Positions 1 through 64,000 of a stretch of DNA of 64,000 bases are shown one piece after another. How positions within the stretch are numbered: position 1 is the stretch's first letter; each line of letters opens with the position of its first letter. The stretch lies in assembly GCA_914767715.1 (NCBI GenBank), contig OU612071.1, positions 25,293,681 to 25,357,680 of the forward strand, given 5' to 3'. This DNA comes from Membranipora membranacea. Its lineage: Eukaryota; Bryozoa; Gymnolaemata; Cheilostomatida; Membraniporidae. The position numbers and the translations under genes are program-made. The notes under the pieces are model-generated. The model made no database searches. It was given only the letters and a program-made list of their open reading frames with translations, and was not told the origin of the DNA.

Positions 1-1387
1 CTAGGAGGTTCGTCAGAACATTCTACAGAGAGAGGCAAAAAATAGACGGGGATTGCTAAATTCCTTTACTTGTTGGGTCCAATATTATTACTTACTCAAT
101 TATTAGCAATGGCTCAGGTCATTGTCTGGTCATTGCCAGCGTTATACGAGAGTAGCTCTTATCTGTCTAAATCACCAGTATCAGATCACAGTTACTGGCA
201 GAACCCTACATGTATAATACAATGTTCGGGTTATCAGACTATTGTGTATGACTTTCTTATCTGTGTGAATTATCAGTATCAGACCATTGTTACCGTCACA
301 ACATATCAGTAATACACAGTACAGGTTATTAGACCACCTGCTAAGCCTCAGTGGCTGTAAAGGTCTTGCTACATGAGCCCAGGAAATGCGTGGAATTGTC
401 TTCCCACGCGTGGTAGGCGTGGCTTCATAGGCTAAACACAACCTCCTTGTGACAACATTGCTAAGTGAGTGGCCAATGAGCCATGACCAATGAGTAAGAG
501 TGATGGCCAATTAAATACACTCTATTGTACCAACTGACCAATGACAGAAGCGTAGGTTCACAACGTGGTTAACAACACGAACATGCTGGTCTTTGAAAAG
601 ACGCATCGTTAGCATGGCCAACGCGTGGTTTGGCATCAGCAAAGCGTGGGCCTGTCTAGCTACACATCAAGACCATGAGACCAATCAGCATAGAGGATCG
701 TCCAGATCACTCGGGCAAAAGACCAACAAGTTCGATGTCCACTTAACACGAGTAATCACTCGTGCAGATCCACCGATTAACCACTCGTGACCCCAAATCG
801 ATGTAAAAATCGTCTCGTGTAGCTAGAGCTTTACTCTGTGATAACACTCTGTCGGCATTAACTCAAAGAATATGGCTTGAGCAGAATTATGGATTGCATC
901 CTGTTAGAAAGACGTTTCAATGAGCTTTCCAATGATTTGAAACTTTTAAATTGATCAGTCAAGGATTTAACACAAGGCGCCTGAGTCGACCAATGTATTC
1001 ACTCATCACAATCGTAATTATTGTGTTATGTATTATTACTAAATTCAAAAGTATGGTTATCGAGAAGATCACACCGTGTCTCAAACAGTGTAACGACCAG
1101 ATTGAAGTATACAATATAAATTAGTACACAAGTATGACACTGAGCCATTGTCAATAATCGATGCCTCACCCAGCATCCAACACACACGGAGTTCTGGCGA
1201 CTGAGAAAATTATGCTGTCACCAGGTCAGCTGATAGGTTTGCCTTCCTCCATGGTAAAGTCAAAGCAGAGCAAGCATCCTGACAGACAGGCATAAATGAG
1301 CAGCATCAAGGGAGGTGATGTTCCCCCCTAGAGGGTATAGAAATAGTACAGGTAAACAAATTATAACATATATGGATGGGTCACCAC
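1..1387. other. Left flank, no gene recognised
   Basis: I see no convincing exon, RNA gene or transposon end here. The longest open frames (80-109 codons) overlap on opposite strands and resemble nothing I know. Four CCAAT motifs cluster at about 469-545, which could belong to a promoter, but no downstream gene supports this. The stretch has no counterpart left of copy B, so it lies outside the duplicated unit. Confidence 0.4.
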
Positions 1388-1439
1388 ATTGCGAGAAAAT
1401 GACAGACACTAAAATTGCGAGAAAATGACAGACACTAAA
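1388..1439. repeat. 26-bp direct tandem repeat (2 copies)
   Basis: Two adjacent identical 26-bp units (1,388-1,413 and 1,414-1,439) starting attgcgagaaaatg. The corresponding place in copy B (about 34,222-34,245) has one diverged unit, so this is a local duplication at the edge of the segmental duplication. Confidence 0.85.
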
Positions 1440-2600
1440 GCCAAACTTTCACTGTATAATGCCTGTTTTGTTATTCGGTTGCCCTCATCGAGTATTGGCT
1501 AGAATCGTAAGAACAGTAACAGACTACATCTCTTCATCAGAACTTCATATGAACTTTTCAATAACTTCATCCAGACAGCTTTTCAACCTATTGTCTGAAA
1601 ATCTGCCGATACATTACTGCTATCTAAGATCAAAGGCGCATGTGAACCTGAAGACTTAAGCAGAAGTAACCAAATACATCACTGATCATACCAAGTAAGC
1701 ATACCAACCTACTAGACTGACCAACTATGCCCTCATAACCCCACTAGACAATGCCACAGAACATATCGATAAAGTGGCTGTGAACTATGTCAGAGATTGT
1801 TCATCGATTTCAGCAGTGCATTCAATACAATAATCTGATAAAACAATATTAACCTGGATATTCAACTTCTCCATACTCTCTCAACAAGTCAATGCTCATG
1901 GTGAAACATCGCAAATCTCAAACAATTGATTTTTGTCAACTCCCATCCATCAAAGACTTGGAAACTAAAGAAGCTGTCTTTAGCAACAAGCTATGTAAAC
2001 CAGTGCCCCCAACAATCTCCTCCCAATTACCACAAACACAAGTACCGTAGCACAACTATCCATAAAGCTAAACTGTCGCAGTCGCCATTATTAGTGAAGC
2101 CAAGCAGAGACATTGTATCACCAAGCAGATAGCCAAGTTGAAGATCAAACCATCAATATAATTTATTACTAGCATATAATACAATATATAATATAAGGCA
2201 AACTAAAGACAAAATGCCTATGGATGATACACTGGGTTAACAAAGTTGTAGTAAAATACCAGGGAAAAGATTTTCCGTGCAGAATTTGTACGTTTTGACA
2301 ACTATCTCTTTAGCTGCGTTTTAACACACACACACAACACACAAACCCATGTACAAACACACACGTGCTCACATACATCAAACATACATACACACATACA
2401 TAAATACATGCATAAATCCAGTACCAGAAATTAAGTAGGGATCAAGTATCAAACTCACCTGATTATGCTCTGATCGAAGATCCAGTAAACTTCGAAAGTT
2501 CACCCTGCATACAGAAGAGAGACTGATAAGGACTTTTCTGACCGAGCTACAGCCTCCGCTACACCTGTGCTGTGGACAGACAACTGTCTTCTCCAAGCAG
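1440..2600 (+). mobile_element. Degenerate non-LTR retrotransposon (RT fossil), copy A
   Basis: A decayed reverse-transcriptase segment on the plus strand. Around 1,797-1,830 a frame reads FIDFSSAFNTI, the RT motif A (FxDFSSAFNTI) of CR1/L2/jockey-like LINEs. About 25 bases on, TWIFNF followed by QQV matches the WI-x-NFL...RxQ block that follows motif A. Frameshifts and stops break it throughout. The segment is only about 88-90% identical to its copy B partner (34,246-36,130), clearly older than the 97-100% identical core that starts near 2,590. It may be where recombination created the tandem duplication. Confidence 0.5.
2321..2415. repeat. AC-rich microsatellite
   Basis: Imperfect (AC)n followed by (CATA)n-like repeats. 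The partner in copy B is 35,841-35,927, with a different internal layout, as expected for a fast-changing microsatellite. Confidence 0.8.
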
Positions 2601-3498
2601 GCTACAAAATAAATGTCAAGTCAATGAAGAATATAGACAGTAAACTGAATAGAGATAAGAGCAGGAGATAGGACAAAAATGTGTTGGAAATTAGGGGCAA
2701 AGATCTATATTGGAGTTTGAACAGGTCATTGTATTAGGTTAGTTTGCCTGCATCGTACAAGTTATCAGACTAAATGCTTACAGTTAGATCAATACAGATT
2801 TTGAGTCTAGAAAAAATGTACTGTACTTATGCAAATTTACTTCTATTATGGAGTAAAAATTCTATATCACTATCACCAACGGCTAACAAGCGTTATGAGT
2901 AATTGTTTGTTGTCCCCCCCTTTCCTCTCGCAAAGTAGGGTTACACAACCTGAGATGAGGGGGAGGTTCGGACCGACAAGCTGTGTAAAGCTATGGGTAC
3001 TACTAAAATCATTGATGTAGTGGCAGACATAAGCAGTATGGGATATACTTATCATGAAGGCTTCTAACTGATGGTAATAGATGAATATTTGACCCAATAA
3101 GTATCATCGTGTGTTGCAATGTTGGTAGGCGGTATATTTTATAGCGACCCTAGCAGCTAATTACCCACCCAGTCTATCCTACGCTGTATATTATCCAGCT
3201 AGATATATAAACCAAGCTTAGGCAGAAGAAGTACAATTTTATATATGGCTAGAGTAACTGCTGTCCCAGATGGCCTGTTCCAAATCTCTATGAGACATTT
3301 CATGTGCGTTATAATAAATTAAACTAGAAGTCATGGAATACGATAAAGAAAAAACGATATTTTATTACTCACGTGACCTTGAGGTCAGTCTCTAGTACAG
3401 TTTGTTACTTTTGTGTCTTACGTTCTGTACACTGTTGGCAAGCTGCTGATTGACCTGAAAGAAAATTAGATTTGATGACTTTCTAAGAATAAAAAACA

Positions 3499-3640
3499 AT
3501 AGATGCATAACAAGCAAACTACACTGGCTGGTAGCAGATCAAGATCCTGAAACAGATTGTAAACAGATCACCACAATGTACAAAATTGTAAACATCTTTC
3601 CATCACCATGTCACAGATGATTAAGCTTTAGAGAAACAAT
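3499..3640 (+). mobile_element. LINE RT C-terminal-like remnant, copy A
   Basis: An open stretch reads KLHWLVADQDPE then TMYKIVNIF. This resembles the LHWLP...TYKIxN block downstream of the RT domain in CR1/L2-like elements. It is short, stops at 3,618 and lacks other domain motifs. The copy B counterpart is about 38,203-38,335. It could be part of the same old element as 1,440-2,600. Confidence 0.35.
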
Positions 3641-3649
3641 GCATACCTG

Positions 3650-5980
3650 AAACTCCTCTCCTACAGTCTAGTTCCTTCTAATCCTGATTTACTGCAGCGC
3701 AGTACAGTCGGATACAAATTTACTTGGAAGACGAACGTTCGAGTTTGTCATGCCTAAATGAGAAAATGCATGATAATATCTCTGGATTGAATATACAGCT
3801 CATAAGAGGTATACCTCTAGAGTTAATGAATGTTGATAGATTAGGGGGAGAGATTCTATTGGATGACCTTAAAGAGAAAGTTCCTGTGCGTTATGGGATG
3901 TCACCAGTGACAGTATGTAGGACGTATGGCTGCTACTTTAAATTATTGTCGATCACTTATTAGCAACTGTCCAAATATAAAATAAGAGCTTACTGATAAA
4001 GGTCATAATAAGCTTTCTAAGGGCAGCTATATCTCTGATAAACACAGACAGAGTATGAGGCTGTACTATACAAACATAACAGAGACCACAGATATTTATC
4101 TATGCTCTCTGTACTTGGACTGACTGCTGGTAAAGCCATTGAGGGATAACTCTATGGGTAAAGCTACCTGTTACTATTTACGCGTAGTTGTGTACTCGTT
4201 TATCACCTTTGAGCATGCCGGGTTTATCAGTTTATGGATCAAAGACAACATTCTAACTATCGATGCTATAGCCCAACATGGGCAGATTGCTTTTTCATGA
4301 AGTTGTTTGATCATTTTAGATTTCATGGTTTGCAACGCCGTCATCACCGCCATGGCCATCAAATACGTCGCCACAACCTGCAAGCTCTGAGACTGCATTG
4401 AGTTTACGTTTCAGGGACAGCCAATGAAATCGAAGCATCTCGGAGATGGCCGGGTAATACCTGTATTATAGTATCATGGAGCGCATACCATTTTGGAACA
4501 GGTTATATTTAGCAACTTTATATAGTTCCTTTTTCTCTCTAATTATTGATCGGCTCTGTTCTTCTATCATCTTTACGTTCAGAAACTGGCAAGAATATAT
4601 TCTGTGACATATTTTGACCCTCCCCTTACTTTGGCATTACCTTCCTCGTAACGATCATGGTATCTATGATTATATGTAAAATAAAATATTACAGCTCTCT
4701 GACCAAACCCGTCTCGGACCTGTTTGTTAGCTATGAGAATGAAACCAAACACTTTAATCTCAGGTGACCCCTAATACTCTCATAGTCAGACCATTGTGTG
4801 TGATCCCAGTCTTATCTGACTGCATTATTAGCATCATTTGACACACTATATCAGCTTTGTTTATCTACTGTATATAATACAAAGTTCAACCTATCATGTG
4901 ACTCAGAGACACAGAACCACACACATAGGTACATTGCACCTTGATTATACTTTGCTGTAATCAATCGAATTCAGACCAGCACAAGTTACTATCCCACAAT
5001 GCATCTCGAGCTTAATATCATAGACCTAATACCACCCACAGTGAAATGACTCAGGAAACCCTTCAATGTAGTCTTCACACTCAGATCTTCTTTGACAAAA
5101 TCAAACACACAACTAGTCAAACAATCAGTAACAATGGTCCACGTAGTACCTGGTAACTCAAGATAACCCCAAATTGGCTTCTAAGTCAAATACTAAACAC
5201 ACCTACTGGTTTTATGTGTCAGTATATCCTGGCTTGTTGATCAACCGGAGCTTGCAGATTGCTGAGAAAAAAAAGTGGGCTAAAGAGAAAAGGCTCGTTC
5301 TCAACAGCTTCCCGAGATTGTCTACAAATGGCCTGATATTCAGTGTTTTATGCGGATTTTGGGCAATAAATAAAATCGGGCGTTTGGTGATATAAAATCA
5401 ATTCATGATATATGTCATGAATTTGTCTGTGGTGTAAACATTCATTTATATATGCACGGTGCGATAAGAACTATGAAGTTATTCACTTTACTAATGACAA
5501 TCTGAGAGTTCTGTTTAGCCTTACATTGCAGAAGAACTGTCGCTGTTACATGTTATATACAATAGTAACAAATAGCAATGATTTTTAGTTACAAAACAAT
5601 GATTTTTGTAAACTCAAAAATTGGAGTTGTGCTTTCGTAACAACAGAAAATAAGGCTCGCTATTTTAATATGGAATGTGGTCTTAGGGTACACTGATATC
5701 TTTACAAATATCAGAATGTTTTATCGATTAAAACTTTTAGGACATCAAATGTATTCAGTCTCCATGGAGAAACAAGAAATGAGTGTCTGCAGCATGTGAA
5801 TATTTCTCTGTAATTGTTGCTCTTTTCTGCCTATGTAAGAATATCTTATCTGCTTACATCAAACATAACGTGGTTAAAAGGGTGAGTATCAATTAAAGAT
5901 AGATTATATCTCCGTTTTATCCCTAAATTTGTACAACATGAGTGAGAAGCAACAACAAGTAAGGTTTTTGTTTAAGTTTG
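3650..5980. other. Intergenic DNA, no gene recognised
   Basis: Nearly identical in copy B (38,350-40,690) but without a frame I can defend. Open frames of 73-79 codons at 3,724-3,963 and 5,174-5,395 have no domain signature. Conservation between copies is uninformative because introns are equally conserved. The 3,724 frame is broken by indels in copy B. Confidence 0.5.
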
Positions 5981-5985
5981 TTAGT

Positions 5986-6110
5986 ACTTACTTGGTACTT
6001 GAAGGTTAATCGCCAACTTCTGTGAGAAGGTTGTGGCAATATGTCATCTCGTCTGTCCGTCTCCGTTCCGGGTCTGCAACGTAGGGTCGGTAGATCGATC
6101 GCCATCAACC
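5986..6110 (-). other. CpG-rich exon-like segment present only in copy A
   Basis: Copy B reads straight across this place (near 40,690), with one TTAGT where copy A has TTAGT at 5,981-5,985 and again at 6,111-6,115. The extra segment is richer in G+C and CpG than its surroundings. On the minus strand it opens with ATG GCG ATC GAT and stays open for 38 codons up to a perfect donor (CAA|GTAAGT). It may be a first coding exon of an unrecognised minus-strand gene deleted from copy B between the 5-bp repeats, or an insertion in copy A. No family recognised. Confidence 0.35.
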
Positions 6111-6609
6111 TTAGTTGGTAGTACTACCTACTAACTAACTAGTACTAGTAGTAGGCCTAAGTTAATTTTACTCCAGTCATATAGTAGTTTAAGCGAATGA
6201 GCTACGATTATGTTTATATATGCAGTAATTATTGTAGCTAATCAAGCCAGCAAGCCACACAGGGTGATAATTATTCTAGTAGAATATAAGAATAAATCAA
6301 CATTTGTAGACAGTCCAGTTCTGTATGGGGCAATAGCCAGTTTAAAAAAACAAAATCATAGTGGAGGGCTCGTTGGTTAAGCCCATTTTGCAATGTAAGA
6401 CATAATATAGATACTCAGTCTGATCCACACACGGGTGTTGAACAACATGTCTTACTGCACTCACTAGAACAATGGATTTTTTACGATATAGGCTGTATAA
6501 CAATGCTGTATTGTATTTAAGAACAATGTTGTAGAGGCCCTGTCTTACAACATCCCTCGCCAGCGAAGGTTATTAGTGCCCGTTCATTAAACATTTATGC
6601 CATTCTGAT

Positions 6610-6735
6610 AGTACTGGTTTTTCTTACAACCTATCAGGGGGTCTGAGGAAGTCACTGTGTCTGGCAGTTTGTTCCACTCCTTGGCAGTCTCGATATAGAA
6701 CAAACGCTGGCTGAACGTACAAATGCCCAACAGCT
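6610..6735 (-). mobile_element. LINE RT C-terminal remnant, copy A
   Basis: On the minus strand a frame reads TFSQRLFYIETAKEWNKLPDT, matching the (F/Y)...R(T/S)xKxWNxLP block that ends RT proteins of CR1/L2-like non-LTR elements. A stop lies just upstream and the rest of the protein is missing, so this is a dead 3' fragment. It lies in the DNA upstream of the first CCDC180 coding exon. Copy B has the same at about 41,241-41,366. Confidence 0.5.
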
Positions 6736-6965
6736 TTGCTCTCAGGTGCTACTGGAGGGGCTGCAAACAGACCTTTGTTACAATGGTCACGGCAATCACT
6801 TTTTAACCCATTGCGCTTGTAGTGTGTAGGATATATCAGTCCTGTCAGCCCACTATAACTCTAACTATATGATATTCTGTTAGAACTCTGACATACAGAA
6901 GCTCTAACTAGTAAGCTTTCACTACTTGCTGTTGTTATTAAACTTATGATTACAGCTGATTCATC

Positions 6966-9900
6966 ATGGCTGAAGCCTTAGATTTCAGGCATCCTGATCA
7001 GCCATCATTGGAGAGCTCACTACACGCCCCTCCTGGCTCTGAACTGGAGAGCTTTATAGATGATCTCAATCCTAACCAGGTGAGCCTGACTGAAGTCATT
7101 CAATCACATTTCAGATTTAATCCAGGTCGTTACAGATTAATTGTAAAAAAACTTTATTCTGCAATGTCTCAATTCCATGGGTAAATTATTACGCATGCTT
7201 ATATCCTCATATAGTATTTGATGTTATTAGTAGGTCTACAACAGATAGTATAATATAATGTCATGTGTTCCACAGATAGTATATGATTTTATAAGTAGGC
7301 CTACCACAGAAAGTCTGTGATATTACGAGTACCGCAGATAGTATATTACGAGTACTGTAGGTAGGAGTCAAGATTTTAATCTGATTGTATTTTATAACAG
7401 ATTGTTCACCACATACACAGACCTCGTCACTCACGTCTCAGACATCATCACAACACGTCTTCATCAGCTGCTTCTGTAGGTAACCGGAAACAGCTCTCTA
7501 ATGGAGGAGGTAATAATAGTGGTAAGCTTAGTAAGAGATCTCAATCACTAGATATAGCAGCAGGTGGAGTACAGAGTACAGTTAATGTGGAGTCAGTACC
7601 CAGCGGTCATGTCTATAAACAGCTATTTGATGCTGGGGTAAGATTATGTCATATACCAATAGGCCTTATACTCTTTACAAACCTGGCATCATGAGTGTCT
7701 GTTGACCTTGAAGTTCACCGAAAACAGTTCAAAGATGTCCTAAATATGTTCTCAAATAAAACATAAATGAGGCCATTCTGGAGTAAATCTGAAAGTTAAT
7801 TTTTCTTATACAGCCACCGATGGTCTCTACAGTTAAAGTTTCTACTACAGTCAAGGTCTGTATTCTTGATTATCTCGTTGTTCATAAAATTTTAATAACA
7901 GGTACAGCTGAGGAAAGGATATGATGTATCTAAATCAGTACGAGATGAGAAAGGTGGACCTAAGATTAAAACTAGATTCGGTGGAGTACCGTTAGTACAC
8001 ATGACACGCGATCCAGTGAAGGAGGGGACAGGTATACTGGGCCCCCGACAACAGGAGTGGCTCTCAGGCTTTCCTAATGAAAGCTCAATAGAGAATCCAG
8101 TTCTCTACAAGTAAGAACTTTATACTGAGATCTGAAACTCTTTGATTTATAGTGAAGGTTGTATAGAGACCTGCCGAAGTCTATTGTTGTGTTTTAGCCA
8201 GTTGATGATAAGTGCACCACTGTCGGTAGGGGAGAGGGAGGGGACATACACCTCAAGAAAAATATCATCATAACCTTGTAATCAATTAGAGAATGTCATC
8301 TTTTCTTACCTTACAATTATAGAGATCATCAAGCTTATAATCACAGAGAGATTCAAGTTTTTGATATGTTACTTTCAGATATGAGCAGGAGTTTAGATCT
8401 TCTGTAGACGTGGAATCAGAATCTGACTCGGCTCTTAAAGAAGTCAGAGATCTGCCAGATGTTGTCGGTATGTATATGTCTGGTCTGCCTTATATGTGTA
8501 CATCTACTTGGTAAATGTACAGCATAACGGGTGAATTTATCTACCAACGGGTTATTCAGTTCCCTCAATGATGTAAATGACGTATACATATATACAGCCG
8601 AATATAAAATAATTGTCCAGTTTTGTGCTTATCTTGCTGGGTCCCTACTGATCACATGACGTGCGAAATGATATATGATTATAGTGAGTAAGAAGACAGG
8701 ATCTAATGTGATAGAGAAGATAGCGAGGAGTAGAGAGGAGAGACATGAATCTGCTCTAGATGAGATGCATCAGGAGTTACTTCTCATATCTTCTGTAAGT
8801 TTATAATATTATATCCTTTCCCAGCAGTGGACGATGTAATTCTGAAAACTCTGATATGTGTATGATAAGTTAAATAGGTGGTAGAGACAATGCTGAGTTT
8901 GATTTTGCACTCTGAATTGTGTATAACGGTATCAATACGCCTATATAAGGGATGATGAGACCAAACTATCCAATTAGCCAACCTGCCTTTCACTGCCAGA
9001 CGACTAGTGTCATTTTATTAGTGCATCTTTTATTTTTCTAGCATCATTTTTTATTTATAACATTATTATTGTAGGAGTTGGAGCCTCGAGTTGAGAAAGC
9101 TGGATATAATCTTATGGAGAAGTTAGAGGAGAGTAATAATGAGATCTCACAGCTTGTTAATGAGATAGAGGATAACGAGGTAACTCCTCCCTCTCCCCCC
9201 CCTACTCCTCCCCCCTCCCCTCCACTGGGAGATAATAATGGTGCAACCTCGTTATCCCATAAATACTGAAATATAGAGGTTAGTATGATTTAACTCTATC
9301 AAATCTTACCCTAACAAATCCTCCCAAGACGATTCAAACTCAAATTGAACACAAATATAGAGTATAAATTCGAGTTATTTGGAAGGGTAAAGGTCAATTC
9401 ATTGGGTTTTTCACTAACTCATCTCATTTTCATTTCTGTGGCCTAATGGACAAGGCGTCTGACTTCGAATCAGAAGATTGTGGGTTCGAGTCCCATCAGG
9501 GTCAGTGGTTTTGTAATCACCAGTCTCTATCGGATAGGCCTACTATTATAAAATTACACAAGTTACTAGTTATTAGTGAATATAGTCTGTTAGCTGACCA
9601 TCTGCTCCTATCTGAGGTTTGACTCAAACAAGATCTACAAGAGATACAGAGGGATCAAAACTGTCTTTGAAAGTTACTATAGCCTTAGTTCTTCACTTTA
9701 AATCTGTGACTTCGGGGTAGAGAGAGATGGCTCGTCATATTGTTATTACCTGTTTGTAGAAGCTACTGTCTCATACACAGACAGAGTTACAGACGACCTG
9801 GTCTGATATACAACAGAAATCATCACAGAGACGTCTCTATATAAATAATACAACTCAGATGTTAAATACTATAGAGGATGAGAGAACTAACAGGGTATGA

Positions 9901-12900
9901 CATCACTTCCAGTCTGTCTCAGACTCCCAGTCTGAACAGCATGGTATCAATAGTCTCATCATATTTTTGGATCAAAATCAAGCATCATATCTGGTATTAC
10001 AATGCTATCTTGTCAAATCTCTCCTGAAATGGCCTCTCATCTGATACAAGATGAAGAATATACATTATTGTTGACCTATCGGTTTCTGTCACTGCATTGG
10101 GTTTTAAAGTGCTTGTAAAGGACCAGATTTTTTGGTATCATTCTAGAGATCTCAGTATAGTTTAGAACATTATTCTATGTTCAAAAGCAGCCTGTGGCCC
10201 AGTCAAGACTTATTTGCCCTCAAAGTTTGGATGAGAAGGTACTAAAAAGGTACTATGTTTTCCTTTGGAGTTGTGATCACTTGTTGAAAATAGTACCTTT
10301 TTAGTACCTCAGATTATAATGGGAATATACAGTACTTTGTAACTAAGGGGTATTGTTATGACACAGTGGTTTTGATATTCTGCATGTGATATCAAAACAC
10401 ACAGAATTTATCTATTGAATGAATGAGTGAATACAAGGCATTATTTATCTGTCCCATGTGGTTTAGCTGGTAAAATGGGATAGTGTATGACATTTCATAA
10501 TTCAATGACAAAGCTAACGATCTAAATCAAACATGGCAAAAAATTACAGCTCTAGCTCTTCCGACAGTGAGAATGAAAATTACAGGGAGATTAACAGCTC
10601 TAGTGAGAGCAAGATTGAATATCATTTAGGAGGCATTTGTAGCAAATCGACGTCGAGTCCATGTGATTATCAGAGGGAAAATATCTCTGAGGTAGTAACA
10701 CCACCCAAGTTTAAATCTGTATGATTTCGGCCACTGGAAATAACCCACAGTGCTTTGGCAGATACAACATTTTCTGTTTACCATGGTTACTGCTCGAGAT
10801 AGAAATTGGCAATATAAAGGCAGATCAATACATCGCTAAGTATTTCAAGGCTTTGTTTACATTAATATGATGAATAAATGAGATTGTGGCTATGACATTC
10901 CAATCAAACTCCGTCTTCAGTCCCCCATGAAAACCAGTGATATGCTTCAATTATTAGCTTCATGAATAGCGGCTTTCAATAGAATTTCAATGGACGATAC
11001 AAAATTTACACAGGTAGATTGTGTGTTTTTCTTGAAAATATGTATTTCCAAATCGCACAGAAATCTAAAATAAATTCTTTGTAAATCTCGACATTTCAGG
11101 CATTAGGATGATGTTGAAATCCAAAGCATGCCATGATTAATACTGAGTGATTTGAGGTTTTGACAATCTTTTCAACAATTTTTGCAAATATTCTGATGTT
11201 TAAACACTCAAGGTTCTTTTGGATAAACTGTGTCATTTACATTGTTTAAAAACTAGAAATTACAAGTCACCAAGTAAATTCAACTCAATAAATTTGTCAT
11301 CTAGTTGTTTCGGACTTCAGGGTGATGTAAAATGTAAATGAATTTGACTGCCTCCTAAAGAGAAGTATTGATAATCGTGTTAACAGTGGGATACCTTGAG
11401 AAACTTTCTATTTTTTCATTAAATCTTGTCCATCTGTGTGCATCACAGATACTCAGCACATCTTAACATAGACTATCAATATTACTGACTGAGTGCAGCA
11501 GGTCTTATGAGAGCACATGTCACTGCACACAACAGTCACTTAGGAAATTAATCTGTCGAGTTTTTGAGTTATTTCGTCAGTATGGAACTGATTTGGGAGG
11601 CTAGTGTTGGGTAAATTGCAAGATTTGGTACAAACTATAAAGCATTGCATGGACCATGTTTGGGTGAATCTGAAATAAGCAAGGCTTTGTCAGCAGGAAG
11701 AATCAATTGCTCCATTATAATCTTATTTTAACAGAGCAAACAAGCGCATCGGTCTGAAATGAAAATCACTCATTTTCATGCTTGAAAAACAGCCAACAGG
11801 GAATGCGTCAAAGCAATGAAGAGGGAGTTCATTGGTCAAAGTCATAGTCGTTGATTGTAATGTACAGTGGTTCTTCTAATCTTTTCTTCGACATGGGCTC
11901 ATAACAGATATAAAGGTTGTTTTGATTAGCGGTCTCAACTCATCAAATAGTGTGTATACAAATTATAGAACTTTCTTTTGAACTTTTATGTCATCAGACA
12001 GACTTGTGAGTGACTTTGTCATTTATTTGCAAAAGTTGTTATCTAACCACGATAGTCACTAATATTACAGTATTTCCCCAATAACAGGCTCATCACAAAT
12101 CGCCTGGACTAGTTGGGCGGTGCATGAGTAGGCAACTCAATGTTGTTAACTTATTACCCCCAAACCTACCAGACCAAATAACCCTGATGACTAATTTTAT
12201 ATGCAAATGCATGTGTGATAGCTGTCTTAATCTGATTTCAAGCTCAAAAATGATACCAAGAAACCTGTTCCTTTACAAACACTTTAAAAAAAGTCAACTA
12301 ATTTTCTCCCTATCTGAGATGTATTACTTTAACCTCTGGCTATGAAAATTTACAATATTATGTTATTTGTCAGGGAAATTTGAGAGTACACCACAACCTT
12401 ACTGGTTTGTTTACTTCTGTTTATAGGTCACTGTAGTACTGAGTAAGTACACAGATATTCTGAAGTCGATCGCTCACGCTGCAAAACCCGACCTTGATAA
12501 GGTTATAGACAAGGAATCACAGCTTCTTAATAAGACTATACTGAGTAACAGAAGATGTTACTGTGAGCTCAATATGAGATTATTATCAGCTGATATAGAG
12601 AGGGAGAGAAAGATGCATGACCTATATAACCTCAAAAATAAAGAATGGAAAAAATTCAAGGTAAGTTACAAAAGACAACTTAGGGATGAGAAAACCAAGT
12701 CGGTGATGACTTCAATATCCTAGCATCCACCACCTGTACGCGCTATTTCAGGCCAAGATTTATGAGTTGAGGGGAGGAATGTAATTTCATTGACAGATTT
12801 GCCTGAAGCTGTCCTCTTTTCATGAACTTACTTCAAGGAGTGGGCAACTTCTAATATGATAACTAAAATCATGTTTTGAATTTCTATTTGACTCCAGTCT

Positions 12901-15900
12901 AGAAGTAGATGTAGATAATTAATTATTCATGTTATTATATTTTAGGTAGCGGAGGCTCTGAAGTCATTTGAGGATTTCATGACACAGAAATGTATCACAA
13001 ATCCAACCTCAGTAACTGATGTGATCAGGAATATGGTGGAGGATCAGAAACGAGTACAACAGAAAAGGATCGAACTACTCGATACAATCAAGTAAGTCCC
13101 AATATTCATACATGGAGTTTTATGTCACTTGAATAATTTGGAATATTAGATAGTCCTAGAACTCTCATTATCCCGTTCATAAAATTCCCCTACTAAAACC
13201 CAAAGCTTATACTATTCTATGGAAGAATGAGGAATGCTTGAACTGATGCTGTCACGCAAGGAAATGCGCGCTCATTGAATTCTGTCTACGTTGCTTTTAT
13301 CTCAGAATATTCACCTAATTGTAAAACTCAGGGTATGAAATCAATAAAATTGGTGAAACAGTGGCATTTTCACCATGTTACTAGTTGAAACTGATGACAT
13401 TATCACTTAGCCATTTATTTCACCATCTGATTTCATTAGTTTCTGTAAATTACTCCCCCTTTAGGTAACAAAGCTGAGAATAAGGGCAGATTATGTTATA
13501 CCGAAATAAGTTGTAAATGGGGATATTCACGATTCTAGTGGCAATATATGGTAGGATCAATCGGCTGTTCTACCTCATCACCATCTCAGCTTTGTTAATT
13601 TTCTGTTACAGAGAGTTCAGACCCCCGACAGCCACTAAGAAGTCAGTCTATACTTGGAACGATCAGATTGAGGAGTTGTCTTCTCTTCTGAGTGAAGTGA
13701 ATCAGAGATACATGCAGCAGGTATATGAGGAATATGAGAAAGTCTGTGAGAAATGTGCTAACAAGGCTACACAACTCAGGGTATGTTTATGTCTAGTGTA
13801 CACATCTCAACACTTTGTTCCACAGGGTGTCCTTCAGTCATCAATCTGTAGCTTCATGGCCTACCACCTCAAATCTATACCCATCTATGCCTGACAATCT
13901 GTACTATGCTAATTTGATGGATGAATGGTTGCCCATAGCTATATCAGGGAAATTCAGACATGCTGGGTGTCCTTGCTATAGATGATGTCATCAACAGAGT
14001 CAGCACAGTGATATTGTACAAAGGAGTTAACTCTGGTTTATGAGTATGTCAATTTATTCTTCGCCACCTATTCTAAGTGCTAGCTTACGATGTACATATT
14101 CGAATTATCTAAGTTTGAGACTGTTTTATATGTGCATAGAGTTATCTTATTTTCAGACTGAGTTGATTAAGTCCGGCGCTGTGTTACCCCAGGAAGCGGA
14201 TCAGTTAGTAAATGATACTCTTATACCGATGATCGGAAGTCAGCAGAAGATTTACGAGGCTAATATGGAACAGATTGATGTAAGTCTGTAGTTTCAGTAT
14301 TGAGTTTATATATTATCTGCCCTTAGTGTGGAAGGTATATCATAAAATGGCTTTTAATGTAGTATTATATATTAGTGTAGTGTAGGATAGTATTTATAGT
14401 AATCTAAAGAATAATGTTTTTGATTCTTTGTCTCATAGACTTTGATATTTAGTCTTGGTACTCCTTTTACATATCACATCTCAAGCATTGATCATCTAGG
14501 GTAGTTCTAGCTTTCCTCTCCCTCGACTCAAGATTCAGTGAGCCTGAATAATATCAGAGTCTCACATCAGCCTCACCAGGTCTTAATGCTGATTGTTTAC
14601 AGAGAGAGATAGATAAGCAGGGTAATCAGATAACAGAACAACTTCAGCTTCTATTTAAGTATTGTCAGGGAGCTGCTCATATCTGGGATGTTCATGAGGT
14701 ACGTATTATACTAGAGTTACCAAGAAATATGAAATACTGTCTGAAAACAGTTTGATGAGGGACCCTGAAGATCTCATCATTCCCAAGGAAGTTCCCTAAT
14801 ACTGGCATGGCGTGATGGGTCTTTCTATTAAAAACAGCCAAAATCACAATCTGACCACTCACTCACTGAGTGATTGAGACCTGCTAGTGTCTTGCTCAGA
14901 AATCGCTCACCCATAGATTGAACTATATACATTATGAGTGAGCGATCTTGGAAGGAATTTGTCTAATTGAAACACCAAGTGAGCGTTAATTTTGAGCGAC
15001 GATACGGTGATGATTTGCTATAGTAAAGCATCGATCTTTCTAATTAAAAGACCCCCCTGGCTGTTGTTTATAAAGCTTATGAGACACAATTTTCTCATTT
15101 ACAGATTGGATTAGCTCAGACAGAAAGAGCTTTACAGGAAAAGTTACTGCTGGCCAGACGAGATCACGACCTTGAGAATCAGGATAGAGAGAATCAGCTC
15201 GATATAATCATGGATAAGATGAGGCAAGACGCTAACGAGATCAACCTCTCTAAAAACCTCAAAAAGGTAATGAAAACTGTTATTGTGAAATACAAGAATA
15301 GTACTCGGTCTTCTAAACTGCGTAATACACAGCATAATACAATACGTATCACATAACATAGTACCCGGCGTGAGGGATTGCATAATTCACAGTGATGTAC
15401 CAAGCGTACACATGCATACACCGCGTAATGCACTGCGTGATACAAAGCGTGATACACTGTGTCTAAAGCTTCCACTAATTCTTGCAAATGAAATTTCGTA
15501 CAAATCTCAGCCTGCCACACATGGTTGTAATTTCCCAAATTCGTACTAATGATTTATGGGTGTAATCCTCCCCAGCCAATCTAAACCATAGGCCTACAGT
15601 GATAACTAAAAAATTGAACCAAGGAGAAGCTGTTTCATCTTGTTTGTTATACCAACCAGTCCAGTGATTCAGCTTCTGGATATGCTTAGGCTCAACTATC
15701 TCCTCGTATTCATTCAATTTTATACCCCATTAGTCATTGTAACCCTTCTCCCTCTTGCTCCAGGTCCAAATTAATGAGAAGATCCACATATTGATCATTC
15801 ATTCCATCTTTTTGTCTAAAGTTGTTTACAAGATATGGCCTTGACTTATCAATAAAAACAGTCAGCCAATCAATCAAATCTGACAGCCAATCAGATAACA

Positions 15901-18900
15901 TGTCGTGAAAATTTTTACGATTCGGATTCCTGAATCGTTAACATACAATGTTTCACGATATCGTGGGAATCCCGTTTCGTACTAATGTTTTCGTGAAAAT
16001 TTATACGAATCGTGAGAAAACAACCCCCGTGTGGCCTGAGCTTTACACTGTGTTATACAATGCGTAATGCACAGCGCAATACACTGTGTTACGCACTGTG
16101 TCATACACTATGTTGCACACTGTGTTTAACACAGCGTAATACACAGCGGGATACTTTACAGGATTAGTATCATTTATTGTTAATTTTCTCAACAGCCTGA
16201 TTGCCTCATGGCATAGTGAACATGTTTTTGTCATCTCATTTATGTAGCTCGGAGTATTAATCCTCTTGTTATGTCATGTAAGTATGTTATCTTGTTGTCA
16301 CGACATGACGTTGTGTATATTATACAGGTTAAAGACAGTCTTGATCAGATAGGAGTTATGTATGAGAGATTTCACAGAGATCAGATATCTGTAGTTCAGA
16401 CTTATCCCCACATGGTTAGAGAAGAGATAGAAGACTTTGATCTCGCTATCAGAAGCTACTTTAGTGTGGATAGAGAGATGCCAGATAATCAACAGGTATA
16501 ACAACTCATGCAACCCAACATTTGGCCTTATTTCAACGAAGATATATTTATTAATCTATTTTCCTCAGTTTTGAAGTTGCCCCCTCCCATCTTCATCCAG
16601 CACGCAACTCTTCCTGGTCTCTGAGTTATATAACCTCTTTGTTCTTTCATCATATCTCAGGCTTATGAAAACTGTCTATCAGTTTTAAGTAAAAATTGAA
16701 CCTCCTACCATATCTGACTCTGATCCCCACCCTGATACTCCTGATAATCTCCAATCTGTGCCCAACTCACATACTCCCTCGTTGAAACATTCCACTGATG
16801 TCTATCTATTGCTTTGACGAATATTCTTCATAATGAACTATGCCAATTCACTGATATGTTAATTTCTGCTGACCAGCTGGAAGACTTGGAGGAGATTTTC
16901 TCACCTCTCACAGGCGAGCAGAAGGTTGAATGGACAAAGAAGATACAGTCACTACTCCATGTAAATCTTATATCTAATCCATACTAATCTCCACCAAATC
17001 GCTCTCATCTCCATACATTCAATCAACTCTGATCAGTCAGAATGTGATGAAAGTTCAGACTCACCAATTTTGAAATGAGTGTCCAGACCATCTTTTGGCT
17101 GAGTGCTCATCATACTTGTCATTGTCATTTAGTAATTGGACCTTTTGCTAAATGATCACTTTACTGCAGTGGCTGGTTATCTCCCCTGGTACCTTTTATT
17201 CCACTAGTTCCTGTCTGCTCTCACACATACACACATTTCCTTGTGTTCATCTGTTAGCAAACTGACTTCTCCCTCATCTATTAATCGATAAATTTAGCTG
17301 AAGGACCTAAGCCGTAAGTTAGTGAGGAAGAGGGCTAACCAGTACAAAAGAAGGAGTCCCAGCCCCGCTTCACCAAGTAACAAGACTGCAGCTACATTCT
17401 CTCCCAGACTTCTCTCACTCATTCAGAATCTTCCTGTATGTTTCTATCTATCTCTGCTTTATCTCTCTACATATACAACCCTGTACACATAAAATCTCAA
17501 GTGGTTTTAATTCGTATATCACGCCTACAGCTCCACATTTAAAATTGTGATGCGGCACAAAAGACCGATAGATTGGTGGCATCAGTCAACCCCCCACTCA
17601 AGTATACAACCCTCACATTAATAGTTAGTCACCATTATCTAATTCTAGCTGAACAAGGAGGCACGAAAATTCATTCAGTAACAATAGGGCCTGATACAAA
17701 CTGTGATCTCAGAAAACTCAAATTTTTTTAATGCACCCCTCAACGCAGCACTTTACCTGGTATATGCACTATTATAATTCCCCCTCTGCTGACTTTGTAA
17801 TCTGCTGACTTTGTAACCTGCTGACTTTGTAACCTGCTGACTTTCCTGCTGACAGGCCCGGATATATATGACTGGTAAAGCTGATCTACAGATGAAGGAT
17901 GTGATATCTCGTATGGCTACTCATAATCCTAACTTCTGGCCTCATACCATCAATCTACTCGTAACTATTACCATTCTATCTCTCACTGTAATGTATCTAT
18001 ATTCTACCCACACTGACATGTAGACTTCACTATTAACATGTGTATCTCTGATCTCTAGCTTGAGTACCTAACATGTCCCCACCCCTAATTGATGGTATTG
18101 ACCCCGGGTCATCACACTAAATTTTTTCTTTTGGTACTCATGCTAGGTGAATTAGTTCACTCTCTTTCAATAAGAGATATACATGCAGCAGTATATCGCA
18201 TCATCAGTGTGTATACTACCTTATACCTCATGTCTACATCATACAATCAGAGCATTCATCCTCATACTTGAGTCCTCCTAACACCCCATAATGCTCTGTA
18301 GTCAGAAAATGACTCCATTCATCTATTTTCTGTACTTTCCATCTGATTATCAGTCCTCACCTCATAGTGTCATCATTCAGTCATATAATACGCCGCTGTT
18401 AGTCTGACCAAGGAGTCTCTAACTCCTTGGTCAGATCAATCCTCTTATTCAGAGTACTCTACATTTGTGCAAAGAAGCCACTGTACATCATACCATTACA
18501 TCCTGACAGGAATTATGTTGTCCCTCAGTATTGAAAGGAGTTTCTTATTATAGCAAGATTCTGGCTTTGAAACCCTAGCATGACAACAGGCTTTTGCTCA
18601 GTTATTTTAGGTTGCTTGTGCCATCAAGTTGGACATCAGATGAATAAAGTCACCTTTATAATATAGCTTCTCATGTATTTTTTTATGTTTTGATGGGATG
18701 ACAATAGATCTGTGATTGACAATCGACGCCTTAGCTGTAGAATGTAAAGTGAGACATAGGGGTGTTGATTTTGACCTACATGATAATATTTTAGACAGTT
18801 TCCCACAATGCATCTCTCTAATCAACTCACTCTTACAGATGATAATCGGACAGAAGCAGAAATCTGGATACCCGATAGATGAGGAGTTAGCCAGTCTACA

Positions 18901-19562
18901 GCTGACCTCAAGCTCTCGTACAGCGAGTCGTGTCGTCTCGAGCAGCCTCTCGAGCTGAAGGGGCTACTAGTGCTGCTAGTAATAAAACTCGTGATGTCAC
19001 CGCAACTGAGCCACCAGCTGCTCCCTCATTAGTGTGAGTATTATAAGCGCTGTACAGTTAGTTACTCACTTTCTGTTGTTTTATCTCGAGTAGAATATAA
19101 CCATAGACATAATATTTACATTGAATTACCATTAAGTCTATGACAATAAGACAAGGTGTATTATTATCGTACTATATGATTTATCAGAATAGAGGTTGTC
19201 AGAGGCCTCGGAATGCAAGCATGCTGTTCATACTCTTTTTCAAGAAGGGGACTGATTTGTGGGTTATTGTGATACCCTACCTTGGTGTTAATTGGAGACA
19301 AACTATAAGTCAATGTGTGATATACATACTTAGTTGTTGTCTTACTCAGGCCTATTTCAAATCAACTAATCCTTGATTATTATGGATGGATTAGAACTAA
19401 TTTAACCAAGAAAGAGAATAACCTAGCCTTTGATACAAACCTCAGATCAGGTTTGATAATAATATTGAGATATAAGAGTTGTCTCACATGTTTGTATGTG
19501 TGTATATCTGTAGGACATCATTATCTAAAGCTCCAGCCTCTCCCAAACCATCACAGACCTGA
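6966..19562 (+). CDS. CCDC180: CCDC180-like coiled-coil protein, copy A (multi-exon, open)
   Basis: Coding exons bounded by GT-AG: 6966-7079, 7401-7637, 7902-8110, 8379-8467, 8685-8794, 9075-9179, 9760-9894, 12427-12660, 12946-13091, 13612-13780, 14157-14279, 14603-14698, 15105-15266, 16328-16495, 16877-16960, 17298-17435, 17856-17960; then a tail of uncertain frame. Phases agree across all junctions, giving 808 codons before the tail. Start: ATG 13 bases after an acceptor. N-terminal blocks (SGHVYKQLFDAG-VQL, GPRQQEW, ENPVLYK, EVRDLPDVV, SKKTGSNVIEKIARSREERHESA, then ELEP) match the order I know for CCDC180; the rest is Glu/Lys/Gln-rich coiled coil as in DUF4455. Vertebrate CCDC180 is about twice as long, so the C-terminal half is missing here or unrecognised. 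A 42-nt exon at 7814-7855 is possible but has a weak donor. No frame-breaking change seen before the tail. Confidence 0.75.
9432..9504 (+). tRNA. tRNA-Arg(TCG), acceptor stem partly mismatched, copy A
   Basis: A 73-nt sequence with the standard A box (TGGCCTAATGGACAAGGC), a 5-bp anticodon stem TCTGA/TCAGA around loop CTTCGAA (anticodon TCG), and a T arm GTGGG-TTCGAGT-CCCAT. It closely follows the common animal tRNA-Arg(TCG). The acceptor pairs ATTTCTG with CAGGGTC, leaving the first two pairs mismatched (A:C, T:T) plus two wobble pairs, so it may be a pseudogene. It lies in sense orientation inside the CCDC180 intron 9180-9759 and is identical in copy B. Confidence 0.7.
9895..12426. other. 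2.5-kb CCDC180 intron
   Basis: Largest intron of the gene. It contains a 73-bp hairpin (10,237-10,309), a small palindrome around GTTTTGATAT at 10,369-10,398, and a 63-codon frame at 10,533-10,724 starting with a Ser/Asp/Glu-rich stretch (SSSSSDSENEN). That frame is nearly unchanged in copy B but so is the intron, so I do not call it a gene. It could be a leftover first exon of a DNA transposon, many of which begin with such acidic stretches. Confidence 0.5.
10237..10309. repeat. 20-bp perfect inverted repeat, copy A
   Basis: AGGTACTAAAAAGGTACTAT at 10,237-10,256 pairs without mismatch with 10,290-10,309, separated by 33 bases. Each arm itself holds a GGTACT direct repeat. It may be a miniature transposon relic or an RNA hairpin in the intron. 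Copy B counterpart: 44,869-44,941. Confidence 0.85.
15316..15464. repeat. Degenerate 12-bp minisatellite, left array, copy A
   Basis: About twelve units of a 12-bp motif close to CACTGCGTGATA in the CCDC180 intron 15,267-16,327. The unit is partly self-complementary. As 12 is a multiple of 3, the minus strand stays open and encodes a tetrapeptide-like repeat (AVHY/ALYH), which explains the 114-codon frame there; I do not regard that as a gene. Confidence 0.8.
16046..16153. repeat. Degenerate 12-bp minisatellite, right array, copy A
   Basis: Nine consecutive 12-bp units such as CACTGTGTTACG, CACAGCGTAATA. The inner edge (AGCTTTACACTGTG) is complementary to the inner edge of the left array (CACTGTGTCTAAAGCT), so the two arrays form the arms of an 840-bp foldback-like structure around an AT-rich core with repeated CGTGAAAATTT/TACGAATCG motifs. 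Confidence 0.8.
17786..17855 (+). repeat. 16-bp tandem repeat carrying CTGAC motifs at a splice acceptor, copy A
   Basis: Four near-identical units of CTGCTGACTTTGTAAC plus a truncated one run directly into the AG acceptor of the 17,856-17,960 exon. Each unit supplies a branch-point-like CTGAC and part of the pyrimidine tract. Copy B has the same arrangement at 52,389-52,458. Confidence 0.8.
18403..18435. repeat. Short perfect hairpin, copy A
   Basis: TCTGACCAAGGAGT (18,403-18,416) is followed after a 5-base loop by its exact reverse complement (18,422-18,435). It lies between the last firm CCDC180 exon and its tail exons. It is also present unchanged in copy B. Not followed by a T-run. Confidence 0.85.
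18839..19562 (+). CDS. CCDC180 3' terminal exons with two competing frames, copy A
   Basis: Two acceptors share this exon. From 18,839 (phase 0 after the exon ending 17,960) the frame reads MIIGQKQKSGYPIDEELASL, then a Ser/Arg-rich run, stopping at 18,958. From 18,924, also phase 0, the next frame reads RVVSSRAASRAEG, runs to a donor at 19,033 and joins 19,514-19,562 in frame, ending PKPSQT-stop. Both look coding and both are Ser/Arg/Ala-rich over their overlap, as if one frame had slipped by a base. Copy B is the same (53,426-54,149), so the situation predates the duplication. Confidence 0.45.
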
Positions 19563-19629
19563 GGACTGAATGACTAAGACTAGATCTGTTCTCGGCGATA
19601 TTGTGAGTACAGTATTATAATCACCCATA

Positions 19630-19699
19630 GCCTGTCCTGACAAGCTTTGTTGTGCGTGGGTTCCCCCTCCCCCCCAAAAAAAAGCTTGCCAAGACAGGC
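19630..19699. repeat. Imperfect hairpin, copy A
   Basis: GCCTGTCCTGACAAGCTTTG pairs with AAAGCTTGCCAAGACAGGC about 30 bases on, with two mismatches; the loop contains a C-run then an A-run. Copy B counterpart 54,217-54,287, where the C-run length differs by one. Confidence 0.7.
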
Positions 19700-20909
19700 G
19701 AACTCTCCCGCTATAACCTAACCAACTATCTCGGGATGCTCCCTTCTATTATCTATTCATCTGGTAATCAGGTATTGTCTGACCTAAGAATTCTGCGAGA
19801 GACTCAGGGTCACAGGGTAGCTCAGACATTAGGGCTTATCATCATTATCATGTCATCATCAGGCCTAAACTGACACCTGACCTTAACCTCAACAAGACTA
19901 AGCGATAGGTCTACTAATTCATTTATAATTTAAAATCTATATCTGCCATCTTCCGTAACATTGACTGATTTAGCTCATCCTATTTACTCCTCATAACTGA
20001 TGATACAATTATCTTTACGACGACACAATGATTCTAGAATTCCCTCACATTATATTGATATGTTCATCTTGAGCTGAGCTGGTAGAAAAAGGAATGCATC
20101 ACATAGAGTCTCATTACATGGTAGTCATGTATCTGCTGGAGAAATGTGCAAAATAATAAATACAAAAGTATCATCATGACCACAAAAACCTGGTAAATTG
20201 AGAAGTTGGAATGTTTCAAGACAAAAAAATGATCATAGGAATCCAAATATGCAATGGTTTGAGCTGAAATGCACTCTGGAACTTGTGAGCTTTAAGAGTT
20301 TGTTACGAAGGTATTTAATGGGGTTATTTATTTATATTATTATTATGTATAACACATCACATTACGGTATGTGACGTGTTATATAAAACTTCAGAGAATT
20401 TCTTACCTCGTGACAATCTAATGTACATAATTCTTCTGGGCATGCCCGAAACCAAACATAGTGACTGAATACATCCAATACAACCTGCTCATATTTGTAC
20501 ATCTTCTTTTTTTTGATTTCGTGAGAAAGGTATATTAATGCGAACGATGTACTCTCAGTGCTTTGGAATGTGAGAATGTTTCGCAATAACTACGATCCAG
20601 GACAAATTGACTAGGATAAGACATGACATCAATTCTACAATTAGATCTTCAAATGACAGGACAATCTCTCCATCAGTATTGGAGACACCACAAATGGTTT
20701 CGAGGTTTCGAGGTTCAACCCCAACACATTCCATCAACTAAATTTTACCAGGCTGTAATCCGTTGCTAATCATAAGATTTAAAGTGTGCCAGAACAATAT
20801 GAACCACAATTAGCGATTAATGCTAGGTTGTGGGGGCCCACAATCAAACCAAACCATAGATCTAGATTTAATTTTACTTTAAATAAAGTAAATTTTTGGG
20901 AAAAAGGTA

Positions 20910-20970
20910 GCCCGGACAGCTCAGTCAGTAGAGCATCAGAGGGTCCAGGGTTTGAGTCCCGGTTCGGACG
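20910..20970 (+). pseudogene. tRNA-Lys relic lacking the anticodon arm, copy A
   Basis: Sixty-one bases match animal tRNA-Lys(TTT) from the acceptor (GCCCGGA) through the D arm (GCTC...GAGC) to CATCAGA, then jump to GGGTCCAGGG and the T arm. The missing 12 bases are exactly the anticodon loop and 3' half of the anticodon stem. The acceptor has one mismatch (C2:A71). Pol III A and B boxes remain. It cannot decode; it may be a pseudogene or a SINE head. Copy B: 55,498-55,558. Confidence 0.75.
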
Positions 20971-21296
20971 GTGGCTTAATTTTAATCAAGTACCCATGGG
21001 AACTATGAAATTGGAAAGTGGAAAACAGTGGAAAGGAGTCAGAGGAGTGTAAAGGTTAATGGTGCAGGACCTGTAAAAATCCAATCACTAATAGTAATTA
21101 AATTTAGTACATGCATGCCTCTCATCCTAACCAGGCCTTTGCAGAACAGGAATAAAAATACTGGAGGTCCACTTTGGGTCTGCCACATATAGTAGAACGC
21201 TGCTTCTTCGATTATGGGTTAAAGTATGGCACAGGACTGTTTATCATTGGTCCCAGCACCTTTATTATACTGCTATGAAGACACAGGAAAGTTTAG

Positions 21297-21611
21297 GCTG
21301 GCTATGACCCTAAATGGGTTGAAGGATGGCTCTGGTGCAAAAAGAGATCCACAACTCTTGTCAGAGTTTTGAATGAGGATTTTCATCGCATCATGAATAT
21401 TATAGAACAAATACAGAACAATATTGCAGTTGAGTTCAGGGACTGTCCATGCCCAACCCCTAACTTTGATAACCCTCATGTGGTGCACAATGATGTTGGT
21501 ACTGGTGGTAACCATGTTACAAAATGTGAGACTATCAGGCTGTACGCAAAGACACTTGCGAAATCCTGGCCCGATGATGTTGTAAAACTATTTTTTTTCT
21601 TACCTCAATGA
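21297..21611 (+). CDS. Possible exon or gene fragment, unknown, copy A
   Basis: Open for 104 codons from an acceptor-like GTTTAG, reading AGYDPKWVEGWLWCKKRSTT near the start and containing NEDFHRIMNIIEQIQ and VVHNDVGTGGNHV. Composition looks protein-like (few repeats, mixed residues) but there is no partner exon I can join and no family I recognise. The copy B version (55,885-56,199) differs by a single residue near the end. It may be an exon, a captured gene fragment, or chance. Confidence 0.25.
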   Translation, partial: AGYDPKWVEGWLWCKKRSTTLVRVLNEDFHRIMNIIEQIQNNIAVEFRDCPCPTPNFDNPHVVHNDVGTGGNHVTKCETIRLYAKTLAKSWPDDVVKLFFFLPQ

Positions 21612-21874
21612 TTAACAAGATAGCTGGGAGTTCCCCTATAGGAGGGGGCGACTAATACGCCATTTCCTGGTTAACCCCCAATAAGTTAGAATTAAACATT
21701 TTAGTAAGTACAGCAAGTTGCTGGAGAACAGCATGGGCAGGGCAAGAACTTTATAGGAGGAAATTCGGCCTTGATACTTTAGAAAAGGCAGAAAATTTAG
21801 CACCAACTACACATGCACCCAAGTTAACATTCACACACTGAGAAATATAATAACATAAGGTAGTATTTTGGGGC

Positions 21875-21918
21875 GGGAGATGTAGTACAAAATAACAGCC
21901 TCAAACGAAGTCTTCAAG
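21875..21918. repeat. SINE-tail fragment, copy A
   Basis: About 42 bases around TACAAAATAACAGCCTCAAA match, at about 85%, the inner part of the inverted SINE-like repeats at 30,288-30,845. This shows the sequence is dispersed in the genome. Copy B: 56,463-56,506. Confidence 0.6.
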
Positions 21919-23762
21919 TATCATATTATCATTGTTAGCTACAGGTGTGTTAGCTACTATACCTTGGATGTCATTTGGTACACTTGTTATACTATCTGAT
22001 TGTACCATAAGATATCTGTGGAACCAGATTCAGTAACACCACCTTTCCCTTCTCTCCTTAGTCTGACTACATCTTGGAAGGTAATGTTTTTATAAACTAT
22101 GATTAGACGGAGAACAGTGTAGGCTGGACTCACAAGCAGGGTAGATTGATTTTTATTAAATAGATAGTTTACACTAAAAGTTAATACAGCAATGTGTTTA
22201 CATTATTATGATAATGAACTCTAGTTGGTCACAGCCTCATCTTTAACCTGATCAAAGTAGAATACAATTTAATCCTGCGGAGCAGTCAATCAAGCTCCCT
22301 AACTGTGTACTGGTTCTCAGTCAATCTAAGATTCAGGAAAATTCAAGCCGGGCAAATATGTGCCAACTCACCCATGTGCCGTTTCTGCAGGTTGATACTC
22401 GATTAATCAATCTCCAGCTCATACCTAATTGAAACACCCCCATATCATATCTTGGCAATCATGGAAAGGAAGTTGGTTTGAAATCTCAAACTCAGCTTAC
22501 TAAATAGTTGCACACATTGACAGACATCAATGTGATTAATAAGCTGTGTCCATGTCTGTTTAATTATGAGATATCAATGAACTATTTACAGCTAGGCTAT
22601 CAGTGTACATGACAATTCATATCTGTCCAATAAATAAAGTACAAAACACGATCAACAGCAGTCTGCTTCAGCAAAGTAAGTAAGCAGTTGTCTTCATCAT
22701 GCGGCTATTACAAATTTAACCTCATAACTCATATACATCTCGTAATTCACTTTCAAATGTTCCGTTCATCTGCGGCTCTTCAACCATATTTTAATCCTCA
22801 CATGCAAAATGGCAGGCATTCTAAATACCTAAATAGGCTTTCAATCCCAAAATACATGCAACCCCAAATGCTGAACATACCTCTCAATTTTGTTATTCTT
22901 TTTCAGAAGTTGTCACATGATGAGTAAAGAGGAGACAACTTCTTTCAGGATTTTCTAGTTCACAGTTTTAGTTATCTTTAGTATATCTCAGTGGAAGATG
23001 CACGACGTAAATCTTCACAACCATATGATGTGCAACGTCATGTCATGCTACATTTAATTTTCATGAGATCAATCACTGGTTTGCAGGCAACTGAATAATT
23101 TTGCTATTTTGTGTAGAATTGTTGTTTATAGAATGTCCTCACCAGTATTTCATAAGTTTAGATTTCATAAAACTCTGATCAGTGTTTTAAGTCTTCATCT
23201 CATACTGACTATTAGTGAAACACATACAGACTGTGAATTTATCTCCTCTGTGTGCAATGTGCAAACCTCAGCGTACCAGGTTTGCCATGATAGGATTGTT
23301 ATTTTGTTCAACACCAACATCAATATATAATTAAGACTAATTAAATGAATTTTGTTGTATTGTGCTGTTAAAATTACAAAAATGTAAAAGAAAGTATAAA
23401 AATGTAGTGAAAATAGTAACCAATAGGTCAGAAGTCGCAAACCAAGTCAGGAAAAAGAATGTGTCTAAAAATTAGTAGTATTCAAACACAAAGGAGGAGT
23501 TTGTAATAATAAGTGTGAAATACTGATTATAATTATTTACATCTAAGTAAAATTTTCCCAAAAAGACAATCAAAAACATAAGATCAGAATAACTCAGAGG
23601 TTACAAGACAGACTTCTTGTCACCTGAAGGCCTCGATGATAAACCATAAATTGTGATCGACAAACCAACACTAAAGTTTACAACACTTCTCAACTCGATT
23701 TTATACACAACGGATCCCAACTACCTCGCTTGAAACATGAATACTACAATCAGAGAGCCTCA

Positions 23763-24929
23763 CTAACTCATTGTGAAGTGTTCAAACTCAATACCGACTT
23801 GTTTTATCAGACTGAGACTGTCTCTTAGTGAGATCGCCTCTCGCTGGGCTCTCTGATAATCAGGAGTGAAAGCTTCATTATCAGTACTGAGATCATACAT
23901 GAGGTCAGCTGCCTTCACTGCATGTTCTCTTGACTCTGAGAGACGAAGGAGACGAAACAGGAGCAGACCTATGGCTGTGTGGGTTTGGGCGAGGTGGAAT
24001 CTGGTCTGTCTGTATTGTGGGAACTCTTGAAAGACACAAAGCGCTTTGTGCAGATTTATCCAAGCTTTATCAAACTTATCAAGCATCATCAGACTAAACC
24101 CCATCAGGTAATAACAGATCCCAGATCGTGGTGGATATTTCCCTGCTGGCCTTGTAAATGCCAGGTATGATAACCTGCAAGCTGTCTTATATTCCTTCAA
24201 TGCAACGCAGCATTTACTTGAATCTGTCAGCAGGTCAACATAACTTTTACTGAGAACAAATCTCTTACATCTCACAGCCTGTCTGAACGACTCTAGCGCC
24301 TCAGTATAACGTCCTGTCTTAGTATAGAGATGGCCTAGTGAGTCAAATGCTAATGACCTAATATAGTCTCTCAAAGAGATAGCTCTCTCACTTACTGTTT
24401 CGAATACATAGCTGATAATTTGTAAAGCTTTGTCATACTCTGCGAGCTCACAGAGAACTCGTACAAGATCATGGCTGTCTGGACAATAATCAGGGGCACG
24501 AGTAAGAGTACCAGCACAAGTAGTAGTTTGACACGAGGTATACAAACAGAGTGCATGTGAATGATCCACCCATGATCTATGGTAACAACCCATACTATAT
24601 AGTATATCTGCAGTGAGCAAAGAATGATACATCCTCCTAACTCTAATAGCTTCACTATCAGAGTGAATGTAAAGCTGTTTAGACACTGCTAACGATTTAT
24701 CATTGTATTGTAAAGATCTTCTATAATCACCCATTACAAAATATATACCTACGCGTAAGTGGTATATACGCACTAGATCTGTATGTGCTGTGTGTCGGCC
24801 GTAAATGTTAATGCGAAGACTCTCAGCATTATAAGAATCAGATAAAGCTTTATCGTATTCCCCTAACCCATAGTGGAGAGTACTCCTATTATGCAGATTC
24901 TTATGCATATCACCAACATTTACGCCCAT
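23763..24929 (-). CDS. C-terminal TPR half of split gene, copy A
   Basis: An open frame of 388 codons from an internal ATG (MGVNVGDMHKNL). It carries TPR units such as LHYGLGEYDKALSDSYNA, MGDYRRSLQYNDKSLAV, LGHLYTKTGRYTEALESF and DKFDKAWINLHKAL. It differs from copy B at about one residue in four in the first TPRs and has an extra in-frame stretch near 24,480-24,530. No promoter or splice acceptor suggests independent expression. Confidence 0.55.
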   Translation of the reverse strand: MGVNVGDMHKNLHNRSTLHYGLGEYDKALSDSYNAESLRINIYGRHTAHTDLVRIYHLRVGIYFVMGDYRRSLQYNDKSLAVSKQLYIHSDSEAIRVRRMYHSLLTADILYSMGCYHRSWVDHSHALCLYTSCQTTTCAGTLTRAPDYCPDSHDLVRVLCELAEYDKALQIISYVFETVSERAISLRDYIRSLAFDSLGHLYTKTGRYTEALESFRQAVRCKRFVLSKSYVDLLTDSSKCCVALKEYKTACRLSYLAFTRPAGKYPPRSGICYYLMGFSLMMLDKFDKAWINLHKALCVFQEFPQYRQTRFHLAQTHTAIGLLLFRLLRLSESREHAVKAADLMYDLSTDNEAFTPDYQRAQREAISLRDSLSLIKQVGIEFEHFTMS

Positions 24930-24979
24930 GTTAGTTTTTAATGCATTTAAGATATCGAAAGAATAAGCGCTATGTTTGA

Positions 24980-25109
24980 TAGTCTAAGTGCTCAGACTCC
25001 AAGGCGCAGGGAGTTACTTGCGCAAGCTATCAAACTCCTCTCCCCCACAAGGAGTTTGATAGCTTGCGCAAGTAACTCCCTGCGCCTTGGAGTCTGAGCA
25101 CTTAGACTA
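24980..25109. mobile_element. 130-bp perfect-hairpin MITE
   Basis: Two 60-base arms (24,980-25,039 and 25,050-25,109), exactly complementary, around the 10-base loop CTCCCCCACA. Ends are TAGTCTAAG...CTTAGACTA. The 9-bp sequence TATGTTTGA flanks it on both sides (24,971-24,979 and 25,110-25,118) and occurs once at the empty site in copy B. A 9-bp duplication fits Mutator-like elements best, but the superfamily is not proven. It has no coding capacity. Confidence 0.95.
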
Positions 25110-27457
25110 TATGTTTGAGTGCCTGATCATATAATTCCAGCCCTTCATATGTCATACTCCAATAGCCATAATACCTCACTATTACTAGTGCTAAATGAGA
25201 CACTCGATCATGATGTGTTTGGTCATGTTTAGTTTGTACCTCTTTCATAGCATACTCATACAGTGACAGTGACTTTGTGTCATATTGCTTCATAAGAGCA
25301 AGCTCAATCTTATCCAGGACCTCAAGGCTTTCTTTGTAACAATCAAGCGTGAACAAACAATCGACTTGCGCCAACTGCCAGATTATAACTGATCTAATAT
25401 TATCACATTGGATTAGAGTTTCAAGATAACCTAAAGCCCCTCTGTAGTTGTCACTATCATGCAGAATGGTGTAACACAGCATTAGTGCTCTCAACTCATA
25501 TGCTCTGGGTTTTGTTATGTTGTTTATATGAACATACTCTCTTATCATCTTCCTGAATCCATTACAATCTACCACGTTTTCTTCTGTTAGAGCTTCAGTC
25601 AGGACTCTTAAAGCTCTCTCATAATCAGACATAACAACGAAAACCTCGGCTTGTAACAGGAAATTTGATTTGAGCAGACTTATTGGTGATCTTTTATCTG
25701 GAAGACATAGACCGATGAATTTTCTCATATCAAAATCATGTAAATCTACACTCATAGACAGGCCTCTTACTACTGATCTGTTGACTAACCATTTCAGGGA
25801 CGTCAACAAACAACCGAACATGATGAAGATATTTCTGGGGATGTGATAGCGGTCACTCTCTGATTTGTGTGGGATGTTAGGGAGAACAGACAGACACTCA
25901 CACTGTGTCCCTGAAGTGATGTAGGCCTTTATCCTTATAAAGATGGCCAGCCCTAGTGTTATTTTCATCAATTGATAATGCTCTTTACTTATTACCCCGA
26001 ATGACGATGCCATGATATCAAATACTTCCCACGGATAGGCCTTCTCAGTCCCAAGCAGGACTTTCAGATTTGATGCTAGAAGAGTCGGATAGCGGAACAC
26101 GTCAGATTTCACTTTAATGTCGGATTTTTCATTGCCACTCTCAAATTTGGGCAGGAACGGATAGTTTTTAATATCCTCTAAGATGGTCCTCAACCTTTTC
26201 TGGATCACTGACTTGCTTTTCATTTGGTCTTCCTCAAAGTTTCGCCTTTTCTCTAGAAAGCTTTTGTAAAGAGCTTCCCCACCATTGTTGGCAAATATTA
26301 ACACTGTGCTCGAAAGTAAATCTGCAAGATCTCCGACCTTATTAGGGTCAACAGGTGATCTCAAGGCTGACTTGTAGCTTTCCATAAATTGGTCAACTGT
26401 TAATATGAGTTTCTCACTACCAGGGTAACCATTACCTGTGGGTATATTACCAGCCTTCTTTGTAATCCCATCAAATCTAATACCGCTAACTTTGGGCTGG
26501 TCAATATCCTTTACATCTTCGCTTTTTAACTCGGCAATGTCAAAACGCTTCATCTCAGTCTCTCCTACATTGTTTATACGGAAATATGTGTCCATAGCTA
26601 ACCACGTGAAATAATCTGTGTCAGTTGAGTCTACTATGAATGCATATTCCATGTCTGAGTAAGGGGTGGCTTCACCTCGAGCTACAGAACCGAGACCGAT
26701 AACAGCAAACGAGGACGGAGGAGAAAAACCAAATTTACTCAAAACCTTAACACTGCTACCAACGATTGACGAGAAAACATCAATAATACCCTTAGTACAC
26801 TTAACACTCACATCAAACACAGCGTCTACTAACTGTTCAGCTTGTTGTATATTAGAGTCACTAAACACATCATCCAGACTGAGAACCTCCTGGAGCGGAT
26901 CTAGACTGTCCACTTGTTGTCTGATGTTGTTACGGTATGACGTCACCTTATGTTTGTGTTTACTGATAAGATTCTGATGCTCACTGAAGGATAGCGGATG
27001 ATTTCCGTTATACCAGGTGTTCTCTATGTCATACACTCTCCTTAGTCTTCTCTCTGTGGGCTCTAGTTGAGCTACACATCCACTGGCTAAACCGTGAGCC
27101 TATATAGGATAAAAATATAAGCATAAGTAAAACATTCTCAATGCTGTGAGGACAGCCTGATTAGTCCCAAAGCCAGGTTGAGAAAACAAAACCATTTTTA
27201 CAACTTGCTGGGAGAACACAACTTCAGGTCAACTTGAGTAAATTTGAAAATTTGTTCATAAAAAGATGACGCCTGTTGTACATGCAGCCCTGTCCGTCCA
27301 GTCCTTATCAAAATGTGTGCCCAAATTTTTGCTAGATAAGAGCTTTTACCTTGAGGCAAGTTATCCAGTTACTTTCATTCTTTGTTATCAGATTATTTCT
27401 CTCAGCCTCATATTGATAATGATCTGCTAAAAGATCCAGTCCCCAAAAATCATCCAT
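25102..27457 (-). CDS. N-terminal NTase half of split gene, copy A
   Basis: Exons 27,350-27,457 and 25,102-27,099 would give about 701 residues ending LYDQALKHIV, the last two residues coming from the target duplication and MITE. It keeps the whole nucleotidyltransferase core: GLGSVARGEATPYSDMEY with G-S and D-x-E, and a later IRFDG whose Asp could be the third carboxylate. The C-terminal TPR array is lost. If stable it would be a catalytic domain without its repeat scaffold; otherwise it is a dead product. Confidence 0.6.
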
Positions 27458-28014
27458 CCTGAAATCAGAGTAAAAGTACAAACAGTGAATCTTCTCTCAT
27501 GACTGAACGAAAATCAGCTACCAGAAGGCTGTAGCGTATTGCGCTGACTCATATCCTCCACACGTCTGTACTTTTAGATATAATAGTACACAAATTAAAT
27601 GACTGCTATCCAGACCAATGTCTGTTCGCCAGGTTTAGGAGTCACATCGAAAACTATGTCGCGTAAGTAGTGTTGAAACATGGGTCTAACTTGGAGTTAT
27701 GCTTTCACAGTTCTATTATGGGAGTGTCAAAGATGGGATTATAATTGCAAGGACCTGCAATGTCAACCAACCATTGTCAATTATGTACAAGTTATGTGGA
27801 ATAAGAATATGGAAATGCCGACGACTGAAATTGATAGCTAAAGATAATTGAGCAAATTATGAACAAGTATAAACAGGAATGTTGTATGGTGCAGCACATG
27901 TGTGAGATACTAAATACAAGGATTGATGAGACTTAGACACTATCATGGTCCATAAATTTCCTTTAGCCTATGACTACATGTAATATTAAATATAATATAT
28001 ATAAATAATAACAT

Positions 28015-28560
28015 TCAGACGACGGGACGCTGCTGTAGCAGACAGACGTAACATCTTAAATATGGAGGGCCATCGGTGCAACCAGCACTTCCAGCTCTAT
28101 CAACATGACAACGATTACAAAAACGCATATATTATTACCCTGACAACCACTTATAGCCAACTGTGCCTCGACTGCGTCGGCAGCTTGCCCACCGTTGGGC
28201 GCGTTGGTTAGACACACCACCACATCATTCAACTCTGGCTTCCAACAGCACACTTAAAAGAGCGTCCACTGCCCAACCAATTCAAGCGCTACAAAACAAT
28301 CGCCTGCCAAAATCTTCAGGCAAATCAAACTAAAACAATAAACTAGCTAAATGTAGACATCGGCCGATGTTCAATTAACCTTTCACCTCAGCTGGCCTGC
28401 ATTGACGAGCGACTGACCTGCATGGCAGGAACATCAGGCCCAACCAACACAGAATTCTCACAGGTGTTTGCCTCACCTTTCCATTTGTTCCAGTATTCAT
28501 TTCAAAGCAATACACCAAGGACAAGTAGTATAAATTTTGAATGTCTAAGGGGCCAGCTAC
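28015..28560. other. GC-richer unknown segment, copy A
   Basis: Distinctly richer in G+C than its surroundings and shared with copy B (62,430-62,950). Frames on either strand are 65-94 codons, and a stop interrupts the plus-strand frame in copy A but not in copy B, so it is not under strong coding constraint. It includes the 14-base palindrome ACATCGGCCGATGT. It might be 5' sequence of the NTase-TPR gene or a repeat. I recognise neither. Confidence 0.35.
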
Positions 28561-28629
28561 ACAGGCCGATGTTTGAAAAAAATCAATCCTACTAAGCTAA
28601 AAACAGTACAACCAGATAAGTTGCTATAA

Positions 28630-29276
28630 AGCTGCGTTTACACGTCCGACAAATCGGCTAATAATAACAACTCCCGACACAGATTATGAATCTGCTCTAT
28701 AATCGTTGTCTGTCAACATGTCAAAGATACGCTATTTACACACTGTTCATGCCTAACCGATTTCAACACAAACTTCCAACTCAACTTGTCTCTGATTGGC
28801 TAGTGAGACAACTAGTTGGTTTATTCAGTTGTAGTAGTAACTAGTTAGTAGTTCATAGCTGGAGAGTGGAGTCTCCTTCACTAGTCTCCCTAGTTGAAAT
28901 GCTACTGTTGTGCCCCTGCAGACTGAGACTGAGACTGACAGAGAGTCATGTATAGTAATGATTCATCATCTGATGAAGATGTTATAATAGCAGCAGCAGC
29001 AATAACTGTTATAACTATATTGCTGTACAAGTTGCTGCTAAGGACAAGGAAAGGGTGAGAGAAATAATATAATGATCATCATTACTTATACTCATTTATT
29101 GGCTGAACCATTCATAACCGTTAAGATCTGTCGTTCACTTGTGACATTGTCACAAGTGCACGATTTTGAACAATACAGATTTAAACACTGATTAACTGTT
29201 TACACAGTCAGTCAAATCGGTGATCTGTGTCGGAGTTGTTATTATTAGCCGATTTGTCTCACATGTAAACGCAGCT
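28630..29276. mobile_element. Harbinger-like MITE with captured exon
   Basis: Terminal inverted repeats of about 54 bp (AGCTGCGTTTACA... at 28,630 and its complement ending 29,276), flanked by TAA on both sides (28,627-28,629 and 29,277-29,279). The 3-bp TAA/TWA duplication is typical of PIF/Harbinger. The 647-bp interior keeps a short coding-like exon. Absent from copy B. Confidence 0.75.
28948..29054 (+). CDS. Remnant first exon of a DNA-transposon protein
   Basis: ATG then MYSNDSSSDEDVIIAAAAIT and on to LLYKLLLRTRK, ending at a donor-like GG|GTGAGA; the unspliced frame stops at 29,058. The Ser/Asp/Glu start followed by a run of small hydrophobics and then basic residues is what the N-terminus of many Harbinger transposases looks like, so the MITE seems to be an internal deletion of a longer element. 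Function is inferred from position only. Confidence 0.4.
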
Positions 29277-29339
29277 TAAGAATGAAAACATTTAATTATA
29301 ATTCACAGATACGGATATATGCTGATACAGCCCAAGCCA

Positions 29340-29575
29340 TATTCCCACCGAGCCATTTTCTCACCGGAACATTTTCCCACAAGGACGATTACTCACTGAT
29401 CCATTTTCTCACCGGGATGTTTTCCCACCAATCTGTTTCCCCACCAAGCTGTTTTCCCACCTGGACATTTTCTCACCAATCCATTTTTCCACCTGGACAA
29501 TTCCCAACCAAACCATTTTCCAACCCAGACGTTTTTCCACTTTCCATTTTCCCACCATTATTTTTTTCTTTCAAA
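29340..29575. repeat. 16-bp minisatellite, left arm
   Basis: About thirteen 16-bp units of the form (A/G)TTTTCCCACC(A/T)nnAC. The unit is complementary to that of the right array. The 98-codon frame across it (FSHQ/FPP-type repeats) is a by-product of the repeat. Confidence 0.85.
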
Positions 29576-29844
29576 TGAACAGTGGTAGCTTCTTTCTATT
29601 TTTTGTTTCTTTTCCTTCTGCTCTTTTTCAGGCATTAAAGATTTTAATTGAAAGTAGTGTTAGTGTCTCGTCATAAGAGTTTTGTTGTTCCTTTTTTATT
29701 CTAGAATCCCAAAGTCTATGACATTTGGTGTTAAAAATGTTAAGTTCAGAAATTTACTTTTTTTTTTAACTTTTCACCTAAGGAACTGTTGTCAGATTTA
29801 TGGGGGGAGGGCGCTTGTTTGTAAACAGAAGATGCACACAGAAT

Positions 29845-30020
29845 CTTGGAATGAACATCGGCTGGAACAAACGTCGACAGGATTGAACTAACTGGAATGA
29901 GCGTAGTCTGGTATGAAAGTCGAAAATCCTGTAAGGAACTCATAAAGTGCTGGATTGAATGCTGGCTGCATTAGTTGGTATGAAGATTCAACAGGAGAGC
30001 AACTCCCCAAAATAACTGTG
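29845..30020. repeat. Inner inverted repeat, left side, with its own 16-bp units
   Basis: CTGGAATGAACGTCGA-like 16-bp units lead into about 110 bases (through AAGTGCTGGATTGAA and GAGCAACTCCCCAAAAT) that recur inverted at 31,425-31,530. Confidence 0.75.
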
Positions 30021-30287
30021 TTATAAAAAACCAGCATACATCTTATGAACAATCAAGGTTTTGGTTTAAATTTATAATTATGATTATGCTACGGCGATTC
30101 GATACTGCCATGCCAAACCACATGCGCTGCACATTGGTACTATTTTTATTTATTTATTATGTTTGGTACGGTCTCGACAAGCTAAGTTCGGCTGGGGAGG
30201 TGGGAAGTTTCCCACATCCCCTGCTGTAGCTCTATTCTACCTTTGCGGTAGCATCCTAAAGTGAGTAGGGGTGTAGAGTCTGTTGTG

Positions 30288-30845
30288 TACATTTTAAATA
30301 CTTAGTTTGAGGCTGCTATTTTGTATCACATCTCATTCTCCATATCTTTTTCTATCATGTGAGCAATTTCCAGCTTTGGAATCCAAATATCGAGGATTAT
30401 CGAGACCTCTCAAACTTCCAAGGTGACGGCAGTCTATTGGCATTGAGAATCAGCTGGCACACCGCGTGGGACGTCACAACGCGTCATACTTAGTATGATA
30501 TACTAATAGATAGGATGATGATCAAAATGTTCAGGGATATAGAGGGTCTCGAACCCAGGTCCAAATGGCCATGCAGGCAACGCCGCTAACGCTGAGCTAT
30601 AATGTCTACAAGCTTGAAGGGCTGGACCTAATCGTGCGATGGTAGCGGCATTGCCTGCTGGTATTGAAAGACCCAGGTGTGCCCGCTGAATCCCAATGCC
30701 AATTGAAGATTATCACACTGGAAGTTTGAGATGCCATAACTTCCTCAATATTTGGATTCTAAAGCTAAAAATTGCTCACATGATAGAATAAAATGTGGAG
30801 AATAAAATTTGATACAATATAGCAGCCTCAAACTAAGTCTTTAAG
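30288..30845. repeat. Inverted pair of SINE-like repeats
   Basis: Left arm 30,288-30,480 and right arm about 30,648-30,845 are reverse complements at about 80-85%, sharing TATCATGTGAGCAATTT, GAATCCAAATAT and TTAGTTTGAGGCTGCTAT. A tRNA-like stretch sits between them. A fragment of the same sequence lies at 21,875-21,918, so each arm is probably a copy of one SINE family inserted head to head. Confidence 0.65.
30543..30604 (-). pseudogene. tRNA-like SINE head
   Basis: On the minus strand: A-box-like TAGCTCAGCGTTAGCGG and B-box GGGTTCGAGACCC at tRNA spacing. The acceptor stem does not pair and the T stem has only three good pairs, so it is not a working tRNA. A degenerate second copy of the head (GGTAGCGGCATTGCCTGCTG) begins the right arm at 30,642. 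Confidence 0.5.
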
Positions 30846-31424
30846 ACAGAGGTTTGTAAAAAACTTGATTAAAGCCGCTGACAGTGATGGGACTTGACAG
30901 TCGGCTAAAAAACTAGCAGTTGATATGACGTCATCGATTGAATTACAGCATGACTTTGGTGTGTGTCCATACAATGAACATAGGTGATAGATAAATCTTT
31001 ATAGGTGAATAGATAACATCTTTATGTTCTTGTCACATACATAACAAATGTTATAACTGTACCACATTGGTGATACGAGTTAGCTATTTCGATGTATGAC
31101 GGCTGGTGGACAGCGTGCAGGGAAAACAATGTCCACTGTCACAATTACCAAGTTACAACAAATGAATGTTCACAGAAAAATAATAGTGAACCAAGGTGTA
31201 AACTTCTACAATTCATTAGTTGCACCTGATTTCTTTAATGCTTCACCATTGTTTTGCTGATGAAATATACAAAGGGTCATTGTTTCTCTTTCAGTATTTC
31301 ATTACCACTTCAGTTTTTTTACCAAATTTCTGCTTGATTCCATCTAGCCATCAGAAATTTAGTAACAATCATCATAAACAGATGCGAGTGCCTTGCGAAT
31401 GATCATCATTAATTCACACAAATA

Positions 31425-31530
31425 TTTTGGGGAGTTGCTCTTGCGTTGATTCTATATACTAATGCAGTCGACGTTCAATCCAGCACTTTCTGCGTTCATT
31501 TCAGGATTATTGACTTCATTCCTATCCCCT
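31425..31530. repeat. Inner inverted repeat, right side
   Basis: ATTTTGGGGAGTTGCTC through TTCAATCCAGCACTTTC is the inverted partner of about 29,910-30,018. The 16-bp unit (GGATTGAACGTCGACTG on the minus strand) is visible here as well. Confidence 0.75.
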
Positions 31531-33378
31531 GCACACACCAGCATATTATATGATCAGATTCTAAGGTGCATTGACCCGATATGCGGATTCGTATTTTTAA
31601 CAAGAATTTGATCTCAAATATGTATTTTTTTCGCCAATTCTTGTTGCGGGTTGGATGAAATTGTTTAAATTATTGGTTTTCAATCAAATCGCTTTATTCT
31701 TCTGGAGAGAAGACTAAATACTTTTCTGCATTTAATTGATATTAAGTCACCAAAAAGGAGTGAGTACGAGCGGAGAGCAGGAAGACCCATATCTAAATCC
31801 TGCAGTAAACCTGGCGAAATGCACAAGGGGGCCCGGAAAACAGGGAGCACTGTGCGCATTTGGAACAATTTTAATAGAAATAGATCACAGCATTGTTTTT
31901 TTTTGTAGAAAAAGAAGAAAACATGCATTAACTATCCCTCTAAAATGTTACACCTTAATGTTGTCATAGCAAGTTTGGGACGCTTCTAATTTGTTATAAC
32001 TTAGTTTCCATACCACAAAACTGGATGGTTTGACATCACTCACAAAGATTCCAACTGCAGCATGAGGTTCGGTTACAGTTATTGTCTGATGATCTCCTAA
32101 TACGATAGAGGAGCCAGCATAATTCCTATGAATTCAGTAACATTTATTGATAGGGGAAGTCCTATTTCGATATTGGTCTAAGTTCAATAATCTAAGTTGA
32201 ACGACAATAGCCTTGTCACGTGGTGACGGTTTTGTTTTCAGACTGCTTCGATATACAATTCTAGAACCCCTCCAAGTCCTAGAGTGAGGGTTAACACGAA
32301 AGGCTAAAAATTGTCTTTGGAATTTTTGAGTATTATCACATTTTTGGTATTTATATTTGCCTTAGATACCTTTGAAGGTTGCAAAGAAGGGGCACAGGTT
32401 GACTGTTTTTTATACATTTCTTACGTTGTTACTCAATCCATAACTTTTTTAGTCGTATTTTCATATTATATTTCCGTGTTCAATAGAAATTTCACTGAGT
32501 AGAAACCTTCAACATGAAACAAATAAATAGTATGCCCATAATCTTAACAATACTTTAATTGATCAGATAATGTAGACAGAGCATACAACCAAATTGTGTA
32601 TAGATATGCTTACAAAAGCTCAGTCTTTGGTTTACAAAATTATAATTAACCAAGTATCATCTATGCCTTGTCTGCTTTAAATGGCCACCCTTATTTATCA
32701 GCATAGATTCTTTAATGCAATCAAATATGTTCAATTGTTCATGCTTGTTGGTCATCACCAATTGCATTTAGTATTGCAGGTAGTTGTCCCTTCTTTTTAA
32801 AAGTGGAAACAATTCTAACATTTCAAGCTGTTGATATGGTGAAAGCAGGAAGGGTCCCTGATCAAAGAAAATAATTGTTGTAACTTGAATAATATTCATT
32901 GACACCTTGGAAAGGATCATGTGCGTGAATATACATAGAGTGAGTTGTTTTTTTTACATTCTTTGGTGGTTGATTGATAAAAGCTTGTAGACCAGTAAAA
33001 CCATCTTACCGAAAGCCATGTGGCGGATAACATATGATGTAAGCTTAATTTTGTAGAGTGATATATGGCGAATAACCGTAGTATGATAATCACTTCAGCT
33101 CGGGCAATGATTAAATGGCTCAAAACTTTTGAGAATTGGCATAGGCACCATTAATTTGTTTTGTCAAAAAAGAAGTTTATAACAAGGAGACAATTTTGAT
33201 TAAATCAACCACTCGGACTAACTTGTGCAATAAAAAACTCAAACCAAAATCAAACCCGCTACCGATAAAGTCACATCTCCATTTCCAAAGCTACTTTCTC
33301 AAGTGTTGGCTGGATGTGAACATTGTTAACGTATTTGTGTAATGTGAACAGCTCAGCCTGAAAAAAAAGGCTACGAAG
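31531..33378. other. Interior of foldback composite, nothing coding recognised
   Basis: Open frames here are 60-82 codons. One (32,311-32,502) is strongly hydrophobic but has no gene context. No transposase or RT motif seen on either strand. Confidence 0.5.
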
Positions 33379-33657
33379 GAAAACTGTGCGGTGAAAGATT
33401 TTTGTGGTGGGAAAACAGCACTGTGGTAAATTGTCCTGTTGGGAAAAGTTGTTTGGTGGGAAAATGGCTTGTTGAGAAAATATCTAGGTGGTAAAATGGA
33501 TTGGTGGGAAAACGTCCAGGTGGAAATCTAGATTGGTGGGAAAACATCCAGGTGTGATAATGGCACAGTGGGAAATCAACAAGATGGGACAATGGCTCGG
33601 TGGGAAAATGTCTAGGTGGGAAAACAGCAGAGCGGGATAACAGGAGGTGGGGAAATG
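33379..33657. repeat. 16-bp minisatellite, right arm (inverted)
   Basis: Repeats of GGTGGGAAAACGTCCA-like units, the reverse complement of the left array's unit. Some units differ by one or two bases in length. Confidence 0.85.
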
Positions 33658-33680
33658 GCTGGAAAATATGGCGGATTCCA

Positions 33681-33790
33681 CCAACGCACCTAACCCTCTA
33701 ACCATCTGGGCATTTCAAGTCTCTACGCCGCCACATTTATCTCCAAACAGACTGTTTAGATCACAGGCTATCAGTATTTTTAATAAATAA
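33681..33790. repeat. Repeat R, left member
   Basis: About 110 bases (ACCAACGCACCTAACCCTCT onward) recur in the same orientation at 63,450-63,562 with about 12 differences. Its position, downstream of each copy's right edge, makes it either the outer part of the duplicated unit or an older dispersed repeat. Confidence 0.85.
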
Positions 33791-34802
33791 CACTAAAAGT
33801 TTAATTTCTTAAAAATTTCTTTATAAATTTGAAGTCCTTGAGTCTTGTTTAATTTTGTGTCATTTGGCTAAAGGTTATGTTCCGATGTCTGGTGACCTAA
33901 GATGAACCCTTGGTCCTTATTCCTAACCTTTTTCAAGATTATCGAAAACAATAACAGACAATAATAGAATAATTTATTTCAGCTTATTGTGTCAATTTGA
34001 CAAATGCGTTTAACCCTTGAATTTTGCACTCAAGATCCATCAATCATAATTAGTTGACACAAACTCACTACAGTTCACTTATTAATAATGAATAATTTGT
34101 GAATAAGGATACTTCCGATACCATGTTGTGTTGTGATCGTTGCATATTCAGAAAAAAATATGGCTGCTTCTATACACTAAGGTAATTTTCAACATGATGT
34201 TCTTTATGATGATTGAGTATGAAAATGTCATCTGACACTAACTCCAAACTTTCACTGTAGAATGCCCCTTTGTTCGGTTGCCCCCATCGAGTATTGACCA
34301 GAATCGCAAGAACACTCGCAGACTACATTTTCCATCAGACTGTAAAATATTCAATAACTCCATCCAGACAGCTTTTCTGCCTTGTCTGAAAATCTGCCGA
34401 TATGGTACTGCTATCTAAGATTAAAGGCGCATGTGAACCTGAAGACTTAAGCAGAAGTAACCAAATACATCACTGATCATACCAAGTAAGCATACAAAGC
34501 TACTAGACTGACCGACTACGCCCTCATAACCCCACTAGACAACGTCACAGAGCCTATCGGTTAAGTGGCTGTGAACTATGTCAGAGGTGGTCCATCAATT
34601 TAAGCATTGCCTTCAGTACCATATACCAAGCTAGTCTAATCTGATCAAACTCTTTTAAACTGGATATACAACTTCCCCATGCGCTCTCTCAAAAGTCAAA
34701 GCTCATGGTGAAACATCACAAATCCCAAACAATTGACTTTTGTAAACTCCCTCTCCATCAAAGACTTGGAAACTAAAGAAGCTGTCTTTAGCAACAAGCT
34801 AT

Positions 34803-35499
34803 CACAGAGTAAGGATATACAGAGAGGACACTCCAATGATCATTATAGTGCCTGCGGTTTTTGATTAGCTGGGGGAAAATTGTGCACAGCTGGATGCCGA
34901 AAACTCATTATCTCTTTATGTTATAATGTCATTTTTCTTGCAGACATTTCTACCTTTGATGGGCCATAATTCATTCTAGATTTATCCTAAAGATTGAATT
35001 CCAACTTTGTTAGAATGTCCAACCTTCAAGCTATACACCATATTATTGTCATTTTTTGCTAAGATACATAGGCTATGAGTAATCCAGGTTTCTAAAATGA
35101 GTTTTATCATATAAATTTACATGGGGCTTAGGTCAATGCACTGACATTTCCTAATTTTGATGACAAGCAGTCTATCAATTGTCACATGTAAATCTATATG
35201 AAAAAACTCATTTCAAAAACCTGGATTACTCTTAGCCTATAAATCCTAGCAAAAAATGACGATAATATGGTGTATAGCTTGAAGGTTTCTAACAAAGTTG
35301 GAATTCAGTCTTTAGGATAAATTCAGAATGAATTATGGCCCATCAAAGGTAGAGATGTCTGCAAGAAAAATGACATTATAACATATAGAGATAATGAGTT
35401 TTCGGCATCCAGCTGTGCACAATTCTCCCCCAGCTAATCGAAAACCGCAGGCACTATAACGATCATTGAAGTGTCCTCTCTGTATATCCTTACTCTGTG
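34803..35499. mobile_element. 697-bp foldback element, copy B only
   Basis: Two arms of about 320 bp (34,803-35,126 and 35,182-35,499) are near-perfect reverse complements around a 55-base loop, with ends CACAGAG...CTCTGTG. AAGCTAT (7 bp) flanks it at 34,796-34,802 and 35,500-35,506. Copy A has the uninterrupted empty site (AACAAGCTATGTAAACC, about 1,984-2,000). There is no coding capacity. A 7-bp duplication is unusual among DNA transposons, so I leave the superfamily open. Confidence 0.95.
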
Positions 35500-35840
35500 A
35501 AGCTATCTAAACCAGTGCCCCCTATAATCACCGCCCTAATCACCGCAAACAAAAATACTGTGGCACAACTATACAAAAGGCTTAACTATAATCGTTGCCA
35601 TTATTAGTGAAGCTGAGCAGAAACCCACCAAGCAGCTAGCGGAGTTGAAGATCAAAATATCAGTATTATAACTAGCATAAATTAACGTTGATGAGATTCA
35701 CCGATGCAAACTAAAGACAAATTGCTTATGGATGATATGCTGGGCTAACAAATTTGTGTTAAGATACCATGTTAATGCCAGGAAAAAGAATTTGCGTGCA
35801 GAAGTGTATGTTTGATAGCTATCTTTTTAGCTGCGTTTTA

Positions 35841-35927
35841 ACACACACACGCAACACACACACGCAACACACACACGCGTACACACGCACACATGCACAC
35901 ACATACTTCAAACATACATACATACAA
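35841..35927. repeat. AC-rich microsatellite, copy B
   Basis: (ACACACGC)n-type repeats followed by CATACATA. Partner of 2,321-2,415 with a different internal structure. Confidence 0.8.
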
Positions 35928-36998
35928 GAATTAAGCCACTCCCAGAGATTGAGTAGGGATCAAGTATCAAACTCACCTGATTACACGCTGAAGACCCAGT
36001 AAACTTCCGAAGTTCACCCTGCATACAGAGGAGAGACTGATAAGGACTCTTAAGGAGATGTCTGACCGAGCTACAGCCTCGGCTACAACTGTGCTGTGGA
36101 CGGACAACTGTCTTCTCCAAGCAGGCTACAAAATAAATGTCAAGTCAATGAAGAATATAGACAGTAAACTGAATAGAGATAAGAGCAGGAGATAGGACAA
36201 AAATGTGTTGGAAATTAGGGGCAAAGATCTATATTGGAGTTTGAACAGGTCATTGTATTAGGTTAGTTTGCCTGCATCGTACAAGTTATCAGACTAAATG
36301 CTTACAGTTAGATCAATACAGATTTTGAGTCTAGAAAAAATGTACTGTACTTATGCAAATTTACTTCTATTATGGAGTAAAAATTCTATATCACTATCAC
36401 CAACGGCTAAAAAGCGTTATGAGTAATTGTTTGTTGTCCCCCCTTTCCTCTCGCAAAGTAGGATTACACAACCTGAGATGAGGGGGAGGTTCGGACCGAC
36501 AAGCTGTGTAAAGCTATGGGTACTACTAAAATCATTGATGTAGTGGCAGACATAAGCAGTATGGGATATACTTATCACGAAGGCTTCTAACTGATGGTAA
36601 TAGATGAATATTTGACCCAATAAGTATCATCGTGTGTTGCAATGTTGGTAGGCGGTATATTTTATAGCGACCCTAGCAGCTAATTACCCACCCAGTCTAT
36701 CCTACGCTGTATATTATCCAGCTAGATATATAAACCAAGCTTAGGCAGAAGAAGTTCAATTTTAATATGGCTAGATTAACTGCTGTCCCAGATGGCCTGT
36801 TCCAAATCTCTATGAGACATTTCATGTGCGTAATAATAATTTAAACTAGAAGTCATGGAATACGATAAAAAAAAACGATATTTTATTACTCACGTGACCT
36901 TGAGGTCAGTCTCTAGTACAGTTTGTTACTTTTGTGTCTTACGTTCTGTACACTGTTGGCAAGCTGCTGATTGACCTGAAAGAAAATTAGATTTGATG

Positions 36999-38178
36999 GA
37001 TGGATGGATGGATGGATGGATGGATTTTATTACTATCACTGACAGCATTATTAAAAGAAAAAAATGAGTCGCGAAATACAGTGTAATTGCTGGCACTTTG
37101 AATCAGCAAGAAAAAGCGAAGACACTTGGAATAAAAAATCAAATCTCTGTCTAAAAAAGTATTTCGTTTAAAATAAGAGTGATATGACGCAGAAAACAGT
37201 CTCTCCCCAGTGAGCTTCTATGTTTTACTGTACGGTATCTGCCAGATGGACATTTACTCAACAAATCATTGATGAAATGATCCTCATCGTGAATATAGCG
37301 TAAGGCCAGTGTTCGTGTCTGATTGTCCATCATGGTATAAATATCGGGATGTTCAATGCCTAACTTAATAGCGTCCTTGAAAATTTTACACAGGCGTTGC
37401 TTGTCAGCAGCATACAAGCTTTTAAAAATAATGGGTAAGCAATAGGAGATTCGTGATACAATAAAACTTTTAAAAAGCATATTTGATAGTGATTTAGAGC
37501 TTAAAAATACAAAATTCCTGACTACATACATCCTTTGAGAGGCGGTTGAAACTATACCATGCACATGATCATTAAAACGCAGCTTATCGTCAACTAATAC
37601 ACCAAGATATTTAACTTTATCACTAAAAGCAATAGCAGTATCGTTTAAAACAAGTGTAGGGGTAGAAGGTTTAACATATTGGGTGGATAGCATCATTTCC
37701 TGGGTCTTAGTAGGGTTTAATAAAAGATTTAAATCAGCACATTGTTTAGCAATTCTATGGATTTCATCAAAATAGGAGTTGAGATCTGATTGATTAGCTA
37801 TGCAGCCTATGATGCAAGTGTCATCTGCGTACTTAATTATTGTAACATTACTCAGGTTTGAGGTAATCCGGTTTGTATATATGGAGAACAAAAGGGGAGA
37901 CAGACAGCAGCCCTGGGGGGTGCCGGTGTTCGTTATAATAGCATTTGAAGTTTTACCATCAACAACAGTTCTTTGCACTCTGTTAGATAAGAAGCTGTAG
38001 ATCCACTCAGTGACATTGGAGTCAAGATGAGTAAGCTGCGAGATAAGATCAGGAACATGTATAGTGTTAAAGGCCGATGAAAAGTCTAAGAAGAGACATC
38101 TAGCATAGTGTGAAGCCTTCTGGTCAATAAAGCTGGTGACGGTCGAAGTTAGACAGAGCAGGGCATCTTGTGTAGACC
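36999..38178 (-). mobile_element. 5'-truncated LINE, copy B only
   Basis: Minus-strand element ending in a (TCCA)n-type tail (plus strand GATG repeats 36,995-37,025). GATG borders both ends (36,995-36,998 and 38,179-38,182) and occurs once at the empty site in copy A (3,474-3,477). The 5' end is cut off within the RT domain. The coding part is uninterrupted, so the insertion is recent and postdates the duplication. Confidence 0.9.
37151..38178 (-). CDS. Reverse transcriptase, C-terminal part (CR1/L2/jockey-like)
   Basis: An open frame of 357 codons can be drawn to 38,224, but its first 14 or so residues come from flanking DNA; element sequence starts at about HRSTQDAL. RT motifs in order: CLFLDFSSAFNTI (catalytic Asp, motif A), GTPQGCCLSPLLF (motif B), KYADDT (catalytic YADD, motif C), LNPTKTQEMM (motif D), VKYLGVLVDDKL (motif E), then the thumb and C-terminal region to the stop at 37,151. 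Endonuclease and N-terminal RT are missing, so it cannot mobilise itself. The host DNA copy would not be expected to be expressed. Confidence 0.9.
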
Positions 38179-38202
38179 GATGACTTTCTAAGAATAAAAA
38201 AC

Positions 38203-38335
38203 AATAGATGCATATATCAAACAAACTACACTGGCTGGTAGCAGATCAAGATCCTGAAACAGATTGTAAACAGATCACCACCATGTACAAAATTGTAAAC
38301 ATCTTTTCATCACCATGTCACAGAGATTAAGCTTT
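38203..38335 (+). mobile_element. LINE RT C-terminal-like remnant, copy B
   Basis: Counterpart of 3,499-3,640, now adjoining the younger LINE insertion. It retains KLHWLVADQDPE and TMYKIVNIF. Confidence 0.35.
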
Positions 38336-40840
38336 AGAGAAACAATGCATACCTGAAACTCCTCTCCTACAGTCTAGTTCCTTCTAATCCTGATCTACTG
38401 CAGCGCAGTACAGTCGGATACAAATTTACTTGGAAGACAAACGGTCGAGTTCGTCATGCCTAATAAGAAAATGCATGATAATATCTCTGGATTGAATATA
38501 CAGCTCCATAAGAGGTATACCTCTAGAGTTCCTGAATGTTGATATATAAGGGGGAGAGATTCTATTGGATAAACTTAAAGAAGAAGTTCCTGTGCGTTAT
38601 GGGATGTCACCAGTGACAGTATGTAGGACGTATGGCTGCTACTTTAAATTATTGTCGATCACTTATTGGCAACTGTCCAAATATAAAATAAGAGCTTACT
38701 GATAACGGTAATAATAAGCTTTCTATGGGCAGCTATATCTCTGATAGACACAGACAGAGTATGAGGCTGTACTATACAAACATAACAGAGACCACAGATA
38801 TTTATCTATGCTCTCTGTACTTGGACTGACTGCTGGTAAAGCCATAGAGGGATAACTCTATGGGTAAAGCTACCTGTTACTATTTACGCGTAGTTGTGTA
38901 CTCGTTTATCACCTTTGAGCATGCCGGGTTTATCAGTTTATGGATCAAAGACTACATTCTAACTATCGATGCTATAGCCCAACATACGCAGATTGCTTTT
39001 TCATGAAGTTGTTTGATCATTTTAGATTTCATGGTTTGCAACGCCATCATCACCGCCATGGCCATCAAATACGTCGCCACAACCTGCAAGCTCTGAGACT
39101 GCATTGAGTTTACGTTTCAGGGACAGCCAATGAAATCGAAGCATCTCGGAGATGGCCGGGTAATACCTGTATTATAATATCATGGAGCGCATACCATTTT
39201 GGAACAGCTTATATTTAGCAACTTTATATAGTTCCTTTTTCTCTCTAATTATTGATCGGCTCTGTTCTTCTATCATCTTTACGTTCAGAAACTGGCAAGA
39301 ATATATTCTGTGACATATTTTGACCCTCCCCTTACTTTGGCATTACCTTCCTCGTAACGATCATGGTATCTATGATTATATGTAAAATAAAATATTACAG
39401 CTCTCTGACCAAACCCATCTCGGACCTGTTTGTTAGCTATGAGAATGAAACCAAACACTTTAATCTCAGGTGACCCCTAATACTCTCATAGTCAGACCAT
39501 TGTGTGTGATCCCAGTCTTATCTGACTGCATTATTAGCATCATTTGACACACTATATCAGCTTTGTTTATCTACTGTATATAATACAAAGTTCAACCTAT
39601 CATGTGACTCAGAGACACAGAACCACACACATAGGTACATTGCACCTTGATTATACTTTGCTGTAATCAATCGAATTCAGACCAGCACAAGTTACTATCC
39701 CACAATGCATCTTGAGCTTAATATCATAGACCTAATACCACCCACAGTGAAATGACTCAGGAAACCCTTCAATGTAGTTTTCACACTCAGATCTTCTTTG
39801 ACAAAATCAAACACACAACTAGTCAAACAATCAGTAACAATGGTCCACGTAGTACCTGGTAACTCAAGATAACCCCAAATTGGCTTCTAAGTCAAATACT
39901 AAACACACCTACTGGTTTTATCTGTCAGTATATCCTGGCTTGTTGATCAACCGGAGCTTGCAGATTGCTGAGAAAAAAAAGTGGGCTAAAGAGAAAAGGC
40001 TCGTTCTCAACAGCTTCCCGAGATTGTCTACAAATGGCCTGATATTCAGTGTTTTATGCGGATTTTGGGCAATAAATAAAATCGGGCGTTTGGTGATATA
40101 AAATCAATTCATGATATATGTCATGAATTTGTCTGTGGTGTAAACATTCATTTATATATGCACGGTGCGATAAGAACTATGAAGTTATTCACTTTACTAA
40201 TGACAATCTGAGAGTTCTGTTTAGCCTTACATTGCAGAAGAACTGTCGCTGTTACATGTTCTATACAATAGTAACAAATAGCAATGATTTTTAGTTACAA
40301 AATGATTTTTGTAAACTCAAAAATTGGAGTTGTGCTTTCGTAACAACAGAAAATAAGGCTCGCTATTTTAATATGGAATGTGGTCTTAGGGTACAACTGA
40401 TATCTTTACAAATATCAGAATGTTTTATCGATTAAAACTTTTAGGACATCAAATGTATTCAGTCTCCATGGAGAAACAAGAAATGAGTGTCTGCAGCATG
40501 TGAATATTTCTCTGTAATTGTTGCTCTTTTCTGCCTATGTAAGAGTATCTTATCTGCTTACATCAAACATAACGTGGTTAAAAGGGTGAGTATCAATTAA
40601 AGATAGATTATATCTCCGTTTTATCCCTAAATTTGTACAACATGAGTGAGAAGCAACAACAAGTAAGGTTTTTGTTTAAGTTTGTTAGTTGGTAGTACTA
40701 CCTACTAACTAACTAGTACTAGTAGTAGGCCTAAGTTAATTTTACTCCAGTCATATAGTAGTTTAAGCGAATGAGCTACGATTATGTTTATATATGCAGT
40801 AATTATTGTAGCTAATCAAGCCAGCAAGCCACACAGGGTG

Positions 40841-40897
40841 TCTCACCTGATGATTCTTAGCTCCTAGCGCCGACTTCAGCGTCGTGACTTCAGGGTG
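40841..40897 (-). other. 57-bp CpG-rich gain, present only in copy B
   Basis: CAGGGTG occurs at 40,834-40,840 and again at 40,891-40,897; copy A has it once and lacks the 50 bases between. On the minus strand the segment ends in a good donor (CATCAG|GTGAGA) and is open in one frame (VTTLKSALGAKNHQ). With the 5,986-6,110 segment of copy A, it is one of two exon-like pieces present in only one copy within 200 bases. Confidence 0.4.
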
Positions 40898-41240
40898 ATA
40901 ATTATTCTAGTAGAATATAAGAATAAATCAACATTTGTAGACAGTCCAGTTCTGTATGGGGCAATAGCCAGTTTAAAAAAACAAAATCATAGTGGAGGGC
41001 TCGATGGTTAAGCCCATGTTGCAGTGTAAGACATAATATAGATACTCAGTCTGATCCACACACGGGTGTTGAACAACATGTCTTACTGCACTCACTAGAA
41101 CAATGGATTTTTTACGATATAGGCTGTATAACAATGCTGTGTTGTATTTAAGGACAATGTTGTAGAGGCCCTGTCTTACAACACCCCTCGCCAGCGAAGG
41201 TTATTAGTGCCCGTTCAATAAACATTTATGCCATTCTGAT

Positions 41241-41366
41241 AGTACTGGTTTTTCTTACAACCTATCAGGGGGTCTGAGGAAGTCACTGTGTCTGGCAGTT
41301 TGTTCCACTCCTTGGCAGTCTCGATATAGAACAAACGCTGGCTGAACGTACAAATGCCCAACAGCT
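41241..41366 (-). mobile_element. LINE RT C-terminal remnant, copy B
   Basis: Counterpart of 6,610-6,735; the KEWNKLPDT block is unchanged. Confidence 0.5.
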
Positions 41367-44063
41367 TTGCTCTCAGGTGCTACTGGAGGGGCTGCAAACA
41401 GACCTTTGTTACAATGGTCACGGCAATCACTTTTTAACCCATTGCGCTTGTAGTGTGTAGGATATATCAGTCCTGTCAGCCCACTATAACTCTAACTATA
41501 TGATATTCTGTTAGAACTCTGACATACAGAAGCTCTAACTAGTAAGCTTTCACTACTTGCTGTTATTATTAAACTTATGATTACAGCTGATTCATCATGG
41601 CTGAAGCCTTAGATTTCAGGCATCCTGATCAGCCATCATTGGAGAGCTCACTACACGCCCCTTCTGGCTCTGAACTGGAGAGCTTTATAGATGATCTCAA
41701 TCCTAACCAGGTGAGCCTGACTGAAGTCATTCAATCACATTTCAGATTTAATCCAGGTCGTTACAGATTAATTGTAAAAAAACTTTATTCTGCAATGTCT
41801 CAATTCCATGGGTAAATTATTACGCATGCTTATATCCTCATATAGTATTTGATGTTATTAGTAGGTCTACAACAGATAGTATAATATAATGTCATGTGTA
41901 CCACAGATAGTATATGATTTTATAAGTAGGCCTACCACAGAAAGTCTGTGATATTACGAGTACCGCAGATAGTATATTACGAGTACTGTAGGTAGGAGTC
42001 AAGATTTTAATCTGATTGTATTTTATAACAGATTGTTCACCACATACACAGACCTCGTCACTCACGTCTCAGACATCATCACAACACGTCTTCATCAGCT
42101 GCTTCTGTAGGTAACCGGAAACAGCTCTCTAATGGAGGAGGTAATAATAGTGGTAAGCTTAGTAAGAGATCTCAATCACTAGATATAGCAGCAGGTGGAG
42201 TACAGAGTACAGTTAATGTGGAGTCAGTACCCAGCGGTCATGTCTATAAACAGCTATTTGATGCTGGGGTAAGATTATGTCATATACCAATAGGCCTTAT
42301 ACTCTTTACAAACCTGGCATCATGAGTGTCTGTTGACCTTGAAGTTCACCGAAAACAGTTCAAAGATGTCCTAAATATGTTCTCAAATAAAACATAAATG
42401 AGGCCATTCTGGAGTAAATCTGAAAGTTAATTTTTCTTATACAGCCACCGATGGTCTCTACAGTTAAAGTTTCTACTACAGTCAAGGTCTGTATTCTTGA
42501 TTATCTCGTTGTTCATAAAATTTTAATAACAGGTACAGCTGAGGAAAGGATATGATGTATCTAAATCAGTACGAGATGAGAAAGGTGGACCTAAGATTAA
42601 AACTAGATTCGGTGGAGTACCATTAGTACACATGACACGCGATCCAGTGAAGGAGGGGACAGGTATACTGGGCCCCCGACAACAGGAGTGGCTCTCAGGC
42701 TTTCCTAATGAAAGCTCAATAGAGAATCCAGTTCTCTACAAGTAAGAACTTTATACTGAGATCTGAAACTCTTTGATTTATAGTGAAGGTTGTATAGAGA
42801 CCTGCCGAAGTCTATTGTTGTGTTTTAGCCAGTTGATGATAAGTGCACCACTGTCGGTAGGGGAGAGGGAGGCGACATACACCTCAAGAAAAATATCATC
42901 ATAGCCTTGTAATCAATTAGAGAATGTCATCTTTTCTTACCTTACAATTATAGAGATCATCAAGCTTATAATCACAGAGAGATTCAAGTTTTTGATATGT
43001 TACTTTCAGATATGAGCAGGAGTTTAGATCTTCTGTAGACGTGGAATCAGAATCTGACTCGGCTCTTAAAGAAGTCAGAGATCTGCCAGATGTTGTCGGT
43101 ATGTATATGTCTGGTCTGCATTATATGTGTACATCTACTTGGTAAATGTACAGCATAACGGGTGAATTTATCTACCAACGGGTTGTTCAGTTCCCTCAAT
43201 GATGTAAATGACGTATACATATATACAGCCGAATATAAAATAATTGTCCAGTTTTGTGCTTATCTTGCTGGGTCCCTACTGATCACATGACGTGCGAAAT
43301 GATATATGATTATAGTGAGTAAGAAGACAGGATCTAATGTGATAGAGAAGATAGCGAGGAGTAGAGAGGAGAGACATGAATCTGCTCTAGATGAGATGCA
43401 TCAGGAGTTACTTCTCATATCTTCTGTAAGTTTATAATATTATATCCTTTCCCAGCAGTGGACGATGTAATTCTGAAAACTCTGATATGTGTATGATAAA
43501 TTAAATAGGTGGTAGAGACAATGCTGAGTTTGATTTTGCACTCTGAATTGTGGATAACGCTATCAATACGCCTATATAAGGGATGATGAGACCAAACTAT
43601 CCAATTAGCCAACCTGCCTTTCACTGCCAGACGACTAGTGTCATTTTATTAGTGCATCTTTTATTTTTCTAGCATCATTTTTTATTTATAACATTATTAT
43701 TGTAGGAGTTGGAGCCTCGAGTTGAGAAAGCTGGATATAATCTTATGGAGAAGTTAGAGGAGAGTAATTCTGAGATCTCACAGCTTGTTAATGAGATAGA
43801 GGATAACGAGGTAACTCCTCCCTCTCCCCCCCCCTACTCCTCCCCCCTCCCCTCCACTGGGAGATAATAATGGTGCAACCTCGTTATCCCATAAATACTG
43901 AAATATAGAGCTTAGTATGATTTAACTCTATCAAATCTTACCCTAACAAATCCTCCCAAGACGATTCAAACTCAAATTGAACACAAATATAGAGTATAAA
44001 TTCGAGTTATTTGGAAGGGTAAAGGTCAATTCATTGGGTTTTTCACTAACTGATCTCATTTTC

Positions 44064-44136
44064 ATTTCTGTGGCCTAATGGACAAGGCGTCTGACTTCGA
44101 ATCAGAAGATTGTGGGTTCGAGTCCCATCAGGGTCA
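44064..44136 (+). tRNA. tRNA-Arg(TCG), copy B
   Basis: Base-for-base the same as 9,432-9,504, including the two mismatched acceptor pairs. It sits in the corresponding CCDC180 intron. Confidence 0.7.
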
Positions 44137-44868
44137 GTGGTTTTGTAATCACCAGTCTCTATCGGATAGGCCTACTATTATAAAATTACACAAGTTACTA
44201 GTTATTAGTGAATATAGTCTGTTAGCTGACCATCTGCTCCTATCTGAGGTTTGACTCAAACAAGATCTACAAGAGATACAGAGGGATCAAAACTGTCTTT
44301 GAAAGTTACTATAGCCTTAGTTCTTCACTTTAAATCTGTGACTTCGGGGTAGAGAGAGATGGCTCGTCATATTGTTATTACCTGTTTGTAGAAGCTACTG
44401 TCTCATACACAGACAGAGTTACAGACGACCTGGTCTGATATACAACAGAAATCATCACAGAGACGTCTCTATATAAATAATACAACTCAGATGTTAAATA
44501 CTATAGAGGATGAGAGAACTAACAGGGTATGACATCACTTCCAGTCTGTCTCAGACTCCCAGTCTGAACAGCATGGTATCAATAGTCTCATCATATTTTT
44601 GGATCAAAATCAAGCATCATATCTGGTATTACAATGCTATCTTGTCAAATCTCTCCTGAAATGGCCTCTCATCTGATACAAGATGAAGAATATACATTAT
44701 TGTTGACCTATCGGTTTCTGTCACTGCATTGGGTTTTAAAGTGCTTGTAAAGGACCAGATTTTTTGGTATCATTCTAGAGATCTCAGTATAGTTTAGAAC
44801 ATTATTCTATGTTCAAAAGCAGCCTGTGGCCCAGTCAAGACTTATTTGCCCTCAAAGTTGGGATGAGA

Positions 44869-44941
44869 AGGTACTAAAAAGGTACTATGTTTTCCTTTGG
44901 AGTTGTGATCACTTGTTGAAAATAGTACCTTTTTAGTACCT
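44869..44941. repeat. 20-bp perfect inverted repeat, copy B
   Basis: Counterpart of 10,237-10,309; both arms unchanged. Confidence 0.85.
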
Positions 44942-47900
44942 CAGATTATAATGGGAATATACAGTACTTTGTAACTAAGGGGTATTGTTATGACACAGTG
45001 GTTTTGATATTCTGCATGTGATATCAAAACACACAGAATTTATCTATTGAATGAATGAGTGAATACAAGGCATTATTTATCTGTCCCATGTGGTTTAGCT
45101 GGTAAAATGGGATAGTGTATGACATTTCATAATTCAATGACAAAGCTAACGATCTAAATCAAACATGGCAAAAAATTACAGCTCTAGCTCATCCGACAGT
45201 GAGAATGAAAATTACAGGGAGATTAACAGCTCTAGTGAGAGCAAGATTGAATATCATTTAGGAGGCATTTGTAGCAAATCGACGTCGAGTCCATGTGATT
45301 ATCAGAGGGAAAATATCTCTGAGGTAGTAACACCACCCAAGTTTAAATCTGTATGATTTCGGCCACTGGAAATAACCCACAGTGCTTTGGCAGATACAAC
45401 ATTTTCTGTTTACCATGGTTACTGCTCGAGATAGAAATTGGCAATATAAAGGCAGATCAATACATCGCTAAGTATTTCAAGGCTTTGTTTACATTAATAT
45501 GATGAATAAATGAGATTGTGGCTATGACATTCCAATCAAACTCCGTCTTCAGTCCCCCATGAAAACCAGTGATATGCTTCAATTATTAGCTTCATGAATA
45601 GCGGCTTTCAATAGAATTTCAATGGACGATACAAAATTTACACAGGTAGATTGTGTGTTTTTCTTGAAAATATGTATTTCCAAATCGCACAGAAATCTTA
45701 AATAAATTCTTTGTAAATCTCGACATTTCAGGCATTAGGATGATGTTGAAATCCAAAGCATGCCATGATTAGTACTGAGTGATTTGAGGTTTTGACAATC
45801 TTTTCAACAATTTTTGCAAATATTCTGATGTTTAAACACTCAAGGTTTTTTTGGATAAACTGTGTCATTTACATTGTTTAAAAACTAGAAATTACAAGTC
45901 ACCAAGTAAATTCAACTCAATAAATTTGTCATCTAGTTGTTTCGGACTTCAGGGTGATGTAAAATGTAAATGAATTTGACTGCCTCCTAAAGAGAAGTAT
46001 TGATAATCGTGTTAACAGTGGGATACCTTGAGAAACTTTCTATTTTTTCATTAAATCTTGTCCATCTGTGTGCATCACAGATACTCAGCACATCTTAACA
46101 TAGACTATCAATATTACTGACTGAGTGAAGCAGGTCTTATGAGAGCACATGTCACTGCACACAACAGTCACTTAGGAAATTAATCTGTCGAGTTTTTGAG
46201 TTATTTCGTCAGTATGGAACTGATTTGGGAGGCTAGTGTTGGGTAAATTGCAAGATTTGGTACAAACTATAAAGCATTGCATGGGCCATGTTTGGGTGAA
46301 TCTGAAATAAGCAAGGCTTTGTCAGCAGGAAGAATCAATTGCTCCATTATAATCTTATTTTAACAGAGCAAACAAGCGCATCGGTCTGAAATGAAAATCA
46401 CTCATTTTCATGCTTGAAAAACAGCCAACAGGGAATGCGTCAAAGCAATGAAGAGGGAGTTCATTGGTCAAAGTCATAGTCGTTGATTGTAATGTACAGT
46501 GGTTCTTCTAATCTTTTCTTCGACATGGGCTCATAACAGATATAAAGGTTGTTTTGATTAGCGGTCTCAACTCATCAAATAGTGTGTATACAAATTATAG
46601 AACTTTCTTTTGAACTTTTATGTCATCAGACAGACTTGTGAGTGACTTTGTCATTTATTTGCAAAAGTTGTTATCTAACCACGATAGTCACTAATATTAC
46701 AGTATTTCCCCAATAACAGGCTCATCACAAATCGCCTGGACTAGTTGGGCGGTGCATGAGTAGGCAACTCAATGTTGTTAACTTATATCCCCCAAACCTA
46801 CCAGACCAAATAACTCTGATGACTAATTTTATATGCAAATGCATGTGTGATAGCTGTCTTAATCTGATTTCAAGCTCAAAAATGATACCAAGAAACCTGT
46901 TCCTTTACAAACACTTTAAAAAAAGTCAACTAATTTTCTCCCTATCTGAGATGTATTACTTTAACCTCTGGCTATGAAAATTTACAATATTATGTTATTT
47001 GTCAGGGAAATTTGAGAGTACACCACAACCTTACTGGTTTGTTTACTTCTGTTTATAGGTCACTGTAGTACTGAGTAAGTACACAGATATTCTGAAGTCG
47101 ATCGCTCACGCTGCAAAACCCGACCTTGATAAGGTTATAGACAAGGAATCACAGCTTCTTAATAAGACTATACTGAGTAACAGAAGATGTTACTGTGAGC
47201 TCAATATGAGATTATTATCAGCTGATATAGAGAGGGAGAGAAAGATGCATGACCTATATAACCTCAAAAATAAAGAATGGAAAAAATTCAAGGTAAGTTA
47301 CAAAAGACAACTTAGGGATGAGAAAACCAAGTCGGTGATGACTTCAATATCCTATCATCCACCACCTGTACGCGCTATTTCAGGCCAAGATTTATGAGTT
47401 GAGGGGAGGAATGTAGTTTCATTGACAGATTTGCCTGAAGCTGTCCTCTTTTCATGAACTTACTTCAAGGAGTGGGCAACTTCTAATATGATAACTAAAA
47501 TCATGTTTTGAATTTCTATTTGACTCCAGTCTAGAAGTAGATGTAGATAATTAATTATTCATGTTATTATATTTTAGGTAGCGGAGGCTCTGAAGTCATT
47601 TGAGGATTTCATGACACAGAAATGTATCACAAATCCAACCTCAGTAACTGATGTGATCAGGAATATGGTGGAGGATCAGAAACGAGTACAACAGAAAAGG
47701 ATCGAACTACTCGATACAATCAAGTAAGTCCCAATATTCATACATGGAGTTTTATGTCACTTGAATAGTTTGGAATATTAGATAGTCCTAGAACTCTCAT
47801 TATCCCGTTCATAAAATTCCCCTACTAAAACCCAAAGCTTATACTATTCTATGGAAGAATGAGGAATGCTTGAACTGATGCTGTCACGCAAGGAAATGCG

Positions 47901-49947
47901 CGCTCATTGAATTCTGTCTACGTTGCTTTTATCTCAGAATATTCACCTAATTGTAAAACTCAGGGTATGAAATCAATAAAATTGGTGAAACAGTGGCATT
48001 TTCACCATGTTACTAGTTAAAACTGATGACATTATCACTTAGCCATTTATTTCACCATCTGATTTCATTAGTTTCTGTAAATTACTCCCCCTTTAGGTAA
48101 CAAAGCTGAGAATAAGGGCAGATTATGTTATACCGAAATAAGTTGTAAATGGGGATATTCACGATTCTAGTGGCAATATATGGTAGGGTCAATCGGCTGT
48201 TCTACCTCATCACCATCTCAGCTTTGTTAATTTTCTGTTACAGAGAGTTCAGACCCCCGACAGCCACTAAGAAGTCAGTCTATACTTGGAACGATCAGAT
48301 TGAGGAGTTGTCTTCTCTTCTGAGTGAAGTGAATCAGAGATACATGCAGCAGGTATATGAGGAATATGAGAAAGTCTGTGAGAAATGTGCTAACAAGGCT
48401 ACACAACTCAGGGTATGTATATGTCTAGTTTACATATCTCAACCCTTTGTTCCACAGGGTGTCCTTCAGTCATCAATCTGTAGCTTCATGGCCTACCACC
48501 TAAAATCTATACCCATCTATGCCTGACAATCTGTACTCTGCTAATTTGATGGATGAATGGTTGCCCATAGCTATATCAGGGAAATTCAGACATGCTGGGT
48601 GTCCTTGCTATATATGATGTCTTCAACAGAGTCAGCACAGTGATATTGTACAAAGGGGTTAACTCTGGTTTATGAGTATGTCAACTTATTCTTCGCCACC
48701 TATTCTAAGTGCTAGCTTACGATGTACATATTCGAGTTATCTAAGTTTGAGACTGTTTTATATGTGCATAGAGTTATCTTTTGTTCAGACTGAGTTGATT
48801 AAGTCCGGCGCTGTGTTACCCCAGGAAGCCGATCAGTTAGTAAATGATACTCTTATACCGATGATCGGAAGTCAGCAGAAGATTTACGAGGCTAATATGG
48901 AACAGATTGACGTAAGTCTGTAGTTTCAGTATTGAGTTTATATATTATCTGCCCTTAGTGTGGAAGGTATATCATAAAATGGCTTTTAATGTAGTATTAT
49001 ATATTAGTGTAGTGTAGGATAGTATTTATAGTAATCTAAAGAATAATGTTTTTGATTCTTTGTCTCATAGACTTTGATATTTAGTCTTGGTACTCCTTTT
49101 ACATATCACATCTCAAGCATTGATCATGTAGGGTAGTTCTAGCTTTCTTCTCCCTCGACTAAAGATTCAGTGAGCCTGAATAATATCAGAGTCTCACATC
49201 AGCCTCACCAGGTCTTAATGCTGATTGTTTACAGAGAGAGATAGAGAAGCAGGGTAATCAGATAACAGAACAACTTCAGCTTCTATTTAAGTATTGTCAG
49301 GGAGCTGCTCATATCTGGGATGTTCATGAGGTACGTATTATACTAGAGTTACCAAGAAATATGAAATACTGTCTGAAAACAGTTTGATGAGGGACCCTGA
49401 AGATCTCATCATTCCCAAGGAAGTTCCCTAATACTGGCATGGCGTGATGGGTCTTTCTATTAAAAACAGCCAAAATCACAATCTGACCACTCACTCACTG
49501 AGTGATTGAGACCTGCTAGTGTCTTGCTCAGAAATCGCTCACCCATGGATTGAACTATATACATTATGAGTGAGCGATCTTGGAAGGAATTTGTCGAATT
49601 GAAACACCAAGTGAGCGTTAATTTTGAGCGATGATACGGTGATGATTTGCTATAGTAAAGCATCGATCTTTCTAATTAAAAGTCCCCCCTGGCTGTTGTT
49701 TATAAAACTTATGAGACACAATTTTCTCATTTACAGATTGGATTAGCTCAGACAGAAAGAGCTTTACAGGAAAAGTTACTGCTGGCCAGACGAGATCACG
49801 ACCTTGAGAATCAGGATAGAGAGAATCAGCTCGATATAATCATGGATAAGATGAGGCAAGACGCTAACGAGATCAACCTCTCTAAAAACCTCAAAAAAGT
49901 AATGAAAACTTTTATTGTGAAATACAAGAATAGTACTCGGTCTTCTA

Positions 49948-50096
49948 AACTGCGTAATACACAGCATAATACAATACGTATCACATAACATAGTACCCGG
50001 CGTGAGGGATTGCATAATTCACAGTGATGTACCAAGCGTACACATGCATACACCGCGTAATGCACTGCGTGATACAAAGCGTGATACACTGTGTCT
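49948..50096. repeat. 12-bp minisatellite, left array, copy B
   Basis: Counterpart of 15,316-15,464 with the same number of units, so the array has not expanded or shrunk since duplication. Confidence 0.8.
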
Positions 50097-50677
50097 AAAG
50101 CTTCCACTAATTCTTGCAAATGAAATTTCGTACGAATCTCAGCCTGCCACACATGATTGTAATTTCCCAAATTCGTTCTAATGATTTATGGGTGTAATCC
50201 TCCCCAGCCAATCTAAACCATAGGCCTACAGTGATAACTAAAAAATTGAACCAAGGAGAAGCTGTTTCATCTTGTTTATTATACCAACCAGTCCAGTGAT
50301 TCAGCTTCTGGATATGCTTAGGCTCAACTATCTCCTCATATTCATTCAATTTTATACCCCATTAGTCATTGTAACCCTTCTCCCTCTTGCTCCAGGTCCA
50401 AAATAATGAGAAGATCCACATATTGATCATTCATTCCATCTTTTTGTCTAAAGTTGTTTACAAGATATGGCCTTGACTTATCAATAAAAACAGTCAGCCA
50501 ATCAATCAAATCTGACAGCCAATCAGATAACATGTCGTGAAAATTTTTACGATTTGGATTCGTGAATCGTTAACATACAATGTTTCACGATATCGTGGGA
50601 ATCCCGTTTCGTACTAATGTTTTCGTGAAAATTTATACGAATCGTGAGAAAACAACCCCCGTGTGGCCTGAGCTTGA

Positions 50678-50785
50678 CACTGTGTTATACAATGTGTAAT
50701 GAGCAGCGCAATACACTGTGTTACGCACTGTGTCATACACTATGTTGCACACTGTGTTTAACACAGCGTAATACACAGCGGGATA
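50678..50785. repeat. 12-bp minisatellite, right array, copy B
   Basis: Counterpart of 16,046-16,153; a few point changes in the first units (GTAATGAGCAG for GTAATGCACAG). Confidence 0.8.
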
Positions 50786-52388
50786 CTTTACAGGATTAGT
50801 ATCATTTATTGTTAATTTTCTCAACAGCCTGATTGCCTCATGGCATAGTGAACATGTTTTTGTCATCTCATTTATGTAGCTCGGAGTATGAATCCTCTTG
50901 TTATGTCATGTAAGTATGTTATCTTGACGTCACGACATGACGTTGTGTATATTATACAGGTTAAAGACAGTCTTGATCAGATAGGAGTTATGTATGAGAG
51001 ATTTCACAGAGATCAGATATCTGTAGTTCAGACTTATCCCTACATGGTTAGAGAAGAGATAGAAGACTTTGATCTCGCTATCAGAAGCTACTTTAGTGTG
51101 GATAGAGAGATGCCAGATAATCAACAGGTATAGCAACTCATGCAACCCAACATTTGGCCTTATTTCAACGATGATATATTTATTAATCTATTTTCCTCAG
51201 TGTTGAAGTTGCCCCCTCCCATCTTCATCCAGCACACAACTCTTCCTGGTCTCTGAGTTATATAACCTCTTTGTTCTTTCATCAAATCTCAGGCTTATGA
51301 AAACTGTCTATCAGTTTTAAGTAAAAATTGAGCCTCCTACCATATCTGACTCTGATCGCCACCCTGATACTCCTGATAATCTCCAATCTGTGCCCAACTC
51401 ACATACTCCCTCGTCGAAACATTCCACTGATGTCTATCAATTGCTTTGACGAGTATTCGTCATAATGAACTATGCCACTTCACTGATATGTTAATTTCTG
51501 CTGACCAGCTGGAAGACTTGGAGGAGATTTTCTCACCTCTCACAGGCGAGCAGAAGGTTGAATGGACAAAGAAGATACAGTCACTACTCCATGTAAATCT
51601 TATATCTAATCCATACTAATCTCCACCAAATCACTCTCATCTCCATACATTCAATCAACTCGGATCAATCAGAATGTGATGAAAGTTCAGACTCACCTAT
51701 TTTGAAATGAGTGTCCAGACCATCTTTTGGCTGAGTGTTTTGCTAAATGATCACTTTACTGCAGTGCCTGGTTATCTCCCCTGGTACCTTATATTCCACT
51801 AGTTCCTGTCTGCTCTCACACATACACACATTTCCTTGTGTTCATCTCTAAGCAAACTGAGTTCTCCCTCATCTATTAATCGGTAAATTTAGCTGAAGGA
51901 CCTAAGCTGTAAGTTAGTGAGGAAGAGGGCTAACCAGTACAAATGAAGGAGTCCCAGCCCCGTTTCACCGAGTAATAAGACTGCAGCTACGTTCTCTCCC
52001 AGACTTCTCTCACTCATTCAGAATCTTCCTGTACGTTTCTATCTATCACTGCTTTATCTCTCTACATACACAACCCTGTACACATAAAATTTCAATTGGT
52101 TTTAATTCGTATATCACGCCTACAGCTCCATACTTATCACATTTAAAATTGTGATGCGGCACAAAAAACCGATAGATTGGTGGCATCAGACAACCCCCCA
52201 CTCAAGTATACAACCCTCACATTCATAGTTAGTCACCATTATGTAATTCTAGCTGAACAAGGAGGCACGGAAATTCATTCAGTAACAATAGGGCTTGATA
52301 CAAACTGAGATCTCAGAAAACTCAAATTTTTTAATGCACCCCTCGATGCAGCACTTTACCTGGTATATGCTTTATTATAATTCCCCCT

Positions 52389-52458
52389 CTGCTGACTTTG
52401 TAGCCTGCTGACTTTGTAACCTGCTGACTTTGTAACCTGCTGACTTTCCTGCTGACAG
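52389..52458 (+). repeat. 16-bp CTGAC repeat at splice acceptor, copy B
   Basis: Counterpart of 17,786-17,855, with the same unit number and one base changed in the first unit. Confidence 0.8.
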
Positions 52459-52989
52459 GCCCGGATATATATGACTGGTAAAGCTGATCTACAGATGAAG
52501 GATGTGATATCTCGTATGGTTACTCATAATCCTAACTCCTGGCCTCATACCATCAATCTACTTGTAACTATTACCTCTTCTATCTCTCACTGTAATGTAT
52601 CTATATTGTTCCCACACTGACATGTAGAGTACACTATTAACATGTATATCTCTGATCTCTACATTGAATACCTACCATGTTCCCACCCGTAATTAATTTT
52701 ACACCAAATTCCTTCTGATGGTACTCACGCTAAGTGAATTAGTTCACTCTCTATCCATCGGAGATATACATGCAGTAGTATATCACTTCATCAGTGTGTA
52801 TACTACCTTATACCTCATGTCTACATCATACAATCAGAGCATTCATCCTCATACTTGAGTCCTCCTAACAGCCCATAATGCTCTGTAGTCAGAAAATGAC
52901 TCCATTCATCTATTTTCTGTACTTTCCATCTGATTATCAGTCCTCACCTCATAGTGTCATCATTCAGTCATATAATACGCCGCTGTTAG

Positions 52990-53022
52990 TCTGACCAAGG
53001 AGTCTCTAACTCCTTGGTCAGA
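52990..53022. repeat. Short perfect hairpin, copy B
   Basis: Unchanged counterpart of 18,403-18,435. Confidence 0.85.
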
Positions 53023-54216
53023 TCAATCCTCTTATTCAGAGTACTCTACATTTGTGCAAAGAAGCCACTGTACATCATACCATTACATCCTGACAGGAAT
53101 TATGTTGTCCCTCAGTATTGAAAGGAGTTTCTTATTATAGCAAGATTCTGGCTTTTAAACCCTAGCATGACAACAGCATTTTGCTCAGTTATTTTAGGTT
53201 GCTTGTGCCATCAAGTTGGACATCAGATGAATAAAGTCACCTTTATAATATAGCTTGTCATGTATTTTTTTATGTTTTGATGGGATGACAATAGATCTGT
53301 GATTGACAATCGACGCCTTAGCTGTAGAATGTAAAGTGAGACATAGGGGTGTTGATGTTGTCCTACATGATAATATTTTAGACAGTTTCCCACAATGCAT
53401 CTCTCTAATCAACTCACTCTTACAGATGATAATCGGACAGAAGCAGAAGTCTGGATACCCGATAGATGAGGAGTTAGCCAGTCTACAGCTGACCTCAAGC
53501 TCTCGTACAGCGAGTCGTGTCGTCTCGAGCAGCCTCTCGAGCTGAAGGGGCTACTAGTGCTGCTAGTAATAAAACTCGTGATGTCACCGCAACTGAGCCA
53601 CCAGCTGCTCCCTCATTAGTGTGAGTATTATAAGCGCTGTACAGTTAGTTACTCACTTTCTGTTGTTTTATCTCGAGTAGAATATAACCATAGACATAAT
53701 ATTTACATTGAATTACCATTAAGTCTATGACAATAAGACAAGGTGTATTATTATCGTACTATATGATTTATCAGAATAGAGGTTGTCAGAGGCCTCGGAA
53801 TGCAAGCATGCTGTTCATACTCTTTTTCAAGAAGGGGACTGATTTGTGGGTTATTGTGATACCCTACCTTGGTGTTAATTGGAGGCAAACTTAAAGTCAA
53901 TGTGTGATATACATACTTAGTTGTTGTCTTACTCAGGCCTATTTCAAATCAACTAATCCTTGATTATTATGGATGGATTAGAACTAATTTAACCAAGAAA
54001 GAGAATAACCTAGCCTTTGATACAAACCTCAGATCAGGTTTGATAATAATATTGAGATATAAGAGTTGTCTCACATGTTTGTATGTGTGTATATCTGTAG
54101 GACATCATTATCTAAAGCTCCAGCCTCTCCCAAACCATCACAGACCTGAGGACTGAATGACTAAGACTAGATCTGTTCTCGGCGATATGGTGAGTACAGT
54201 ATTATAATCACCCATA

Positions 54217-54287
54217 GCCTGTCCTGACAAGCTTTGTTGTGCGTGGGTTCCCCCTCCCCCCCCAAAAAAAAGCTTGCCAAGACAGGC
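54217..54287. repeat. Imperfect hairpin, copy B
   Basis: Counterpart of 19,630-19,699 with one more C in the loop. Confidence 0.7.
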
Positions 54288-55497
54288 GAACTCTCCCGCT
54301 ATAACCTAACCAACTATCTCGGGATGCTCCCTTCTATTATCTATTCATCTGGTAATCAGGTATTGTCTGACCTAAGAATTCTGCGAGAGACTCAGGGTCA
54401 CAGGGTAGCTCAGACATTAGGGCTTATCATCATTATCATGTCATCATCAGGCCTAAACTGACACCTGACCTTAACCTCAACAAGACTAAGCGATAGGTCT
54501 ACTAATTCATTTATAATTTAAAATCTATATCTGCCATCTTCCGTAACATTGACTGATTTAGCTCATCCTATTTACTCCTCATAACTGATGATACAATTAT
54601 CTTTACGACGACACAATGATTCTAGAATTCCCTCACATTATATTGATATGTTCATCTTGAGCTGAGCTGGTAGAAAAAGGAATGCATCACATAGAGTCTC
54701 ATTACATGGTAGTCATGTATCTGCTGGAGAAATGTGCAAAATAATAAATACAAAAGTATCATCATGACCACAAAAACCTGGTAAATTGAGAAGTTGGAAT
54801 GTTTCAAGACAAAAAAATGATCATAGGAATCCAAATATGCAATGGTTTGAGCTGAAATGCACTCTGGAACTTGTGAGCTTTAAGAGTTTGTTACGAAGGT
54901 ATTTAATGGGGTTATTTATTTATATTATTATTATGTATAACACATCACATTACGGTATGTGACGTGTTATATAAAACTTCAGAGAATTTCTTACCTCGTG
55001 ACAATCTAATGTACATAATTCTTCTGGGCATGCCCGAAACCAAACATAGTGACTGAATACATCCAATACAACCTGCTCATATTTGTACATCTTCTTTTTT
55101 TTGATTTCGTGAGAAAGGTATATTAATGCGAACGATGTACTCTCAGTGCTTTGGAATGTGAGAATGTTTCGCAATAACTACGATCCAGGACAAATTGACT
55201 AGGATAAGACATGACATCAATTCTACAATTAGATCTTCAAATGACAGGACAATCTCTCCATCAGTATTGGAGACACCACAAATGGTTTCGAGGTTTCGAG
55301 GTTCAACCCCAACACATTCCATCAACTAAATTTTACCAGGCTGTAATCCGTTGCTAATCATAAGATTTAAAGTGTGCCAGAACAATATGAACCACAATTA
55401 GCGATTAATGCTAGGTTGTGGGGGCCCACAATCAAACCAAACCATAGATCTAGATTTAATTTTACTTTAAATAAAGTAAATTTTTGGGAAAAAGGTA

Positions 55498-55558
55498 GCC
55501 CGGACAGCTCAGTCAGTAGAGCATCAGAGGGTCCAGGGTTTGAGTCCCGGTTCGGACG
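55498..55558 (+). pseudogene. tRNA-Lys relic lacking the anticodon arm, copy B
   Basis: Identical to 20,910-20,970, so the 12-base loss predates the duplication. Confidence 0.75.
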
Positions 55559-55884
55559 GTGGCTTAATTTTAATCAAGTACCCATGAGAACTATGAAATT
55601 GGAAAGTGGAAAACAGTGGAAAGGAGTCAGAGGAGTGTAAAGGTTAATGGTGCAGGACCTGTAAAAATCCAATCACTAGTAGTAATTAAATTTAGTACAT
55701 GCATGCCTCTCATCCTAACCAGGCCTTTGCAGAACAGGAATAAAAATACTGGAGGTCCACTTTGGGTCTGCCACATATAGTAGAACGCTGCTTCTTCGAT
55801 TATGGGTTAAAGTATGGCACAGGACTGTTTATCATTGGTCCCAGCACCTTTACTATACTGCTATGAAGACACAGGAAAGTTTAG

Positions 55885-56199
55885 GCTGGCTATGACCCTA
55901 AATGGGTTGAAGGATGGCTCTGGTGCAAAAAGAGATCCACAACTCTTGTCAGAGTTTTGAATGAGGATTTTCATCGCATCATGAATATTATAGAACAAAT
56001 ACAGAACAATATTGCAGTTGAGTTCAGGGACTGTCCATGCCCAACCCCTAACTTTGATAACCCTCATGTGGTGCACAATGATGTTGGTACTGGTGGTAAC
56101 CATGTTACAAAATGTGAGACTATCAGGCTGTACGCAAAGACACTTGCGAAATCCTGGCCCGATGATGTTGTAAAACTATATTTTTTCTTACCTCAATGA
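55885..56199 (+). CDS. Possible exon or gene fragment, unknown, copy B
   Basis: Counterpart of 21,297-21,611. One residue near the end differs (Tyr for Phe). No family recognised. Confidence 0.25.
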   Translation, partial: AGYDPKWVEGWLWCKKRSTTLVRVLNEDFHRIMNIIEQIQNNIAVEFRDCPCPTPNFDNPHVVHNDVGTGGNHVTKCETIRLYAKTLAKSWPDDVVKLYFFLPQ

Positions 56200-56462
56200 T
56201 TAACAAGATAGCTGGGGGTTCCCCTATAGGAGGGGGCGACTAATACGCCATTTCCTGGTTAACCCCCAATAAGTTAGAATTAAACATTTTAGTAAGTACA
56301 GTAAGTTGCTGGAGAACAGCATGGGCAGGGCAAGAACTTTATAGGAGGAAATTCGGCCTTGATACTTTAGAAAAGGCAGAAAATTTAGCACCAACTACAC
56401 ATGCACCCAAGTTAACATTCACACACTGAGAAATATAATAACATAAGGTAGTATTTTGGGGC

Positions 56463-56506
56463 GGGAGATGTAGTACAAAATAACAGCCTCAAACGAAGTC
56501 TTCAAG
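56463..56506. repeat. SINE-tail fragment, copy B
   Basis: Counterpart of 21,875-21,918. Confidence 0.6.
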
Positions 56507-58349
56507 TATCATATTATCATTGTTAGCTACAGGTGTGTTAGCTACTATACCTTGGATGTCATTTGGTACACTTGTTATACTATCTGATTGTACCATAAGA
56601 TATCTGTGGAACCAGATTCAGTAACACCACCTTTCCCTTCTCTCCTTAGTCTGACTACATCTTGGAAGGTAATGTTTTTATAAACTATGATTAGACGGAG
56701 AACAGTGTAGGCTGGACTCACAAGCAGGGTAGATTGATTTTTATTAAATAGATAGTTTACACTAAAAGTTAATACAGCAATGTGTTTACATTATTATGAT
56801 AATGAACTCTAGTTGGTCACAGCCTCATCTTTAACCTGATCAAAGTAGAATACAATTTAATCCTGCGGAGCAGTCAATCAAGCTCCCTAACTGTGTACTG
56901 GTTCTCAGTCAATCTAAGATTCAGGCAAATTCAAGCAGGCAAATATGTGCCAACTCACCCATGTGTCGTTTCTGCAGGTTGATACTCGATTAATCAATCT
57001 CCAGCTCATACCTAATTGAAACACCCCCATATCATATCTTGGCAATCATAGAAAGGAAGTTGGTTTGAAATCTCAAACTCAGCTTACTAAATAGTTGCAC
57101 ACATTGACAGACATCAATGTGATTAATAAGCTGTGTCCATGTCTGTTTAATTATGGGATATCAATGAACTATTTACAGCTAGGCTATCAGTGTACATGAC
57201 AATTCATATCTGTCCAATAAATAAAGTACAAAACACGATCAACAGCAGTCTGCTTCAGCAAAGTAAGTAAGCAGTTGTCTTCATCATGCGGCTATTACAA
57301 ATTTAACCTCATAACTCATATACATCTCGTAATTCACTTTCAAATGTTCCGTTCATCTGCGGCTCTTCAACCATATTTTAATCCTCACATGCAAAATGGC
57401 AGGCATTCTAAATACCTAAATAGGCTTTCAATCCCAAAATACACGCAACCCCAAATGCTGAACATACCTCTCAATTTTGTTATTCTTTTTCAGAAGTTGT
57501 CACATGATGAGTAAAGAGGAGACAACTACTTTCAGGATTTTTTAGTTCACAGTTTTAGTTATCTTTAGTATATCTCAGTGGAAGATGCACGACGTAAATC
57601 TTCACAACCATATGATGTGCAACGTCGTGTCATGCTACATTTAATTTTCATGAGATCAATCACTGGTTTGCAGGCAACTGAATAATTTTGCTATTTTGTG
57701 TAGAATTGTTGTTTATAGAATGTCCTCACCAGTATTTCATAAGTTTAGATTTCATAAAACTCTGATCAGTGTTTTAAGTCTTCATCTCATACTGACTATT
57801 AGTGAAACACATACAGACTGTGAATTTATCTCCTCTGTGTGCAATGTGCAAACCTCAGCGTACCAGGTTTGCCATGATAGGATTGTTATTTTGTTCAACA
57901 CCAACATCAATATATAATTAAGACTAATTAAATGAATTTTGTTGTATTGTGCTGTTAAAATTACAAAAATGTAAAAGAAAGTATAAAAATGTAGTGAAAA
58001 TAGTAACCAATAGGTCAGAAGTCGCAAACCAAGTCAGGAAAAAGAATGTGTCTAAAAATTAGTAGTATTCAAACACAAAGGAGGAGTTTGTAATAATAAG
58101 TGTGAAATACTGATTATAATTATTTACATCTAAGTAAAATTTTCCCAAAAAGACAATCAAAAACATAAGATCAGAATAACTCAGAGGTTACAAGACAGAC
58201 TTCTTGTCACCTGAAGGCCTCGATGATAAACCATAAATTGTGATCGACAAACCAACACTAAAGTTTACAACACTTCTCAACTCGATTTTATACACAACGG
58301 ATCCCAACTACCTCGCTTGAAACATGAATACTACAATCAGAGAGCCTCA

Positions 58350-61300
58350 CTAACTCATTGTGAAGTGTTCAAACTCAATACCGACTTGTTTTATCAGACT
58401 GAGGGTGTCTCTTAGTGAGATCGCCTCTCGCTGGGCTCTCTGATAATCAAGAGAGAAAGCTTCATTATCAGTACTGAGATCATACATAAGGTCAGCTGCC
58501 TTCACTGCATGTTCTCCTGACTCTGAGAGACGAAGGAGACGAAACAGGAGCAGACCTATGGCTGTGTGGGTTTGGGCGAGGTGGAATCTGGTCTGTCTGT
58601 ATTGTGGGAACTCTTGAAAGACACAAAGCGCTTTGTGCAGATTTATCCAAGCTTTATCAAACTTATCAATCATCATCAGACTAAAACCCATCAGGTAACG
58701 ACAGATCCCAGATCGTGGTGGATATTTCCCTGCTGGCCTTGTAAATGCCAGGTATGATAACCTGCAAGCTGTCTTATGATCCTTCAATGCAATGCAGCAT
58801 TTACTTGAATCTGTCAGCAGGTCAACATAACTTTCACTGAGAACAAATCTCCTACATCTCGCAGCCTGTCTGAACGACTCTAGCGCCTCAGTATAACGTC
58901 CTGTCTTAGTATAGAGATGGCCTAGTGAGTCAAAGGCTAATGACCTAGCATGGTCTCTCATAGAGATAGCTACCTCATTTACTGTTTCGAATACATTGCT
59001 GATAATTTGTAAAGCCTTGTCATACTCTCCGAGCTCACAGTGAACTTGTACAAGACGATTGCGTGCTAACTGAATATCAGGGGTAAAAGTTTGACACGAG
59101 GTATACAAACAAAGTGCATGTGAATGATCCACCAATGATCTATGGTAATAACTCATACTATAAAGTATATCTGCATTGAGCCAAGAATGAAAAATCCTCC
59201 CAACGCTAAGAGATTCACTATCAGAGTGATGATGAAGCTGTTTAGACACTGCTAAATATTTATCATTGTATTGTAAAGATCTTCTATAATCACCAATTGT
59301 ATAATATATCTTTGCGCGAAACCGGTATATATACAATAGATCTGGATGTGCTGTGTGTCGGCCGTAAATGTTAATTAGGAGCCTCTCTGCATCATAAGAA
59401 TCATATAAAGCTTTCTCGTATTCCCCTAACTCATAGTGGAGAATACTCCTATTCTGCAGAGCCACATACAGATCAACATCAACATTTACGCCCATGTTAG
59501 TTTTTAATGCCTCTAAGATATCAAGATTAGAAGTTCTATGTTTGAGTGCCTGGTCATATAATTCCAGCCCTAGATATGATCCACTCCGGCAGCTATAATA
59601 TTCTGATATTTCAGAAGCTAAATGAGACACTCGATCATGATGTGTTTTGTCATGTTTAGTTTGTACCTCTTTCATTGCATAATCATACAGTGACAGTGAC
59701 TGTGTGTCAAATAGCTCCATCAGAGCAGGTTCAATCTTATCCAGGACCTCAAGGCTTTCTTTGTGATGATGAAGCTTCAAGAAACACAAGACTTGCTTCG
59801 ACTGCCAGGTTATAACTGATCTAATATTATCACATCGGATCAGAGTGTCAACATAATCTAAAGCCTCTCTGTATTTCTTACTTTCATATAGAATGGTGTA
59901 ACAAAGAACTAGTGCTCTCAACTCATATGCTCTAGGTTTTGTTATGTTGTTTATAAGAACATACTCTTCGATCATCTTCCTGAATCCATTACAATCTACC
60001 ACGTTTTCTTCTGTTAGAGCTTCAATCAGGACTCTTAAAGCTCTCTCATAAACAGACATAACACAGAAAACCTCGGCTTGTAACAGGAAATTTGATTGGA
60101 GCAGACTTACTGGTGATCTTTTATCTGGAAGACATTTAACGATGAATTTTCTCATATCAACATCATGTAAATCCTCTATCATAGACAGGCCTCTTACTAC
60201 TGATCTGTTGACTAACCATTTCAGGGACGTCAACAAACAACCGAACATGATGAAGATATTTCTGGGGATGTGATAGCGGTCACTCTCTGATTTCTGTGGG
60301 ATGTTGGGGAGAACAGACACACACTCGCACTGTGTCCCTGAAGTGATGTAGGCCTTTATCCTTATAAAGATGGCCAGCCCTAGTGTTATGTTCATCAATT
60401 GATATTGCTCTTTACTTATTACCCCTAATGATGATGTCATGATCTTGAACACCCCCCATGGATACGATTTTTCAACCTGAAGCAGGACTTTTAGATTTGA
60501 TGCGAGTAGAGTCGGATAACGGAACACGTCAGGTTTCATCTTTAAGTCGGATTTTTCATTGCCACGCTCAGATTTGGGCAGGAAAGGATAGTTTTTAATA
60601 TCCTCTAAGATAGTCCTCAACCTTTTCTGGATCACCGACACGCTTTTCATTTGCTCTTCCTCAAAGTTTCGCCTTCGCTCTAGAAAGCTTTTGTAAAGAG
60701 CTTCCCCACCATTGTGCGCAAATATTAACACTGTGCTCGAAAGTAAATCTGCAAGATCTCCGACCTTATTAGGGTCAACAGGTGATCTCAAGGCCGACTT
60801 GTAGCTTTTCATTAATTGATCAACTGTTAATATGAGTTTCTCACTACCAGGGTAACCATTACCTGTAGGTATATTACCAGCCTTCTTTGTAATCCCATCA
60901 ATTCTAATACCGCTAACTTTGGGCTGGTCAATATCCTTTACATCTTCACTTTTTAACTCGGCAATGTCAAAACGCTTCATCTCAGTCTCCCCTAGATTGT
61001 TTATACGGAAATATGTGTCCATAGCTAACCAAGTGAAGTAATCTGTCTCAGTTGAGTCTACTATGAAAGCATATTCCATGTCTGAGTAAGGGGTGGCTTC
61101 ACCTCGAGCTACGGAACCGAGACCGAGAACAGCAAACGTGAAGGGAGGAGACAACCCAAATTTACTCAAAACCTCAACACTACTACCAACGATTGACGAG
61201 AAAACATCAATAATACCCTCAGTACACTCAACACTCGCATCAAATACAGAGTCTACTAACTGTTCAGCTTTTTGTATGTTATAGATACTAAAGACATCAT

Positions 61301-61862
61301 CCAGACTGAGAGCCTCCTGGAGCGAATCTAGACTGTCCACTTGTTGTCTGATGTTGTTACGGTATGACGTCACCTTATATTTGTGTTTACTGATAAGATT
61401 CTGATGCTCAATGAAGGATAGCGGATGATTTCCTTTATACCAGGTATTCTCTATGTCATACACTCTCCTTAGTCTTCTGTCTGTAGGCTCTAGTTGAGCT
61501 ACACATCCACTGGCCAAACCGTGAGCCTATATAGGATAAATTATAAGCATAAGTAAAACATTTTCAATGCTGTGAGGACAGCCTGATTAGTCCCAAAGCC
61601 AGGTTAAAAAAACTGGGAGAACACAACTTCAGGTCAACTTGAGTAAATTTGAAAATTTGTTCATAAAAAGATGACGCCTGTTGTACATGCAGCCCTGTCC
61701 GTCCAATCCTTATCAAAAGGTTTGCCCAATTTTTTGCTAGATAAGAGCTTTTACCTTGAGGCAAGTTATCCAGTTACTTTCATCCTTTGTTTCCAGATTA
61801 TTTCTCTCAGCCTCATATTGATAATGAGCTGCTAAAAGATCCAGTCCCCAAAAATCATCCAT
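58350..61862 (-). CDS. Nucleotidyltransferase-TPR protein, copy B, intact
   Basis: Exon 1 61,755-61,862 (ATG start, 36 codons beginning MDDFWGLDLL), intron 61,527-61,754 (GT-AG, phase 0), exon 2 58,350-61,526; predicted 1,094 aa. An acceptor (CTGATTTCAG) lies just before the ATG, so a 5' UTR exon is likely further upstream. Residues about 171-188 read GLGSVARGEATPYSDMEY, the hGS...DxE signature of GlnD/DUF294-type nucleotidyltransferases (Ser174, Asp185, Glu187); Asp246 in IRIDG could be the third metal ligand, so the site looks catalytic. A helical middle follows, then from about 700 a TPR array: LHYELGEYEKALYDSYDA, YYTIGDYRRSLQYNDKYL, LGEYDKALQII, LGHLYTKTGRYTEALESF, IDKFDKAWINLHKAL. No signal peptide or membrane segment, so cytosolic. 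Substrate unknown. NTases joined to repeat scaffolds occur in predicted innate-immune proteins; a defence role here is inference. Confidence 0.85.
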
Positions 61863-62429
61863 CCTGAAATCAGAGTAAAAGTACAAACAGTGAATCTTCT
61901 CTCATGACTGAACGCAAATCAGCTACCAGAAGGCTGTAGCGTATTGCGCTGACTCATATCCTCTACAGGACTGTACTTTTAGATATAATAGTACACAAAT
62001 TAACCACTTTATGACTGCTATCCAGACCATATGTCTGTTCGCCAGGTTTAGAAGTCACATCGAAAACTACATCGCGTAAGTAGTTTTGAAACATGTGTCT
62101 AACTTGGAGTTATGCTTTCACAGTTCTATTATGGGAGTGTCAAAGATGGGATTATAATTGCTAGGACCTGCAAAGTCAACAAACCATTATCAATTATGTA
62201 CAAGTTATGTGGAATAAGAATATGGAATATGCCGACGACTGAAATTGATAGCTAAAGATAATTGAGCAAATTATGAACAAGTAATAAACAGGAAAGTGGT
62301 ATGGTGCTGCACATGTGTGAGATACTAAATACAAGGATTGATGAAACTCAGTTACTATCATGGTCCATAAATTTCCTATAGCCTATGACTACATGTAATA
62401 TTAAATATAATATATATAAATAATAACAT

Positions 62430-63100
62430 TCAGACGTAGCAGACAGACGTAACATCTTAAACATGAATGGCTATCGGTGCAACCAGCACTTCCAGCTCTA
62501 TCAACATGACAACGATTACAAAAACGCATATAGTACTACCCTGACAACCACTTATAGCCAACTGTGCCTCGACTGCGTCGGCAGCTTGGCCACCGTTGGG
62601 CGCGTTGGCCAGACACACCACCACATCATTCAACTCTGGCTTCCAACAGCATGCTTAAAAGAGCGTCCACTGCCCAACCAATTCAAGCGCTACAAAACAA
62701 TCGCCTGCCAAAATCTTCGGGCAAATCAAACTAAAACAATAAACTAGCTAAATGTAGACATCGGCCGATGTTCAATTAACCTTTCACCTCAGCTGGCCTG
62801 CATTGACGAGCGACTGACCTGCATGGCAGAAACATCTGGCCCAACCAACACGGAATTCTCACAGGTGTTTGCCTCACCTTTCCATTCGTTCCAGTATTCA
62901 TTTCAAAGCAATACACCAAGGACAAGTAGTATAAATTTTGAATGTCTAAGGACTACCCTTTGCCAGCTTGAAAAAAATCAATCCTACGCCCACACTGTGA
63001 AAAAATGGCATTACTTATTTTATTTTCCTACAAGCTGTGCAAGTAGTTATGCCAATACTCATGTTCATTCACAATTAAGTGATGATGATAATTTTTAATG
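62430..63100. other. GC-richer unknown segment, copy B
   Basis: Counterpart of 28,015-28,560, continuing past 62,987 into DNA with no partner in copy A. Two plus-strand frames (62,463-62,747 and 62,823-63,098, 94 and 91 codons) lack recognisable domains, and the first is interrupted in copy A. Upstream exons or promoter of the NTase-TPR gene could lie here. Confidence 0.35.
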
Positions 63101-64000
63101 GTGATGGCTAACTGATGTCCCTACAGTTGATTATCCCTGAAATCACTTTCACCTATCCACATTCATTAAGTTGCAGTGGTGCCTAATCTATGTTTATTTA
63201 CAAGTTAGATTCAGTCATTTTCATTGGAAATAGTTTGTTTGAATTTTCAGAAGACAATTAATCCCTAAGTTACAGAATCAAACAATTTAAAATCAGCGAG
63301 AATCGATGATGGGTCAGACAGCCATAGTTTGGTTTCATTGTTTCATTTGTGATAATCCAGATAAATCTCAATGATAAACATCAGCCTGCAGATACGGGAA
63401 AGCTAAAGTGAAAGATAGATACCACAACAAGCACTTTCAACAACTTCAAGTGGCCACCAACGCACCTAACCCTCTAACCATCTAGGTGTTTCAAGTCTCT
63501 ACGTCGCCGCATTAATGTCCAAAGAGACTGTTTAGATCACAGGCTTTCAGTATTTTGAATAAACTAGAACTGACACATCAGGACCCAACTCTAATAATGG
63601 TGCTGTGGAAGGTAGGGATAAGAAAAGCATGAGGGGATTTGTTTGCAACAGCAATATGTTCTGTGAAAAACTGAGGCGTGTCAATAATGGGTGATTATTG
63701 GAAAAACTGCCTCTTCCATATCGTTGGTATATTGGGACCGTATCACAGGCTTCTCCAAAACTTTGGTCTTTGGCAATGTTTGACTGCAGAAAAGATGCAA
63801 AGCTGTTCGGCCAAGGAGGTCAGATCAGAGCTTAGATCATTTGTCAGAGTGACGCTAGATCAAGTTTGATCTATTGGCTTGCATTTGTTCATCAGTTACT
63901 CTCCCTCCACTAGAGGGTTTAATTATTGTAATAACTGCCTCATTCATTTCATTGGTCAATTGGGATATATTATTCATTATGCCAATAAGAGCAGGCAACT
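63101..64000. other. Right flank, no gene recognised
   Basis: Apart from repeat R at 63,450-63,562 I see nothing definable. In copy A, R is followed about 430-540 bases later by the old LINE that opens copy B; the equivalent spot here falls at the window end, so a third unit beyond 64,000 cannot be excluded. Confidence 0.4.
63450..63562. repeat. Repeat R, right member
   Basis: Partner of 33,681-33,790 at about 89% identity, same orientation. Confidence 0.85.

What the first reader, a model, noticed from the sequence alone, without database searches (positions are those of the whole stretch)
58350..61862. NTase-TPR paralogues diverge by amino-acid change while their surroundings are nearly identical
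The 400 bases just downstream of the stop codon show essentially no difference between copies, yet the first TPRs (copy A about 24,560-24,900, copy B about 59,150-59,490) differ at roughly 31 of 122 residues by eye. In the codons I compared one by one (around the YRRSLQYN repeat) nearly every base difference changes an amino acid and almost none is silent. That is the pattern of diversifying selection on a binding surface, or of conversion from a diverged paralogue. The NTase half differs less and keeps its GS...DxE core. An NTase coupled to a hypervariable TPR sensor would fit a host-pathogen recognition protein.
Basis: partly seen in the sequence, partly recalled or inferred. Interest (0 to 1): 0.9.

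Follow-up and report, generated by a model that had tools for sequence, protein, structure and literature searches.

The report
Sea-mat gene cluster with hypervariable groove
In the sea mat, a colonial marine animal, about twenty neighbouring copies of a gene keep the same predicted enzyme half but rapidly change the groove by which the other half should grip its target, the pattern expected of a recognition system whose function is still untested.

Summary
By size the window is chromosome 7 of the bryozoan Membranipora membranacea. The two copies belong to a 702-kb cluster of 20 paralogues: 15 with intact exon 2, 2 with one in-frame stop, 3 broken, including copy A, which carries a 130-bp palindromic element with a 9-bp target duplication. 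The protein joins a GlnE/DrrA-type adenylyltransferase fold (catalytic residues invariant in 15 of 15 intact copies) to a TPR array. The A-B pair alone is inconclusive: TPR-half w=1.46, p=0.066, and silent sites are also more than 10-fold above the 3' flank. Across the intact paralogues the enzyme half is conserved (w 0.35), whereas the TPR half has many sites under positive selection (M1a/M2a LRT 171, p 7e-38, separate tree per 45 codons; enzyme control LRT 2.5, p 0.29). Selected sites fall on TPR positions 2, 5, 9, 12, 13, the known peptide-binding concave face (20 of 45, against 22 of 261 elsewhere; true register best of 35). Trees of 8 exon blocks conflict and tracts are swapped. Best reading: a diversifying ligand sensor coupled to a protein-AMPylating (or other nucleotidyl-transferring) enzyme, probably for pathogen or allo-recognition. 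Ligand, substrate and activity are untested.

The parts
61755..61862 (-). Copy B exon 1 (36 codons, ATG at 61862)
   Evidence: open frame followed by a GT donor; by eye its product joined to AHGLA... resembles the start of the Bugula relative P0006
61527..61754 (-). Copy B intron 1 (GT...AG, 228 bp, phase 0); mean pairwise divergence of the intron over 15 copies 3.2%
58350..61526 (-). Copy B exon 2: NTase + TPR, 1058 codons and stop, intact
60162..61526 (-). Residues 1-455: adenylyltransferase (GlnE/DrrA-type) fold with HEPN-like C-terminal bundle
61074..61118 (-). Catalytic motif G137-X11-D149-X-E151 (GS...DxE)
   Evidence: G137, S138, D149, E151 invariant in 15 of 15 intact copies and in the 25 rows of A1; in the 35 rows of A2 E151 is 90% or more, not invariant
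60897..60899 (-). D210, candidate third carboxylate (role inferred)
   Evidence: invariant in 15 of 15 copies and in A1; 90% or more in A2
58767..60116 (-). Residues 471-920: nine TPR-like helix pairs; region of diversifying selection
58827..59876 (-). Residues 551-900: hypervariable TPR core, w 1.40 over 15 copies
58353..58766 (-). Residues 921-1058: conserved C-terminal helices, w 0.44
27350..27457 (-). Copy A exon 1
   Evidence: by alignment to copy B
25102..27099 (-). Copy A exon 2, 5' piece (665 codons, ends at a stop inside the inserted element)
24980..25109 (.). 130-bp palindromic transposable element (MITE-like): 60-bp perfect arms, 10-nt loop; interrupts copy A
   Evidence: repeated in the genome: the 40 places scored (of 429 candidates) all match nearly full length, this one included
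25110..25118 (.). 9-bp target duplication, copy 1 (TCAAACATA, read on the - strand)
   Evidence: copy B has it once
24971..24979 (.). 9-bp target duplication, copy 2
23763..24979 (-). Copy A exon 2, 3' piece (TPR end)
1421..28592 (.). Segmental duplication unit A
34221..62987 (.). Segmental duplication unit B

Best explanation
The pair belongs to a 20-copy tandem array of adenylyltransferase-TPR genes on chromosome 7 of Membranipora membranacea. SHOWN: the catalytic half is under purifying selection with intact active-site residues; the TPR half is under strong diversifying selection focused on the concave, ligand-binding positions of the repeats; paralogues exchange tracts (gene conversion or the like), so combinations are reshuffled. 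INFERRED: each paralogue is an intracellular recognition protein whose TPR groove binds a different short peptide or protein segment, and binding switches or aims a GlnE/DrrA-like nucleotidyl transfer (most likely AMPylation of a protein) as the output. The ligand is most likely pathogen-derived. The array keeps a standing repertoire and produces new specificities by point change plus conversion.
Against: No ligand, substrate, expression or activity evidence. The A-B pair by itself does not reach significance. Conversion inside blocks can inflate site models; the NTase control and the tree-free counts answer this only in part. Two other clusters of the wider family (C2, C5; 7 pairs among 7 of 9 loci) keep a conserved NTase (w .14-.32), but of 14 TPR-part values 11 are below 1, two are 1.01 and 1.80 and one is undefined (no silent change), so the signal is not family-wide. 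Positions 33 and 34, the other two variable positions of PMC1261162, are not enriched (0 of 9 and 2 of 9). The second catalytic acid is E, not the D of DrrA's G-X11-DXD. Copy B scores 19.3 bits (NTase alone 20.5) against DUF294's cut-off of 21.
Confidence: 0.55

Rival explanations
1. Same anatomy, but the repertoire serves self/non-self recognition between colonies (allorecognition) rather than pathogen sensing.
For: The host is a colonial bryozoan; tandem, diversifying, converting arrays suit allorecognition as well. Fungal NLRs with TPRs under concave-side positive selection are discussed in the context of non-self recognition (PMC4986451, passages).
Against: By inspection of the frame the protein has no obvious signal peptide or membrane segment (no predictor was run); no polymorphism or fusion data. 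In the one search on bryozoan allorecognition, the 8 papers listed of 152 show no molecular locus in title or abstract start (listing only).
Confidence: 0.15
2. The TPR groove does not sense a ligand but selects the substrate that the enzyme modifies, and it changes because the substrates (for instance foreign effectors) change.
For: FICD, an unrelated AMPylase, also carries TPRs (PMC12409994, passages; their role in target choice is recalled). The sequence pattern is the same for sensor and substrate dock.
Against: No direct evidence either way.
Confidence: 0.15
3. No adaptive change: older paralogues with relaxed TPRs, homogenised around but not within the gene, so that the exon only looks hypervariable beside converted flanks.
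For: Silent sites are also raised in the gene for A-B (4-fold 23 of 158 in columns 1-440, 10 of 94 in 551-900, against 0.7% in the 3' flank); w over repeats outside the groove is about 1.
Against: Relaxation gives w of at most 1; the groove positions have 2.30 with lower bound 1.38, 128 changing to 15 silent steps, and M2a beats M1a, which allows relaxed sites, by LRT 171. Over the 15 copies 4-fold sites are not more diverged in the TPR (5.8%) than in the NTase (8.1%).
Confidence: 0.07
4. Post-duplication selection on the A-B pair alone, as the bare finding might be read.
For: 33 of 114 residues differ in the first TPR stretch with no difference just downstream.
Against: Silent divergence of the pair is over 10 times that of the 3' flank; copy A is interrupted; in the exon windows A's nearest copies are others than B; 18 further copies exist.
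Confidence: 0.03
5. Assembly artefact: alleles or haplotypes laid in tandem.
For: The genome note reports 17 haplotypic duplications removed in curation (PMC10290214, passages), so such errors occurred in drafts.
Against: 20 copies in both orientations with different spacing; flanks beyond units A and B show no homology within the window; HiFi plus Hi-C assembly with purge_dups.
Confidence: 0.03

Closest known systems
GlnE (glutamine synthetase adenylyltransferase) and DrrA/SidM AMPylase domain
   Different: Sequence identity 11-14% in the fold alignment; E in place of the second D; fused to TPRs in an animal; substrate unknown
PF03445 DUF294 putative nucleotidyltransferases
   Same: Matched at E<=0.01 by 32 of 35 aligned sequences
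   Different: Window copies just under the gathering score (19.3-20.6 against 21 bits)
Fungal NLRs with TPR/ANK/WD repeats (PMC4986451, passages)
   Same: Repeat domain under positive selection with selected sites on the concave side; concerted evolution suggested
   Different: No NACHT or NB-ARC match here; the chromosome-7 repeats are not internally near-identical by eye; output domain is an adenylyltransferase fold
Bryozoan 'tetratricopeptide repeat protein 28-like' and uncharacterised proteins (Watersipora subatra, Bugula neritina)
   Same: NTase-TPR architecture, 30-31% identity over 72-87% of the query, 39-41% in the NTase
   Different: No selection or cluster analysis of them appeared in my ten paper searches
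FICD (Fic AMPylase with TPRs)
   Same: AMPylation enzyme coupled to TPRs; one Fic protein in the human genome (PMC12409994, passages)
   Different: Unrelated catalytic fold; not a diversifying array (recalled)

Membership tests
GlnE/DrrA-type (DUF294) protein nucleotidyltransferase | NTase fold with following helical HEPN-like domain | tested here: met
GlnE/DrrA-type (DUF294) protein nucleotidyltransferase | Catalytic G-X11-D-X-D motif | tested here: inconclusive
   G-X11-D-X-E, invariant in 15 of 15; second acid is E
GlnE/DrrA-type (DUF294) protein nucleotidyltransferase | Score above the Pfam PF03445 gathering cut-off | tested here: inconclusive
   19.3 and 20.5 bits against 21 for copy B, 20.6 for copy A; 32 of 35 aligned sequences match at E<=0.01
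GlnE/DrrA-type (DUF294) protein nucleotidyltransferase | Transfers a nucleotide to a protein | not testable with these tools
   no assay
TPR protein | TPR profile matches and paired helices | tested here: met
   TPR_12 1.6e-10; nine helix pairs
NLR / STAND receptor | NACHT or NB-ARC ATPase | tested here: not met
   no such family at E<=1 for the three window proteins; none among the 25 of 44 families shown for 35 sequences
cGAS-like receptor (Mab21) | Mab-21/OAS-type NTase | tested here: inconclusive
   no such Pfam match at E<=1; fold rows do not list it, which excludes nothing
Fic AMPylase | Fic domain | tested here: not met
   no such Pfam match at E<=1
Diversifying recognition repertoire | Multi-copy array, w>1 focused on the binding surface | tested here: met
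Diversifying recognition repertoire | Binds variable foreign or non-self ligands | not testable with these tools
   needs binding or population data

The most novel reading that the evidence does not exclude
A class of animal recognition receptor not described before, as far as my ten paper searches go: a germline array of cytosolic adenylyltransferase-TPR proteins whose concave TPR groove diversifies by selection and gene conversion, and whose output is AMPylation of a protein (or synthesis of a nucleotide signal) on ligand binding. It would serve pathogen sensing or colony allorecognition in Bryozoa; my two listings that touch bryozoan gene families and allorecognition showed no molecular receptor for either.
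Probability: 0.35. Interest if true: 0.88.

Novelty: new variant of a known kind. Interest (0 to 1): 0.74.

Why it matters
Diversifying TPR grooves have been shown in fungal NLRs (PMC4986451, passages); here the same signature appears in an animal, on a protein whose other half looks like a bacterial protein-AMPylating enzyme and not like an animal immune output known to me. If the inference holds it adds a receptor class, ties AMPylation to recognition, and gives bryozoan immunity or allorecognition a concrete, testable locus. The chromosome-level assembly, alternate haplotype and RNA-seq are already public (accessions in PMC10290214, passages).

Tried and rejected
A-B pair alone as proof of selection: rejected (whole gene w .86, p .33; TPR half p .066; residues 551-900 p .073). 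Recombination as the cause of the site-model signal: tested with shorter blocks; the NTase signal vanished (LRT 19.6 to 2.5), the TPR signal stayed (281 to 171). Replication in other clusters of the family: 7 pairs among 7 of the 9 loci of C2 and C5 (L030 and L037 have broken-up frames and were not paired) have NTase w .14-.32; of 14 TPR-part values 11 are below 1, with strongly uneven silent divergence, so exchange is suggested there and positive selection is not shown. Prokaryote and viral relatives: none (25 and 17 pattern matches, none confirmed). Sequence match of the NTase to solved structures: nothing significant (best E .37); only the fold comparison found DrrA/GlnE. Literature: 10 searches listed no paper on this family in the rows shown; most subscription papers are not held. 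Passages, not whole papers, were read of PMC1261162, PMC10290214, PMC4986451, PMC5120217, PMC3710099 and PMC12409994. Rows dropped: L011, L022 (one stop each), L026, L027, L028 (broken) from all family dN/dS; L020 also from the site models because its exon 2 equals L019's; L013 from the 5'-flank figure because my pattern for the exon-1 start did not match it. The site models are my own implementation with nucleotide-tree branch lengths scaled, checked against no standard program. Fold rows that were not listed (for instance cGAS) exclude nothing.

Full report
WHAT IS THERE. The window is eukaryotic-looking, 38.3% GC, without Ns. The own genome G000 has 339,339,785 bases in 18 contigs; its C7 is 28,508,536 bases and C5 29,963,023. 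The window is C7:25,293,681-25,357,680.

The window holds two units of a segmental duplication, 1421-28592 and 34221-62987. The NTase-TPR gene lies on the - strand at one end of each. Copy B has exon 1 (36 codons from the ATG at 61862), a 228-bp GT-AG intron and a single 1058-codon exon. Copy A's exon 2 is interrupted after about codon 660 by a 130-bp element with 60-bp perfect inverted arms, a 10-nt loop and a 9-bp target duplication. The element is a genome-wide repeat: the 40 places scored, of 429 candidates and including this one, all match nearly full length. The neighbouring + strand gene carries DUF4455 in four of the ORFs tested; I recall this domain from CCDC180.

OBSERVATION. The three 200-bp bins 23200-23799 have no difference, and 1,500 bp downstream are 99.33% identical. 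The 5' side (intron, exon 1, 5' flank) has 57 mismatches in 1,503 columns and the left end of the units 8-22% per bin. A three-state segmentation puts the TPR part (24349-25515) in one 13.9% block, the 3' flank in a 0.5% block and the NTase in mixed blocks of 3.5-21%. Silent changes along the exon are clustered (scan p .0006). For the A-B pair, ML gives w .86 for the whole (p .33 against 1).38 for codon columns 1-440 (p 5e-5) and 1.46 for the rest (p .066). So the pair alone cannot separate selection from conversion.

THE CLUSTER. Searching the whole genome with copy B gives 20 copies within C7:25,136,876-25,839,009, on both strands, 89-99% identical. Their exon 2 is one open frame of 1052-1066 codons in 15 of 20; two have one in-frame stop, and three, copy A among them, are broken. 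The exon-1 start string was found in 14 of these 15 and the donor string in 15. Twenty more diverged relatives (27-39% identity) lie on six other chromosomes; only 43 of 407 candidates were scored, so this is a lower bound. The relatives elsewhere that bear a species name are all bryozoan (Watersipora subatra, Bugula neritina); most hits are unnamed. Scans of viral and prokaryote contigs confirmed none.

SELECTION. Over the 15 intact copies, piS is similar in the enzyme and TPR parts (.093 and .090) while piN is .033 and .116; strict 4-fold sites differ by 8.1%, 5.8% and 5.6% in NTase, TPR and C-terminus. w with bootstrap interval: NTase 1-470 .35 (.27-.47); 471-920 1.29 (1.02-1.67); 551-900 1.40 (1.09-1.85); 921-1058 .44 (.22-.93). 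Site models on 14 sequences (L020 left out) with a separate tree for each block of about 110 codons give M2a over M1a LRT 281 for the TPR part, with 17% of codons at w 6.5 and 55 sites above .8, against 19.6 and 7 sites for the NTase. With 45-codon blocks, which absorb more recombination, they give 171 (p 7e-38; 21% at w 5.1; 58 sites) and, for the NTase, 2.5 (p .29; 1 site).

WHERE THE SITES LIE. I set the register of nine repeats by the G15-x-Y17..A20 pattern and the predicted helices. Selected sites fall on positions 2,5,9,12,13 in 20 of 45 cases and elsewhere in the repeats in 22 of 261 (Fisher 2e-8); of 35 register shifts the true one is highest, core positions have 6 of 63. Helix A holds 36 of 169, helix B 10 of 153, the rest 9 of 128. 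With the second set of trees it is 21 of 45, 21 of 261, and 3 of 63 at the core positions 4,7,8,11,20,24,27. Groove positions (2,5,6,9,12,13) have w 2.30 (1.38-4.65), the core .81 (.46-1.57), the rest of the repeats 1.07 (.78-1.52); a count on minimal codon networks gives 128 changing and 15 silent steps in the groove. In the A-B pair 31 of 54 groove residues differ and 1 further groove codon has only a silent change. PMC1261162 (passages) names these same positions as the concave, ligand-contacting face of TPRs; 33 and 34, also named there, are not enriched here. Repeats R1, R2, R8 and R9 follow the pattern less well than R3-R7.

CONVERSION. Each of eight exon blocks rejects the trees of the seven others (56 of 56 AU p<.05, uncorrected). 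B and L010 are almost the same gene (30 codons differ), but 27 of these lie in residues 501-695 and none in the 363 codons after; 23 change the amino acid and 7 are silent. No other intact copy carries L009's or L010's version of the whole tract, so no donor is identified. L019 and L020 have identical exon 2 although 217 kb apart on opposite strands, while the surrounding alignment differs in 738 columns, gaps counted. Mean intron divergence is 3.2%; flank medians are 4.8% on both sides, with means of 15.6% and 9.3% because some copies have unrelated flanks. So the intron is below, and flanks are near or slightly below, the 4-fold divergence of the exon (5.6-8.1%): homogenised surroundings are clear for A-B's 3' side but only mild over the cluster.

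MECHANISM. Conserved enzyme plus diversifying groove means that the output is held constant while what is bound changes. The most likely scheme is a groove-bound peptide or protein segment that activates or aims nucleotidyl transfer to a protein. Steps shown: architecture, conservation, selection, exchange of tracts. Steps inferred: binding, activation, AMPylation, immune or allo-recognition role.

LIMITS. One assembly, paralogues and no population sample; NEB posteriors; own implementation of site models; exposure judged by register and not by coordinates; other clusters of the family do not repeat w>1; no expression data.

Noticed in passing
window 24980-25109 and G000 genome-wide: 130-bp palindromic MITE-like element with 60-bp perfect arms and a 9-bp target duplication; the 40 places scored among 429 candidates all match nearly full length.
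   Followed up: yes
window 36998-38245: Reverse-transcriptase ORF (RVT_1, 1e-25) in unit B, where unit A is continuous at about 3474-3477.
   Followed up: partly
window 12427-16498 and 47059-51130: Exons with DUF4455 (recalled from CCDC180) duplicated in both units; a second gene shares the segmental duplication.
   Followed up: partly
window 16229-18204 (unit A): A second island of raised divergence (3-15%) inside otherwise nearly identical duplicated sequence, not in the NTase-TPR gene.
   Followed up: no
window 29342-29557 and 33405-33622: Inverted repeat (72%) of stretches that read, by eye, as FPT-rich short repeats, at both sides of the spacer between the units.
   Followed up: no
L019 (C7:25835494) and L020 (C7:25618559): Exon 2 of 3.16 kb identical although 217 kb apart on opposite strands, with differing surroundings: very recent conversion or duplication.
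   Followed up: partly
L029-L033 (C2:27.74-27.97 Mb), L034-L037 (C5:16.53-17.18 Mb): Two further clusters of NTase-TPR genes; in several pairs the NTase is nearly identical while the TPR part differs strongly even at silent sites.
   Followed up: partly
copy B residues about 806-818, between repeats R7 and R8: Length-variable loop among the 15 intact copies, for instance 9 residues between L018 and L019.
   Followed up: no
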